Source: a virus
Length of the DNA stretch: 46,144 nucleotides
IMG/VR virus record: IMGVR_UViG_3300033143_002284
Span: 1-46,144 of that record
Reading direction: 5' to 3' (one strand)
Below, one piece after another: positions 1 through 46,144 of the stretch. The first letter of the stretch is position 1. Every line of letters starts with the position of its first letter. Under the pieces are notes generated by a model. It saw only the letters and a list, made by a program, of their open reading frames with translations, was not told the origin of the DNA and did not search any database. The position numbers were made by a program, and so were the translations under genes.

Positions 1-7
1 AAAACAA

Positions 8-370
8 ATGAGAAAAATAACTGAAGAAGAAAAGAAACTATTTAAAGCTGTTGAAAAAGTTTATCCAACAGAGAAACTGTCTCGCAAGGAATACAAAGGT
101 GGCCTTCTTTTAATGGATTTGAAAAAAGGTGGAAATTTTAATGATATGAAATATCGTTGGTTTAACAAGGCTGCCCTTACTGGAGATATGTTTTTCTCTA
201 GAAGAAACTATCCTGTTCAATTTGTTTTTAAACTCGTTGGATTAAAGGATGTGGACAATCCAAATAGAAATTGGGGTGTCCGTCCAGAAAAATTACACAA
301 CTACTCATTTAAATATAAAATCAGGATGTTTCTTTTCAACTTTTTAAATCGAAAACTATTCTCAGTCTAA
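8..370 (+). CDS. Hypothetical basic protein (120 aa)
   Basis: I do not recognise a family. The protein is rich in Lys and Arg, has no membrane segment, and has an aromatic core (WFNKAALTGD and SRRNYP around residues 50-70). It is the only rightward gene in the left 11.5 kb, and its 3' end overlaps the leftward nuclease gene tail-to-tail by 9 nt. The ATG lies 7 nt from the window edge, so an upstream extension cannot be excluded. Being on the opposite strand from the whole left operon, it probably belongs to another transcription unit. Confidence 0.6.
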   Translation: MRKITEEEKKLFKAVEKVYPTEKLSRKEYKGGLLLMDLKKGGNFNDMKYRWFNKAALTGDMFFSRRNYPVQFVFKLVGLKDVDNPNRNWGVRPEKLHNYSFKYKIRMFLFNFLNRKLFSV

Positions 371-766
371 ATATTTCGGCGCGTGTTTTTTAAGTAGTTT
401 GTTTATTGCTTTCATAACGGTTGTATCCTTGTCTATTGTTGTCCACTTTTTATTGAATCGTATTTCTGCAACTCTACAATCCTTTAAAATAACATCTTCG
501 GTGTCTTTAAAAGAATGTCGGGCAATGACCCCCATTGAAACCTTCCCGCTGTCTTCTAGACCATCTACAAGACGTTCTATGGCCCATCTTTGACCAAATG
601 GTACCGCCTTTTTTTCATGTTTACTTTCTATAGTCACAAAAACTTTATTTCCAAAATCTAAAAAACAATCAATATCTGTTGGGGTTATTTTCCCCCACTG
701 CATGCCGGTGAAACGTATGGCTTGGGAAAAACTTTTTCTATTTCTTATTTCGCCTCTTTTGTTCAT
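362..766 (-). CDS. Putative PD-(D/E)XK-fold nuclease
   Basis: This 134-residue protein shows a nuclease-like core: D31/D33 in TDIDCFLDF, then a hydrophobic strand ending in the E47-S-K49 triad (VTIESKH), then Q59-R60. That D...ExK order is typical of small phage PD-(D/E)XK enzymes such as Holliday-junction resolvases or VRR-type nucleases. The family assignment is by motif only. The length fits a minimal nuclease domain. It is the last gene of the leftward operon, just downstream of the tRNAs. The ATG follows an A/T-rich stretch without a Shine-Dalgarno, like most genes of this operon. Confidence 0.55.
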   Translation of the reverse strand: MNKRGEIRNRKSFSQAIRFTGMQWGKITPTDIDCFLDFGNKVFVTIESKHEKKAVPFGQRWAIERLVDGLEDSGKVSMGVIARHSFKDTEDVILKDCRVAEIRFNKKWTTIDKDTTVMKAINKLLKKHAPKYLD

Positions 767-773
767 ATTTTAA

Positions 774-849
774 TGGAGCTATCTGCTGGGCTTGAACCAG
801 CCACCTGTGGTTTACAAAACCACTGCTCTACCAGATGAGCTAAGATAGC
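774..849 (-). tRNA. tRNA-Thr (anticodon UGU)
   Basis: The leftward strand folds into a canonical 76-nt tRNA. The 7-bp acceptor is GCTATCT/AGATAGC. The D-arm has GCTC/GAGC, and the anticodon stem GTGGT/ACCAC encloses TTTGTAA with anticodon TGT. The T-arm is GCTGG-TTCAAGC-CCAGC. The discriminator is T and the CCA end is encoded (complement of TGG at 774-776). It reads ACA/ACN threonine codons. It sits between the nuclease gene and a second tRNA-like sequence, apparently in the same leftward transcript. Confidence 0.95.
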
Positions 850-855
850 TTATTG

Positions 856-923
856 CAAGTCGTCCAGGAATTGAACCCGGCGAAGAGACGTTTGGAGTGT
901 TTCTTGCGCCCAGCGCCCGACTT
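856..923 (-). tRNA. Short tRNA-Trp-like gene (anticodon CCA)
   Basis: Immediately upstream of tRNA-Thr in the same orientation is a 68-nt tRNA-like sequence. It has acceptor AAGTCGG/ACGACTT (one mismatch at pair 7-66), an excellent T-arm CCGGG-TTCAATT-CCTGG and the anticodon loop CTCCAAA, which is the standard tRNA-Trp loop. A1-U72 and G73, known tryptophan identity features, are present. It is odd in three ways: the D-arm is reduced to GCGC-TGG-GCGC, the anticodon stem has two A-C mismatches, and CCA is not encoded. It is either a real divergent tRNA or a decaying one. Confidence 0.45.
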
Positions 924-954
924 ATATGGAAAAATTATACCATAAAAACCCTTT

Positions 955-1644
955 TTAAACAAGTCCGGTTCCACCACAGTGTTTACAAATATCTTTTACT
1001 CTTACTCCTGGCACTTGAGCTGTAATCCATAATTCTAAATTCTCTATTCTATTATCTTTCCGTTGTCCGTTCTTGTGGTGAACGTTTTCTTTTCTAGTTA
1101 GAGGTTTTCCAATTTTTTTTGCCATTACAAGGCGATGTTCTGGAATAGCTTCCATTCCAGCATAATTTATTTTCATGGATGAGAATAAGGATTGTTCTTT
1201 TTTTGATAAGGTGTCGAGCTTAACTATGATGTAGCCTTGAAAGTTTTTATATCTTCCATATCCATATTTTCCTAATCCTCCACTTTTTTTGGCATGACTA
1301 CTTGTTCCGTGTCCGTTGACATAACAAACATGCTGTCCTTGTATGGTATTGTCTTTAAAAGAACTCCATTTAGAAATTCTTGTTTTTTTCCCACAACCAC
1401 ACATACACAGACCAGTTGGATTAACTGGAATTTTCATACCCATTTTAAGGTATTTGTCGATTGTTCGTTTCTTCCTGTTTTTTGACGCTAAAACTGTAGA
1501 ACATTTTCTACAACAGCACTTAACATCGTGCCATTGTCTATTTGAATATCCCTTTGGTTTTGTAAACTTCTTTTTACAGACAACACAAATTTTAAAACCA
1601 GTGGTTTTCTTGCCAGAATTTCCATGCGAGTGTCGGATTGCCAT
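955..1644 (-). CDS. HNH homing endonuclease with Cys-rich N-terminus
   Basis: The C-terminal part (about residues 168-206) is an HNH_3-type nuclease: EHRLVMAKKIGKP followed by VHHKNGQRKDNRIENLELW. The N-terminal half carries several Cys pairs (CVVCKKKF, CCCRKC, CMCGCGKK, and CKHC at the very C-terminus) that look like zinc-binding DNA-recognition elements. At 229 aa it fits a free-standing phage homing endonuclease. Its start lies 53 nt inside the 3' end of the lysin gene, suggesting it was inserted at the end of the lysis module. Whether it is active cannot be seen. Confidence 0.85.
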   Translation of the reverse strand: MAIRHSHGNSGKKTTGFKICVVCKKKFTKPKGYSNRQWHDVKCCCRKCSTVLASKNRKKRTIDKYLKMGMKIPVNPTGLCMCGCGKKTRISKWSSFKDNTIQGQHVCYVNGHGTSSHAKKSGGLGKYGYGRYKNFQGYIIVKLDTLSKKEQSLFSSMKINYAGMEAIPEHRLVMAKKIGKPLTRKENVHHKNGQRKDNRIENLELWITAQVPGVRVKDICKHCGGTGLV

Positions 1645-1885
1645 ATCTTTTAATATAATCTATACACCATTGTATCTGACTAATAGGATTTGTCAAATAA
1701 TCATCACTAACACTCGCCATCTTTGTGGCAGGGAGAGCTTGACAAAGTCCATAGGCCCCCGAAGAAGGGTTTTTCGCAAAGGGATTGAATCCTGACTCAG
1801 CCATAATCAATTTTATCGCAGACTCTATGTGTTCTTTTCCATATTTATTTAGAACTTCATTCGCCCATATGTCCCTCAAGTACAA
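1592..1885 (-). CDS. SLT-type lytic transglycosylase (putative endolysin)
   Basis: The sequence matches the compact SLT/lysozyme-like domain: catalytic E30 in IMAESGFNP, then SSGAYGLCQALPATKM, the TNPISQIQWCIDYI helix and RYGNP...AW near the end. Transglycosylases of this fold cleave the glycan strand of peptidoglycan. The listed start is a TTG. The frame stays open further upstream (towards 1920) without a stop or good start, so the true N-terminus is uncertain. No signal peptide is visible. Directly upstream lies a one-TM protein, and together they resemble a lysis cassette. Alternatively it could be a virion-associated lysin. Confidence 0.8.
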   Translation of the reverse strand: MYLRDIWANEVLNKYGKEHIESAIKLIMAESGFNPFAKNPSSGAYGLCQALPATKMASVSDDYLTNPISQIQWCIDYIKRYGNPTLAWKFWQENHWF

Positions 1886-1923
1886 AGCTCTTACTTGTCT
1901 AATTGCTCTGTCAAGAATGAGCG

Positions 1924-2205
1924 TTACATTTTTCCCGTCTTGAATTGTTTTAAGATTTCATCTATCAACTCTCTGTCGGTATTTCCATCTTCGGAAGGAA
2001 CAAATCCTTCTTCTAAAAATTGGATGTTTGATTCATAATTTTCTCTTAGTCCTCTTACCAAGTGTGGTTTTTCTATTGCAAATCTTATTTCTTTTTTTAC
2101 GCTAATAATTCTTCTTGTTGTTATTGCGAGGTACCATCCTAGGAAGAATCCTAAAATATAAATTATGATTGTTGATTTGTTTATCTTTTTTATTTTGTTT
2201 ATCAT
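1924..2205 (-). CDS. Small one-TM protein (possible holin/spanin-like)
   Basis: The 93-residue protein has a basic N-terminus, one strong membrane segment at about residues 12-31 (IIIYILGFFLGWYLAITT) and a charged helical C-terminal half. It sits between the helicase and the SLT lysin, the usual place for holins or inner-membrane spanins. Topology and position, not sequence similarity, are the basis for a lysis role. Its ATG touches the helicase stop codon. Confidence 0.6.
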   Translation of the reverse strand: MINKIKKINKSTIIIYILGFFLGWYLAITTRRIISVKKEIRFAIEKPHLVRGLRENYESNIQFLEEGFVPSEDGNTDRELIDEILKQFKTGKM

Positions 2206-3945
2206 TTATTTTTTCACCCCCCTACATGGTTGCCATCTTTTTCTACTACTAATAAGTCTTGTTATAAGTCTGGCGGCGTCTCCTTTATTTAACTCTTTGA
2301 GTATTTCTTCATTGACTCTAAATTTTCTAAGCAACTGCTCTTGTTGCATAGTTAATGGTTGTTTTCTCCATGGTGCATTGTTTCTAATGAGCTTAAGGCT
2401 GTCTGGGTGGCTTTCGGTGATATAGCTGTCAACCTCTTTAATGGCTTTGTCTAGTTCTTTCCACTGCCCTAACTCTCTAATCATTTTCTCACCCTTTCCC
2501 TTGTCATAGAATTCTGTTTTGAAGATATATTGTCCTGTAATGTTTCTGGTAAGAACCATGACATGGTTATCTCCGGTTCCCAGCTTATAAGTGTCTTTGT
2601 CGTATCTATGCCAGTCAAACTTTGTGAATGGTGAGATTTCGTCTGGTACTTTTAGTCCGGACATCATGTCAATTTCTTCTACGCTGTAGTCAATGTTGTT
2701 TATGTCAATTTTGGACAGGTCTGTATTTGGAGCTATGTCTAATAGTTTATCTATTTTTTCTTTAGCTATTAATATATCTTCTCCTTGAAAATCAATATCA
2801 CTTCCTAAACCAAGTAGGGATGAGCTTGTTTGAAGTCTTTGTCTGTAAGTGTTGTCTACAAAATCAACAACGGTTAAATGTTTTTTTCCTTTGTATAGTC
2901 TTGTTCCTCGTCCAACCATCTGTTGAAACAAAATCCCCGACTGTGTTGGTCTAGCCAATAATATTGTTTCAATACTTGGTTCATCAAAACCTTCTGTCAA
3001 TACCATGCAGTTAACCACTACTTGTATTTTCTTTTCTGAAAAATCCTTGAGTATCTGCGCCCTTTTGTCTTCTTCTAGTCCACCGATTATGACATCAGAC
3101 TTGATACCTTCCTTATTGAAACGCCTTGACAGTTCTTTTGCGTGTGCTACATCTACAGCAAAGCACAAGGCTTGTTTCCCGGGTGTAATTTTATTATAAG
3201 CTGAAATAATTAGTGCGTTTCTGTCTTCATTGTTGACCGCCCGACTTAATTCTCCAAGATTAAAGTCTCCGGCCGTTGTTTTAATTCCTTCTAGGTCTGT
3301 GGCGGTGTTTACTCTCCAAGCTCTAATGGGTGAAAGCCATTTGTTTTTTATACCTTTAATAATGCCATAGTCAAAAGCAACTGTGTCAAATATTTGGTCT
3401 ATTCCCTTGTTGTCGTTCCGGCTAGGTGTGGCAGTAACTCCCAATAATAAAGCACTTTTGTTCCAGTCGTTACCTTCTTTCTTGGGGTCTTCTTGGTCTT
3501 TCAATAATCCAAAATGTTCTAGGATGTTTTGGTAGGTACTGGCTGAAGCATGGTGGCATTCATCTATGACAATCACTCCAAAATCTTTAGGATTAAATTT
3601 TTTAATTCTTTTTGAACCTGTTCGTCCAAGTGTTGGCACTGAGGCAATAACCACCTGAGTATCTTTTCCCGCTACCTGTTGAGCCTTTTCAATTTCTGCT
3701 GATAGGGTATTGTCTACATTAACCAATTTGTCTTTGGCCTGTTCTAATAGCTCTCCCCTGTGTGCTAAGATTAAAGCCTTTTTGCCAGTCTTTTTGGCAA
3801 TACTAGAGATGAGGTGTAAAAAAATTATGGTTTTTCCTAGTCCGGTGGCAAGGACAATGACTTGTTTATTATACCCCTTTAACCACTCTTTTTTGATACC
3901 CTGAATAGCATCTTTTTGATATGGTCTTAGTTTCAGTTTGTTCAT
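2206..3945 (-). CDS. SF2 DEAD/DEAH-box helicase
   Basis: A full superfamily 2 helicase of 579 aa. Motif I is ATGLGKT (residues 33-39), motif II DECH (VIVIDECHHASA, around residue 127), and motif III the GVTATP strand. The second RecA domain ends with motif VI QMVGRGTRLY. A Q-motif-like LRPYQ begins the protein. It resembles ResIII/UvsW-type helicases that phages use for branch migration, replication restart or transcription-linked repair. It is the largest gene of the leftward operon. The ATG is preceded by A/T-rich sequence without an SD. Confidence 0.93.
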   Translation of the reverse strand: MNKLKLRPYQKDAIQGIKKEWLKGYNKQVIVLATGLGKTIIFLHLISSIAKKTGKKALILAHRGELLEQAKDKLVNVDNTLSAEIEKAQQVAGKDTQVVIASVPTLGRTGSKRIKKFNPKDFGVIVIDECHHASASTYQNILEHFGLLKDQEDPKKEGNDWNKSALLLGVTATPSRNDNKGIDQIFDTVAFDYGIIKGIKNKWLSPIRAWRVNTATDLEGIKTTAGDFNLGELSRAVNNEDRNALIISAYNKITPGKQALCFAVDVAHAKELSRRFNKEGIKSDVIIGGLEEDKRAQILKDFSEKKIQVVVNCMVLTEGFDEPSIETILLARPTQSGILFQQMVGRGTRLYKGKKHLTVVDFVDNTYRQRLQTSSSLLGLGSDIDFQGEDILIAKEKIDKLLDIAPNTDLSKIDINNIDYSVEEIDMMSGLKVPDEISPFTKFDWHRYDKDTYKLGTGDNHVMVLTRNITGQYIFKTEFYDKGKGEKMIRELGQWKELDKAIKEVDSYITESHPDSLKLIRNNAPWRKQPLTMQQEQLLRKFRVNEEILKELNKGDAARLITRLISSRKRWQPCRGVKK

Positions 3946-4001
3946 TTTTAGTGTGTTACAATTTATTCTACAATACTTTGAAAATACATAAGAATAGCTT
4001 C

Positions 4002-4015
4002 AATAATCGATTATT
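4002..4015. repeat. 14-bp perfect palindrome AATAATCGATTATT
   Basis: A perfect palindrome lies exactly at the 3' end of the 70-aa HTH gene and upstream of the helicase gene. It has no T-run, so it is not an obvious intrinsic terminator. An operator for the adjacent HTH protein is one inference. Confidence 0.5.
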
Positions 4016-4227
4016 TATTGAACCTTTTTCTTAATAATTCCCCAGTCTTTATATCTGCTTACTGCTTTAATTCCACTTCGTTTTCTCCAGTAGCCTATAA
4101 GGTTACGCCCCGTTGTTCCATTTGGTAGTTCAAGTTCTTTAATTATTTCATCTGGTGTTTTGCCTTTCTTATAAAGTTTCATGGCTTGTACCACGGTTGC
4201 CTCATTGAAAGGATATCGTTTACTCAT
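4015..4227 (-). CDS. Small helix-turn-helix-like protein (70 aa)
   Basis: The N-terminal half (ATVVQAMKLYKKGKTPDEIIKEL) looks like the helix-turn-helix of resolvase/transposase or sigma-like DNA-binding domains, followed by a very basic tail. It is likely a DNA-binding regulator; no target is known. It overlaps the end of the upstream 161-aa gene by 8 nt and is followed by a palindrome at 4002-4015. Confidence 0.6.
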   Translation of the reverse strand: MSKRYPFNEATVVQAMKLYKKGKTPDEIIKELELPNGTTGRNLIGYWRKRSGIKAVSRYKDWGIIKKKVQ

Positions 4228-4705
4228 CTTTTGCTAACGCTTCTTTTGTTATGGGATAAATAATTCCCACTAGGGTTTCGCCTTCGTAAAATGTTAGAAG
4301 ATTGATTGACGTTTCTTTATTTGGAAAATACTTTTTAAAATACATAACGGATTCTGGTAAAACCCCAGTTAAAAGAGAAAGATAGTGGCCATTAAACCTT
4401 TCAGAATTATCTACAGTTTTAACTTGAATATAAATGTTTTCTTTATGAAGTACAATATCATTTTGTATTTTTGCCGGGTAAGCTGGAAGCCTTTTGACTT
4501 CTTTAATAAATTTGGTTAGCTTGATTTCCTTTTCTGATTCTCTTATTTTTTGTAAAGCTGTCGTTTCTTTGCTGGTTAGTAGCAACCAATGTCCGTTGGT
4601 TGTCCATTTTTTAGTTCTGAATAAACTTCCATATTTATAATTTGCTTTTGCCGGTGTGGGGCTAAATGCTTTTTTTAATTCGCTCGCGGTTAGGGTTTTG
4701 TTCAT
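4220..4705 (-). CDS. Hypothetical protein (161 aa)
   Basis: No family is recognised with confidence. The sequence is an alternating beta/alpha protein with a GHWLLLTS segment and a C-terminal FYEGETLVGIIYPI strand. Such a YEG...VGIIYPI ending recalls phage replication-associated proteins, but this is only an impression. It starts with an ATGA overlap on the preceding 50-aa gene, so the two are translationally coupled. Confidence 0.7.
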   Translation of the reverse strand: MNKTLTASELKKAFSPTPAKANYKYGSLFRTKKWTTNGHWLLLTSKETTALQKIRESEKEIKLTKFIKEVKRLPAYPAKIQNDIVLHKENIYIQVKTVDNSERFNGHYLSLLTGVLPESVMYFKKYFPNKETSINLLTFYEGETLVGIIYPITKEALAKDE

Positions 4706-4854
4706 TTCTTTAAGTTATTAATAAATTCCAACATTCCTTTAGCACACACTCGGACGCCATCAGACCACTCACTAACACCACTTGGGTTATCTTTCACGGT
4801 CAACTTCAACTCCTTAATTATTTGGGATACCATGGTGGGCAGGGCTTGTTTCAT
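4702..4854 (-). CDS. Small hypothetical protein (50 aa)
   Basis: A 50-codon frame begins at ATG 4854 (MKQALPTMVSQIIKEL) and ends in the TGA that overlaps the next ATG (ATGA at 4702-4705). The predicted protein is amphipathic-helical with one Cys. The precise stop/start overlap and the lack of any other frame here support it being real. A few codons of another start (ATG at 4867) intervene before it. Confidence 0.5.
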   Translation of the reverse strand: MKQALPTMVSQIIKELKLTVKDNPSGVSEWSDGVRVCAKGMLEFINNLKK

Positions 4855-4864
4855 TCGTTTTTGC

Positions 4865-5017
4865 TCATAGTCCTTTTAATATTTCATTTAACACGTCTTC
4901 TTTTGGATTATCTACTATTGGTGGCTCTACTGGTTCATCTTTACAGTCATCTCCCAAGTGGTCTATCATAATTTGTTCTTTGTCAAAATCATTTTGTTTT
5001 TCTTCAGTTTTTGTCAT
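4865..5017 (-). CDS. Small acidic hypothetical protein (50 aa)
   Basis: A 50-residue acidic frame starts at ATG 5017 (MTKTEEKQNDFDKEQ) and ends in a TGA that overlaps an ATG. The composition (many Glu, Asp, Pro) is typical of small phage acidic proteins. No domain is visible. Confidence 0.5.
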   Translation of the reverse strand: MTKTEEKQNDFDKEQIMIDHLGDDCKDEPVEPPIVDNPKEDVLNEILKGL

Positions 5018-5139
5018 ACATTCAGACTATCATTTTCTAATGTGCTTGTCAAGTTTTTGCTTTGTTTCTGGTTGTTTAAGTTTGTTAAGAATTCAGTTTT
5101 TGACATACCGGTTCTATAAGCACTCTAATACCGGTCTTT

Positions 5140-5346
5140 TTAGGCACGATTATATTTTGCTACCACCTTGTTGTTTAACCTTCCTTCTACATCATAACTT
5201 CTAGCATATTGCTTACAGGCATTTTGTATTTTTGATATAACTTGTTTCCGGCTTTTCCCGGCGGTCAATCTTCTAACATTTTTTGGGGTAACTCGGTGAA
5301 CAATACACCTTCCACCTTCTTCAGTATACTTGATACTTATCTTCAT
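5140..5346 (-). CDS. Small basic hypothetical protein (68 aa)
   Basis: A Lys/Arg-rich protein with an N-terminal beta-strand (MKISIKYTEEGGRCIVHRV) and a helical basic remainder. No family recognised; nucleic-acid binding is plausible from charge alone. The ATG follows an A/T-rich linker, with no SD. The ~120 bp downstream (5018-5139) shows no gene. Confidence 0.6.
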   Translation of the reverse strand: MKISIKYTEEGGRCIVHRVTPKNVRRLTAGKSRKQVISKIQNACKQYARSYDVEGRLNNKVVAKYNRA

Positions 5347-5368
5347 ATTTTTTTAATTGATTAGTAAC

Positions 5369-6010
5369 TTACTCAATCAAGGGCAGTTTCATTTGGCCGG
5401 GTAGTTCTTTATGTACTACCTCATTATCTTCCTTCTCATCTTCTTCAATCTCATAATCTAACCCACCATAGCCGTTCCCTAGCCAGTCTTCCAAAATATC
5501 TTGCTCAATGTCTTCAAATTTACCAAGATATTGAATAAGGGCTGATATGGATTGGTCATAACTTTCACCCTCGCTGGTTATCTGGTCAAGTAGTTCTTTA
5601 TAGTTGTTTGGCGTGAAGCTCATGAATCCGTCCCGGGAGCTAAAATTTTCATTTAACCATTTGTTAAAATCAAAGCTGTTAATTAATCCACCAAGGGCTG
5701 ATAGCATTCCGCTTTTATCAATTTCTAATTTGAGGTCGAGTTGGTCGGTCTTAAAGTTATACTCTCGCGGGCTAAACCATGTATTAGTAAACTTAATTGA
5801 CTTAATCCAGTCAATCCCTAATAGGTTTATAATCTTGTCTTCATGTTGCCTATAAATATTTACTATACTTATCATTAAATCTTCGTGATTATATTCTACC
5901 GGCAATTCATCACCATAATCATCATATTCTGTTACGCCCCAGCCGGTGTTATAAGTTCCGCTAAAAATAGGGAGTAGGTTGGTATTTAACTCGAGGGTTA
6001 TGTTTTTCAT
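5369..6010 (-). CDS. Acidic hypothetical protein (213 aa)
   Basis: A highly acidic protein with a conserved-looking block, NTWFSPREYNFKTDQL near residue 80, that I recall from uncharacterised phage and plasmid proteins. The last residues, GQMKLPLIE, resemble the QxxLPL-type peptide by which replication proteins dock on the sliding clamp. That reading is an inference from a short motif. The C-terminal third is almost all Glu/Asp. It starts with no SD and overlaps nothing. Confidence 0.7.
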   Translation of the reverse strand: MKNITLELNTNLLPIFSGTYNTGWGVTEYDDYGDELPVEYNHEDLMISIVNIYRQHEDKIINLLGIDWIKSIKFTNTWFSPREYNFKTDQLDLKLEIDKSGMLSALGGLINSFDFNKWLNENFSSRDGFMSFTPNNYKELLDQITSEGESYDQSISALIQYLGKFEDIEQDILEDWLGNGYGGLDYEIEEDEKEDNEVVHKELPGQMKLPLIE

Positions 6011-6288
6011 TTTGTTTTATTAATTGATTGATAATGGTGGGGGTCTGATATGGGTCGTGATTCGCCGGCACACTTTAAAAAGTCGGTGATGATATCGTCG
6101 TCTTCATAGAACCTGGCGGATAACCACATTTCGCGGGTATAGTTGCCGTTGATTAGATTGTGAAGCCCGTACTGGGATTGCTTAATTTGTAGTTGGCTTT
6201 GATACCACCGGCCATAATGCCAGACGGCATATATTACAATTAGATTGACAAAAATGTTTACAAATGTGGTGAACGGGTTTTTATTCAT
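6007..6288 (-). CDS. Membrane-anchored hypothetical protein (93 aa)
   Basis: One membrane segment at about residues 8-25 (FVNIFVNLIVIYAVWHYG) is followed by a soluble polar tail. The last residues (SINKTK) are encoded by the intergenic linker, whose TGA stop overlaps the next ATG. Function unknown; small membrane proteins in early phage operons often interfere with the host envelope, but nothing here proves it. Confidence 0.65.
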   Translation of the reverse strand: MNKNPFTTFVNIFVNLIVIYAVWHYGRWYQSQLQIKQSQYGLHNLINGNYTREMWLSARFYEDDDIITDFLKCAGESRPISDPHHYQSINKTK

Positions 6289-6303
6289 TTTATGTTATTA
6301 AGT

Positions 6304-6382
6304 TGGCGGTGGTTGGGCAGGAGTCGCACCTGCAATTCCGGTGGTAACGCCGGTGTTTTACTTCTTAAACTACCGACCGCCA
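6304..6382 (-). tRNA. tRNA-like element with 8-nt anticodon loop
   Basis: The leftward strand contains a tRNA-like fold: outer helix TGGCGGT/ACCGCCA, TA followed by a GTTT/AAAC D-stem, a CCGG/CCGG anticodon stem with an 8-base loop CGTTACCA, and a T-arm GCAGG-TGCGACT-CCTGC. It departs from a normal tRNA: five extra bases lie between T-stem and acceptor, the D-loop lacks GG, position 55 is G, and the anticodon loop has 8 nt. Amino-acid identity is undecidable (Val UAC or Asn GUU by register). It may be a degenerate tRNA or a tRNA-mimic RNA. Confidence 0.35.
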
Positions 6383-6416
6383 TAATGTTTGATAATCTAT
6401 TGGTCATCTTATCAGT

Positions 6417-6554
6417 TTAATAATGTCCCACGGCTTCTAATGCCTGGATTGCCTCGTCTATCTTGCGGGCGTTTTTACTGCCTGCCTTTTCGCGGGCTAT
6501 CATATCAGTTAGTATGTCGTGAATTACTTGATAATCCTGTTGTGATAGTTTCAT
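6417..6554 (-). CDS. Small hypothetical protein (45 aa)
   Basis: A 45-residue helical protein (MKLSQQDYQVIHDILTDM) whose ATG overlaps the stop of the preceding gene (ATGA at 6551-6554). The overlap and the A/T-rich linker identify it as a member of the operon. No recognised family. Confidence 0.6.
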   Translation of the reverse strand: MKLSQQDYQVIHDILTDMIAREKAGSKNARKIDEAIQALEAVGHY

Positions 6555-6892
6555 TTTATTGGTTTAATTATTGATAATCGCTTTTCTAGGTCGTCCCGCT
6601 TTTTTATCAGGTCAAGGACGTTGTCTAAAAACTCGTCTATATTATTTCCTAGGTGAAAGTCTGTATCTAAAATAACATTGTAATCTATTTCGTCAATCCA
6701 GCAGTCGGCATGGGTGTAGTATCCGTCCGTCCCAATACATACGTCTTCGATACAGATAAACACGGTATTTTCTACTGCGTCGCTTAATTGATAATCTAGG
6801 TTAAACTCCGAGCCTTTAAATGCTTCTTCGAGGCTTGATTCCTCTAGTTTTAGATAGGCTTCTAATTCTTCCCTTAGTTCTGATTTTTTCAT
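6551..6892 (-). CDS. Acidic hypothetical protein (113 aa)
   Basis: A Glu/Asp-rich protein with helical N- and C-termini flanking a beta-rich core containing CIEDVCIGTDGYYTHADCWIDE. No domain recognised. Its ATG overlaps the preceding gene's TGA, and its own TGA overlaps the next ATG. The residues IIKPIK at its end are translated linker. Confidence 0.65.
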   Translation of the reverse strand: MKKSELREELEAYLKLEESSLEEAFKGSEFNLDYQLSDAVENTVFICIEDVCIGTDGYYTHADCWIDEIDYNVILDTDFHLGNNIDEFLDNVLDLIKKRDDLEKRLSIIKPIK

Positions 6893-7143
6893 TTTGTTTT
6901 ATTAATTAATAATGTCTTGGCCACTTCCAGCACGTCTGCGTCTGATACTTGATAGAATTCAATCTGGGAATAATAGTCGGCAACCTTGTCATCTTTTTCC
7001 AGGCCGTTGTTTTCAATAAGTATCTTTTCAAATTCTGCTATAGGTTCTTGCCCGTTTGTTTTCTTTTCTGCTGTAAACCAGTCAAAATCCCATTCGTGGT
7101 TTAGGTCAATATATCTAGCTATGTAGATTGCTTTCTTTTTCAT
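6889..7143 (-). CDS. Hypothetical protein (84 aa)
   Basis: A small acidic protein beginning MKKKAIYIARYIDLN. It ends in INKTK, which is the translated intergenic linker, with a TGA overlapping the next gene's ATG. No family recognised. The ATG lies just downstream of a structured non-coding stretch (7144-7326), so it may be the first gene after an internal regulatory element. Confidence 0.65.
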   Translation of the reverse strand: MKKKAIYIARYIDLNHEWDFDWFTAEKKTNGQEPIAEFEKILIENNGLEKDDKVADYYSQIEFYQVSDADVLEVAKTLLINKTK

Positions 7144-7326
7144 TGTATTTAATTTAATTATAACACTTTGACAAAGTGAGGCTTACGCTTTTGTAACTTA
7201 GTTCTAGGCTACTTCTATCGCCTTTCGGTGAAAGCCTCGCATTTGAGGAGCTTTTGAAAACCTGTTATGTCAAGTTGAGCATTTGACCGCTCAACCTCAC
7301 ACCCCGGAGGGTGCAAGATTGAGGAG
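7144..7326 (-). ncRNA. Structured intergenic region, possible RNA element
   Basis: This 183-nt gap is full of inverted repeats: CACTTTG-A-CAAAGTG at 7164-7178, GAGGCTT/AAGCCTC at 7178-7184 and 7232-7238, TTGAGC/GCTCAA at 7275-7280 and 7289-7294, and CACCC-CGGA-GGGTG at 7300-7313 inside a CTCAA/TTGAG helix. It holds no credible gene of its own. It could be a small RNA, a processing site or a leader for the downstream gene. No T-run terminator is present. Confidence 0.4.
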
Positions 7327-7605
7327 TTAAGTTTTAATTTTATATGATTCATAATGTCTGATAATGTGATTATCTTGGTGTACTCCTCGGATAAACTCCG
7401 GACTTTTCCCGGTGATTTCTTCGTACCTGTCAATAAAGACTGTTAAATCACCGTCTTCCTCTAAAAATACCTTGTTTTCATTTATAAATGAGTATGAGGT
7501 TATCTTGTCATCTATACCCAGTCTTTCAAGTAGTTTTTTGGTTACTTCTACCCACCCGTGGGCGTTGTCTGTATGGTATTTAAATTTTCGGTTTAATAGG
7601 TTCAT
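7327..7605 (-). CDS. Hypothetical protein (92 aa)
   Basis: The frame is open to 7647, but the ATG at 7605 (MNLLNRKFKYHTDNAHGWVEV) sits directly after the preceding stop and an A/T-rich linker, so I chose it. The protein looks compact alpha/beta (HGWVEVTKKLLERLGI, then DGDLTVFIDRYEE). No family recognised. It precedes the structured non-coding stretch. Confidence 0.65.
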   Translation of the reverse strand: MNLLNRKFKYHTDNAHGWVEVTKKLLERLGIDDKITSYSFINENKVFLEEDGDLTVFIDRYEEITGKSPEFIRGVHQDNHIIRHYESYKIKT

Positions 7606-7606
7606 G

Positions 7607-7867
7607 TTATTTATTATTGCTACTTCGACCGCACACACTACAATCACCGTCTATTGTAATTTGCTCGGTGTCGCATGGTTTACACTTTTCCCAATCAAGT
7701 TCAACCACCTTGTGTAATGGGTAAAGTACCACCGCCCCGGTATTGCCGGTTGCTTCTATGTCCTCTGATAATTCGGCGTAACTATTGCCTTCGGCGTCTG
7801 ATGATAGATAGATAATAGAGCTTGCCGGTAGTTCTTTTAAATATTCGATAAGTGTTTTTACTTTCAT
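7607..7867 (-). CDS. Hypothetical protein with C-terminal zinc-ribbon (86 aa)
   Basis: The N-terminal half (TLIEYLKELPASSIIYLSSD, then GNSYAELSED) resembles small phage proteins describing a permuted beta-sheet. The C-terminus has two Cys pairs, CKPC and CSVC, that should bind zinc. Its stop is one base from the next start. No SD. Confidence 0.65.
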   Translation of the reverse strand: MKVKTLIEYLKELPASSIIYLSSDAEGNSYAELSEDIEATGNTGAVVLYPLHKVVELDWEKCKPCDTEQITIDGDCSVCGRSSNNK

Positions 7868-7885
7868 TTTATTTATAATTAATTA

Positions 7886-8053
7886 TTAATCTTTAAATTC
7901 TGGTACGCCCGCCCACTCTAATAATAAGACGTCGCCCGGGTTGATATGTTTGGCAAGTGATTGAAGTTCGAATATCTCGCCGTAGCTTATACGTTCGGCC
8001 AAAATCTCGCCTCGTAGGTATTGAAGTCTTTTCTTTATCTTTTGTTTTGTCAT
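7886..8053 (-). CDS. Conserved small phage protein (55 aa)
   Basis: Although the frame is open upstream, the ATG at 8053 (MTKQKIKKRLQYL) directly follows the linker and is the natural start. The core RISYGEIFELQSLAKHI followed by LLEWAGVPE is a pattern I recognise from short uncharacterised phage proteins. Function unknown. It belongs to the leftward operon of small genes. Confidence 0.7.
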   Translation of the reverse strand: MTKQKIKKRLQYLRGEILAERISYGEIFELQSLAKHINPGDVLLLEWAGVPEFKD

Positions 8054-8054
8054 G

Positions 8055-8492
8055 TTATTTATATTCTGATTGATAATCACTCGTCCACCACTCAAGAAAA
8101 CAAGCCGGATAGTTTGAGTTATCGTGAGTGTCCGGGTACTCCATAACATAACCGGCGTATTTTTTAAGTATGATAATTTGTTTTGTCTTGGGTTGACTGT
8201 TAAATTCTTTCCATAGTTCGGTTACGGGTTCTTCCGGCCTGTTAAAATTCTCTTTGTCATCCTCATAATCACAATCAAGACAAAAGAATTTGTCTGGTTC
8301 GCCATCACCTGCAAGAGTGATTATATTTTTACTTGTGCATTGTGGGCATTTTGCTTTTTGTATATCTGTCATTTTTTTAATTATTTGATAATCTTTTAAC
8401 CATTCTTTAAATTCTCCCTTGTCATAATGAAAATCGGGGTCATCTCTTAACAGGCTTTCAAACTCATCTTTTAGTTTTGTTTTGTCTTTCAT
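8055..8492 (-). CDS. Zinc-ribbon protein, apparent two-gene fusion (145 aa)
   Basis: Residues 1-40 form a small charged protein, and residues 41-145 a zinc-ribbon protein (CPQC at about 49-52, CLDC at about 72-75) with a C-terminal FLEWWTSD. The joint DYQIIKKM is encoded by a typical intergenic linker in which the stop in this frame has been lost, so two ancestral genes appear fused. Met41 (ATG at 8372) still has a normal start context and may act as an internal start. Function unknown. Confidence 0.65.
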   Translation of the reverse strand: MKDKTKLKDEFESLLRDDPDFHYDKGEFKEWLKDYQIIKKMTDIQKAKCPQCTSKNIITLAGDGEPDKFFCLDCDYEDDKENFNRPEEPVTELWKEFNSQPKTKQIIILKKYAGYVMEYPDTHDNSNYPACFLEWWTSDYQSEYK

Positions 8493-8500
8493 TGTTTTAA

Positions 8501-8680
8501 TTATTTAATAATATCAGCGTTTCCGGTCTTGGTCTTCCACAAGTAGCCTACAAACTTATCCTGGAATAGAAAACCGAGGTGTTTGTTTCTGGTGTATAGT
8601 TGCCACCCTCTCACCGCCCCGGTCGTGGGGTTTTTAATTGCTTTCTTGTAGTCGTGATGTATGCCGTTTTTACTTTTCAT
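8501..8680 (-). CDS. Small basic hypothetical protein (59 aa)
   Basis: A 59-residue basic frame starts at ATG 8680 (MKSKNGIHHDYKKAIKN). It includes GAVRGWQLYTRNKHLGFLFQDKF, giving a beta-rich, probably nucleic-acid-binding appearance. It occupies an otherwise empty interval between two operon genes, uses the same A/T-rich linker at both ends and is in the same orientation, so it is probably real. Confidence 0.6.
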   Translation of the reverse strand: MKSKNGIHHDYKKAIKNPTTGAVRGWQLYTRNKHLGFLFQDKFVGYLWKTKTGNADIIK

Positions 8681-8689
8681 TGTATTTAA

Positions 8690-8884
8690 TTATTTAATAA
8701 CTTCATAAAATGTAACTTGCCAAGCTTCTTGAATATAATCAAGTGTAAAGTATTTAAAGTGTGTGGTTCTGGCTTCATCAAACCCCCAAAAATGGCTTCT
8801 GATTTCTTGAGCTGTTTCCGGTTCATCTACTGTATAATCTCGAAAACTTGTACCTTGCTCGCATATTGTTATATAGTGTTTCAT
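8690..8884 (-). CDS. Small hypothetical protein (64 aa)
   Basis: A short acidic, aromatic-rich protein (MKHYITICEQGTSFRDYTV). No family recognised. Start follows the linker (ATACAATG), no SD. Confidence 0.6.
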   Translation of the reverse strand: MKHYITICEQGTSFRDYTVDEPETAQEIRSHFWGFDEARTTHFKYFTLDYIQEAWQVTFYEVIK

Positions 8885-8888
8885 TGTA

Positions 8889-9380
8889 TTATTTTGTTAG
8901 TTGATTAATAGCACCGTCAAGCCTTCTTTTCTTTTCTTCCTCGCTTAACTCGTCCCAGTCGTCCGGAAAGTTTAACCCTTCACCCGTCCCGGCCTTTAGC
9001 ATTCTTTTTTTCCAGTCGTTTTTGTCTTTTTGATTATCGCAAAATAACTCTCCTAGGCTAGCAACCGCTCCCACCATACTTAATGGTTTTAGGTCGTCTT
9101 CTACCCGGCCACCGGCTTTGATAAACTTGTCAACCTTCCTTAATTGATAGGGTGAAAGGCTGTTGTTTTCTTTGGCCTTGTTGTATAATTTCTTTAAAAC
9201 TGATTCATAAGTGAAGGTTTCCCAGGTTCTGTTGTAGTAAACCGCCTTGGCGTTTTCGATTATTCTATCCTTGAAGGTTAGTTCTGCAAGGTGTCGAAAC
9301 CCCGAGCGGGTGTTTTCAGTCCAGCACTTGGCGGATATATTGCGGTTGATTGTAAAATCTTTAATGTTTTGTTGTTTCAT
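8889..9380 (-). CDS. Hypothetical protein (163 aa)
   Basis: A mostly helical charged protein containing CWTENTRSGFRHLAELTF near residue 20 and a C-terminal GLNFPDDWDELSEEEKKRRLDG. I recognise no domain. The start context TAACAAAATGA is the operon's standard linker end. Confidence 0.7.
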   Translation of the reverse strand: MKQQNIKDFTINRNISAKCWTENTRSGFRHLAELTFKDRIIENAKAVYYNRTWETFTYESVLKKLYNKAKENNSLSPYQLRKVDKFIKAGGRVEDDLKPLSMVGAVASLGELFCDNQKDKNDWKKRMLKAGTGEGLNFPDDWDELSEEEKKRRLDGAINQLTK

Positions 9381-9398
9381 TTTGTTATAGTTTATTAA

Positions 9399-9743
9399 TT
9401 AATATGCACTTGCCGGTCGTGCTTGGTTTTCTTCAAAACTTGCCTCTTCCCACTCGTCGCCGGTGTGATTGGTTAGTTTATGAAAGTATTTTTTTAGTTC
9501 ATCAGCAAGTATAAAAACCTTTTTTTGTTGCTTTTCTGTTAGACTTTCGGTATCAAAATTGCAATTTGATTGTATACTCCCGAGCATTCCACCACCTAGA
9601 TAATTTTGATATGCACTTAAAAGCGGGTTGTCTAGTTCCGGCAGTAGTTCGGCTAGGTCTATTTCAACCCCACCGCCCCGGCCTGTTGCCTCTTGTCTTG
9701 TTATATTGTTTTCTATATATTCCAAAGCGTTTACTTTTGTCAT
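9399..9743 (-). CDS. Hypothetical protein (114 aa)
   Basis: An acidic protein with a Gly-rich patch (TGRGGGVEIDLAELLPEL) and a helical C-terminal region. The layout resembles uncharacterised proteins shared by phages and conjugative elements, but no function is known. Linker-type start without SD. Confidence 0.7.
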   Translation of the reverse strand: MTKVNALEYIENNITRQEATGRGGGVEIDLAELLPELDNPLLSAYQNYLGGGMLGSIQSNCNFDTESLTEKQQKKVFILADELKKYFHKLTNHTGDEWEEASFEENQARPASAY

Positions 9744-9767
9744 TTTGTTTTAGTTATTAATTATTAA

Positions 9768-10070
9768 TTATAGGTACTTTTCAAACTTTTTGCTATAGGC
9801 GTCTTCTATCTCATTAGCATTATTTAACCAGTTGTCAAACTCATGAGCTAGTCCGCAGTCTTCACACTCACCACAGCAACAATCCTCGTCTACATATTCA
9901 AACTTGCCGGGCTTGTCAATCTCAAAACTTGGATAGCTTCCAAAATCGTGGGGGTTGTTTTTTTGCCATGCATTCCCGCCTATTTTGTTAAATTCTACTT
10001 GTAAAAAGGCCAAAGCCTCGGCTTGTTTTTTTGTTGGTGTATCTATTGTAGTATAAGTTCCTAGTTTCAT
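9768..10070 (-). CDS. Cys-rich hypothetical protein (100 aa)
   Basis: An acidic protein with a dense Cys cluster at about residues 64-72 (CCCGECEDC), likely a metal-binding loop. The N-terminal TPTKKQAEALAFLQVEF is helical. No family recognised. Linker-type start. Confidence 0.65.
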   Translation of the reverse strand: MKLGTYTTIDTPTKKQAEALAFLQVEFNKIGGNAWQKNNPHDFGSYPSFEIDKPGKFEYVDEDCCCGECEDCGLAHEFDNWLNNANEIEDAYSKKFEKYL

Positions 10071-10093
10071 GTTTTTATTATATTGATTGATAA

Positions 10094-10399
10094 TTATTTG
10101 ATTGGTATCCCTTGTATAAGTTTCCTAAAATCTACTATATCAACCTCGTGAAACTCATTTATACAGTAGTTTTCAAGTTCTGCCCGGAGCGTTGTTTGGT
10201 GCTTGCTTGTAGTCCTGGAGTATTTGCTAACATTTATCACTACAGACCGCCCACCTTGAAACCAGGCCAGCGGGAAATGATAGCCGTAGGAAAATATTTT
10301 GTCGCCTTCAAAAAATATGCTCCCGGTACTATTCTTGCCGGTTGAAAATTCGCCGTCTAGATTATCGAGCCATTTGGTTATAGTTTCTTGGTTTGTCAT
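10094..10399 (-). CDS. Conserved phage/plasmid-type hypothetical protein (101 aa)
   Basis: Beta-rich protein with the signature IFSYGYHFPLAWF followed by VVINVSKYSRTTSKHQTTL. That pattern recurs in uncharacterised small proteins of phages and plasmids. Function unknown. Start context ATAAAAACATGA, no SD. Confidence 0.7.
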   Translation of the reverse strand: MTNQETITKWLDNLDGEFSTGKNSTGSIFFEGDKIFSYGYHFPLAWFQGGRSVVINVSKYSRTTSKHQTTLRAELENYCINEFHEVDIVDFRKLIQGIPIK

Positions 10400-10422
10400 G
10401 TTTTTATTCTATTAGTTATTAA

Positions 10423-10785
10423 TTATATAAAGTAAAGTTTATTATCATATTCGAGGCTTATGGCTTCCTGCTTGAGTTCCTTCTTGAGTTTCAAGGCGTA
10501 TTTTAGGACGGTTTCTATATGCTCGCTTATTCCTTCCGCGGTTGCGTATGCTTCCACTATCTTGACAGATTCTACAACTAGACCGGCGGTATCGCTTACC
10601 CATGCACCTCGGGCATTAAAGGACGTAGCCCCGCCGAATAACTTCCCGAATAAATTCAGGCATTCGGTTATATACTTGCCGGTATTAGCTTTTTTATCTA
10701 CGTCCACGGTTGAAGGAATGTATAGTTTTATATTGTGGTCTAGTGAAAATAAGGCCTTGAGTTCTTTCGGGGTTGTTTTGTTCAT
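10423..10785 (-). CDS. Conserved hypothetical protein (120 aa)
   Basis: The core LYIPSTVDVDKKANTGKYI, then LFGKLFGGATSFNARGAWVS and DTAGLVVESVKIVEAYAT, matches a family I remember as common on plasmids and phages (small alpha/beta proteins of unknown role). Length is typical. It ends with a beta-strand YDNKLYFI. Linker-type start. Confidence 0.75.
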   Translation of the reverse strand: MNKTTPKELKALFSLDHNIKLYIPSTVDVDKKANTGKYITECLNLFGKLFGGATSFNARGAWVSDTAGLVVESVKIVEAYATAEGISEHIETVLKYALKLKKELKQEAISLEYDNKLYFI

Positions 10786-10786
10786 T

Positions 10787-11017
10787 TTATTGATTTGTTT
10801 TATTAATTAGTCCATGCTTGCATAACCAGTATGGGTTTTCTATTGCGAAATAGTCTTTGAAGTTATTAGGGAATGGTTGACTAGCTTTGTAGGCTCTCCA
10901 ATTTCCATACCATGTATCATAATCAATGTCGATTATAAAACAAGCCTTTTTAACTGATATTTTTAGTTTGGTGTAGTGGTTGCCGTCCCGGCCTTGTATT
11001 GTTTTTGTTTTGTTCAT
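10787..11017 (-). CDS. Small hypothetical protein (76 aa)
   Basis: A Trp/Tyr-rich small protein (DYDTWYGNWRAYKASQPFP). The last residues LINKTNQ are translated linker. The ATG overlaps the TGA of the preceding 47-aa gene (11014-11017). Confidence 0.65.
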   Translation of the reverse strand: MNKTKTIQGRDGNHYTKLKISVKKACFIIDIDYDTWYGNWRAYKASQPFPNNFKDYFAIENPYWLCKHGLINKTNQ

Positions 11018-11157
11018 TTTATGATTGATTTTATTAAGTGAGCTTTGAAAAGTTTCCTTCCGGCTTTGAATAGCTTTGATGATTCCGGGGTTATATTGTG
11101 GTTTATCTTATCTTCAAATGCTTTTATGGCTTTAAGTTCTTTTTTTGTATAGTTCAT
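11014..11157 (-). CDS. Small basic hypothetical protein (47 aa)
   Basis: A 47-residue Lys-rich helical protein (MNYTKKELKAIKAFEDKIN) starting at ATG 11157 and ending in a TGA overlapping the next ATG. The tight overlap and continuous operon spacing support it. Confidence 0.6.
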   Translation of the reverse strand: MNYTKKELKAIKAFEDKINHNITPESSKLFKAGRKLFKAHLIKSIIK

Positions 11158-11162
11158 TTTTT

Positions 11163-11339
11163 TTATACTCTATCGCTATAACCGTCGAACCATAAGCCTT
11201 CTTTTCTGGTTGCCGGGTCTTGACAATGTGCCTGCGCTTCCTTAAGTGTGAGGCCGGTTTCTTTTATCTTGCTTGCCCTACCGTCATTAAAGAATCTTAT
11301 TATCTTGTAGTTACTTTTTTCGTTTCTTGGTGTTTTCAT
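11163..11339 (-). CDS. Conserved small phage protein (58 aa)
   Basis: Probably the first full gene of the leftward operon. The chosen ATG (MKTPRNEKSNYKIIRFF) is better than the upstream one at 11375 because it follows the A/T-rich linker. The block TGLTLKEAQAHCQDP and terminal WFDGY is a signature of a small, widely distributed phage/bacterial protein of unknown function. Confidence 0.75.
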   Translation of the reverse strand: MKTPRNEKSNYKIIRFFNDGRASKIKETGLTLKEAQAHCQDPATRKEGLWFDGYSDRV

Positions 11340-11369
11340 TTTATTATATAATAATTGATTATTAATAGT

Positions 11370-11500
11370 TGACAATGCCGGGCAGGGTTTAAAAGACTCT
11401 CAGCGGGTCGGCTTCACTCCTTGAAGTGGCTCGGTTGCTTTGACCGTCTTCTTATCCCTGCCGTGCTTTTCAGCGTTGGCGTTGTCGGGCAATTTTCATT
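11370..11500 (-). ncRNA. Structured leader RNA of the leftward operon
   Basis: Between the leftward promoter and the first gene, the leftward strand can fold into nested helices: GGCAGGG/CCCTGCC, then AAGAAGAC/GTCTTTT, then GGTC/GACC, closing on a hairpin CTTCA-AGGAG-TGAAG whose loop is an SD-like AGGAG. A 9-codon frame (MKIARQRQR, 11499-11470) with a normal operon start context precedes it. It could be a leader peptide with attenuator, or an independent RNA. Known families were not recognised. Confidence 0.45.
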
Positions 11501-11569
11501 TTATTGTGCGTAGAGGTTAAGCGTGGGGTTGGCCGGGTGGTTGCTTTTCTCTTTTCTTGACCTGGTATA

Positions 11570-11598
11570 ATTTAACCATAATCATCCCACTTTGTCAA
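11570..11598 (-). promoter_or_regulatory. Sigma70-type promoter for leftward operon
   Basis: On the leftward strand TTGACA (11598-11593) is followed after 17 or 18 bp by TTAAAT/TAAATT. It faces the whole left operon, and no other strong candidate exists upstream of it. A TATAAT on the opposite strand at 11566-11571 (weak -35 TTGCTT, 19 bp) could give a rightward start in the same spot. Confidence 0.6.
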
Positions 11599-11599
11599 T

Positions 11600-11982
11600 A
11601 CCCTATAAATAGCACCCGTCCCGATATATCCGTCCTTTTTTATAGATGTTTCTCTGTTATAAGGTGAGCCGGTAGGCACACCACCCACCTATAGTCTACG
11701 CCTACGTAGGCACGTCGCATAATGGTACTTGTACGACGTAGTCAGGCACGAGCCTATACCCCATAAGACCGGGGCTTGTATGGGTAGGGGGGGCAGGGGG
11801 TAGGGGGGGTATGTATAGACCTATAGTATGGCGTGTAGGGGTAGCCTATAGAAAAGGACACCCCCCCTTTCTAGTAGACGGGTATAGGGTAGAGCTTAAG
11901 GTACACAACCTGCATGGATATACTCTTCCTTTAGGCTTTTTTCCTATTCCTTAGGCACACCATATTTTTTTTAAAATTTTTT
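11600..11982. other. Divergent control/origin-like region
   Basis: No gene is visible in this stretch. It holds repeated CCTATA/CTATAG words (near 11603, 11688, 11753, 11820, 11844 and inverted at 11883), a perfect 12-bp palindrome GCCTACGTAGGC (about 11699-11710), an ACGTCG...CGACGT inverted repeat just after it, and four G-runs at 11782-11809 that form a G-quadruplex motif. Located between divergent operons, it is a good candidate for an operator cluster or replication origin. That function is an inference. Confidence 0.4.
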
Positions 11983-12011
11983 TTGACTTCTTTCTCACTT
12001 TGTGGTAGAGT
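11983..12011 (+). promoter_or_regulatory. Strong rightward promoter with UP-like tract
   Basis: TTGACT (11983-11988), 17 bp, TAGAGT (12006-12011). An A/T tract (about 11960-11982) immediately upstream resembles an UP element. It would start transcription near 12018 and make a ~280-nt leader before the first rightward gene. Confidence 0.65.
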
Positions 12012-12017
12012 ATGTTT

Positions 12018-12300
12018 ACCACAGAGAATTGACGCAGGTCGGGGACAATGAGCCTTGATGTACTCGTAAAAGCATCTGCAGTTGGGAAACAAATACAGGT
12101 TAGTCCCCGCCCAACGTGAGTTCTTTAACAGAGAATTGAATGAGGTAGACACACGATAGTTGGTTTAAGACTATCCAGAATGAGTTGACGACTCGGCTGT
12201 AACACCACGGTTGAGAACCCGACGGGCTGTAATGCTCAGGCACAACGGAAGTTAGTCACCGTATGATGCACCAAACTGTCTATCTCATTGACTTCTTTAT
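12018..12300 (+). ncRNA. Long structured leader with boxA-like element
   Basis: This ~280-nt stretch has no gene in the rightward sense. TTCTTTAACA at 12121-12130 matches the core of the rRNA antitermination boxA (CTTTAACA). The 12-mer ACAGAGAATTGA occurs twice, near the predicted start and just after boxA. Helices include GGGGAC/GTCCCC, GATAGT/ACTATC and GAGT/ACTC. It may be an antitermination leader for the rightward operon or a separate RNA; the boxA reading is by similarity only. Confidence 0.45.
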
Positions 12301-12636
12301 ATGAAAATAGCATTCGACGTAGATGACACACTAATAATTCCTGGCATAGCTCTTGAGAGACGAGAGATAACACCCAATTACGATGTTATAGCTATATACA
12401 AGTGGTTTCAAGCTATGGGCAATGACATGATTATATGGTCTGGCAGTGGTATTGACTGGGCTAAGAGATGGGGGGAGAAGTTGGGGCTAGAGCCATTTGA
12501 GGTGAGAGTGAAGGGTGATGGAGATGTGGACATAGCTTTTGACGACTGTGATGTAAAACTGGCTAAGGTGAATGTGAAGGTGAAGAGGATAAATAATTCG
12601 GTTAGCAGAGAGGAATGGAATAAGACCAAGAGGTGA
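12301..12636 (+). CDS. HAD-superfamily phosphatase-like protein
   Basis: The start MKIAFDVDDTLI is the classic HAD motif I (DxDxT; nucleophile D6, acid D8). The segment IIWSGSGIDWAKRW gives motif II (Ser), and IAFDDCDVKLA gives motif IV acidic residues. At 111 aa it is a minimal HAD lacking a cap domain. It likely removes phosphate from a nucleotide or polynucleotide end, but the substrate is unknown. It is the first gene after the long leader; its stop overlaps the next start (TGATG). Confidence 0.8.
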   Translation: MKIAFDVDDTLIIPGIALERREITPNYDVIAIYKWFQAMGNDMIIWSGSGIDWAKRWGEKLGLEPFEVRVKGDGDVDIAFDDCDVKLAKVNVKVKRINNSVSREEWNKTKR

Positions 12637-13022
12637 TGAAAATAGTAAAAGGATTCCCACCGAACATAGAAGACATTAGAAAAAAGTTTACCCTCCGTTC
12701 AGGAGTAATATTTTCTTATGGAGAAAAGATATATAATCCTGACAACATAGTTATTTCTCCGGAACTGATGACACACGAGAAAACCCATTCTAGACAACAA
12801 GCTGGTAATCCAGAAGCGTGGTGGGATAAATATGTCAAGGATGATAGCTTTAGGCTAAAACAAGAGCTGGAAGCCTATGGAAACCAGTATAAGTCATTTA
12901 AGTCAAAAAACAGGACAGCCGCGTTTATGTATGGTAGAGGACTTGCTGAAGACCTTTCTTCTGACCTGTATGGTAATATAGTTGATTTTTCTGATGCATA
13001 TGCTGGAATAGTTGGTATCTAA
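12636..13022 (+). CDS. Zincin-like metallopeptidase (HExxH)
   Basis: Residues near 48-52 read HEKTH, an HExxH zinc site, followed by EAWWDKYVKDD and FRLKQELEAY, a pattern seen in small phage zincin proteins in which a downstream Glu completes the site. I chose the ATG at 12636 rather than the GTG codon before it. An AAGAGGTG SD and a stop/start overlap with the HAD gene support this. Substrate unknown. Confidence 0.7.
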   Translation: MKIVKGFPPNIEDIRKKFTLRSGVIFSYGEKIYNPDNIVISPELMTHEKTHSRQQAGNPEAWWDKYVKDDSFRLKQELEAYGNQYKSFKSKNRTAAFMYGRGLAEDLSSDLYGNIVDFSDAYAGIVGI

Positions 13023-13051
13023 TTGACAAAAATTCATTATTTGGATATTAT
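13023..13051 (+). promoter_or_regulatory. Promoter placing +1 on ATG 13058 (leaderless)
   Basis: TTGACA (13023-13028), 17 bp, TATTAT (13046-13051). The A of the HNH gene ATG lies 7 nt after the -10, so the mRNA should have no 5' UTR. Confidence 0.7.
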
Positions 13052-13057
13052 GAGGGT

Positions 13058-13459
13058 ATGGCAAGACCAGAATACAAAGATTTTGTTCTCAAGAGAGATA
13101 AGCACTGTCAACATCCGAAAGAGATGGGAGGGTGTACGGAGACCAAAAGATTGACTGTGGACCACCATACTCCTAAGTGTATAGCTAAGGAACTGGGTTG
13201 GACGCAAGAACAGTTAAACGACCCCATGAACTTACAGGCTTTGTGTGAAAAACACCACAACGAGAAGGATGCCACCACATCGCATCGGTTAGTTCAAGTA
13301 AGAAAACAACTAAAGGGAATGATGGTTACAAACGAGGAGAGGATAAAAGATGTTGTCCCTGATGCCTCACGTACCATAAGTACTCCCCTACGTACCAAAA
13401 AGAGACGCAAGGGGCGTTTAAAGGCTATTAGAAGGGCTCAGAAGCGACAACAAAGGTAG
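13058..13459 (+). CDS. HNH endonuclease
   Basis: Canonical HNH: RDKHCQHPKEMGGC, then TVDHHTPKC, then NLQALCEKHHNEK, with Cys/His zinc ligands on both sides. The C-terminus is strongly basic. Standalone HNH proteins near phage terminase genes can support packaging (known for HK97-like phages), but this one lies 7 kb from the terminase, so homing or another role is equally possible. No SD; a perfect promoter places the transcription start on the ATG. Confidence 0.85.
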   Translation: MARPEYKDFVLKRDKHCQHPKEMGGCTETKRLTVDHHTPKCIAKELGWTQEQLNDPMNLQALCEKHHNEKDATTSHRLVQVRKQLKGMMVTNEERIKDVVPDASRTISTPLRTKKRRKGRLKAIRRAQKRQQR

Positions 13460-13461
13460 TG

Positions 13462-13489
13462 TTGACATTACTGTTAATGAGTGTATAAT
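13462..13489 (+). promoter_or_regulatory. Promoter placing +1 on ATG 13497
   Basis: TTGACA (13462-13467), 16 bp, TATAAT (13484-13489). The distance from TTGACA to ATG 13497 is 35 nt, as for five other genes in this region. The upstream in-frame ATG at 13488 lies inside the -10 and cannot be the start if this promoter is used. Confidence 0.7.
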
Positions 13490-13496
13490 GCAAGAT

Positions 13497-13790
13497 ATGA
13501 TAAATAAACACTGTAAGTCCACTAGAGAAGAGTTTGAGAAGGAGTTTAATAAAGATGGTGTCTTATTTTCTGACATACTAGACTTTATAGAAAAAAGAGA
13601 AAGATTGGTTCATGTAAAAAGTGGGGAGGAATTTATAAGGTCATTAGAAAAGGCAGTTCTGGAAATACGATTTGACGAGTTAGCCCAGGAGATTAAAGAT
13701 TTAGAGGTGGATAAAACGCTTTCACCGCGATTACCGGCATTACCGGCTTTTAACATAGAAGACTTTTTTAAGGTATTTGGAGACTTGTGA
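13497..13790 (+). CDS. Hypothetical acidic protein (97 aa)
   Basis: A helical, charged protein (FEKEFNKDGVLFSDILDFIEKRERL) with a C-terminal Pro-rich LSPRLPALPAF segment. No family recognised. The start at 13497 is chosen from the leaderless promoter; an in-frame ATG lies 9 nt upstream. Confidence 0.65.
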   Translation: MINKHCKSTREEFEKEFNKDGVLFSDILDFIEKRERLVHVKSGEEFIRSLEKAVLEIRFDELAQEIKDLEVDKTLSPRLPALPAFNIEDFFKVFGDL

Positions 13791-13799
13791 CCAAGAAAA

Positions 13800-13991
13800 A
13801 TGAAAGAGAAAGAAACCACACCACGGGATAGTATAATTAAAGTAATGCCCGACCAAAAAACGCTAGAAGCATTTCTAGAGGGCATGCATGGTCCAGTTAC
13901 GGTATATTTTGATACTGAAAGGGGGGAGTTTATTCAACTAAGGCCGGATTCTTCTCAAGAAGCTAATTTGATAAATATCCCTATTTCGTAA
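13800..13991 (+). CDS. Small hypothetical protein (63 aa)
   Basis: A short protein with a probable beta-hairpin (GPVTVYFDTERGEFIQL). No family recognised. It follows the previous gene by 9 nt with only a weak AAGA upstream. Confidence 0.55.
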   Translation: MKEKETTPRDSIIKVMPDQKTLEAFLEGMHGPVTVYFDTERGEFIQLRPDSSQEANLINIPIS

Positions 13992-13997
13992 TATAAT
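13968..13997 (+). promoter_or_regulatory. Promoter just upstream of ATG 14007
   Basis: TTGATA (13968-13973), 18 bp, TATAAT (13992-13997). The predicted start falls about 3 nt before the ATG, so the transcript is nearly leaderless. Confidence 0.55.
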
Positions 13998-14006
13998 ATA
14001 GTTAAA

Positions 14007-14276
14007 ATGAAATACAAGACCATACAGAGTAGGGTGAAGTGGGAGGAAGAAATTGAAAAATGGAATAGTCTTATCTCCTTAAAATATAGAGGAAGAAGTT
14101 GTCTTATGTGTGGATTAAGCAAAAAGGGTTTATATGATTTATGTAAAAAGGTAGAGAAACAAACCAAGCAAGATACTAGGATGGAAGTGTTGAGAGAGAT
14201 AAGAAAATTAAACAAAAAATTGTATGACCCGATTGAGTTGGGAATTAGATTAGATAAATTACTAAAGAATGACTAA
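14007..14276 (+). CDS. Hypothetical basic helical protein (89 aa)
   Basis: A Lys/Arg-rich helical protein with a CLMCGLSKKGLYDLC Cys cluster. It contains KQTKQDTRMEV, a motif shared (also at DNA level) with the 167-aa gene downstream, suggesting a duplicated module. No function known. The stop overlaps the next small gene. Confidence 0.65.
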   Translation: MKYKTIQSRVKWEEEIEKWNSLISLKYRGRSCLMCGLSKKGLYDLCKKVEKQTKQDTRMEVLREIRKLNKKLYDPIELGIRLDKLLKND

Positions 14277-14403
14277 AAAAAAGAAGAGGAAAAAAAAGGA
14301 GAAACTAACCTGTTATCAACATGAACCCTACTTACATTATAGCGGAGGTAGTGATACTAACCCAATGAAAATATGTAGGCATTGTAAATCTATACTAAAA
14401 TGA
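14269..14403 (+). CDS. Small zinc-ribbon-like protein (44 aa)
   Basis: A 44-residue frame starts at ATG 14269 inside the end of the previous gene and ends in a TGA overlapping the next ATG (14400-14403). The N-terminus is a Lys/Arg run; then come CYQHEPYLHY and CRHC, which could bind zinc. The two stop/start overlaps are good evidence that it is translated. Confidence 0.6.
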   Translation: MTKKKKRKKKEKLTCYQHEPYLHYSGGSDTNPMKICRHCKSILK

Positions 14404-14903
14404 CCAAATCTATGCAAAACAGTAACCAGACTACTAAATTACATAAAACAAAGGAGAGGAAGTGTTGTGTGGGTAAGAGTATGTACCCAAGAGATAATGT
14501 TCACGCTTTAGATTGTCCTAAACGTACCACAACTAGCGTTGAGGCTAGAGTGGAGGAGTTTAGAAAATTACTTAACTCGGTTAGACTAAGAATTGAACAG
14601 CAAACGATACCCAAAGAGTCAGGAGCAGATAGAGCTTTAGAGGTAGTTGTGAGTGAATTTACCAAAGCCCTCTCCCAAACCAAGCAAGATACACGGAAGG
14701 AAGTGGAACTAGAGATGGAAAAAAAAGAAATACCCACTTCCAGTATCCAAACTACTTCTACCACTGGTTCTAACTTACAATCAACCTCCGAATATCAACG
14801 AGGGTTTAATGATGGTAAAAAAGAAGGCATGGCTACAGGATTTAGAGATGGAAAACAAAGAGAGGGTAATAGAATAATGCAATTATCAGGTAAAGAATAC
14901 TAA
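14400..14903 (+). CDS. Hypothetical protein (167 aa)
   Basis: A low-complexity Lys/Thr/Ser-rich protein: N-terminal CCVGKSMYPRDNVHALDC (possible zinc site), a helical middle with SQTKQDTRKEV (shared with the 89-aa upstream gene), a Ser/Thr-rich linker and a Gly-rich YQRGFNDGKKEGMATGFRDG tail. No family recognised. Its stop is followed by the first copy of the three-frame-stop linker. Confidence 0.65.
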   Translation: MTKSMQNSNQTTKLHKTKERKCCVGKSMYPRDNVHALDCPKRTTTSVEARVEEFRKLLNSVRLRIEQQTIPKESGADRALEVVVSEFTKALSQTKQDTRKEVELEMEKKEIPTSSIQTTSTTGSNLQSTSEYQRGFNDGKKEGMATGFRDGKQREGNRIMQLSGKEY

Positions 14904-14924
14904 ATTACTAAACACAAAGGATAG

Positions 14925-15083
14925 ATGAAGATAACAGCAATAATAATATTAACAGTGTTCATAACAACAATGTTCTTTTCTGTAACTACAAAACCAGATG
15001 AACTGTGGATTAAGTTCGTGATGATGTTGTTGTTTATTCTCCCTGCGTTTCTCGGATATATAATTGGAAAAGATGATTACTAA
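14925..15083 (+). CDS. Small two-TM membrane protein (52 aa)
   Basis: MKITAIIILTVFITTMFF forms one hydrophobic segment and FVMMLLFILPAFLGYIIG a second, with a short polar loop between. Bracketed by linker copies. Function unknown; a small membrane protein of holin-like size, but no evidence for lysis. Confidence 0.6.
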   Translation: MKITAIIILTVFITTMFFSVTTKPDELWIKFVMMLLFILPAFLGYIIGKDDY

Positions 15084-15096
15084 ACACAAAGGATAA

Positions 15097-15273
15097 ATGA
15101 AAGACTTAATCAAACTATTTAAGAAGTTTGTCAAAGAAACAAACGAAGACAATGACTCAAGTATCAAGTGGTGTGCAAAGGAATACGAGAAAACGGGAGA
15201 AAGGTGGGGTCATTTACATAAGAACACAGACATAGAAACTTTTATTGAATGGTTAAACACAAAGGATAGATGA
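15097..15273 (+). CDS. Small hypothetical protein (58 aa)
   Basis: Helical, charged protein (MKDLIKLFKKFVKETNEDN). Its last residues NTKDR and the TGA stop are encoded by the third linker copy, whose ATGA starts the next gene. Confidence 0.6.
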   Translation: MKDLIKLFKKFVKETNEDNDSSIKWCAKEYEKTGERWGHLHKNTDIETFIEWLNTKDR

Positions 15274-15434
15274 GCATAAACGGATGTTTAGCACACACTA
15301 GATGGTATCCACAACATTTGATAGCTGAAAATCACCGTGATTGTAAGAATTGCCAAAAGAACCTTGAAAGAGGTCGTGAGAATATAAAAAAATGGTTACA
15401 AAATAAAAAACCTATTACTAAACACAAAGGATAG
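15270..15434 (+). CDS. Small His/Cys-rich protein (54 aa)
   Basis: CLAHTRWYPQHLIAENHRDC and KNC give a Cys/His pattern that may bind a metal. The C-terminal ITKHKG is translated linker ending in TAG. ATGA overlap with the preceding gene. Confidence 0.6.
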   Translation: MSINGCLAHTRWYPQHLIAENHRDCKNCQKNLERGRENIKKWLQNKKPITKHKG

Positions 15435-15821
15435 ATGAAACAAATTAAATTCAAAGCTTGGTTAAAAAAGAGTAAGGAGATGATTGGTTGCAACCGACCA
15501 CTTGAGGGAAATACTGAAGGACTAAATGAGTTATTAGAAGAAAGCGAATATGTTGTATTTTTACAATACACAGGCTTAAAGGACAAGAATGGTAAGGAGA
15601 TATACGAGGGGGATATTTTAACAAATACTTGGATTAAGAAGGAATTTATCTGTCCTGATAATGGAGGGGCTTATTACCGAAACAGACCTATTAAAACGAC
15701 TTGTGTTGTCAAATGGGATAAAGACTGGGGTTCTTGGAAATTACACAAAGGAATGAGTAGAGGAAAGTTTGAAATAATCGGCAATATTTATAAAGACAGC
15801 ACGAGAATAAGGAATTACTAA
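15435..15821 (+). CDS. YopX-domain phage protein
   Basis: A textbook YopX protein: IKFKAWLKKSKEMIG at the start, LQYTGLKDKNGKEIYEGDIL in the middle, and KFEIIGNIYKD near the end. YopX proteins are common in phages of many hosts; the function is unknown and the fold is a small beta-barrel. It begins directly at the fourth linker copy and its own stop is inside the fifth. Confidence 0.9.
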   Translation: MKQIKFKAWLKKSKEMIGCNRPLEGNTEGLNELLEESEYVVFLQYTGLKDKNGKEIYEGDILTNTWIKKEFICPDNGGAYYRNRPIKTTCVVKWDKDWGSWKLHKGMSRGKFEIIGNIYKDSTRIRNY

Positions 15822-15834
15822 ACACAAAAGATAG

Positions 15835-16068
15835 ATGAAGAAATTAACACTATCAGAAACAATAGACTTAATTAACTGCTTAGATGTACTTGAGAAGAAA
15901 CTTGGTATGAAAACAAAGAATTCATTATCTTGGTTGTTTGGTTTTGAAGATGGAAAGATTAAAAAATCTGTTGGAAAGTCTTTAGCTGAGTATGACAAGT
16001 TTTGCAGGTCTGACCTTGTAGAAAGAGGAAAAATGTTAGATATTAAAATTACTAAACACAAAAGATAA
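15835..16068 (+). CDS. Hypothetical protein (77 aa)
   Basis: Helical, with KKLTLSETIDLINCLDVLEKKL at the N-terminus and an SWLFGFEDGKIKK centre. The final ITKHKR is translated linker ending in TAA. No family recognised. Confidence 0.6.
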   Translation: MKKLTLSETIDLINCLDVLEKKLGMKTKNSLSWLFGFEDGKIKKSVGKSLAEYDKFCRSDLVERGKMLDIKITKHKR

Positions 16069-16161
16069 ATGACCTATTTTTGGCAAATTTTATTGGCGGG
16101 AACACTACTGGGGCTTATCACAACCTTAATGTTCTTTTTTTTGTTTTGTAAAAGCAAGTAA
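16069..16161 (+). CDS. Tiny one-TM peptide (30 aa)
   Basis: The sixth linker copy starts a 30-residue frame (MTYFWQILLAGTLLGLITTL) that is nearly all membrane segment with a short KSK tail. The linker supports translation. Confidence 0.5.
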   Translation: MTYFWQILLAGTLLGLITTLMFFFLFCKSK

Positions 16162-16166
16162 GCTCC

Positions 16167-16195
16167 TTGATAACATTTTGTTATGGTGGTATAGT
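16167..16195 (+). promoter_or_regulatory. Promoter for DUF5320-like gene
   Basis: TTGATA (16167-16172), 17 bp, TATAGT (16190-16195). Transcription from about 16202 gives a ~40-nt leader ending in a good SD (GAAAGGGGTG) before ATG 16243. Confidence 0.65.
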
Positions 16196-16242
16196 GCATA
16201 CATATTCATAATAATTAGTTTTCGAGAAAGGGGTGAATAGAT

Positions 16243-16386
16243 ATGCCAAAACAAAACAAAACAGGTCCAAAAGGAAAAGGACCATTAACAGGTAGGGGTT
16301 TCGGTCCTTGCAAGAAATTAGGACAAAAGTTCGGAGATAGATTTAAAAAAGGACTGGGAAGATTAAGAGGGAAGAAAAAAAAGTAA
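16243..16386 (+). CDS. Small DUF5320-like basic protein (47 aa)
   Basis: The N-terminus MPKQNKTGPKGKGPLTGRGF followed by GPC closely follows the DUF5320 pattern (TGPxGxGPxTGRGxGxC), known from small archaeal and bacterial proteins of unknown function. The second half is a strongly basic tail, unusual for that family. Own promoter and good SD. Confidence 0.7.
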   Translation: MPKQNKTGPKGKGPLTGRGFGPCKKLGQKFGDRFKKGLGRLRGKKKK

Positions 16387-16387
16387 C

Positions 16388-16417
16388 TTGACAAAACCAT
16401 CTGTATTATATTATAAT
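16388..16417 (+). promoter_or_regulatory. Perfect-consensus sigma70 promoter
   Basis: TTGACA (16388-16393), 18 bp, TATAAT (16412-16417). Starts a short transcript ending in a terminator at 16520, with no open frame inside. Confidence 0.8.
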
Positions 16418-16420
16418 CAA

Positions 16421-16520
16421 GACGAGGCGGACAAAACACACCAAAGGAGGTGATAACTCTGTAGGCTTAAACCCCTACTCGTATCCCACACATTTAATTC
16501 ATCTCCGCCTCGCTTTTTTT
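16421..16520 (+). ncRNA. Putative small RNA with orphan SD and terminator
   Basis: A perfect-consensus promoter fires into a ~100-nt unit whose ends pair (CGAGGCGGA 16423-16431 with TCCGCCTCG 16504-16512) followed by seven T, an intrinsic terminator closing the whole transcript. Inside is AAAGGAGGTGAT (16443-16454), the full complement of the conserved 16S rRNA 3' tail, with no ATG or usable frame after it, and a GTAGG/CCTAC hairpin. It looks like a small RNA that could bind the anti-SD. Alternatively it is an attenuated leader for the 60-aa gene downstream. Confidence 0.6.
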
Positions 16521-16526
16521 AGAACA

Positions 16527-16709
16527 ATGAAAACAAAAGAAAAAACACCATTTCTAGCTCATTTGTTGGCCTGTATATTTATTTTACCGTTTTTAATGTT
16601 GCTATTTTTTATTCTAGCGCTATTTCTCTTATCTATCTTGATTTTTATAATAAGTCCGATATTGGTTCCGGTTGGTATTGTTTGGATAATTCTTGCTTTG
16701 ATATTTTAA
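16527..16709 (+). CDS. Very hydrophobic membrane protein (60 aa)
   Basis: After a short polar N-terminus (MKTKEKTPFLAHLL) nearly the whole protein is membrane segment: ACIFILPFLMLLFFILALF and a second SPILVPVGIVWIILALIF. No SD; starts 6 nt after the upstream terminator T-run. Function unknown. Confidence 0.55.
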   Translation: MKTKEKTPFLAHLLACIFILPFLMLLFFILALFLLSILIFIISPILVPVGIVWIILALIF

Positions 16710-16710
16710 A

Positions 16711-16809
16711 ATGATACTAACCAGCAAATGCTTATTGGCTTTTATGGCTTTTATAGGGATTTGTACAATTATTGAATTAGTTAAAGAAAAGTATGACAAA
16801 AAGAGATGA
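16711..16809 (+). CDS. Tiny one-TM protein (32 aa)
   Basis: MILTSKCLLAFMAFIGICTI gives a single membrane segment followed by a charged tail. It starts one base after the previous stop and overlaps the next gene by 17 nt. Confidence 0.5.
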   Translation: MILTSKCLLAFMAFIGICTIIELVKEKYDKKR

Positions 16810-16918
16810 AATGCTTGAAGAGGCATGTGATAGATTAGACACCATAACGATTCAGCTGGGAGTGATTATAGGCATCTTACTTATAGGAGGCTTTTTTGCT
16901 CTCTTGGGGATTGTCTAG
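16793..16918 (+). CDS. Small one-TM protein (41 aa)
   Basis: A charged N-terminal helix (MTKRDEMLEEACDRLDTI) and one C-terminal membrane segment (LGVIIGILLIGGFFALLGIV). It resembles the tail-anchored helper proteins found in phage lysis or superinfection modules, without proof. Confidence 0.55.
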   Translation: MTKRDEMLEEACDRLDTITIQLGVIIGILLIGGFFALLGIV

Positions 16919-16954
16919 AAGTTTAATATATACAAAGCATACCCAAAATAACCA

Positions 16955-16983
16955 TTGCTCTTTAGCCTGTAGTTAGGTACCAT
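16955..16983 (+). promoter_or_regulatory. Weak leaderless-type promoter
   Basis: TTGCTC (16955-16960), 17 bp, TACCAT (16978-16983), then ATG 16991 at 36 nt from the -35. Same geometry as the other leaderless genes but poorer hexamers. Confidence 0.4.
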
Positions 16984-16990
16984 TAAGTTA

Positions 16991-17974
16991 ATGGAAAAAG
17001 GATTGTATAGAGGACCAGATGAGAAGGATTTTTCTTCAGATGCACAGATTCGAAAGGAGTATGCGTTGAGAGGAGAATTACCAGAACCGGAGTTTATTAC
17101 ACCACTCCCTCTGGAGCGAGGATTTAAAGATTACCATTCACCTAGATTTAGACAGAGAGCTGAGCAATTCAAGGAAAACTTTGAAGTACCAACCAATCAT
17201 GTAGAGATAAGATTACCAGATGAGGTAAACTGCATCAATTTTATTCCCGATTTACACGTTGGTAGTGGTTTTGTTGACTATGACAGGATAGAACAGGAAA
17301 TAGATGTCATTATAGGTACACCTAACTCATATATCGTCTTTATGGGTGACCTTATGGATGCTTTCTTCTTCAATAGCGCTCAAATGGAACAAATGGAGCA
17401 AACACCTGAACAATTGAAGTATATGAAGGCTATGTTTAAACACGTTGCGGAAGATAAGCGATTATTGGCTGCCGTGGGTGGAGACCATGATTTGTGGGCA
17501 AAAAAGATGGGTGTAAACCCATATTCAGAGTTTGCTGACACTTATGGAGCACATTACATGCAAGGAATGTCTTATTTAACGCTTTATGTAGGAGAACAGA
17601 CTTATAACATAACAATGGCTCATCAGTTGCCCGGCTCAAGTATTTATAATAATACTCACCCTCAAATGAGAGCTGTTAATAGGCATGGTGGAGCATTTGG
17701 AAGTAATATCGTAGTTTCAGCCCATAATCATAAGAAAGGTTACTCTAGAGATACGGTAAAAGCATTTGGGAACAAGAGACACCAAGTTCACTACTTAGCA
17801 TTAGGCCCATATAAAAGCCAAGATGATTATAGTCGTAAACACGGCTGGGTAGAACAACAACCGGAAGAGATGTTCGGTGCTAGTGTACTATTGATGCCGG
17901 ATAGGAATGAAGTGGTTTACCAACATAATATTTTGAGAGCTGGAGAAGAGATGGACCGATGGAACAAGTCTTGA
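16991..17974 (+). CDS. Calcineurin-like metallophosphoesterase
   Basis: All blocks of the fold are present: D87-x-H89 (PDLHVG), G119-D120 (MGDLMD), G164-D-H-D (GGDHDLW), H near 211 (MAHQLPG) and SAHNHKK near 248. Such enzymes use two metals to hydrolyse phosphodiesters or phosphomonoesters; in phages they act on nucleic acids or nucleotides. The ~80-residue N-terminal extension is not part of the catalytic domain. The substrate cannot be read from sequence. Confidence 0.88.
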   Translation: MEKGLYRGPDEKDFSSDAQIRKEYALRGELPEPEFITPLPLERGFKDYHSPRFRQRAEQFKENFEVPTNHVEIRLPDEVNCINFIPDLHVGSGFVDYDRIEQEIDVIIGTPNSYIVFMGDLMDAFFFNSAQMEQMEQTPEQLKYMKAMFKHVAEDKRLLAAVGGDHDLWAKKMGVNPYSEFADTYGAHYMQGMSYLTLYVGEQTYNITMAHQLPGSSIYNNTHPQMRAVNRHGGAFGSNIVVSAHNHKKGYSRDTVKAFGNKRHQVHYLALGPYKSQDDYSRKHGWVEQQPEEMFGASVLLMPDRNEVVYQHNILRAGEEMDRWNKS

Positions 17975-17999
17975 CAGAGGATTTAGTTTGTAGTAGTAT
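17971..17999 (+). promoter_or_regulatory. Promoter placing +1 on ATG 18006
   Basis: TTGACA (17971-17976) overlaps the stop codon of the phosphoesterase gene; 17 bp; TAGTAT (17994-17999); ATG 7 nt later, 35 nt from the -35. Confidence 0.65.
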
Positions 18000-18005
18000 T
18001 GGTTT

Positions 18006-18215
18006 ATGAATTTAAAAGAAATAGGAAAGGGTGTAGAGGCCCCAATAGCCCAGTTAAGATATAATATTGCTGAGCTGAGGAAGGAAACGCTTGCCAACGC
18101 TGACCACATAGATGTTAATTATGTAAAAGGATGTTTAGATATCCTTGGTGTGATTGAAGAAATGATAGCTCCACCTCCACTTGACCTAGAGGCACCAGCT
18201 CTTGACGACTTTTAA
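18006..18215 (+). CDS. Small acidic hypothetical protein (69 aa)
   Basis: A helical protein (VEAPIAQLRYNIAELRKETL) with a Pro/Asp-rich C-terminus. No family recognised. Predicted leaderless. Confidence 0.6.
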   Translation: MNLKEIGKGVEAPIAQLRYNIAELRKETLANADHIDVNYVKGCLDILGVIEEMIAPPPLDLEAPALDDF

Positions 18216-18222
18216 TAAGATA

Positions 18223-18251
18223 TTGACAAAAAGCAGTAAATGTGACAAAAT
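18223..18251 (+). promoter_or_regulatory. Promoter placing +1 on ATG 18258
   Basis: TTGACA (18223-18228), 17 bp, CAAAAT (18246-18251), ATG 18258, again exactly 35 nt. Confidence 0.6.
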
Positions 18252-18257
18252 AGAAGC

Positions 18258-18359
18258 ATGAATAAATTTTTTACAGACATAGGTGAAAGTCAAAAAGAGC
18301 TCTTCTCGTTAATGGGATTTATGTTTATATGCGGGTGGATAATTGGAAAACTATACTAA
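18258..18359 (+). CDS. Tiny one-TM protein (33 aa)
   Basis: A 33-residue frame (MNKFFTDIGESQKELF, then one membrane segment SLMGFMFICGWIIGKLY). The dedicated promoter and the TAATG overlap with the next gene support it. Confidence 0.6.
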   Translation: MNKFFTDIGESQKELFSLMGFMFICGWIIGKLY

Positions 18360-18556
18360 TGAAAAAAACATTTTTTTACTTACACCGGGATGGGGCATTA
18401 ATTGAAAATCCAGCTAGCATGGTGGAAAAAAGGGGTATGAAGGATTATTTTGACAGCCCTTTCGTGGTCAAATACTGGATTGCCACCAAAAAGTCTGATG
18501 TTGAGAAGATTAAGAAAGAAGCTGAAAAACTGAATAAAGAAAATGATAGTAACTAA
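18359..18556 (+). CDS. Hypothetical protein (65 aa)
   Basis: I chose ATG 18359 (MKKTFFYLHRDGALIENPAS) over the in-frame ATG at 18329 because it overlaps the preceding stop (TAATG). Basic, with a coiled C-terminal helix. No family recognised. Confidence 0.6.
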   Translation: MKKTFFYLHRDGALIENPASMVEKRGMKDYFDSPFVVKYWIATKKSDVEKIKKEAEKLNKENDSN

Positions 18557-18710
18557 AGAATTTGTTCACATCAGTTATCTTGTTTTTTGTTTTATTTGGT
18601 TATTGGCTATTGCTTGTGGAGTAGATTCTGATTTTAAGTTTAATTTTGGTGTTAAGATGTTTTGGATAGGAATGGCTTGGTTGGCAATTGGCTTGTTTTT
18701 GACGACTTGA
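18543..18710 (+). CDS. Small two-TM protein (55 aa)
   Basis: Two hydrophobic segments (ISYLVFCFIWLLAIACGV and MFWIGMAWLAIGLFL). It overlaps the preceding gene by 14 nt, and its stop overlaps the -35 of the next promoter. Confidence 0.55.
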   Translation: MIVTKEFVHISYLVFCFIWLLAIACGVDSDFKFNFGVKMFWIGMAWLAIGLFLTT

Positions 18711-18735
18711 CATTAATATGTCTGTAGGATATACT
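18707..18735 (+). promoter_or_regulatory. Promoter placing +1 on ATG 18742
   Basis: TTGACA (18707-18712), 17 bp, TATACT (18730-18735); ATG 18742 at 35 nt. An in-frame ATG at 18718 is inside the promoter and so is unlikely to be the start. Confidence 0.7.
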
Positions 18736-18741
18736 CTAGAT

Positions 18742-18951
18742 ATGCTTATAGACGGAACCCTCCCCCAACACCTAGCAGATGAATTCTGCGGCGACAACAA
18801 ATATTCCATGAAGTATATCTGTTTGAATTGTCGTAAGTCTTTTATGCAGTTTTTCGAGAAAGGAACCGTGGCTCACCAAGGAACTTGCCCTCACTGTGGC
18901 GTGAGCCCTTTGCAGGTCAGCCAGTCCATAAGTCAACATGACTTCAACTAA
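18742..18951 (+). CDS. Zinc-ribbon protein (69 aa)
   Basis: CLNC near residue 26 and CPHC near residue 51 form a zinc ribbon; the rest is short. The start at ATG 18742 is set by the leaderless promoter. It overlaps the next gene by 14 nt. Confidence 0.65.
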   Translation: MLIDGTLPQHLADEFCGDNKYSMKYICLNCRKSFMQFFEKGTVAHQGTCPHCGVSPLQVSQSISQHDFN

Positions 18952-19327
18952 GTTAAATATATATAAGATAGAGTCTGGTGGGCCATTAGAGAGTACCTTA
19001 ACTGTGGTTGTGGGTTCTGATAGAAAGGCTTTCCTTGGATACCTGAAGAAAAATGGAGCATCTGATGATGTAAGAAGTAGTTCTAGTTATGCAAGTGGGA
19101 TGCTTATACCTCCAAGTAATATGGATTCATCTAAACATTCAACACATTATCACATGTGGCTTGAGAAACCGGACCACTATATTATTTTACATGAATGTTT
19201 ACATTTAACCGCAGAAATATTTGATTATTATGCTATTGACTTTAGTATTAAAAATCAAGAGATGATAGCTATGACCCAGATGTGGTGGTTTGAGGAGATA
19301 TTAAAAACTATAAAAAAGAAGAAATGA
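18938..19327 (+). CDS. Zincin-like metallopeptidase (HExxH)
   Basis: ILHECLHLTAEIFDYY contains the zinc motif HECLH, with a downstream Glu in the QEMIAMTQMWWFEEIL helix that may be the third ligand. Small phage zincins of this type are widespread; their targets are unknown. It is the second HExxH protein in the window (the other is at 12.6 kb). Confidence 0.7.
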   Translation: MTSTKLNIYKIESGGPLESTLTVVVGSDRKAFLGYLKKNGASDDVRSSSSYASGMLIPPSNMDSSKHSTHYHMWLEKPDHYIILHECLHLTAEIFDYYAIDFSIKNQEMIAMTQMWWFEEILKTIKKKK

Positions 19328-19506
19328 AAGATGTGCAAAGAGTAAAGAGAATTAGTCTAACAGAAATAGCTGAATATTTTATGGTAGACAGAAGAACCAT
19401 TCATAATTATAAGCTGAAGTTCGAAAATAGAAAAAATAGGAACTTGGATATGAGGAAGGCAAAAGATACTATAGAGTTTATTATTTGGTATGACTACAAC
19501 AGATAG
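19324..19506 (+). CDS. Small helix-turn-helix protein (60 aa)
   Basis: ISLTEIAEYFMVDRRTIHNY is a clear HTH (recognition helix RRTIHNYKLKF). The rest is basic. Likely a DNA-binding regulator. ATGA overlap with the zincin gene. Confidence 0.7.
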   Translation: MKDVQRVKRISLTEIAEYFMVDRRTIHNYKLKFENRKNRNLDMRKAKDTIEFIIWYDYNR

Positions 19507-19535
19507 TTGACATGGCTTGTAGTTAGTGGTAAATT
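19507..19535 (+). promoter_or_regulatory. Promoter placing +1 on ATG 19542
   Basis: TTGACA (19507-19512), 17 bp, TAAATT (19530-19535); ATG 19542, 35 nt. The -35 begins right at the stop of the HTH gene. Confidence 0.65.
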
Positions 19536-19541
19536 ATAACT

Positions 19542-19814
19542 ATGAAAGAAATAACCTGCCCACTCTGTGAAAAGAAAACACCTGATGTTACTGATAGAGT
19601 AATGCATCACATCTTTAATCACTTGAATGAAAAGAGCCCGGCTGGTAAACTTATGAAAAAAATTGTATCTTCTATTATTAACATGGATGATGAAACCATG
19701 GAGGAAAGAAAAGATTCTGTCTTCAACAACATGTTGATTGCAGTTGCAAAGATAATTGTCAATATTGAAGAAAAAAGAGCCCAGAAAACCCATCCTGGGT
19801 ACGAGGAATGCTAG
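19542..19814 (+). CDS. Zinc-finger-like hypothetical protein (90 aa)
   Basis: CPLC near the N-terminus and HHIFNH about 15 residues later make a C2H2-type finger; the remainder is helical. No family recognised. Confidence 0.65.
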   Translation: MKEITCPLCEKKTPDVTDRVMHHIFNHLNEKSPAGKLMKKIVSSIINMDDETMEERKDSVFNNMLIAVAKIIVNIEEKRAQKTHPGYEEC

Positions 19815-19819
19815 CGCCG

Positions 19820-19839
19820 TTTGTTAATTAATTAACAAA
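19820..19839. repeat. 20-bp perfect palindrome
   Basis: TTTGTTAATTAATTAACAAA lies directly after the zinc-finger gene and before the RHH gene promoter. It could act as a bidirectional terminator (a T-rich stretch follows) or as an operator for the adjacent ribbon-helix-helix protein. Confidence 0.6.
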
Positions 19840-19881
19840 GCTTCTTTTCTTGCACGCGCGGTGGGCTTTGTGGGCTTTGTA

Positions 19882-19911
19882 TTGACAAATGATGTTTTAG
19901 CTATATATAGT
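19882..19911 (+). promoter_or_regulatory. Promoter placing +1 on ATG 19918
   Basis: TTGACA (19882-19887), 18 bp, TATAGT (19906-19911); ATG 19918 is 7 nt after the -10, so leaderless with an 18-bp spacer. Confidence 0.7.
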
Positions 19912-19917
19912 TTATGT

Positions 19918-20106
19918 ATGGCAAAAATTATTATCAGCCTTCCCGATTTATTGTTGGCAGAGATAGACTCCTTTTGTAAGATAAATTCTTACAATCGTTC
20001 GGAGTTCATTCGTCACGCGGTTCGGCGCATTATTAATGAACCAATAAACAATGTTCAAAAAAATAAAATCAAGGCTTCAAAAGAAAAAAAGGGCTCCTTT
20101 AACTAA
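19918..20106 (+). CDS. Ribbon-helix-helix regulator (62 aa)
   Basis: IIISLPDLLLAEIDSFCKIN followed by RSEFIRHAVRRII is a typical RHH/CopG fold. It should bind DNA as a dimer through the N-terminal strand. I chose ATG 19918 over the upstream start at 19861 because of the promoter geometry. The 20-bp palindrome 80 bp upstream is a candidate operator. It overlaps the next gene by 56 nt. Confidence 0.85.
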   Translation: MAKIIISLPDLLLAEIDSFCKINSYNRSEFIRHAVRRIINEPINNVQKNKIKASKEKKGSFN

Positions 20107-20461
20107 ATCTTGGGAAGCAATTGTAAAAACATATGCCAAGCCAAGGCTTGACCATCAGATATTAGCTAACTTAACTGGTCCAATATCAGAAAAGGCTTTG
20201 TTTGGAGTTACCACAATAATATTACAGGATAGATATTCTGGAGAAATTAGAATAAGTGAGGTGCTTGGAAGTAATGAGACAGTAATGGATGAACTTTTTA
20301 ATAGAGCGTCAGAGTTTGGAACAGTTAGACACACATGGGGTGATGAAACCTTTGTGATTTCTAAATGGGGAAAAGAAGAGGTTTCTCCAACTAAGATGAT
20401 TGATGGGATTCCAGTCAGGGCCCCACTTCCTCATGATGTTCCAGCTATAGCCAATGCCTAG
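20051..20461 (+). CDS. Hypothetical protein (136 aa)
   Basis: Basic N-terminus (FKKIKSRLQKKKRAPLTKS) followed by an alpha/beta body (LFGVTTIILQDRYSGEIRI). No family recognised. It sits between a regulator and TerS at the entry to the packaging module. Confidence 0.65.
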   Translation: MFKKIKSRLQKKKRAPLTKSWEAIVKTYAKPRLDHQILANLTGPISEKALFGVTTIILQDRYSGEIRISEVLGSNETVMDELFNRASEFGTVRHTWGDETFVISKWGKEEVSPTKMIDGIPVRAPLPHDVPAIANA

Positions 20462-20987
20462 TAAGAAAAAAAATAAAATACCAGAGATAACTAAGAAAGC
20501 TAAGTTACCGGCGACAATAGACAAGGCTAAGTCTGGTAAAAAGGCTGTTGAGAAGAGAAAGACGAAAGAACTTAAGCTAAGAGAGTTTAAGAAAGTTGAC
20601 CTATTTTTAGAAGAATATTTAAAGAATGGTGGTAACGCCACAGAGGCGGCAATGATTGTTTTTAATCCATCTACACGCGCGAGTGCGGCAGTGATGGGAA
20701 GTAGAATGCTTAAGCAAGCAAAAGAGGTTGGGAGAATTTATTTAGAGAGTAAAAATGTTGGTTATGGAAAATTACTTGATGTCGCCGTGCAAAACATGGA
20801 AAAGTCTAAGAATACTGATTGGTGGGATAGGCTAATGGCAATTGCTGGACACAATAATCCTGTTAAAGATGAGAAGAACCAAATCAATCCGGGAATTGTT
20901 CAGATTATTGGTGGACAACAGAAGATGTTAGAGAAGTATGTTCTCGATGACGATGCAATCGAGGGAGAGGTTGTAGATGAAGATTGA
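20454..20987 (+). CDS. Terminase small subunit-like protein
   Basis: After a Lys-rich N-terminus, residues about 48-80 read LFLEEYLKNGGNATEAAMIV then SAAVMGSRMLKQAKEV, the usual HTH-containing N-domain of phage terminase small subunits that recognises pac/cos DNA. The acidic C-terminus fits the portal/TerL contact region. It ends 11 nt inside the TerL ATPase gene. Confidence 0.8.
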   Translation: MPSKKKNKIPEITKKAKLPATIDKAKSGKKAVEKRKTKELKLREFKKVDLFLEEYLKNGGNATEAAMIVFNPSTRASAAVMGSRMLKQAKEVGRIYLESKNVGYGKLLDVAVQNMEKSKNTDWWDRLMAIAGHNNPVKDEKNQINPGIVQIIGGQQKMLEKYVLDDDAIEGEVVDED

Positions 20988-21870
20988 TTACGTTAATTTC
21001 ATAGAAGAAAATTTTGAGGTATTGGACCGTGAGAATCAGGTTCCTGTTCCATTTAAGTTAAATAAGGTGCAGAAGAAATACATGAAAGTTTTACTTAAAG
21101 AGACACCGCACATGGATGGTATTCGTGATATTATTTTAAAAGCCAGACAGCAAGGTTTTTCTTCTCTTATCTTGGCCCTCTTTGCGGTAGATTTTTTGTT
21201 CAGACCATATTCTATCTCCATCTGTATATCCCATAGGAAAGATGCTACAGAACTTTTATTTAAGAAAGTAAAGTTTTATTTGGAGTCCTATTGCGAAAAG
21301 AACGGGTTGGACATGGATAAGCTTTTAAAGACCGATAGTAAAAACATGTTAGAAAACGCTACCAATAACGCAATGTTCTACATTGGTACGGCTGGTACTA
21401 AGGTCGGAGGTCGTGGTGGTTCTGCCAGGAACGTCCATTTCTCTGAGGGCGCCTTTTACCAAGACACTGAGCTTATTACTGCGGAGGAAATCATCTTGGC
21501 CACTTCACAGCAGGTTCCCCAAGATAGGGGAATGATTTTTATTGAATCTACTGCTAATGGTGAGGGTAATTTTTATCATTCAGAGTGGCTTAGGGCTGAA
21601 GAGGGGAAAAGCTCTTATACTACAAGGTTCTTTGGATGGCAAGAATTTTACACAAAAGAATGGGTGGAGAAGAAGAGACTGGAGTTCCCAACAGACCAGA
21701 TGTGGATGCAGGAGTATCCAAGTACCCCAGAAGAGGCGTTTATCACGTCTGGCTCTCCTTACTTTGATGTAGCCAAGTTAAACAAAATGTTAAAAGATGC
21801 CACTATACCGGAAGAATTCGGAATCATATTACCAGATGGACACTTTTCGTTCCAGACCTCAGCACGATGA
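20977..21870 (+). CDS. terL: Terminase large subunit, ATPase half
   Basis: The ATPase domain of TerL alone. Walker A is the deviant KARQQGFSS (residues 55-63) with the lysine at its start instead of in GKS, Walker B/catalytic NVHFSE157, and coupling motif IESTANG (189-195). The frame ends at 297 aa, before any nuclease domain, which is encoded by the next gene. This motor drives DNA into the head. It overlaps TerS and is followed by an ATGA overlap. Confidence 0.9.
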   Translation: MKIDYVNFIEENFEVLDRENQVPVPFKLNKVQKKYMKVLLKETPHMDGIRDIILKARQQGFSSLILALFAVDFLFRPYSISICISHRKDATELLFKKVKFYLESYCEKNGLDMDKLLKTDSKNMLENATNNAMFYIGTAGTKVGGRGGSARNVHFSEGAFYQDTELITAEEIILATSQQVPQDRGMIFIESTANGEGNFYHSEWLRAEEGKSSYTTRFFGWQEFYTKEWVEKKRLEFPTDQMWMQEYPSTPEEAFITSGSPYFDVAKLNKMLKDATIPEEFGIILPDGHFSFQTSAR

Positions 21871-22562
21871 CAGATAAAAAAGAAGACATAATAAATCCAT
21901 ACGTAGCGAGTGAGAAATATCCGTGCAGGGTATATCGTAAGCTAGATATAAATGAACAGCTAGTGATGTTTGCTGACCCAGCTGATTCTCAGGATTTCTG
22001 TGCTGCGGTTTGTTTTAGCAAGAAGCATTTTGATTTTCCTATAGTATTTAATGAGGTGATGGAATCTTCTCAGTTTGGATATGAACTTCATAACATAGGC
22101 AAATATGTTCAAACAAGGACCAACTTGTGGCCTAAACTTGCGGTCGAAAGAAACACTGGTCAGGCTACAATCTTTGTGCTACAACAAAATAATTATCCAG
22201 ACATGTTTAGAATGGTTGACTTCGCTTCTGGACAAACCCATGAGAAGGGACAAATCGGTTGGGTTACTACAGGACACATCTCTGGAGGAGAATTAAAGGG
22301 TACAAGACGAAAAATGCTTGACGACTTGGCTCTAGCTATTAAACAGGGTAAGTTAAAAATGTACGACAAAGAGCAAATTGGTCAGTTAAAATCATTTGTG
22401 ATAGTTAAAGGTCGCGCGCAGGCGAAAGCTAAGAGACATGATGACTTGGTTATGGCGAGCGCGGGGGCTTGGCAAATAGCTCAAGTTACTCCAGATACCG
22501 ACTTTGGTGAGTTTGAACCAGAAAGAATGAGGGCTCATAGAGAAAAATGGAGATTTAAATAG
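21867..22562 (+). CDS. terL: Terminase large subunit, nuclease half
   Basis: The RNase H-like nuclease domain of TerL as a separate gene. An FADPADSQD strand supplies the first Asp, LAVERNTGQ the middle acid, and KRHDDLVMASAGA the C-terminal Asp pair. The ATG overlaps the ATPase gene stop (ATGA at 21867-21870), so the halves are translationally coupled and presumably assemble into one terminase. Confidence 0.88.
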   Translation: MTDKKEDIINPYVASEKYPCRVYRKLDINEQLVMFADPADSQDFCAAVCFSKKHFDFPIVFNEVMESSQFGYELHNIGKYVQTRTNLWPKLAVERNTGQATIFVLQQNNYPDMFRMVDFASGQTHEKGQIGWVTTGHISGGELKGTRRKMLDDLALAIKQGKLKMYDKEQIGQLKSFVIVKGRAQAKAKRHDDLVMASAGAWQIAQVTPDTDFGEFEPERMRAHREKWRFK

Positions 22563-22563
22563 A

Positions 22564-22926
22564 ATGAAAAAGAAACATACAAAGAAACAGAAAGAACAAT
22601 TTAAGAAGCAAAAGGCTGGGAAGTCTGAATACGATATTGAAGAGGAAAATAACGTAAGGGTATTTTCAGATATTATTAAACAAATACGTCCTGAAATATA
22701 TGTTCTCATGGAGCTCTTAGAAAAGACCAGAGTAAATTATTTGGTTCTTTTCCAGGTTATAAGACATTTACATAACCTGTCAATGGGAAGTAGGTATGGA
22801 AAAGTGACTGTTGAAGTACAGGATGGAGTAGTAGCTTTTGTTCGTGGAGAAGAAGCTACCAAGATGAACGAAAATGTAATTTTACAACGTCCAGAAGAAA
22901 CTTTAAAAAAGGCATTACAAAAGTAA
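22564..22926 (+). CDS. Hypothetical protein (120 aa)
   Basis: Lys-rich helical N-terminus and a small alpha/beta core ending in TLKKALQK. Located between terminase and portal; may be a head-completion or packaging factor. No family recognised. The reading frame of the portal is open over its last 20 nt, but a shift to it would need +1. Confidence 0.65.
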   Translation: MKKKHTKKQKEQFKKQKAGKSEYDIEEENNVRVFSDIIKQIRPEIYVLMELLEKTRVNYLVLFQVIRHLHNLSMGSRYGKVTVEVQDGVVAFVRGEEATKMNENVILQRPEETLKKALQK

Positions 22927-22978
22927 CCCTATTGCTAGTAAACCTAAGGGAAGACTTATTCCTAGGGAAGGCGGAGAT

Positions 22979-24823
22979 ATGTTGGCCGCAAAAGTTAACA
23001 ATGCTTTACTAGATTATCAGTGGGACAATGCTACTCGTGGTGGAACCATGTTGCAGAAGTGGGCGCTGATGGATATTAATGCTCGCAAATATGGGGCATC
23101 ATTTGCTTTGCATAAATGGAGATATGAGTTGGACGGAAAAGGCAAGGTTGTTTTTGATGGTCCAGACATGGAGATTTTGAATAATAGGGATGTTGCGCAC
23201 GACATGACGGCTACATCTATAGAAAGCTGTAATTGGATTCAGGTGAGGAAATATGTCACCATGCAAGAACTAGAAAGAGTTAACGACCATGCGAGAGAAA
23301 AGCCAATTTATAAAAACATTGCTACCTTAAGGGATTCCATAGGAACAGAGTCTGAAAAGGGTGGTACCGGAGATTCAAGAGATACTAATTGGAGGTCAAA
23401 GAATAGAGAAATTTCTGGCTTAGAGAGTGACCCAATGTCTAAAGACCTTGTTTTTAAAACTGTTGAGATTTGTACTGAATATAGGAAGGATAGATGGATT
23501 ACTTTTGCTCCCCAACACGGAATTATCTTGAGAGACATTCCAAATCCATACGAAAACTACGAACTGCCTATAGTAATGCTTAGATACTATGTGATAGATG
23601 ATGATTTGTATGGTTTATCAGAAATTGAGCCAGTTAAGGGTCTTCAGAAGGCTATTAACGCTCTTTTATGTCAATATGTCGATGAAATTAATCAAAATCT
23701 GTATTCTCCTATTGCTGTTGGTCCAGGAGTGAAACAACATACGCTTGAGTGGGGTAAGGGTGCTCGATGGATAATGAGCAACCCTTTAACTGACTTTAGA
23801 CTGGTTGAATCAAAGTCAAACGCTGCTCAATACTTCAATAACACTTATTCTGTTTTGGTCGCGGCTATGATGAACGCCCTGGGAGAAACATCTCTAGGTG
23901 TTTCAAACATGAGACCATTTTCACAGGATAAGACCGCTACAGAGGTTAAAGCCTTGCAACTACAGAGGAACGCTAGAGACAATTATAATCAATTAATGTT
24001 GGCAGACGCTATTAAGAGACAGATGATGTTGTGGCACATGATGAATCAAAAGCTTATCTTTACAGACCCAGAGAAGAAGTTTTATACGATTCGAATAGTT
24101 GGGAAAGATGCTTTGGATTATTTTATAGGAAAAGGACTTGGAGATGAAGAAATAGAAGATGTTACCGTACAACTATTAAAGAAACAGTCTGAGATTCTTG
24201 GACTTGACCTTAAGGAGTTGTCCGAAGCTACAGAAGGAAAGGGTTTAACCATTCCTAAGTATCCTGTAAACAATAGTAAAGATGGTAATATTAATTTGAT
24301 ACCAAAGTTTAAAAAAGAGGATGATGGTCTATATGGTGAACTTCATATTGAACCAGAGGATTTAAGAGGTAACTTCGACTTTTCAGTTGATGTTGAGTCT
24401 ATGACTGTAAGTGCAGATGAGGAAAAGAGACAGGGTCGACAAACTGCTGTTTCCCTACTTGTGTCTAATCCCAATTTATTGGCCCTATTACAACAAGAGG
24501 GAGTTAAACCTAAATTTAAAGAGCTATTTGTCACATGGTTGGAAGACCTTGGTTTCGGTGACGCTGGAAAATACTTCGAGGAAACATCAGGTGGAGCACC
24601 AGGTGGAGCACCAGGTCAAGAACAAGATATTATGAGTATGTTTGGTGGAAAAGGACAGGGTGAATCTCAAGAAATGGGAGATGGACAGGGTGCTAATCAA
24701 TTAGCGAAAACTATGCCTGGATTAAGTAAACCAGATGAGCCAAAAGACCAGAATCTTGGTCAACCAAATCCAAAATATTTAAAACAGATACAGGACCAAT
24801 ATAGTAAAAGTCCTACTGGTTAA
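22979..24823 (+). CDS. Portal protein
   Basis: A 614-aa protein at the expected place. The pattern IPNPYENYELPIVMLRYYVI, then GLSEIEPVKGLQKAINALLC and YVDEINQNLYSPIAVGPGV, is typical of tailed-phage portals, which form the dodecameric head vertex ring. The Gly/Pro/Gln-rich C-terminus (GGAPGGAPGQ) contains a short tandem repeat. The ATG has an AAGG-type SD, though the frame stays open about 24 codons upstream. Confidence 0.88.
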   Translation: MLAAKVNNALLDYQWDNATRGGTMLQKWALMDINARKYGASFALHKWRYELDGKGKVVFDGPDMEILNNRDVAHDMTATSIESCNWIQVRKYVTMQELERVNDHAREKPIYKNIATLRDSIGTESEKGGTGDSRDTNWRSKNREISGLESDPMSKDLVFKTVEICTEYRKDRWITFAPQHGIILRDIPNPYENYELPIVMLRYYVIDDDLYGLSEIEPVKGLQKAINALLCQYVDEINQNLYSPIAVGPGVKQHTLEWGKGARWIMSNPLTDFRLVESKSNAAQYFNNTYSVLVAAMMNALGETSLGVSNMRPFSQDKTATEVKALQLQRNARDNYNQLMLADAIKRQMMLWHMMNQKLIFTDPEKKFYTIRIVGKDALDYFIGKGLGDEEIEDVTVQLLKKQSEILGLDLKELSEATEGKGLTIPKYPVNNSKDGNINLIPKFKKEDDGLYGELHIEPEDLRGNFDFSVDVESMTVSADEEKRQGRQTAVSLLVSNPNLLALLQQEGVKPKFKELFVTWLEDLGFGDAGKYFEETSGGAPGGAPGQEQDIMSMFGGKGQGESQEMGDGQGANQLAKTMPGLSKPDEPKDQNLGQPNPKYLKQIQDQYSKSPTG

Positions 24824-24837
24824 TAATTAATTTAAAT

Positions 24838-25182
24838 ATGTCTAATTCGAAAAAGGACCAAAAAGAAGCCGCTGAGGTCAAAAACCCATTAAAACCACAA
24901 GAAGTTGAAGAACTAAGAGATGCACAGGCTGTCTACGAGATGACTAAGACTGCGGGCTGGAAGATTGTAGTCAAACAATTAGAAAAAGCAGCATACCATA
25001 GCTGGGTTGACCCAAGAGAGGTTGACAACAGGGACGATTGGGAATGGAGAGAACTTAACGGGTTTCACGCTGCTAATAACGCAAAAGAGCTGTTAAATGG
25101 TATTCAAGAAATCATAGAAAAGGCGGAGTATCTTGACAAAGTACGTTCTGGTGAGTTACAAAGGAAGACAATGAGGATTTAG
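24838..25182 (+). CDS. Hypothetical head-module protein (114 aa)
   Basis: A helical acidic protein with a Trp-rich centre (YHSWVDPREVDNRDDWEW). Between portal and scaffold; likely a head-associated small protein, but no family is recognised. Confidence 0.65.
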   Translation: MSNSKKDQKEAAEVKNPLKPQEVEELRDAQAVYEMTKTAGWKIVVKQLEKAAYHSWVDPREVDNRDDWEWRELNGFHAANNAKELLNGIQEIIEKAEYLDKVRSGELQRKTMRI

Positions 25183-25209
25183 CTTATAGGCTAACCCAGT
25201 ACATAGCAA

Positions 25210-25491
25210 ATGTCACCAAATGATAAAGTATTACCGCCACTTCCTAAATCAGACCCGCAAAGTTTACAGTGGAATTCAAAAGATAATTTCTACAAAGTTA
25301 AATCTGCTGACTACTGGGGTGATAACGAACTCAATCGTGAAGAAGTTTTACCACATAAAAAATGCGAACATAATTTTAAAACTGCGCCAGGTGGCGTTAG
25401 ATGTCAGAAGTGCCATTTCGGCCTTACTGGCAAAGACTTGGAAATCCGTGATGGCAAATTATTTTCGAAAGGAAAGGCCATAGGATTTTAG
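25210..25491 (+). CDS. Zinc-ribbon-containing hypothetical protein (93 aa)
   Basis: KKCEHNFKTAPGGVRCQKC gives CxxH and CxxC pairs, a zinc ribbon. The remainder is short beta. Precedes the structured leader of the scaffold gene. Confidence 0.65.
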   Translation: MSPNDKVLPPLPKSDPQSLQWNSKDNFYKVKSADYWGDNELNREEVLPHKKCEHNFKTAPGGVRCQKCHFGLTGKDLEIRDGKLFSKGKAIGF

Positions 25492-25512
25492 CACATTTTT
25501 AAAAATTAGCCA

Positions 25513-25599
25513 ATGTGTACGGAAAACCACACATCCGTATGGGAGAGATGTCCGAGCTCCCGAAAACAACTGGACACGACAAGAAGGAGGTGAAAACAC
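25513..25599 (+). promoter_or_regulatory. Pseudoknot-like leader of scaffold gene
   Basis: The 108-nt gap before the scaffold gene can form two interleaved folds. ATGTGT (25513-25518)/ACACAT (25529-25534) competes or interlocks with ACGGA (25519-25523)/TCCGT (25534-25538). Then GGGAG (25541-25545)/CTCCC (25557-25561) encloses TGTCC (25549-25553), which can pair with GGACA (25572-25576), an H-type pseudoknot. It ends right before the AGGAGGTG SD. The segment from 25541 resembles the 5' part of tRNA-Ser. Confidence 0.5.
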
Positions 25600-26568
25600 T
25601 TGGCAACCAAAGATAACGCGCCCGTAAAGGACGCTTCTAAAAAGGCAGCTACTATTCCTGCTCCAGCTAAAACAGCTCCTGCGGTACCAGCTACACCAGC
25701 GGCACCAGCAGTTTCAGCTACACCAGCACCGGCAGCACCTAGTAAGCCAACAATAAATACAGAAAATAAAAGGACGACAGAACAGTTTGACAAACTGCTT
25801 GATTCTAATAAAGAACTAATGGAGGCAAATAAGTCTCTATTGGATGCTCAACAGAGGAGAGAAGAAGCAAACGAACAAGTTAGTCCATTGAACCAACCAC
25901 CAGTACAGTCTCAAGCTCAAGATAAAGTAAATCCAGAGGATTTTGTTGAGATAGACCCTGTAACAGGTCAAAAGTTTATTAATGAAATCAAACTTAAAGA
26001 TAAGATTGAGGCCCTTAATACACAAGCAACCAACGCTCAAAGAGCGGTACAGAGCTACATCAAAACGTCAGAAGCAAAAGATATTGACCGACAAAACAGA
26101 GAGACTTTCTCTACGTATCCTGAACTGAATCCTCAGTCAGATACTCATGATAAAGAATTTCACAGACAAGTTAGGTCAGTTCTGATTGATTCTATGACAT
26201 CACCAGAAGACTACGGTGGGAGACCAATGCATTTCAAAGAAGCAGCCGACTACGTTAAAAACGCGCAATCATCTAAAGAAGTCAAAACAGACGTGACTGA
26301 ACCAACTACAACAACAGCGGCTCCAGAAGGAGCTCCCGCTACACCAGTCGCAGGAGACGCAACAACACCAGTTGATGCTGCTCAAGCACTGAAAGAACAG
26401 GCGGCTGCCGATACGGCAGGACAACAACCACCGGCTCGACCACAGTCTGAACCAACAGAAGACAGAGAAAGGCTTGTTAGATTATCTCGAGAGGGAAATC
26501 TAGAAGCTATTGCAAGGAGACTTGCGAATACTGACCACGTTGGAGAAAAGACTACGACAACCCCATAG
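25600..26568 (+). CDS. Scaffolding-like protein (322 aa)
   Basis: Ala/Pro/Gln-rich low-complexity N-terminus, a central coiled coil (KLLDSNKELMEANKSLL), a middle helical part and an Ala/Pro/Thr-rich linker. It ends in a charged helix (DRERLVRLSREGNLEAIARR). Length, composition and position immediately before the capsid gene fit a head scaffold. The start is TTG, with an excellent AGGAGGTG SD 7 nt upstream. Confidence 0.7.
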   Translation: MATKDNAPVKDASKKAATIPAPAKTAPAVPATPAAPAVSATPAPAAPSKPTINTENKRTTEQFDKLLDSNKELMEANKSLLDAQQRREEANEQVSPLNQPPVQSQAQDKVNPEDFVEIDPVTGQKFINEIKLKDKIEALNTQATNAQRAVQSYIKTSEAKDIDRQNRETFSTYPELNPQSDTHDKEFHRQVRSVLIDSMTSPEDYGGRPMHFKEAADYVKNAQSSKEVKTDVTEPTTTTAAPEGAPATPVAGDATTPVDAAQALKEQAAADTAGQQPPARPQSEPTEDRERLVRLSREGNLEAIARRLANTDHVGEKTTTTP

Positions 26569-26576
26569 TGTGGATT

Positions 26577-26612
26577 CCATATCATCCCATTACTGGGATT
26601 AAAATGATATGG
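26577..26612 (+). promoter_or_regulatory. Stem-loop in capsid gene leader
   Basis: CCATATCAT/ATGATATGG (9 bp) with an inner CCCA-TTAC-TGGG hairpin. Lies just before the GGGGGAGGTG SD of the capsid gene. It could protect or process the mRNA 5' end; it is not followed by a T-run. Confidence 0.6.
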
Positions 26613-26650
26613 ATAAACATTTATTAGGGGGAGGTGAAAATAAATATAAC

Positions 26651-27559
26651 ATGGCTTGGGGTTTAATTACATACCAAGATACTTCTAGAAGAGAAGATTT
26701 AATGGACGTCCTCGCGGACGTGAGTCCAGATGAGACACCGTTGATGACGCTTTTTGGAACAAGCACAGCCAGAGGAACTTTACACGAGTGGTTGAAATAT
26801 AACATTTCACGACCTGCGTCAACAAGTTCAGCTGCTGAAGGAGCGGATGCTGAATTCGCAGACCTTACTGCACCTTCCAGAGAGAGTAACATCACGCATA
26901 TCATCCCACAATCTATTCAAGTTTCCAGAACAGAGAGACGAGTTAACGTTGCCGCTATCGGCGACCCATACGCGTTCCAGAAGTCTGACGGTTTACGTCA
27001 GTTAAAGTTAAAGATGGAATATGCCATTCTTAACTCAACAAAGGCTTCCGGTTCATCCGGTACCGCTAGGACAATGACAGGAATAAACGCCTTCATTACG
27101 ACTAATGCTACCGCTCGAAATTCCGGTACTTCATTCTCAGAGGCAGAACTAAACGACATGGCTTCCGATGCTTACACTGCGGTGTCAGCTGACAAGGTCT
27201 TCGATATGGTTCTTTGTACCGTGAAAATTAAGCAAGCAATTGCTGGATTCTCAGGTAACTCTACTAGATATATTGACGCTTCAGACAGACGTCTTATTAA
27301 AGACGTTCTCGTTTACGACTCAGCTGTTGGTTCACATAGAATCATGCATCACAGAGACGTTCAGAACACCGCCGGTACAACTACCGTCTACGGTCTAAGA
27401 GAAGAAATGCACAAAATTGCCTACCTTGACAAACCTCTTTTCCAAGAGATTAGCAAGATTGGTGACGCTGACAGAGGTCAATGGGTGACAGAGTTCACAC
27501 TAGAAGTTCTTGAAGAAAGAGCAGACTTAAAGAGAACAGGATATAACCAAAACGGTTAA
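26651..27559 (+). CDS. Major capsid protein (HK97 fold, SU10/DUF5309-like)
   Basis: The sequence GLITYQDTSRREDLMDVLAD, then VSPDETPLMTLFG and LHEWLKYNI at the N-terminus, followed by HIIPQSIQVSRTERRV, matches the SU10-type (DUF5309) major capsid family. It assembles the icosahedral shell. I start it at ATG 26651 (MAWGLITY), preceded by the GGGGGAGGTG SD though at a long 15-nt spacing; an in-frame ATG at 26609 lies within the stem-loop. Codon-rich and well expressed in appearance. Confidence 0.88.
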   Translation: MAWGLITYQDTSRREDLMDVLADVSPDETPLMTLFGTSTARGTLHEWLKYNISRPASTSSAAEGADAEFADLTAPSRESNITHIIPQSIQVSRTERRVNVAAIGDPYAFQKSDGLRQLKLKMEYAILNSTKASGSSGTARTMTGINAFITTNATARNSGTSFSEAELNDMASDAYTAVSADKVFDMVLCTVKIKQAIAGFSGNSTRYIDASDRRLIKDVLVYDSAVGSHRIMHHRDVQNTAGTTTVYGLREEMHKIAYLDKPLFQEISKIGDADRGQWVTEFTLEVLEERADLKRTGYNQNG

Positions 27560-27738
27560 ATCTAACTTTTTAGTCTTCTGACTTTAGCTAGGGGGGCGTA
27601 CAGAACCGGGGGCTTTTCACTCCCGCTACCCACCGACAAGTTTGAAAACAGTATTTGGGACTGGCACACAGATTGCCAAATACAAACAACAGGGCGACGG
27701 GGGGAGTTTTACTCCCCTCCGAACCTATTGAAAAATAT
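27560..27738 (+). promoter_or_regulatory. Structured spacer after capsid gene
   Basis: About 180 nt with no convincing gene. Inverted repeats include AGTC/GACT, a CGGG/CCCG pair, GTATTTGG (27651-27658)/CCAAATAC (27676-27683), and GGGGAGT-TTT-ACTCCCC just before 27720. A T-run does not follow them, so they are unlikely to be intrinsic terminators. They may be RNA processing or attenuation structures downstream of the capsid gene. Confidence 0.5.
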
Positions 27739-28125
27739 ATGAGTAAATTAATTGTTACAGAAACAGGAAGAATCGTAAATTCAGACAGCTATGAACTAGC
27801 TGAGAGGATTGATGAGCTTCGAAAAAAGAAAGACCCGTGGCTGGTTATTGATGAGCTAGTTAAAGCATGGCAGAAAAAAGCGCCGGAAGAGGTCGAGGCG
27901 TTAAAAATAGATATTTCTGAACAGAGGGAAACACTTTATGATAAGAAGTTTGGACAGACAAAAGGGGGAAAGGATATGGAGAGAAGAGCCACTTTAATTT
28001 TTCCTATGAGTTTACAGTTACTTATAAGAACACAATATAAGGCAGACCAGCTTCCTATGGACAAAAAATTTTATAGGACATTTTTAAAGAAGTACCCACA
28101 ATTTGCTATCGCAGAGAAGGCTTAG
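27739..28125 (+). CDS. Hypothetical head-module protein (128 aa)
   Basis: The frame is open to a TTG at 27655, but that lies in a hairpin; ATG 27739 (MSKLIVTETGRIVNSDSY) is more credible. Helical, with a DPWLVIDELVKAWQKK segment. It follows the capsid gene, where head-completion proteins are usual. No family recognised. Confidence 0.65.
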   Translation: MSKLIVTETGRIVNSDSYELAERIDELRKKKDPWLVIDELVKAWQKKAPEEVEALKIDISEQRETLYDKKFGQTKGGKDMERRATLIFPMSLQLLIRTQYKADQLPMDKKFYRTFLKKYPQFAIAEKA

Positions 28126-28142
28126 TCTGATATAACATAGAT

Positions 28143-28454
28143 ATGGCTATAAACTTAACCGCTATAGAACGAACTTTTATGTTGGAGAATGTTACTGGAG
28201 CTACAGCACAGACTCCACACAATCAACTCAGAAAGGTTTTTTATCTATCTCAAATTACAGTAGACCCATCTCATTACACGTCAGTTGGTTCCCTAGAGGA
28301 TTTATGGCTTAAGCAAGTTATAATAGATGGTGGAGACACTCCTTCTGTCGGAGCAGATAATTCTACACTGTGGAAAGAAGCAGTTATTTCAATAGGGGAA
28401 ACTCCCTCAAAATACATCAACGAAAACAAAGCTAGATACTATTTAAATGCATAG
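28143..28454 (+). CDS. Hypothetical head/tail protein (103 aa)
   Basis: A beta-rich protein with VTGATAQTPHNQLRKVFYL and a central GSLEDLWLKQVIIDGG. Possible head-tail connector by position only. Confidence 0.6.
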   Translation: MAINLTAIERTFMLENVTGATAQTPHNQLRKVFYLSQITVDPSHYTSVGSLEDLWLKQVIIDGGDTPSVGADNSTLWKEAVISIGETPSKYINENKARYYLNA

Positions 28455-28456
28455 TA

Positions 28457-28485
28457 TTGACAAATTATGTTTAGTATGTTGAAAT
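28457..28485 (+). promoter_or_regulatory. Promoter upstream of 95-aa gene
   Basis: TTGACA (28457-28462), 17 bp, TGAAAT (28480-28485). Unlike the 13-20 kb promoters it is followed by a normal leader with AAGGCGGTG SD before ATG 28525. It could drive the glycan island. Confidence 0.5.
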
Positions 28486-28524
28486 TATTAGTTAGTTACT
28501 CTTAGAAGGCGGTGAAATATATTC

Positions 28525-28812
28525 ATGAAAAACAACCCAACAACAGATTACGATAAAAATTTAAAACCAATGGTAAAGACGTCTGAGAAAAAACCTTTTA
28601 GCAAGAGAGGTTTCCAGCAAGGAGACGATAATAATGCTCCTATTAAGGCAGACCAGTCTTATGCAATGGATAAAGCTCCTTTTGGACAATCAGTCAATTT
28701 AACTAATGAGAAAGGTGTTACAGACAGCTCATCAGCTAAATTACAAAAAGTATCTAGACTTCCAGGTAGAGTAAGCACAAAAGCCGGCTCAGACCACAAA
28801 AAGCTAGTATAA
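28525..28812 (+). CDS. Hypothetical disordered protein (95 aa)
   Basis: Lys/Ser/Asp-rich and low in hydrophobic residues (KTSEKKPFSKRGFQQGDDNN), likely unstructured. Good SD. No family recognised; the last small gene before the glycosyltransferase island. Confidence 0.6.
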   Translation: MKNNPTTDYDKNLKPMVKTSEKKPFSKRGFQQGDDNNAPIKADQSYAMDKAPFGQSVNLTNEKGVTDSSSAKLQKVSRLPGRVSTKAGSDHKKLV

Positions 28813-28872
28813 GTTAAAAATTAAATATTGGACCATAGGTAGTAGGTTTGACCACTATCTTTAGTTACATAT

Positions 28873-29421
28873 ATGAAACAAAACAAAGCAAAACTCTTTC
28901 TTTCAATGATTTTGAAAGAAGACGAACCCACAAAAATCGTTAAAGATTCAATTCAATCAGTATTACCCCACATGGATGGGGCTTATATTGTTGTGACATA
29001 TGGAGATAAAGAGGTTTCTTTCTTTAAGTGGGTAGATGATTTTGCTAAGGCGCGAAATTTTGCCATGTCTCAGATGCCAAAGGGTGAAAATATATACTTT
29101 TACTGGCAAGATGCAGACGATGTCTTGAGGGGTGCCGAAAAACTTAGGGGAATTGCAGAAGAAGCCTATAGAATGAAGTGGGCTGCTGTTTTCTTTGACT
29201 ACTGGTATAAATGTGACTATGATAAAGAAGGAAATATTACCAACATTTTAGTTAATCACAAAAGAGAGAGAATCATTAGGAATGATGATACTTTCAAGTG
29301 GATTGGAATGCTTCATGAAACATTGATTGAGCAGAGAGTTGAGAATGTTATGAAGGTCGCCATGAAGGAATGTATTGTTATTCATGTACCAAAAGACAGG
29401 CTTGGTGGGACCGAGCATTAA
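28873..29421 (+). CDS. GT2 glycosyltransferase domain (5' part of split gene)
   Basis: A GT-A domain: LFLSMILKEDEPTKIVKDSI, then DDFAKARNFAMSQMPKG and the DxD-like YWQDADDVL that would bind a metal and nucleotide sugar. The frame ends at HVPKDRLGGTEH. The following gene continues the same domain arrangement in the -1 frame from the AAAA at 29391-29394, so the two are probably one multidomain enzyme separated by a frameshift. As read here it is a 182-aa GT2 protein. Confidence 0.75.
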   Translation: MKQNKAKLFLSMILKEDEPTKIVKDSIQSVLPHMDGAYIVVTYGDKEVSFFKWVDDFAKARNFAMSQMPKGENIYFYWQDADDVLRGAEKLRGIAEEAYRMKWAAVFFDYWYKCDYDKEGNITNILVNHKRERIIRNDDTFKWIGMLHETLIEQRVENVMKVAMKECIVIHVPKDRLGGTEH

Positions 29422-31175
29422 GATTGTTTCATACATATTTAGAGGGCAAGGGAACTCCGGGAGAGAAAGATTATATTGCTCCATCTGGTTGGCCAGAAGA
29501 GAGAGCTATTGCCTGGAGTCATATTGGGGAAATGGCAATTGTCCAGAAGGCACCATCAATAGCTGTTGAGGCTTTCCAGAATGCCATCGAAGAATCTCCT
29601 CTATACCCACAGCACTATGTAAATTTGGCTATGGCTTATACCTTAACAGGAGACTCAAAAGATTTTGCAAAGGCGAAACACTGGTTGCAGTTGGCAACAT
29701 CTTTTGATACTCCAGACACAACCTTAATTACAACTCCTAGAGACATGAAGAGCAGGGCTTTAGAAACAGATTTCTTTATTAAATTCAGGGAAGGAAAATT
29801 TGAGGAAGCTATTCAGGACTTAGAAGCACTTAAGGAAATGTTGCCAAAGGAGAAAAGTATTGATGATAGGCTGAAGAGCACACGAGGAGCAATGTCTGGG
29901 AATAAGGCGGCTCAGTCTCTTGTTTTCTTAGGTAAGTATTTAGAAGCACAAGGGAAGAATGAGAAAAAACTAGAATACTTAGCAAAATCAATACCATCAG
30001 ATATGGATGGTGAGAGATTTGCTTCAGAAATGAAACATAGATTTTTACCATCAAGAAAGTGGGGAGAAAACGAAATTACCATCCTTTGTGGTGCTGGAGT
30101 TGAGCCATGGACACCAAAGTCAGTTAAGACTGGCCTAGGTGGGTCTGAGGAAGCTGTTGTGTACCTATCTCAAGAGCTTAAGAAGCTGGGGTGGAAAGTA
30201 ACAGTATATGCTGCTCCAGGAGCGGAAGCTGGGGACTTTAATGGAATAACTTATAAAGAGTATCATGAAATTAATGTTAAGGACGAATTTAATGTTCTTA
30301 TCTTGTGGAGAAATATAGGGTTTGTTGATTTAGAGCCAAAAGCTAAATTCACAATGGTCTGGTTGCATGATGTTCCTAATAATGCAGACTTTACAGAAGA
30401 AAGAGTTGATAAGGTTAATAAGATTGCGGTTTTGTCAGAATACCATAGAGGACTACTGAGAGTGCTTAAAAAGGATGGTACATACGAAGAGATGCCTAAA
30501 AATAAGACATTCTTGACTGAAAACGGAACTTTCGAGCTTAAGCCACCAACAAAGAAGAACAAGAGAGACTCTAAGAAGATGATATATTCTTCTTCTCCAG
30601 ACAGAGGTCTTATTCACTTACTTAAGATGTGGCCAGAGATTAAAAAGGAAGTCCCAGACGCATCTTTGGATGTTTATTATGGGTTCAATACTTTCGATGT
30701 TCTACATAGGGATAATCCTGCGATGATGAAGTGGAAAGATGGAATGTTAGAGATGTTGAAGCAACCTGGGATTATACACCACGGTAGAGTTGGACATGAT
30801 GAACTACATGAAGCACTTAAGGGTGCTGGTGTATGGGCATATCCAACAGACTTTACAGAGATTTCATGTATCACAGCTATGAAAGCACAAATTCTTGGAA
30901 CCATTCCTGTTACTACTACTTTAGCTGCTTTAAATGAGACTGTTAAAAATGGAATTAAGATAGATGCTGATATCACAGAAAAAGATGTTCAAAAAGAATA
31001 TATTGAGGCTCTTGTTGACCTGTTGAAAGATGAAGAAAAACAAGAAAAAATTAGAATCCCAATGATGAAATGGGCGAAGGACTTCTTTACCTGGGAAAGG
31101 GTGGCCTTCAACTGGGACCAATTATTTAGAGTACATCTTCAAAATCCCGAGATGTTAATAAGAAAGGAGATATAA
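29370..31175 (+). CDS. TPR plus GT4 glycosyltransferase (3' part of split gene)
   Basis: From about residue 13 (KRQAWWDRALRLFHTYL) it continues the upstream GT2 enzyme, then shows tetratricopeptide-like helices (ERAIAWSHIGEMAIVQ, YPQHYVNLAMAYTLTGD) and a GT-B/GT4 domain (GLGGSEEAVVYLSQEL, IYSSSPDRGL, FTEISCITAMKAQILG). The first residues before the AAAA junction look out of frame and the start has no SD. Fused, it would be a ~770-aa GT2-TPR-GT4 enzyme; the frameshift may be programmed, a mutation or an assembly error. Confidence 0.75.
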   Translation: MYCYSCTKRQAWWDRALRLFHTYLEGKGTPGEKDYIAPSGWPEERAIAWSHIGEMAIVQKAPSIAVEAFQNAIEESPLYPQHYVNLAMAYTLTGDSKDFAKAKHWLQLATSFDTPDTTLITTPRDMKSRALETDFFIKFREGKFEEAIQDLEALKEMLPKEKSIDDRLKSTRGAMSGNKAAQSLVFLGKYLEAQGKNEKKLEYLAKSIPSDMDGERFASEMKHRFLPSRKWGENEITILCGAGVEPWTPKSVKTGLGGSEEAVVYLSQELKKLGWKVTVYAAPGAEAGDFNGITYKEYHEINVKDEFNVLILWRNIGFVDLEPKAKFTMVWLHDVPNNADFTEERVDKVNKIAVLSEYHRGLLRVLKKDGTYEEMPKNKTFLTENGTFELKPPTKKNKRDSKKMIYSSSPDRGLIHLLKMWPEIKKEVPDASLDVYYGFNTFDVLHRDNPAMMKWKDGMLEMLKQPGIIHHGRVGHDELHEALKGAGVWAYPTDFTEISCITAMKAQILGTIPVTTTLAALNETVKNGIKIDADITEKDVQKEYIEALVDLLKDEEKQEKIRIPMMKWAKDFFTWERVAFNWDQLFRVHLQNPEMLIRKEI

Positions 31176-31372
31176 TGCAAAATACAGCAATATCTAGAAC
31201 CAAGGGTAAATGCCCAGCGTGTGGAAAAGAAGTAATTTTGAGAGACCTTCGAGATACTAAACCACAATATTGTAGTCGTATTTGTTCTGAAAAAAGCAAA
31301 TATTTAAAAAGGTATAGGGGCAGTGGCTCTGGTCCAATGGATAGACCAAAGCGTGATTTAGGGAAATTTTAA
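31175..31372 (+). CDS. Small zinc-finger protein (65 aa)
   Basis: CPACGKEVILRDLRD and CSRIC make a four-Cys zinc site of the FCS/ribbon type. Basic tail with PKRD. One-base stop/start overlap with the glycosyltransferase gene. Function unknown. Confidence 0.65.
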   Translation: MQNTAISRTKGKCPACGKEVILRDLRDTKPQYCSRICSEKSKYLKRYRGSGSGPMDRPKRDLGKF

Positions 31373-31373
31373 A

Positions 31374-31577
31374 ATGAAATCTTTACCGGTACGAAAACCA
31401 TCAATACCTTCTGTTCCACAAGAGATGCTTCGGTTGGCAAAAGCTTTAGAAATAGCCGTGTCACAACATTTTATGGCACCAGAACATGCTGGACAAATAT
31501 GGAAACAGTTATTAAAAAATTCGGGTTTAGACACAGTAAGGAAAACCCAGACAGAGAAGGTGGTGACAGATAAATGA
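31374..31577 (+). CDS. Small hypothetical protein (67 aa)
   Basis: Pro-rich start (MKSLPVRKPSIPSVPQ) then an amphipathic helix (EMLRLAKALEIAVSQHF). ATGA overlap with the next gene. No family recognised. Confidence 0.6.
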   Translation: MKSLPVRKPSIPSVPQEMLRLAKALEIAVSQHFMAPEHAGQIWKQLLKNSGLDTVRKTQTEKVVTDK

Positions 31578-31888
31578 CATTAGTTAAAAAAACTTCAGAA
31601 AATTGGAATCCATCAGAAAATCTAGACATGAAAATAGGTGACGTTATTGACGTTACCGATGCGGATGCCCTTATAAAAGGAGGATTGGCTGTTTTAGTTG
31701 ATAAGGATGGAAACGAGTTGGAAATGCCCGGACAAGTTTTTACTTGCCCAGTGTGTTTTAGTAAAAAGGATGGACTAACAACATTTGTTAAACACGTTCA
31801 AGAACACTTAACAATAAAGCTGCTAAAACAAGAAAAAAAAGACTTGCTGCCCTTGAAAAAGCAAGAGCTGCTAGGAAAGCAAATTTAG
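31574..31888 (+). CDS. C2H2-zinc-finger-like protein with frameshifted C-terminus (104 aa)
   Basis: CPVCFSKKDGLTTFVKHVQEH is a CxxC...HxxxH finger following an N-terminal beta-rich part. In this frame the protein ends with LPLKKQELLGKQI. A -1 shift at the A8 run (31833-31840) would instead give a C-terminus rich in Ala/Lys (RLAALEKARAARKANLEK) ending in TAATG on the next gene, a junction type standard here. The shift is thus probably the true product, by programmed slippage or by a missing A in the assembly. Confidence 0.65.
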   Translation: MTLVKKTSENWNPSENLDMKIGDVIDVTDADALIKGGLAVLVDKDGNELEMPGQVFTCPVCFSKKDGLTTFVKHVQEHLTIKLLKQEKKDLLPLKKQELLGKQI

Positions 31889-31910
31889 AAAAAAAGAAAG
31901 GTAAGAAATA

Positions 31911-32750
31911 ATGAAAAAACCAAAACTGGTTTTCATCTATGACCACGCTTTTCCAGAAATCTGGAGAGATGGTCTGTGGGAAGCCCTAAATCTTTTAGAA
32001 GAATTTTATAATCTTGAAAGGTTTAATATTTATAGAATAGAGGAGAGGTCTGCCTTTAGAGAGAAGTATGGTTCGAAAGAGGCATTAGAAAAAATAGACC
32101 TATTCCTTGGATGGGGAGCTTTTGGTAGTCCTGTTGACCAACTATTGCAGGCTCTACATGATGGTGCAAGGTCTAAGATAGGCTTGTGTATAGGTGGAAA
32201 CGCAATGCCACCAACAGGGGACGGAAAATATGATGTTTTATTTTATGAAACAGAATGGTATAAGCCACAAATAGAAGGAAATCTGAATATCGTACATGCG
32301 TTTGGTACAAATACGAACATCTTTAATTCAAATAAAAATGCTCCATTAATTTGGGATTGGTTAACTGTTGGCGCTTTTGCTGTATGGAAGAGACTTCATC
32401 TTATAAAAAAGAAGAAGGGAACAAAACTTGTTATAGGTCAGATTCAGAAAAATAACTGGAAAGAATCTTTTGATATAGTTGCTGATTTAATAGCTGATAG
32501 TGTTGCTATTTCGGATATGACATACCCAACAAGGTTGAGGAATATTTATAATTGTTCTAAAAGAGTTTATGTCCCTTGCGATATTACTGGAGGGGGAGAA
32601 AGAACTATACTTGAGGCTCGCGCGTGCGGGAGGCCAGTAGAGGTTGAGGAAGATAATCCCAAATTACTTGAGGTATTAAATGGACCACTACATGACCAGC
32701 ATTATTATTCCGCTCAACTTAAAAAAGGAATAGACGAATGTCTAAAATAA
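31911..32750 (+). CDS. GT-B glycosyltransferase (GT4-like)
   Basis: A 279-aa GT-B fold protein: N-terminal KLVFIYDHAFPEIWRDG and C-terminal VYVPCDITGGGERTILEARA followed by CGRPVEVEEDNP, the E-x7-E region that binds nucleotide sugar. Short for GT4 (usually 350+), so the acceptor domain is reduced. One of about a dozen sugar transferases in this island. Its end overlaps the next start by 13 nt. Confidence 0.75.
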   Translation: MKKPKLVFIYDHAFPEIWRDGLWEALNLLEEFYNLERFNIYRIEERSAFREKYGSKEALEKIDLFLGWGAFGSPVDQLLQALHDGARSKIGLCIGGNAMPPTGDGKYDVLFYETEWYKPQIEGNLNIVHAFGTNTNIFNSNKNAPLIWDWLTVGAFAVWKRLHLIKKKKGTKLVIGQIQKNNWKESFDIVADLIADSVAISDMTYPTRLRNIYNCSKRVYVPCDITGGGERTILEARACGRPVEVEEDNPKLLEVLNGPLHDQHYYSAQLKKGIDECLK

Positions 32751-33352
32751 AAAGACCAAGGATTTCCATGGTCATCCCGACCTATACCATGAATCAACAT
32801 CTGGAAGAAGAGGCCCTTAAGGCAATTGCTTCTTACAAAGACCAGGTTGATGAGTTAATTGTTACTGAGGATGCAGGTGTTTTTAGTCCACAGATTATGG
32901 GGGCAGTTGACCACTATATTTACAATCAAACAAATGGTTCTTTTACCAAGAACGTTAATAGGGGATGGAGATTTGCCACAGGGGAATATGTCATGATTGT
33001 TAATTCTGACACTCAACTGAGGAAAGGAAGCCTGAACGACCTTTGTATTCCCGGGAAAGTTACTTCTCCGGTCATCCAAAATCAGTATATTGACCGACTT
33101 GCTGGTCCATTCTGGGTTGCACCACGAAGTATCACTCTCAAGAGGGGAATGCTAATGGAAGAGATGAGAACATATAGCTCAGACTCAGAATATGATGAGA
33201 GAGTGAAGGATATTTTTCAAAAAGTAGAGAGTGTTGAGATTTATCATGAGCAAGCTCAGACTGTGAAGGCTGCTGGGGTAGAGGGGCATGAGGAACAACA
33301 ACGAGACAGAGAGATTTACAAAAAATTACAAGATGAGGGAAAAATGAAATGA
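32738..33352 (+). CDS. GT2 glycosyltransferase
   Basis: ISMVIPTYTMNQHLEEEALKA is a typical GT-A start, NGSFTKNVNRGWRFATGEYV follows, and IVNSDTQL supplies the DxD-like metal site. It is a paralog of the gene at 36684 (same IPTYT...DQV...TKNVN layout). 4-nt overlap with the next gene. Confidence 0.8.
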   Translation: MSKIKRPRISMVIPTYTMNQHLEEEALKAIASYKDQVDELIVTEDAGVFSPQIMGAVDHYIYNQTNGSFTKNVNRGWRFATGEYVMIVNSDTQLRKGSLNDLCIPGKVTSPVIQNQYIDRLAGPFWVAPRSITLKRGMLMEEMRTYSSDSEYDERVKDIFQKVESVEIYHEQAQTVKAAGVEGHEEQQRDREIYKKLQDEGKMK

Positions 33353-33990
33353 CAGAAATAATCCTGGTTCGTTACAAGCTACCAGAGATAGAGAAAGATT
33401 GCATGGCCTCGGTTGTGGAGTATACAGATGTTCCTTATTCTCTTCGGGTTTTTGACAATGCTTCTGAGAACCATAACCTGGGTAAGTTGTGGAATCGTTT
33501 AATTGGTGAAAGTGAAGCGGAATATATTTGTTTATTGAACACAGACACGATTGTAGAACAAGATTGGCTTAAAAAATTACTTGAAGTGTTTGAAAAAGAA
33601 GAAGGAGTTGGCGCGGTTGGTCCATCTACAAATGGAGCTAGAAATGCTCAAAAAACTAAGGAAAAATTTAAAAGATATGAGGTGTCTGATTTTATTCAGG
33701 ACTTTCCCGGTTGGTGTCTGTCTGGGTTTTGTATAGTATTTCCAAAAAGAGCGTGGAAACAGGTTGGAGGCTTTGCTGAAGACTTTGGGTTTTACGGTCA
33801 AGAAGTTGTGTTCTTAGATAAATTTACTAAAGCAGGTTTAAAACAGATGTGGAGAAAAGATGTTTTTATTCACCACGACCATTCTTCTAGCGCAAAAGCA
33901 GCCCAGAAGAGAGGTGAAATGAATGAGTTGGAGGAAAGAAAAAAAGGTAATTTAAAAATTCAAGAAATAAGAAAAAAGAATGAAAATTAA
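33349..33990 (+). CDS. GT2 glycosyltransferase (rhamnosyltransferase-like)
   Basis: ILVRYKLPEIEKDCMASVVE then RVFDNASENHNLGKLWNRLI, with LLNTDTIVEQDWLKKL carrying the DxD-like motif, and GFCIVFPKRAWKQVGGFAED typical of cell-surface polysaccharide GT2 enzymes. Ends in a basic coiled tail overlapping the next start. Confidence 0.85.
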   Translation: MTEIILVRYKLPEIEKDCMASVVEYTDVPYSLRVFDNASENHNLGKLWNRLIGESEAEYICLLNTDTIVEQDWLKKLLEVFEKEEGVGAVGPSTNGARNAQKTKEKFKRYEVSDFIQDFPGWCLSGFCIVFPKRAWKQVGGFAEDFGFYGQEVVFLDKFTKAGLKQMWRKDVFIHHDHSSSAKAAQKRGEMNELEERKKGNLKIQEIRKKNEN

Positions 33991-34891
33991 AATATTCGAT
34001 GCCAATCGACACAATGCTTTGCAGTCTGGTTATGGGAAGATGAGCAAAGTAGCTCATTCCAGACTAACCACTATGGGTCATGAAGTATTATGGCAAGATG
34101 ACCCAGGGAAGTATGATGTAAAGCTTTGGATACGACCACCTCATTATGCGGATTATGATAGCTTTGATACTAAGGACATAAACGTTTTTTGGACAATGCA
34201 CGAAGGAGAAACTTTCGATGATTGGAAATCTAATTGGCCAGAGTTAATGAGCAAGTGTGATATGGTTATTTTTCCAACCCACTGGTGCAAGAATGTATTT
34301 AAAAACAATGGAATGAAATCTAAGGCTAGGGTGTGTCCGTTAGGAATTGATACAAAAGTGTTTCATCCACAAACAAGTAAAAGGTTTAAAGTATTAATGG
34401 TGCATGAAAATTTTGGAGGTAGTAGTAGGGAAGACTGGGCCACTACCGTGAAGTCAATAGAGTATTTTAAAGAAAAGAAAAACATTGCTTTCACTGTTAA
34501 AACCTGGAATAGCGATTTTCATGGCAGTATCCCCAATACTCAAATCATAAATATGGAGCTTGTAGCCCAAGATATGGCTACTCTTTACAAAAATCACAAC
34601 GTTTTTATTAAGAACTCTGGAAGGGAAGGATGGGGTCTTCCAATGACGGAGGCGATGGCATGTGGTTTAGACATTATAGCTTCAAAAACTCCAACACTAG
34701 AGGCTAATGCTAGAGATTATCCAGTTTCCTGGTTTAAACATGGTGATGCCGGACAACTAACCAGACAACTAGACGTGTTGTATAAAAAATGGCAGAAGAG
34801 CAGGGTCCTTCTTGATTCTTTTGATTGGAAATATTCTATTAATAAATTAGAAGAACTACTTTATGAAGCGGTTGGAAACAAAAAAGCTTGA
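33980..34891 (+). CDS. GT4 glycosyltransferase
   Basis: GT-B fold: FWTMHEGETFDDWKSNWPEL near residue 73, VIFPTHWCKNVFKNNG, VCPLGIDTKVFHP and the strong donor-binding block NSGREGWGLPMTEAMACGLD. That last block is the classical retaining GT4 E-x7-E signature. Length 303 aa. It overlaps the next gene by 29 nt. Confidence 0.9.
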   Translation: MKIKIFDANRHNALQSGYGKMSKVAHSRLTTMGHEVLWQDDPGKYDVKLWIRPPHYADYDSFDTKDINVFWTMHEGETFDDWKSNWPELMSKCDMVIFPTHWCKNVFKNNGMKSKARVCPLGIDTKVFHPQTSKRFKVLMVHENFGGSSREDWATTVKSIEYFKEKKNIAFTVKTWNSDFHGSIPNTQIINMELVAQDMATLYKNHNVFIKNSGREGWGLPMTEAMACGLDIIASKTPTLEANARDYPVSWFKHGDAGQLTRQLDVLYKKWQKSRVLLDSFDWKYSINKLEELLYEAVGNKKA

Positions 34892-35393
34892 GATAGGTGG
34901 AGGAGCAAATAGTCGGTCCAAAGAAGGATATCTGCAAATGGACTCTAAAGATTTGCCAGGAATTGATGTGGTTGGTGATGTTAGAAAAATTCCCTTTAAG
35001 GATAATGAACTTGATGAAGTTTATGGGCATTGGATACTTGAGCACTTTTATTATAGAGAAATCTCAGATATTTTAAAAGAGTGGTATAGGGTTTTAAAAC
35101 CCGGTGGACTTCTCCACCTGGTAACTAATAATGGTCAAGCTCATATAGAATCATATCTTAATTTTGTTATTGATATACATGAACTAAACAGAATGCTTTT
35201 TGGTGTTGATTTAATCAATCCTCAAAAACATACAGAGATTGAGGATTTGCATAAAATTATTTGGACAAAGGAGTTGGTTAAACATTTTTTTAATCCAATA
35301 TTTTCTAAGGTGGAAATAAAGGAAACCTGGAGACACAGAGAAGATGATGTTTCTCTTAAGTGTCCTGGAATAATAATTAAAGCTTATAAATGA
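34863..35393 (+). CDS. Class I SAM-dependent methyltransferase
   Basis: LEIGGGANSRSKEGYLQMD is the SAM-binding motif I, VVGDVRKIPFKDNELDEVYG gives motifs II/III, and WYRVLKPGGLLHLV the motif V/VI end. Methyltransferase-11-like; the acceptor is unknown but the neighbourhood suggests a sugar O- or N-methylation. 4-nt overlap with the next gene. Confidence 0.85.
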   Translation: MKRLETKKLEIGGGANSRSKEGYLQMDSKDLPGIDVVGDVRKIPFKDNELDEVYGHWILEHFYYREISDILKEWYRVLKPGGLLHLVTNNGQAHIESYLNFVIDIHELNRMLFGVDLINPQKHTEIEDLHKIIWTKELVKHFFNPIFSKVEIKETWRHREDDVSLKCPGIIIKAYK

Positions 35394-36010
35394 TAAATAA
35401 AAAAATACAGGCTGGCTACGATATGGGTAAGTTGTTTGTTGATAGACATAATTTTAAGGGTGAGAGAGCTTTAGATGTAGGATGTGGTCATGCTTCTCAC
35501 ACGCGAGCCTTTGCAGAGAAGTTTGATAGGGTAGACGCCATAGACATTACTGGTATCAGAGTCAATTCTGAAGAACTAAAAAAGAAAAAGATATTTTTCA
35601 AAGAAATGGATGCTCACAATCTTGATATTTTGGGAGATGAGAAATATGACCTTATTTATTCCCTGTCAGCCCTAGAACATATGAAGGACTGGAAAAAGGT
35701 TGTTTCGTTGATATCTGGAAGACTGAAGCCAGGTGGGAAATTTTATTTAGTTATCTCTCCCCTATATTACAGCCCACTAGGCCACCACTTAAGACCAGAA
35801 ATAGGCGATTGGGAACACATACTTTTACCAGAAGTTGAGCTTCATAAGAAGGTTAAAGAAAGTGGTTGTCCAGATTGGAGATGGCAACTATATAAAGAAT
35901 TAAATAAATTAATTGCTTCAGAGTTCTTGGAAGAAGTAGATAAAGATTTTAATAGAGATTATTTAAAGTTAGACATAAAAACCATTGAGTATTTAGGAAT
36001 AAAAAAATGA
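35390..36010 (+). CDS. Class I SAM-dependent methyltransferase
   Basis: RALDVGCGHASHTRAFAEKF (motif I), YDLIYSLSALEHMKDW and LKPGGKFYLVISPLYYSPLG are clear methyltransferase motifs (Methyltransf_11/UbiE-like). Second methyltransferase in tandem. Stop/start overlap with the next gene. Confidence 0.87.
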   Translation: MINKKIQAGYDMGKLFVDRHNFKGERALDVGCGHASHTRAFAEKFDRVDAIDITGIRVNSEELKKKKIFFKEMDAHNLDILGDEKYDLIYSLSALEHMKDWKKVVSLISGRLKPGGKFYLVISPLYYSPLGHHLRPEIGDWEHILLPEVELHKKVKESGCPDWRWQLYKELNKLIASEFLEEVDKDFNRDYLKLDIKTIEYLGIKK

Positions 36011-36684
36011 AAATAGTAGTTTATACGTGTATAACTGGAGGGTACGATGCTGTAAGAGAAGACCAGGTTTTTGAAGATGGGGTAAAGTATGTTTACTTTT
36101 CAGAAGAGAACAATCTTGAACAAGACTCCAAGTGGGAGTGGAGGAAGGCTAATCGCTTATTTAAAGACCCACGAAGGGACGCTCGTAGGTATAAAATGTT
36201 GTCTCATGAGTTATTACCAGAACATGATTATAGTATTTGGATTGATGGGTCTGTTGCTCTAGATATTAAACCAACTGAACTGGTAAAAAATATTGGTGAT
36301 GCAGATTTGATGACATTTAAACACCCCGACAGGACAACAGTCGCTGCTGAGGCTGAGGAGTGCATAAGACTACAACTAGATGACCTAGACACAATTACTA
36401 AGCACGTCCTTGACATGCAGACTATGGGATTCGAAGATAAGTCTGGATTATTTGAAACAAAAGTCGTAGTTAGAAATGATAGCCCAGACATATGGTTGTT
36501 AAATGAGGAATGGTTTTATCAGATGGTAAACGGGTCTGTACGAGACCAAATAAGTTTACCATACGTTACTAGTTGTTCTGAGGCTGAGATAAAAACAATG
36601 AAAGCTATTAACCATGCTACACCAGATAGACGAAATAAGTGGTTTAAGTTTCAAGCTCATCCAGAGAGGACGGTATATCGCTAA
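36007..36684 (+). CDS. DUF616-family glycosyltransferase-like protein
   Basis: IVVYTCITGGYDAVREDQVF, then DARRYKMLSHELLPEHDYSI and WIDGSVALDIKPTELV, match the DUF616 family, a GT-A-like group that includes plant TOD1/MUCI70 enzymes. D-x-S in WIDGS may play the DxD role. It likely transfers a sugar; acceptor unknown. One-base overlap with the next gene. Confidence 0.8.
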   Translation: MKIVVYTCITGGYDAVREDQVFEDGVKYVYFSEENNLEQDSKWEWRKANRLFKDPRRDARRYKMLSHELLPEHDYSIWIDGSVALDIKPTELVKNIGDADLMTFKHPDRTTVAAEAEECIRLQLDDLDTITKHVLDMQTMGFEDKSGLFETKVVVRNDSPDIWLLNEEWFYQMVNGSVRDQISLPYVTSCSEAEIKTMKAINHATPDRRNKWFKFQAHPERTVYR

Positions 36685-37310
36685 TGTATTTAGATAAAAC
36701 AACAAAAACACTTGTTGTTCCAACCTATACATTGAGTACAGAGTTAGAAGAGATGGCTCTGGAGTGTGTAAAAAGTCACAGAGACCAGGTTGACCAAGTT
36801 ATTATAAGTGAAGATGGTGGTAGATATAGTAAAAAATTACGGTCTTGCGCTGACATTTATATATATACCAAGAAGAATGAGGGTTTTACAAAGAATGTAA
36901 ACAAGGCTTGGAAGATGTCTACGAGTGACTATACACTCATAGTAAACTCTGATGCATATTTGGAGTCTGGGAACTTAGTTGACCTTTGCACTACTCCAAA
37001 TGTGACCTGTCCATATGTTGAAGGAGATACAACAACAAGTGGTTTTACTGGCACTTATTTTGTAGTACCAAAAGAAACATTGGGAAAATATGGGATGTTA
37101 GACGAAAGACTTAGGACATTTGGGTCTGATGGAGACTATTTTGAAAGGATTCGTCATTTATTTAGGAAAGAGGGTAGGGTAAAGATTGGTCATCACGGTT
37201 CTCAAACTCTTAAAGAAGCCAAGATGGATATAAAAGAAGAATCAAACTTGGATTCATTAAAATATCGTGATATAATAACAGAAGATTATCCTGAAAGAAT
37301 AACATGGTAG
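36684..37310 (+). CDS. GT2 glycosyltransferase
   Basis: TLVVPTYTLSTELEEMALEC, TKKNEGFTKNVNKAWKM and LIVNSDAYLESGNLVDL are paralogous to the gene at 32738. C-terminal FGSDGDYFERIRHLF is an additional conserved acidic block. 7-nt overlap with the next gene. Confidence 0.8.
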   Translation: MYLDKTTKTLVVPTYTLSTELEEMALECVKSHRDQVDQVIISEDGGRYSKKLRSCADIYIYTKKNEGFTKNVNKAWKMSTSDYTLIVNSDAYLESGNLVDLCTTPNVTCPYVEGDTTTSGFTGTYFVVPKETLGKYGMLDERLRTFGSDGDYFERIRHLFRKEGRVKIGHHGSQTLKEAKMDIKEESNLDSLKYRDIITEDYPERITW

Positions 37311-38176
37311 AACTAACAATAAATTGCGATGACAATCCTATAACATTTAATAAGAAGAACTACCTCTTGAGTGCGGCTAAGAGAATGGGAATAAAAGTGC
37401 ATGATTATAAAGATGTTGTCGATGGTACGTCACCCAACCATGTTTTAAACATAGAACCATTTTCAATATTTCATACTGGTAAAAAATGGACTGGTATATG
37501 GGAAATAGATTTACTTTTAGACAGAAGCCAAACCAATACTTCTAATTGGGCTGCTTGCGACGATGTATTATTAGCATCTTCAAATACATCACATAGGCTT
37601 AGAGGGTTTGGAGATAGGAAAATTATTATGCAACAGGCGTGCGACCCAGTTTTACACAGAAGAATTCCAGAGATAGAGCAGAAATATGACTTCGTATTTT
37701 CTGGTACTATAGGATTAGATGTTTATATAGAAAGAGAAAGGGCCCTTAAAGTAATGAAAAAGAATTTTACTTTTAAGGACCAGGGTAAGAACCATAAGCC
37801 CAAGAAATATGTTAAGAAGATAAATGAAGCCAGAGTTCAATGGATTCGCTCAGGGTGTACCAATCTGGGGTCTAGTCAGGTCGCTCAACGCTTTTTTGAA
37901 TGTCTTGCAATTGGGCCTGTATTAAAAGACTATCATCCTGACCTTGAACTTACAGGGTTGGTTGAGGGGGCAGACTATTTATCTTATAAGAATGATGAAG
38001 AGATGATTGATAAAATGCATATGTTGTTAGAAAATCCAGAGATAGCTGACCAAATAGCTAAGAATGGTAGGAAAAAAGCTGTTGCGTTTCATTCATATGA
38101 GAATAGACTTATAAGTATATTAAACTTAATCAAAGAACACGCCGAAGATGATGAAACTCTTTTTAGTCAGATATAA
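37304..38176 (+). CDS. GT-B glycosyltransferase (CgeB/GT4-like)
   Basis: The C-terminal half has FVFSGTIGLDVYIERERALK, LGSSQVAQRFFECLAIGPVL and YKNDEEMIDKMHMLLENPEI, the layout of CgeB-type GT4 enzymes where RxFE...G is the donor site. The N-terminal half is the acceptor Rossmann domain. Ends just before the HNH gene. Confidence 0.8.
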   Translation: MVELTINCDDNPITFNKKNYLLSAAKRMGIKVHDYKDVVDGTSPNHVLNIEPFSIFHTGKKWTGIWEIDLLLDRSQTNTSNWAACDDVLLASSNTSHRLRGFGDRKIIMQQACDPVLHRRIPEIEQKYDFVFSGTIGLDVYIERERALKVMKKNFTFKDQGKNHKPKKYVKKINEARVQWIRSGCTNLGSSQVAQRFFECLAIGPVLKDYHPDLELTGLVEGADYLSYKNDEEMIDKMHMLLENPEIADQIAKNGRKKAVAFHSYENRLISILNLIKEHAEDDETLFSQI

Positions 38177-38183
38177 TTGAAAC

Positions 38184-38831
38184 ATGGCGAGAAAATATAA
38201 AAAAAGAATCACGAAAAAGAGAGTTAAGGAAATAACACCAAGTTTTTGTAAAGATTATTTTGTCGGTATATCTTATGCAGAACTTGCCATTAAGTATGAC
38301 ATCAGCGAGGCGTTTGTCGCGAAGCTAATCAATGTAAATAAACTAAAGAAACGTGGCCTTGGTTGTAAAACAAAAGAATTGTGGAAAAATAAGTCTTATC
38401 AAAAACACATGTCTGAGGCGCACAAGGGGAATCCTGGATACTGGAAGGGGAAAAAGTTGTACCCCCATGTGGTGAAAATGATTAAAGAAAGGATGTTGGT
38501 TAATCCTATAAGATATTGGCTGGGGAAAGAATGTTCACACATGCGAGGAAAGAATAATCCGGGGTATGTTGATGGGTTGGGAGAAACTCGAGCAATTGAG
38601 AGGGGAGAGAGGATGAAAACAAAAAAATATCGTCGTTGGAGGTCAAAAATACTTGTTAGAGATAATTTCACCTGCCAAGAGTGTGGTGCCGTGGGGGGTA
38701 AATTGTGTGCTCACCATATCAAGTCTTATTTTAAACACCCGAAGCTTCGATATAAAATGAGCAACGGAACGACTCTGTGCAAATCTTGTCATTATAAAAC
38801 AGATAACTATGGGAGGAAAGTATATGTCTAA
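38184..38831 (+). CDS. HNH homing endonuclease with NUMOD motifs
   Basis: An N-terminal HTH-like region (YAELAIKYDISEAFVAKLIN) is followed by NUMOD3-type repeats (MSEAHKGNPGYWKGKK) and a C-terminal HNH domain: RDNFTCQECG, CAHHIKSYFKHP, TTLCKSCHYKTDN. This is the modular build of phage homing endonucleases. It splits two carbohydrate genes and probably inserted here by homing. Confidence 0.9.
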   Translation: MARKYKKRITKKRVKEITPSFCKDYFVGISYAELAIKYDISEAFVAKLINVNKLKKRGLGCKTKELWKNKSYQKHMSEAHKGNPGYWKGKKLYPHVVKMIKERMLVNPIRYWLGKECSHMRGKNNPGYVDGLGETRAIERGERMKTKKYRRWRSKILVRDNFTCQECGAVGGKLCAHHIKSYFKHPKLRYKMSNGTTLCKSCHYKTDNYGRKVYV

Positions 38832-39366
38832 TCTTTTCATCGCAGTTCACAATGACGACGAGGCACTTTTTGGCTCTTACATCATCCTTCGAAACAAACC
38901 AATAAAAGTTGTTGTTTGTACAGATGGTATTCTTCACAAAGAAAGATTTAATATAGACCCAGAGACTCGTAGGCAGGAAAGTAGAGATGCCTGTAGGATA
39001 CTCGGGTGTGAAGTTGACTTCCTTGGATTATCTGATAAAAAATTGGTGAAGTCTGAACTGGAAGACATGTTAATGAAATATGACCCAGAGATGGTGTTTG
39101 CTCCAGCAGTTCAGGGTGGGCATAGACAGCATGATGCAGTTTCTGATGTAGCAACTAGAATATGGGGAGATAGGGTTGTTTATTATTCTACCTATACCAA
39201 GGAGAATTTGGTTCCAGAAGGAGAGATTGGTCTTGTTCCCACTAGGCAGGAAACCGTAACTAAGATTCAAGCTTTAAATTGCTATAAGTCACAGCATGGT
39301 ATAAACAAACCACATTTTGATGCTGTAATGAGGGCTCCTGAATATCTAAGTTATATAAAGAGTTAG
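38824..39366 (+). CDS. PIG-L/LmbE-type de-N-acetylase
   Basis: HNDDEALFGSYI is the AHPDDE-type zinc motif (N replaces P), RRQESRDACRILGC the second block, and GGHRQHDAVSDVA supplies the later His-Asp-His. These zinc enzymes remove N-acetyl from GlcNAc-like sugars. I start at ATG 38824 (MSNLFIAV) with a GGGAGG SD. The overlap with the HNH gene is short. Confidence 0.87.
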   Translation: MSNLFIAVHNDDEALFGSYIILRNKPIKVVVCTDGILHKERFNIDPETRRQESRDACRILGCEVDFLGLSDKKLVKSELEDMLMKYDPEMVFAPAVQGGHRQHDAVSDVATRIWGDRVVYYSTYTKENLVPEGEIGLVPTRQETVTKIQALNCYKSQHGINKPHFDAVMRAPEYLSYIKS

Positions 39367-39383
39367 TATGATAATCTAAGAAC

Positions 39384-40127
39384 ATGAAGAAGAAAGTGAT
39401 ATTGCAAATGATGTTTGGGACTCCGTTTGATTGGGTAGACAAATATTTTGATAATTTTGAGATGTTGGCACCCTATGGATGGACACTTAAGATATTTACA
39501 CCCCATAAGATAAAAGGAAGAAAAAACGTAGAGATTGTTCCCATGACCATAGAAGACTTTGACGAAAGAATAAAGAGAAAACTTGGAATACAAGCCAATA
39601 ATTATATAGATGGACATGCTCCTCACAAGCTTACTAGTGACTATTACCCTGCTTACGGGTTAATTATGGAAGACCATATACAGGGCTTCGATTTCTGGGG
39701 ACATACAAACTGGGATGTTGTGTTTGGGAGACTGGACCACTTTTTAACAGATAAATATTTAGAGGACTGTGATGTGTTTGCGGATGAGGATAATGAGCTT
39801 AATGGAACATTCTCAATTTACCGTAATTGTGACAAGGTAAACAATTTGTTTAAAAAAGTCGATGGATGGGAAGAGGCTTTTGAGGTTCACTCGTTGTATG
39901 GTTTTGACGAGTTGATTATGGGTCCATGGATGGCTACTCAACCATACGTTAGGTTTAAATGTCCTCCCCATTATCCCTGGCACGGCTATGATAGACTACC
40001 ACTAGAGTTTGAACAGAAAAAGGACGGTTCTTTGTACCAGGTGGCTATAGATAAGGTTACGGGCAGGCGTATGGGTAAGGAGATAATGTTTTATCATTTT
40101 AGTTATACAAAAAAATACCCCCTATGA
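39384..40127 (+). CDS. DUF6625-like glycosyltransferase
   Basis: A 247-aa protein with FDFWGHTNWDVVFGRLDHFL near the middle, the signature of DUF6625-type GT-A enzymes, preceded by PAYGLIMEDHIQG, plus a later YGFDELIMGPW. Predicted sugar transferase. 4-nt overlap with the epimerase gene. Confidence 0.75.
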   Translation: MKKKVILQMMFGTPFDWVDKYFDNFEMLAPYGWTLKIFTPHKIKGRKNVEIVPMTIEDFDERIKRKLGIQANNYIDGHAPHKLTSDYYPAYGLIMEDHIQGFDFWGHTNWDVVFGRLDHFLTDKYLEDCDVFADEDNELNGTFSIYRNCDKVNNLFKKVDGWEEAFEVHSLYGFDELIMGPWMATQPYVRFKCPPHYPWHGYDRLPLEFEQKKDGSLYQVAIDKVTGRRMGKEIMFYHFSYTKKYPL

Positions 40128-40873
40128 AAAGATATAAAGATAAAAAAGTTTGCATTTTAGGCCGACATGGGTTTATTGGTTCGTCTATTGAGAAAAAATT
40201 AAAAGAACTTGGTGCAGAGACTATTTCTACTCCCACAGAGGACTGCGATTTTGTTTTTCATTTTGCCTCACCAACACACTTACCATTCGAGAAAAATCCT
40301 GAATATCATACATACACTACCTTATCAATCTTTACCTATCTCTTTAGGTTCTGTGCAATGAATAAAATAAAGTTGGTCTGGCCATCAAGTGCTCTAGTCT
40401 ATGAAAAAGATACTGAGTTTGCTAAACATAAAAAGGGAATAGAAAAAATGCAAACTAAATATTTTCAAGATAATTTATGTTTTAGAATTTTCCCTGTATA
40501 TGGCGAGACAGAAGGTGATAGAGGTCATCCAACAGCCATTTATCAATGGTGTGAGTCAGTGAAAAAGGGTAAGCGACCAATAGTTTACGGTGATGGCACT
40601 CAAGATAGAGCGTTTATTCACATCGATGATGTGGTTGATAATATTATTCAGAAAGCTATGGATGGAGAGAAAGGGATTGTGGATATTGGGCCGAAGAAAA
40701 ATACAAGTTTTAATGAGATTATAGATATAATTGGTAAAACCCTTGGTAAAAAAATTAAACCAAAATATATAGATGCTCCTGTAGATTACTCAGCTGGTAT
40801 TGTGTGTAAGAACCCTGTCCCTGTTAAAATAAGTATTAAAGAAGGAGTTGGTAGAATGATGAAGGTGCTATGA
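40124..40873 (+). CDS. NAD-dependent epimerase/dehydratase (extended SDR)
   Basis: VCILGRHGFIGSSIEKKL is the Rossmann GxxGxxG, CDFVFHFASPTH the A-strand, GDGTQDRAFIHIDDVVDNII and IGPKKNTSFNEII the usual UDP-sugar epimerase C-terminal blocks. The usual YxxxK catalytic pair aligns with FAKHK (Phe for Tyr), so it may be inactive or use another base. 4-nt overlap with the next gene. Confidence 0.8.
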   Translation: MKRYKDKKVCILGRHGFIGSSIEKKLKELGAETISTPTEDCDFVFHFASPTHLPFEKNPEYHTYTTLSIFTYLFRFCAMNKIKLVWPSSALVYEKDTEFAKHKKGIEKMQTKYFQDNLCFRIFPVYGETEGDRGHPTAIYQWCESVKKGKRPIVYGDGTQDRAFIHIDDVVDNIIQKAMDGEKGIVDIGPKKNTSFNEIIDIIGKTLGKKIKPKYIDAPVDYSAGIVCKNPVPVKISIKEGVGRMMKVL

Positions 40874-41538
40874 TAAATAATCTTTATGGCAAATTATTTG
40901 AATATCGAGGAGACAGCAGCGACAGGGGAATAATTAATTCTGTTTTTAGAGAGAACGTTTATAAAATGCCAGAGGAAATGGAAGGTATGATGGTTATTGA
41001 TATTGGGGCACAGATTGGAGCTGCTTCTATTTTAGCTGCTAGCAGGGGAGCAATTGTTTATGCATATGAACCTTTTATTGATAATTATAAGTTATTAGTT
41101 AAAAACATTGCTCATAATAAATATAAAAATAAGATTTTCCCGTTTAAGGAGGCAGTGGGAATACCGGGAACAAGAAAGCTTTATATTCATGACAACAATA
41201 CTGGTTCAAACAGCCTATATTTAATTTTGCCAGATTTTGATGAAGAGCATTATGAAGAAATAAAAACGGTTTCACTTGCTTCTATATTTAAAAAACACAA
41301 TATAAAAAAGTGCGACTTTCTTAAACTAGACTGCGAAGGTGCGGAGAGAGAAATTATTCCAGAGATAATTAATGGGTTACATGAAAAAATTGATAAAATT
41401 GGAGGAGAAATACATATTGACATATCTAAAGGGCCTATTGCTGATTTTGATAAAATAGAAAGAGAACTCATGGCTGGGCTCAACAAACTTTATAAGCAGA
41501 CCGAGTTGTCTGATAGTGAATTCCTATGGGAAAAGTGA
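40870..41538 (+). CDS. FkbM-family methyltransferase
   Basis: VIDIGAQIGAASILAASRGA is the SAM motif I, VYAYEPFIDNYKLLVKNI the FkbM acidic loop, and DFLKLDCEGAERE the diagnostic KxDxEGAE motif. FkbM enzymes O-methylate sugars or polyketides. Fits a role in modifying the glycan. Its 3' end overlaps the next start. Confidence 0.9.
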   Translation: MINNLYGKLFEYRGDSSDRGIINSVFRENVYKMPEEMEGMMVIDIGAQIGAASILAASRGAIVYAYEPFIDNYKLLVKNIAHNKYKNKIFPFKEAVGIPGTRKLYIHDNNTGSNSLYLILPDFDEEHYEEIKTVSLASIFKKHNIKKCDFLKLDCEGAEREIIPEIINGLHEKIDKIGGEIHIDISKGPIADFDKIERELMAGLNKLYKQTELSDSEFLWEK

Positions 41539-42119
41539 CAGCATGCTTAATATCTTATAAGAGACAGGAGAATATGGGGAAGATAATAACTCATTTACTC
41601 AAACATTCATTTATTGACGAGATTTTAATTAAGAATAATTTGCACGGAGACAATAATATTAGTTTTGGTAGATATGAAATGGCAGCTATAGCAAGTAATG
41701 ATATCGTTTATTTCCAAGATGATGATTGTATAAATCTTGACATTGGAGAACTTTATGATTCTTTTATGAAAAATCAAAACAGAATTACTCATGCGGTGAT
41801 TGAGGGGTATGAAGGAGAGGTAGAAAAAAATACTTATGGAGAAGCTCAGATGTGTATGGCCGGTTGGGGAGAGTTTTTCAAAAAAGACTGGATTAAGTAT
41901 TTTGACCCTTACATAGCCAGATATGGGGCAGATGAAATATTTTATAGAGAAGCAGATAGAATTATTTCTGTCTTAATGAATAGACACCACAATCCAGTTG
42001 TTTGTAATATGGCACAGATGCCTATACATGATGATGTTAAAATCTCTTTATGTGATGAGAAGGAACATTTGTGGTTTAAAAAGGAGTCAATTAGAAGAGC
42101 CTTAGAACTATGCCAATAG
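41526..42119 (+). CDS. GT-A glycosyltransferase-like protein (197 aa)
   Basis: TACLISYKRQENMGKIITHL then DIVYFQDDDCINLDI, with a DDD metal site, and RYGADEIFYREADRI. This resembles GT2/GT64 (exostosin-like) GT-A enzymes. Overlaps the next gene by 10 nt. Confidence 0.75.
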   Translation: MGKVTACLISYKRQENMGKIITHLLKHSFIDEILIKNNLHGDNNISFGRYEMAAIASNDIVYFQDDDCINLDIGELYDSFMKNQNRITHAVIEGYEGEVEKNTYGEAQMCMAGWGEFFKKDWIKYFDPYIARYGADEIFYREADRIISVLMNRHHNPVVCNMAQMPIHDDVKISLCDEKEHLWFKKESIRRALELCQ

Positions 42120-42727
42120 CATTACCCAATACAATTTTCTACCATATTCCTAAAACTGGAGGAACCTGGGTAAAGAATGCACTAGACTTGTTTGTGAAAG
42201 GATATGAAAAAGTATGGGGAAAAATTCCAGATGAACAAGGTTTGGCGTGGGGACACGCTACTCCAGATATGGTTAGTATTAAAAAAAAGGAGGGGAAGGT
42301 ATCTTATGCTATTATGCGCCATCCTGTGGAATGGTATCGTTCATTATGGGTTTTTCGGAAAAAAGGAAAACTTGGTGGTCCAAATGACCATTTTTTAAAA
42401 AAAGGTAGTTGGTCTAGTGATTTTAATAAGTTTATTGAGAATTTGGCAGAGAGATATCCTAATGGCTATTATACTGGTCTATATAAAAGATTTAAAGGTA
42501 AAATAGATGTTTGGCTTAGACAAGAAAACCTAACTGAAGACATTATTTTATTTTTAAGAAAGAATGGAGAAACATTCAAAGACGAGGATTTACGAGGATA
42601 TCCTCACATAAGGGTAGCAAGACCACATAGAAAAGCACAGGCAGTACCGTCAAAGAAAAGTTTGGTTCTAATAAAGGAGATGGATAAGTTAATATTTAAA
42701 GATTTTCCAGAATATGCCAAAAATTAG
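42110..42727 (+). CDS. Sulfotransferase
   Basis: Residues 12-20 read HIPKTGGTW, the 5'-phosphosulfate-binding loop of PAPS-dependent sulfotransferases (K15 and T16), and residues 70-78 read RHPVEWYRS, the 3'-phosphate-binding block (R70, S78). Length 205 aa is a compact sulfotransferase. It would sulfate a sugar using host PAPS. Overlaps neighbours by 10 and 14 nt, so it belongs to the island. Confidence 0.88.
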   Translation: MPIALPNTIFYHIPKTGGTWVKNALDLFVKGYEKVWGKIPDEQGLAWGHATPDMVSIKKKEGKVSYAIMRHPVEWYRSLWVFRKKGKLGGPNDHFLKKGSWSSDFNKFIENLAERYPNGYYTGLYKRFKGKIDVWLRQENLTEDIILFLRKNGETFKDEDLRGYPHIRVARPHRKAQAVPSKKSLVLIKEMDKLIFKDFPEYAKN

Positions 42728-43469
42728 TATTTTAACCCCAACAGTTAGAAAGGATGGTCTTGAAATTATTGCTAAACAATTGGCAAAACAAACGTTTAAA
42801 GACTTTGAGTGGTTGGTTGGTTCTTCTTTTGACCCCAAACAGAAGACGGCTAGGTGGATTAAGGATGATTTTAGTGGTGGTTTTTGGTCTTTAAACCGAA
42901 TTTACAACAAAATGTTCAAGAAAGCCCGTGGAAAGTATATTGTGAGCCTACAAGACCATATCTGGATACCACCTGATGCTTTAGGACGCCTTCTAGACAC
43001 CATAGAAGGGCTCGTAGGTAGGGAAAAAACATCAAAAGTCATCGTTTCTGGTGTTGGAGACCAGTATGACAGGCTCGACCAGTATGGAAAGCCAGAAATT
43101 AATATTTGGAGCGACCCCCGAAAAACAATAGAACATGGAAGTTTGTATGAATGCTACCCAAATGACGCAGAATGGAATTGGTGCATCTTTCCAAAAGATT
43201 TAATTTTTGAAATTGGCGGCATGGATGAGCAGTTAGATTTTATGGGATATGGTGGAGACCAGTTTCAAGTTGGCCAACGATGGGATGATGTTGGGGTAAA
43301 GTTCTTTTTGGACCAGTCTAATGAAAGTTTTACCAAAAGACATGACAGGTCTGATTTTGGTGGACAAAAGAAATGGGATAAAGACCATGTCCTATTTAAT
43401 GGAGAGTATGACAAAAGAAAAGAAGAGTTAAAGAGAAAAGGTAAATGGCCGTATTTGGATTACCTGTGA
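42714..43469 (+). CDS. GT2 glycosyltransferase
   Basis: ISILTPTVRKDGLEIIAKQL starts a GT-A domain; VSLQDHIWIPPDALGRLLDT carries the acidic metal site (QDH in place of DxD), and GGMDEQLDFMGYGGDQF the usual C-terminal block. Length 251 aa. Last of this consecutive GT run before three small virion-like genes. Confidence 0.82.
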   Translation: MPKISILTPTVRKDGLEIIAKQLAKQTFKDFEWLVGSSFDPKQKTARWIKDDFSGGFWSLNRIYNKMFKKARGKYIVSLQDHIWIPPDALGRLLDTIEGLVGREKTSKVIVSGVGDQYDRLDQYGKPEINIWSDPRKTIEHGSLYECYPNDAEWNWCIFPKDLIFEIGGMDEQLDFMGYGGDQFQVGQRWDDVGVKFFLDQSNESFTKRHDRSDFGGQKKWDKDHVLFNGEYDKRKEELKRKGKWPYLDYL

Positions 43470-43491
43470 TTAGTAGGATAAACTGCAAATA

Positions 43492-44007
43492 ATGGAAGAA
43501 AAAGTCGTAAAGCCTATAGTCAACACTAAGGCAACAGCACCAGCTGAACCAGCGCCAGCAGAAACTAAAGAAGTTAAAGCACCGGCGGAAAAAGAGGGAA
43601 AGGTTACTATCACAAAAGATACAACTAATTCTGAAACTGGGGAGGTAACCACCGAGACCGAAAGTCATTCTCTGACAGAATCAGAAATTGACTTACTTAT
43701 TCCAAGAGGTCACTGGAGGTCTTCTCCGATGTTCTACGAGGTTGCTAAGTTCTTTGGAGTTGATGAAAGTAATTATGATGGAGCAGTTCAGAAATTGTCT
43801 GATATAACAGAGTGGGCCATTAGGTCTACCGAGTCAAACAATATTGACGAACTTATTCCTTTAATTAGTAAGATTGAAAGACGTCTTCCTCCTCCAACAT
43901 GGGGAGAAAAAAGATTTAACATTGTTCATAGATATGTTAGGTTATTATCAAAACAAGATTCTTTAGGTAAGGCAATAAAGGCTTACGAAAAATCACCAGA
44001 AGTATAA
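43492..44007 (+). CDS. Hypothetical protein with disordered N-terminus (171 aa)
   Basis: An Ala/Pro/Lys/Thr-rich N-terminal 60 residues precede a helical C-terminal region (HWRSSPMFYEVAKFFGV, LIPLISKIERRLPPPTWGE). It resembles a small virion structural protein in composition. No family recognised. One-base overlap with the next gene. Confidence 0.65.
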   Translation: MEEKVVKPIVNTKATAPAEPAPAETKEVKAPAEKEGKVTITKDTTNSETGEVTTETESHSLTESEIDLLIPRGHWRSSPMFYEVAKFFGVDESNYDGAVQKLSDITEWAIRSTESNNIDELIPLISKIERRLPPPTWGEKRFNIVHRYVRLLSKQDSLGKAIKAYEKSPEV

Positions 44008-44375
44008 TGGGAGTAGCAAGCGGAAAAAAACTAAACCAACTAGCTCATGAAGAGCATGACACAAACACTTATAGAAAAAGGGTGCAAGCTTTTATTGATG
44101 GAGATACAGTTGCGTATGAGAATACGAGCTTTGTAACTGGAGATAGTCCTGCTGTTTGTGATGTTGAAACCGATATAGGTAGACTTGGACATGCAGGATA
44201 TGTTATAATAGATGGTACAGGTTCTGTTTTAATAGAGTTTTCCGAAGATGGAACAACTTATGGAGGACAGCACACCTTAAAAGGAAAAGAAACAATGGAT
44301 TTTGAAAACCTCAATATCAGTAAAATTAGAATAACGTTCGTAGCTAATACGTCCTATAGAATATTTATAGTATGA
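44007..44375 (+). CDS. Beta-rich virion-like protein (122 aa)
   Basis: All-beta appearance: DIGRLGHAGYVIIDGTGSVL, IEFSEDGTTYGGQHTLKG, then KIRITFVANTSYRIFIV. This pattern is familiar from small phage head or tail decoration proteins. Inside the glycan island, so possibly the structure that is glycosylated. 4-nt overlap with the next. Confidence 0.65.
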   Translation: MGVASGKKLNQLAHEEHDTNTYRKRVQAFIDGDTVAYENTSFVTGDSPAVCDVETDIGRLGHAGYVIIDGTGSVLIEFSEDGTTYGGQHTLKGKETMDFENLNISKIRITFVANTSYRIFIV

Positions 44376-44632
44376 TAACGATAAGAGGAACAAACCAGCT
44401 AAGTGCAGGATTCGATGTTAATGATATTGATGAGGCGGGTGGAAATATAACCTACATTGGACAAGAAAGTAGTGATGGAGCTTGGTATCTTATTAAGTTA
44501 GATGATAGTGGAAATCCAATTACATTAGTTCACGCTACCCAAACAAACAATGCCACCACAACTGATTACACAACCGCTTGGGCAGCTAGAGCGTCAACAT
44601 TAAGTTATGGAGATTATTCAGTAGCATTTTAA
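44372..44632 (+). CDS. Small beta-rich virion-like protein (86 aa)
   Basis: YIGQESSDGAWYLIKLDDSG and TTDYTTAWAARASTLSYGDY resemble a short phage structural module found in many genomes (AWxxRxxLxYGDYxxAF ending). Likely on the virion. Confidence 0.7.
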   Translation: MITIRGTNQLSAGFDVNDIDEAGGNITYIGQESSDGAWYLIKLDDSGNPITLVHATQTNNATTTDYTTAWAARASTLSYGDYSVAF

Positions 44633-44636
44633 AACC

Positions 44637-45476
44637 ATGGTATCCATTGCGATTCCTTCTAAAAACGAAATATTTTTGAAAAAAACCATTGAAGATGTAC
44701 TTGAAAAAGCCACTGGCGAGATTGAGGTGTTTCCTATATTAGATGGTTATGATATTCCAGAAGACGAGGTTGTTAAGGATAGGAGAGTTCACTATATTCG
44801 TTTTACTCCCGGTCTTGGTAAAAGACAGGGTATAAATGCCATGGTGGCTGTTTGTAAGGGAGAGTATGTTATGAGTGTAGACGCCCATTGCATGTTTGCA
44901 AAAGGGTTCGATGAACAGCTTGTAAAAGACCATCGACCAAAGTGGGTACAGGTGCCAAGACGTCACCGGTTGAGTGCAGAAACATGGAGCTTACAACCAC
45001 AGTCAGATAATAGACCTCCAATTGACTATGAATATTTAATGTGGCCTAAGAAGTTCAAACCTATGACTTTTCATGGTTTTAAGTGGGATGCCCGTACGCG
45101 AGAGCGCGAGCATATACCTGTGGATGAGACTATAACCATGCAAGCATCTTGCTGGTTTATGACAAAAAAGTGGTTTAGAAAAATGGGATTTATGGATTAT
45201 GCTTATGAAAGATGGGGACAGGAAGCAGAAGAAATAAGCTTTACTACTTGGACTAATGGGGGGAAACTGGTAACAAATAAAAATACATGGTATGCCCACC
45301 TACACAAGGGCAAGAGATATGGTAGAATGTACAAGTTGAGTAGGTCTATGACCCGAAGAAGCTATGCTTATTGTTGGAAGAGATGGATAAACGACCCAAA
45401 ATTTCATAAATTAATAAATAGATTCATGCCATTACCGGGCTGGCCTGAAAATTGGAAGGAACAATTATGCAAGTAG
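44637..45476 (+). CDS. GT2 glycosyltransferase (GalNAc-T-like)
   Basis: VSIAIPSKNEIFLKKTIEDV, GKRQGINAMVAVCKGEYVMS then VDAHCMFAKGFDEQL (DxH metal site) and MQASCWFMTKKWFRKMGFMD, a late W/E block like polypeptide-GalNAc transferases. Long C-terminal tail ending GWPENWKEQLCK. It overlaps the next methyltransferase gene by 10 nt (from ATG 45467). Confidence 0.82.
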   Translation: MVSIAIPSKNEIFLKKTIEDVLEKATGEIEVFPILDGYDIPEDEVVKDRRVHYIRFTPGLGKRQGINAMVAVCKGEYVMSVDAHCMFAKGFDEQLVKDHRPKWVQVPRRHRLSAETWSLQPQSDNRPPIDYEYLMWPKKFKPMTFHGFKWDARTREREHIPVDETITMQASCWFMTKKWFRKMGFMDYAYERWGQEAEEISFTTWTNGGKLVTNKNTWYAHLHKGKRYGRMYKLSRSMTRRSYAYCWKRWINDPKFHKLINRFMPLPGWPENWKEQLCK

Positions 45477-46078
45477 TAAAGCATTTACAAAGGAAATATA
45501 AATTAGATTTAAATCAGAAGTCTCCCATTGACTTACCTGGTGGAAGGAGAGAAAGGGGTTTTGGTGCTTTGTTAAAAGAACTAGGTGTGAAGGTAGGAGC
45601 TGAAATAGGTGTGGAACGGGGTAAGTATGCTCAGAGGTTATTTAAAACCATTCCAGGGTTGAAACTATATGGTATTGATGCATGGACCTCTTATGGAAAC
45701 TATAGACAAAGATATAATCAGGAAGCACAGGACAAGCTGTATGAACATGCAAAAATGAGGTTAGCTCCCTATGATTGCAAGCTTATTAGGGCTTATTCGA
45801 TGGATGCCGTTAAAGTTTTTGATGATGAGTCACTAGACTTTGTATTTATAGATGCCAATCACGAATTTCAACATTGCACAAATGATATCGCTGAGTGGAG
45901 TAAAAAGGTCAAAAAAGGCGGAATTGTGGCTGGGCATGATTATGCCTACGCGAAAGTAAGAGGAGAAAAAATGCATGTAAAAGATGTAATTGATGGGTGG
46001 ACACATGCCTATGAAATTAATCCCTGGTTTGTTTTCCGTGGAGATAAGGGACCAAGTTGGTTATGGGTTAAAAAATGA
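45467..46078 (+). CDS. Class I SAM-dependent methyltransferase (Methyltransf_24-like)
   Basis: VGAEIGVERGKYAQRLFKTI is the SAM loop, LYGIDAWTSYGNYRQRYNQE motif II, and LDFVFIDANHEFQHCTNDIA the late acidic block, then KGGIVAGHDYAYAKV. I start at ATG 45467 (MQVVKHL) because AAGGA sits 6 nt upstream. ATGA overlap with the next gene. Confidence 0.85.
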   Translation: MQVVKHLQRKYKLDLNQKSPIDLPGGRRERGFGALLKELGVKVGAEIGVERGKYAQRLFKTIPGLKLYGIDAWTSYGNYRQRYNQEAQDKLYEHAKMRLAPYDCKLIRAYSMDAVKVFDDESLDFVFIDANHEFQHCTNDIAEWSKKVKKGGIVAGHDYAYAKVRGEKMHVKDVIDGWTHAYEINPWFVFRGDKGPSWLWVKK

Positions 46079-46144
46079 AAGACTTAGCGTTCTTTTCAAA
46101 AAAGCTTGGTACTTCCGGCAAAGGGGGTAGTGGGCTTATTAGGG
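46075..46144 (+). CDS. Partial gene at right edge (GT-like start)
   Basis: The frame opens with ATG 46075, overlapping the methyltransferase TGA, and runs off the window (MKDLAFFSKKLGTSGKGGSG). The GTSGKGGSG loop looks like a GT-B N-terminal glycine loop, but too little is visible to call it. Confidence 0.4.
   Translation, partial: MKDLAFFSKKLGTSGKGGSGLIR

Follow-up and report, generated by a model that had tools for sequence, protein, structure and literature searches.

Does a small gene set among the sugar-related genes of a phage encode an enzyme that transfers sulfate from PAPS and, if so, to what acceptor and where? The gene in question, ORF 42110-42727, lies in a 46,144-base IMG/VR virus record with a podovirus-like head module; this record is the whole stretch of DNA analyzed and is referred to here as the window. 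The first-pass annotation had read the ORF as a PAPS sulfotransferase in a glycan island and had described both cofactor loops as intact. The ORF and the two loops were present as claimed, with HIPKTGGTW at residues 12 to 20 and RHPVEWYRS at residues 70 to 78 of a 205-residue product. The ORF overlaps the gene before it (41526-42119) by 10 bases and the gene after it (42714-43469) by 14 bases, which is the pattern of translationally coupled phage genes and is also seen elsewhere in this tightly packed late operon. With a probability that we put at roughly 85%, the product is a soluble sulfotransferase of the Sulfotransfer_2/HS6ST type that has a single domain, uses PAPS as donor and acts as an optional sugar-tailoring enzyme of the island. 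The features on which the argument draws are collected in Table 1.

Table 1. Features of the window that bear on the predicted sulfotransferase and its surroundings
Feature	Coordinates	Strand	Basis
Head module: terminase small/large, portal, major capsid protein (MCP)	20454..27559	+	PHROGs; MCP tblastn to podoviruses
TPR + GT4-type glycosyltransferase, first island gene	29370..31175	+	TPR + PF13692; 49-100% identity in most relatives
Glycosyltransferases (32738, 33349, 33980, 36007, 36684) and methyltransferases (34863, 35390)	31911..37310	+	Pfam
GT-B-type glycosyltransferase	37304..38176	+	PF13524 E 2.5e-13
PIG-L deacetylase (38809), DUF6625 (39384), NAD-dependent epimerase (40124), FkbM methyltransferase (40870)	38809..41538	+	Pfam
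Upstream neighbor, glycosyltransferase-2-like (weak)	41526..42119	+	PF00535 E 0.035; homologs in L158, L161
Predicted sulfotransferase, 205 aa	42110..42727	+	ORF with ATG start; family matches PF03567 + phrog_3347; AF2; Foldseek
5'-phosphosulfate-binding (PSB) loop HIPKTGGTW, aa 12-20; K15, predicted transition-state lysine	42143..42169	+	Sequence; core invariant in 51 homologs, partly by construction
H49, candidate catalytic base	42254..42256	+	50/51 homologs; A1 profile alignments
3'-phosphate-binding (PB) motif RHPVEWYRS, aa 70-78 (R70, S78)	42317..42343	+	Both residues 51/51, not used in collection
Downstream neighbor, glycosyltransferase family 2	42714..43469	+	PF00535 E 2.2e-4; homologs in L160, L161, L163, L164
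GT2 (44637) and methyltransferase (45452), at contig end	44637..46078	+	Pfam

When the 205-residue protein was used as a single query, it had no match in Pfam, PHROGs, NCBIfam, INPHARED (tblastn) or IMG/VR (single-query scan). It fell below the curated cutoff of PF03567 (Sulfotransfer_2), with no match at an E value of 0.1 or 1, and against phrog_3347 it did not reach an E value of 0.1. To collect its family, we scanned IMG/VR with a degenerate DNA pattern for IPKTGG[ST]W, which yielded 35 loci. Most of these encode homologs, the best with 27 to 36% identity over 150 to 230 residues and phmmer E values down to 1e-32; thus, the single-sequence searches came back empty because the protein has diverged, not because it is unique. 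A first alignment of 16 homologs (A1) served to extend the search, which then covered 75 viral and 31 bacterial loci, and a second alignment of 51 members (A2) followed, with homologs gathered throughout by an IPKTGG or HIPKTG pattern.

Members of this family matched what the query alone could not. PF03567, which covers heparan 2-O/6-O, chondroitin and other carbohydrate sulfotransferases and has the same PSB and PB motifs, was matched by 30 of the 51 members at an E value of 0.01 (best, 8.1e-11); the window protein differs in being compact, at about 200 residues, and undetected on its own. The phage protein family phrog_3347 (PHROGs v4), annotated as "Galactose-3-O-sulfotransferase," was matched by 14 of 16 family members (best, 2.4e-9), and the A2 profile searched against the PDB found heparan sulfate 6-O-sulfotransferase 3 (HS6ST3) at an E value of 9e-6. 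In the family tree, the 205-residue protein sits on a long branch (1.66), and no supported set places it among the viral and bacterial members. The bacterial members come from Peribacteria, Verrucomicrobia and others and do not identify the host of the phage.

Conservation across the 51 homologs points to the residues that are likely to matter. K15 in the first loop is invariant; this invariance is partly circular, since the family was collected with that loop. Outside the collection motif, R70 and S78 are conserved in all 51 proteins, H49 in 50 and E139 in 47. That these four positions are conserved across 51 diverged proteins, and that independent virus contigs carry homologs aligning over about 150 to 230 residues, indicates on sequence grounds that ORF 42110-42727 is not a chance ORF. 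H49 is a candidate catalytic histidine beyond the two loops described in the first-pass annotation. In A1 profile alignments, which are weak (E values of 0.012 to 0.024), it aligns with the histidine of LHADWTEL in HS6ST3 and with that of TH(I)P in plant SOT16/18. According to a review (PMC11625862), sulfotransferases have in common the lysine of the PSB loop, a serine in the PB helix and either histidine or glutamate as the catalytic residue. Because H49 is near-invariant, aligns with known sulfotransferase histidines, if at weak scores, and fits this description, it is the likely candidate for the catalytic base.

The predicted fold is consistent with this assignment. AlphaFold2 run from the single sequence gave a useless model (pLDDT of 38), and with the A2 alignment it gave a pLDDT of 89.4 and a pTM of 0.87. 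In the latter model, as also judged by Foldseek, the central β-sheet of the superfamily is present with its strand-loop-helix (strand 8-11, helix 18-28) and strand-turn-helix (strand 64-69, helix 72-84). The top Foldseek match in the PDB was HS6ST3 with PAP and a hexasaccharide (5t03; E value of 5.8e-4, probability of 1.00), and the further PDB matches listed were all sulfotransferases (SULT, HS2ST, NST and TPST). TM-scores for these matches were only about 0.4 to 0.5, with large RMSD; thus, the core appears to be common and the periphery different. HS6ST3 (5t03/5t05/5t0a) is the best PDB match by both profile and fold, and it shares a KTGGT loop and the histidine aligned with H49; however, it is a Golgi enzyme of eukaryotes that has long additional segments, and it compares at 18% identity and a TM-score of about 0.5. 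Among viral models (BFVD), the window protein matched proteins that carry the name sulfotransferase in P-SSM7, in Ralstonia phage RSL1 and in Synechococcus phages (S-T4), and also gp5.1 of SIO1.

If the protein uses PAPS, a supply of this donor is needed. An APS kinase was looked for within the 46,144-base window and none was found; therefore, donor supply would depend on the host. In relatives, the two genes are linked. In all five Peribacteria/Peregrinibacteria genomes (0.9 to 1.6 Mb; loci L111, L114, L115, L119 and L123), the sole APS-kinase-family gene lies 0.5 to 6 kb from the sulfotransferase gene, on the same contig and strand. An APS-kinase gene would fall within a random 12-kb neighborhood of a 1-Mb genome with a chance of about 1%, by our estimate, and because the genomes are related, the five cases are not five independent events. 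In an Omnitrophota genome (L113), the only APS-kinase-family gene is directly upstream of the sulfotransferase gene, and in most Verrucomicrobia and others the APS kinase is elsewhere in the genome. The linkage extends to a viral contig (L064, 5488-11030) that also carries a terminase: here a GT2 gene, the sulfotransferase gene, a 164-residue ORF, an APS-kinase-like gene and a 961-residue ORF stand in a row, with the GT2, sulfotransferase and APS-kinase-like genes within 2.7 kb. In L064 and the Peribacteria, the similarity of the APS-kinase-like genes to the profile stops after the first ~100 of its 152 positions, about two thirds, and these genes may therefore encode variants. Collectively, PAPS as the donor gains support from this linkage in relatives, and the clustering suggests that these Patescibacteria have a pathway devoted to sulfation, in which the APS-kinase-like enzyme is shortened. 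We also observed that the 164-residue ORF of L064 has an SGPQRSGT loop and that the 961-residue ORF reads like a radical-SAM/glycosyltransferase fusion; in one of the bacterial genomes with this clustering (G055), three tandem sulfotransferase genes lie beside the APS-kinase-family gene.

The nature of the acceptor is suggested by the genes that surround the sulfotransferase. The island spans about 29.4 to 46.1 kb and contains about ten glycosyltransferases, clustered in the window by Pfam, together with four methyltransferases, a PIG-L deacetylase and an epimerase. ORF 31911 had no Pfam match. Two other island genes carry less familiar domains: a TOD1/MUCI70 domain, plant-type and glycosyltransferase-like, at 36007-36684 (E value of 3e-17) and DUF6625 at 39384-40127 (E value of 1.5e-31). 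The same company is kept in other phages. Across 31 viral loci, glycosyltransferases dominate the domains found within two genes of the sulfotransferase, and an upstream order recurs in which a double GT2 of ~650 residues (8 loci) and a GT-B of ~315 residues (12 loci) precede it (L040, L042, L045 to L048, L051, L054, L058, L062, L066 and L071). Island content and these glycosyltransferase neighbors make a sugar acceptor the best reading. A protein tyrosine or a small metabolite could be modified instead, as the fold also serves phenols, steroids and tyrosine in enzymes on the PDB hit list; however, the best profile and fold matches are carbohydrate sulfotransferases and the gene neighbors are sugar genes, and we consider a nonsugar acceptor improbable.

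A mechanism can be proposed on this basis. PAPS made by the host would bind HIPKTGGTW, with K15 at the bridging oxygen, and R70 and S78, which would hold the 3'-phosphate. H49 would take the proton from a sugar hydroxyl, which would then attack the sulfur in line. The acceptor would most likely be a sugar assembled by the neighboring glycosyltransferases of the phage together with the deacetylase, the epimerase and the methyltransferases of the island, and the sulfotransferase would act as an optional tailoring enzyme within the island. The ORF, its membership in the family, the predicted fold, the conservation of active-site residues, the gene context and the optional presence are direct results of the analysis; from these we infer enzymatic activity, PAPS use, a sugar acceptor and any site of the glycan (virion or host cell), and the protein very probably moves sulfate from PAPS to a sugar. 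The original call of a PAPS sulfotransferase in a glycan island is thus well supported: the profiles of the family, its predicted fold, the two cofactor sites, the conserved histidine and the link to APS kinase genes in relatives all speak for it.

That the enzyme is optional is indicated by a set of 16 related records, whose MCP is 70 to 100% identical. None of the 16 gave a match to the sulfotransferase family, but many are fragments that stop short of its position. Related records do carry the island: 10 of the 16 have GT2 genes, and many island genes are common to relatives. In one (G016, locus L161), homologs of both flanking genes lie 82 bases apart with nothing between them. Since related records carry the island with no match to the gene and its flanks are adjacent in G016, the sulfotransferase appears to be a cassette that can be exchanged while the island around it is conserved. 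A close relative has in its island a 209-residue gene with a GTGSCGSSS loop (L158, 170-799, minus strand) between homologs of window genes 40870 and 41526; considered as a second sulfotransferase type, it had no Pfam or PDB match and an hhalign probability of 2%. An accessory gene that sits on a long branch of the family tree and is unmatched in the 16 related records, which are often fragments, could also be a decaying gene or encode a PAP-binding protein, with a sulfotransferase fold that lacks the activity. Yet every predicted catalytic and cofactor residue is intact, and the frame is open and overlaps its neighbors. We therefore give an inactive protein little credence.

With a sugar-modifying enzyme as the preferred reading, the question becomes where the sulfated sugar might sit. 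The purpose put forward in the first-pass annotation, a change of surface charge or a block to adsorption or immunity, would be hypothetical at either site. It could be on the phage's own particle (capsid or tail), where sulfate would alter charge or mask the surface, an account that we hold tentatively and at a little under even odds. The island follows the head genes immediately downstream and shares their strand, and ORFs 43492 and 44007, on its far side, recur in relatives. On this account a protein of the virion would receive its first sugar from the TPR-glycosyltransferase at 29370-31175, whose architecture seems to resemble that of protein glycosyltransferases; this TPR-GT4 fusion is conserved in the phage group and is a candidate starter of a glycan on a protein. 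There is precedent in mycobacteriophages Che8 and Rita, whose capsid glycans are linked to phage-encoded glycosyltransferases (PMC11256854). The likeness lies in those enzymes; the difference is that no sulfotransferase is mentioned for Che8 and Rita and that their glycans are reported on capsids (PMC11256854), whereas a virion glycan of the window phage would be a prediction. However, a location in the late region also fits modification of the host surface, and nothing indicates that this phage would benefit from shielding against immunity. The enzyme might instead modify a surface polysaccharide or lipid glycan of the host during infection, for example, against readsorption of progeny or superinfection, which is conceivable but which we would not bet on. 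Phage-encoded O-antigen modification is a known strategy, and related enzymes are encoded by bacteria, in some cases with an APS kinase gene linked to them. Surface-conversion genes, however, are usually few, are carried by temperate phages and come with membrane flippases; no flippase was seen among the annotated ORFs, which are part of those in the window, and the fifteen or so sugar genes exceed what surface conversion usually needs.

Two observations concern the phage outside the island. The terminase large subunit is split into an ATPase half (20977-21870, phrog_2) and a nuclease half (21867-22562, phrog_38); in L145 and L154, a wider gap separates the two halves and contains an ORF resembling an HNH endonuclease, a pattern suggestive of gene fission by a homing element. 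The only tRNA found in the window is a tRNA-Thr (TGT) at 774-849 on the minus strand.

Sulfotransferases had initially been described as rare in phages, which is too strong: PHROGs has a sulfotransferase family, BFVD lists examples from cultured phages and this subfamily occurs on dozens of IMG/VR contigs. In INPHARED, the subfamily was not found with three query sequences, and a fourth, more distant query retrieved three records. Among cultured phages, P-SSM7 (E3SP23), Ralstonia phage RSL1 (B2ZYD5) and Roseobacter phage SIO1 (gp5.1) have proteins that match by fold at E values of 4e-6 to 2e-4; they differ in that identity is 14 to 17%, the phages belong to other groups and the BFVD table does not label SIO1 gp5.1 as a sulfotransferase. 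Phage sulfotransferases have been described as auxiliary genes of unclear function (PMC10580990), were among previously reported viral genes in glacier ice (PMC8290583) and make up one of the common gene categories of Patescibacteria-assigned viruses (PMC12285232). By homology, then, the 205-residue protein belongs to a widespread, uncharacterized family of phage and bacterial sulfotransferases.

The island location, the recurrent glycosyltransferase-sulfotransferase order, the APS-kinase link and the variable presence of the gene make a role in sugar sulfation concrete and testable. In its fullest form, which we regard as somewhat unlikely, the phage would build a sulfated, methylated multisugar glycan on its own particle by a self-encoded pathway, with sulfation as a swappable late step. 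We know of no sulfated glycan on a bacteriophage virion; if this proposal is true, such a glycan would, as far as we know, be a first.
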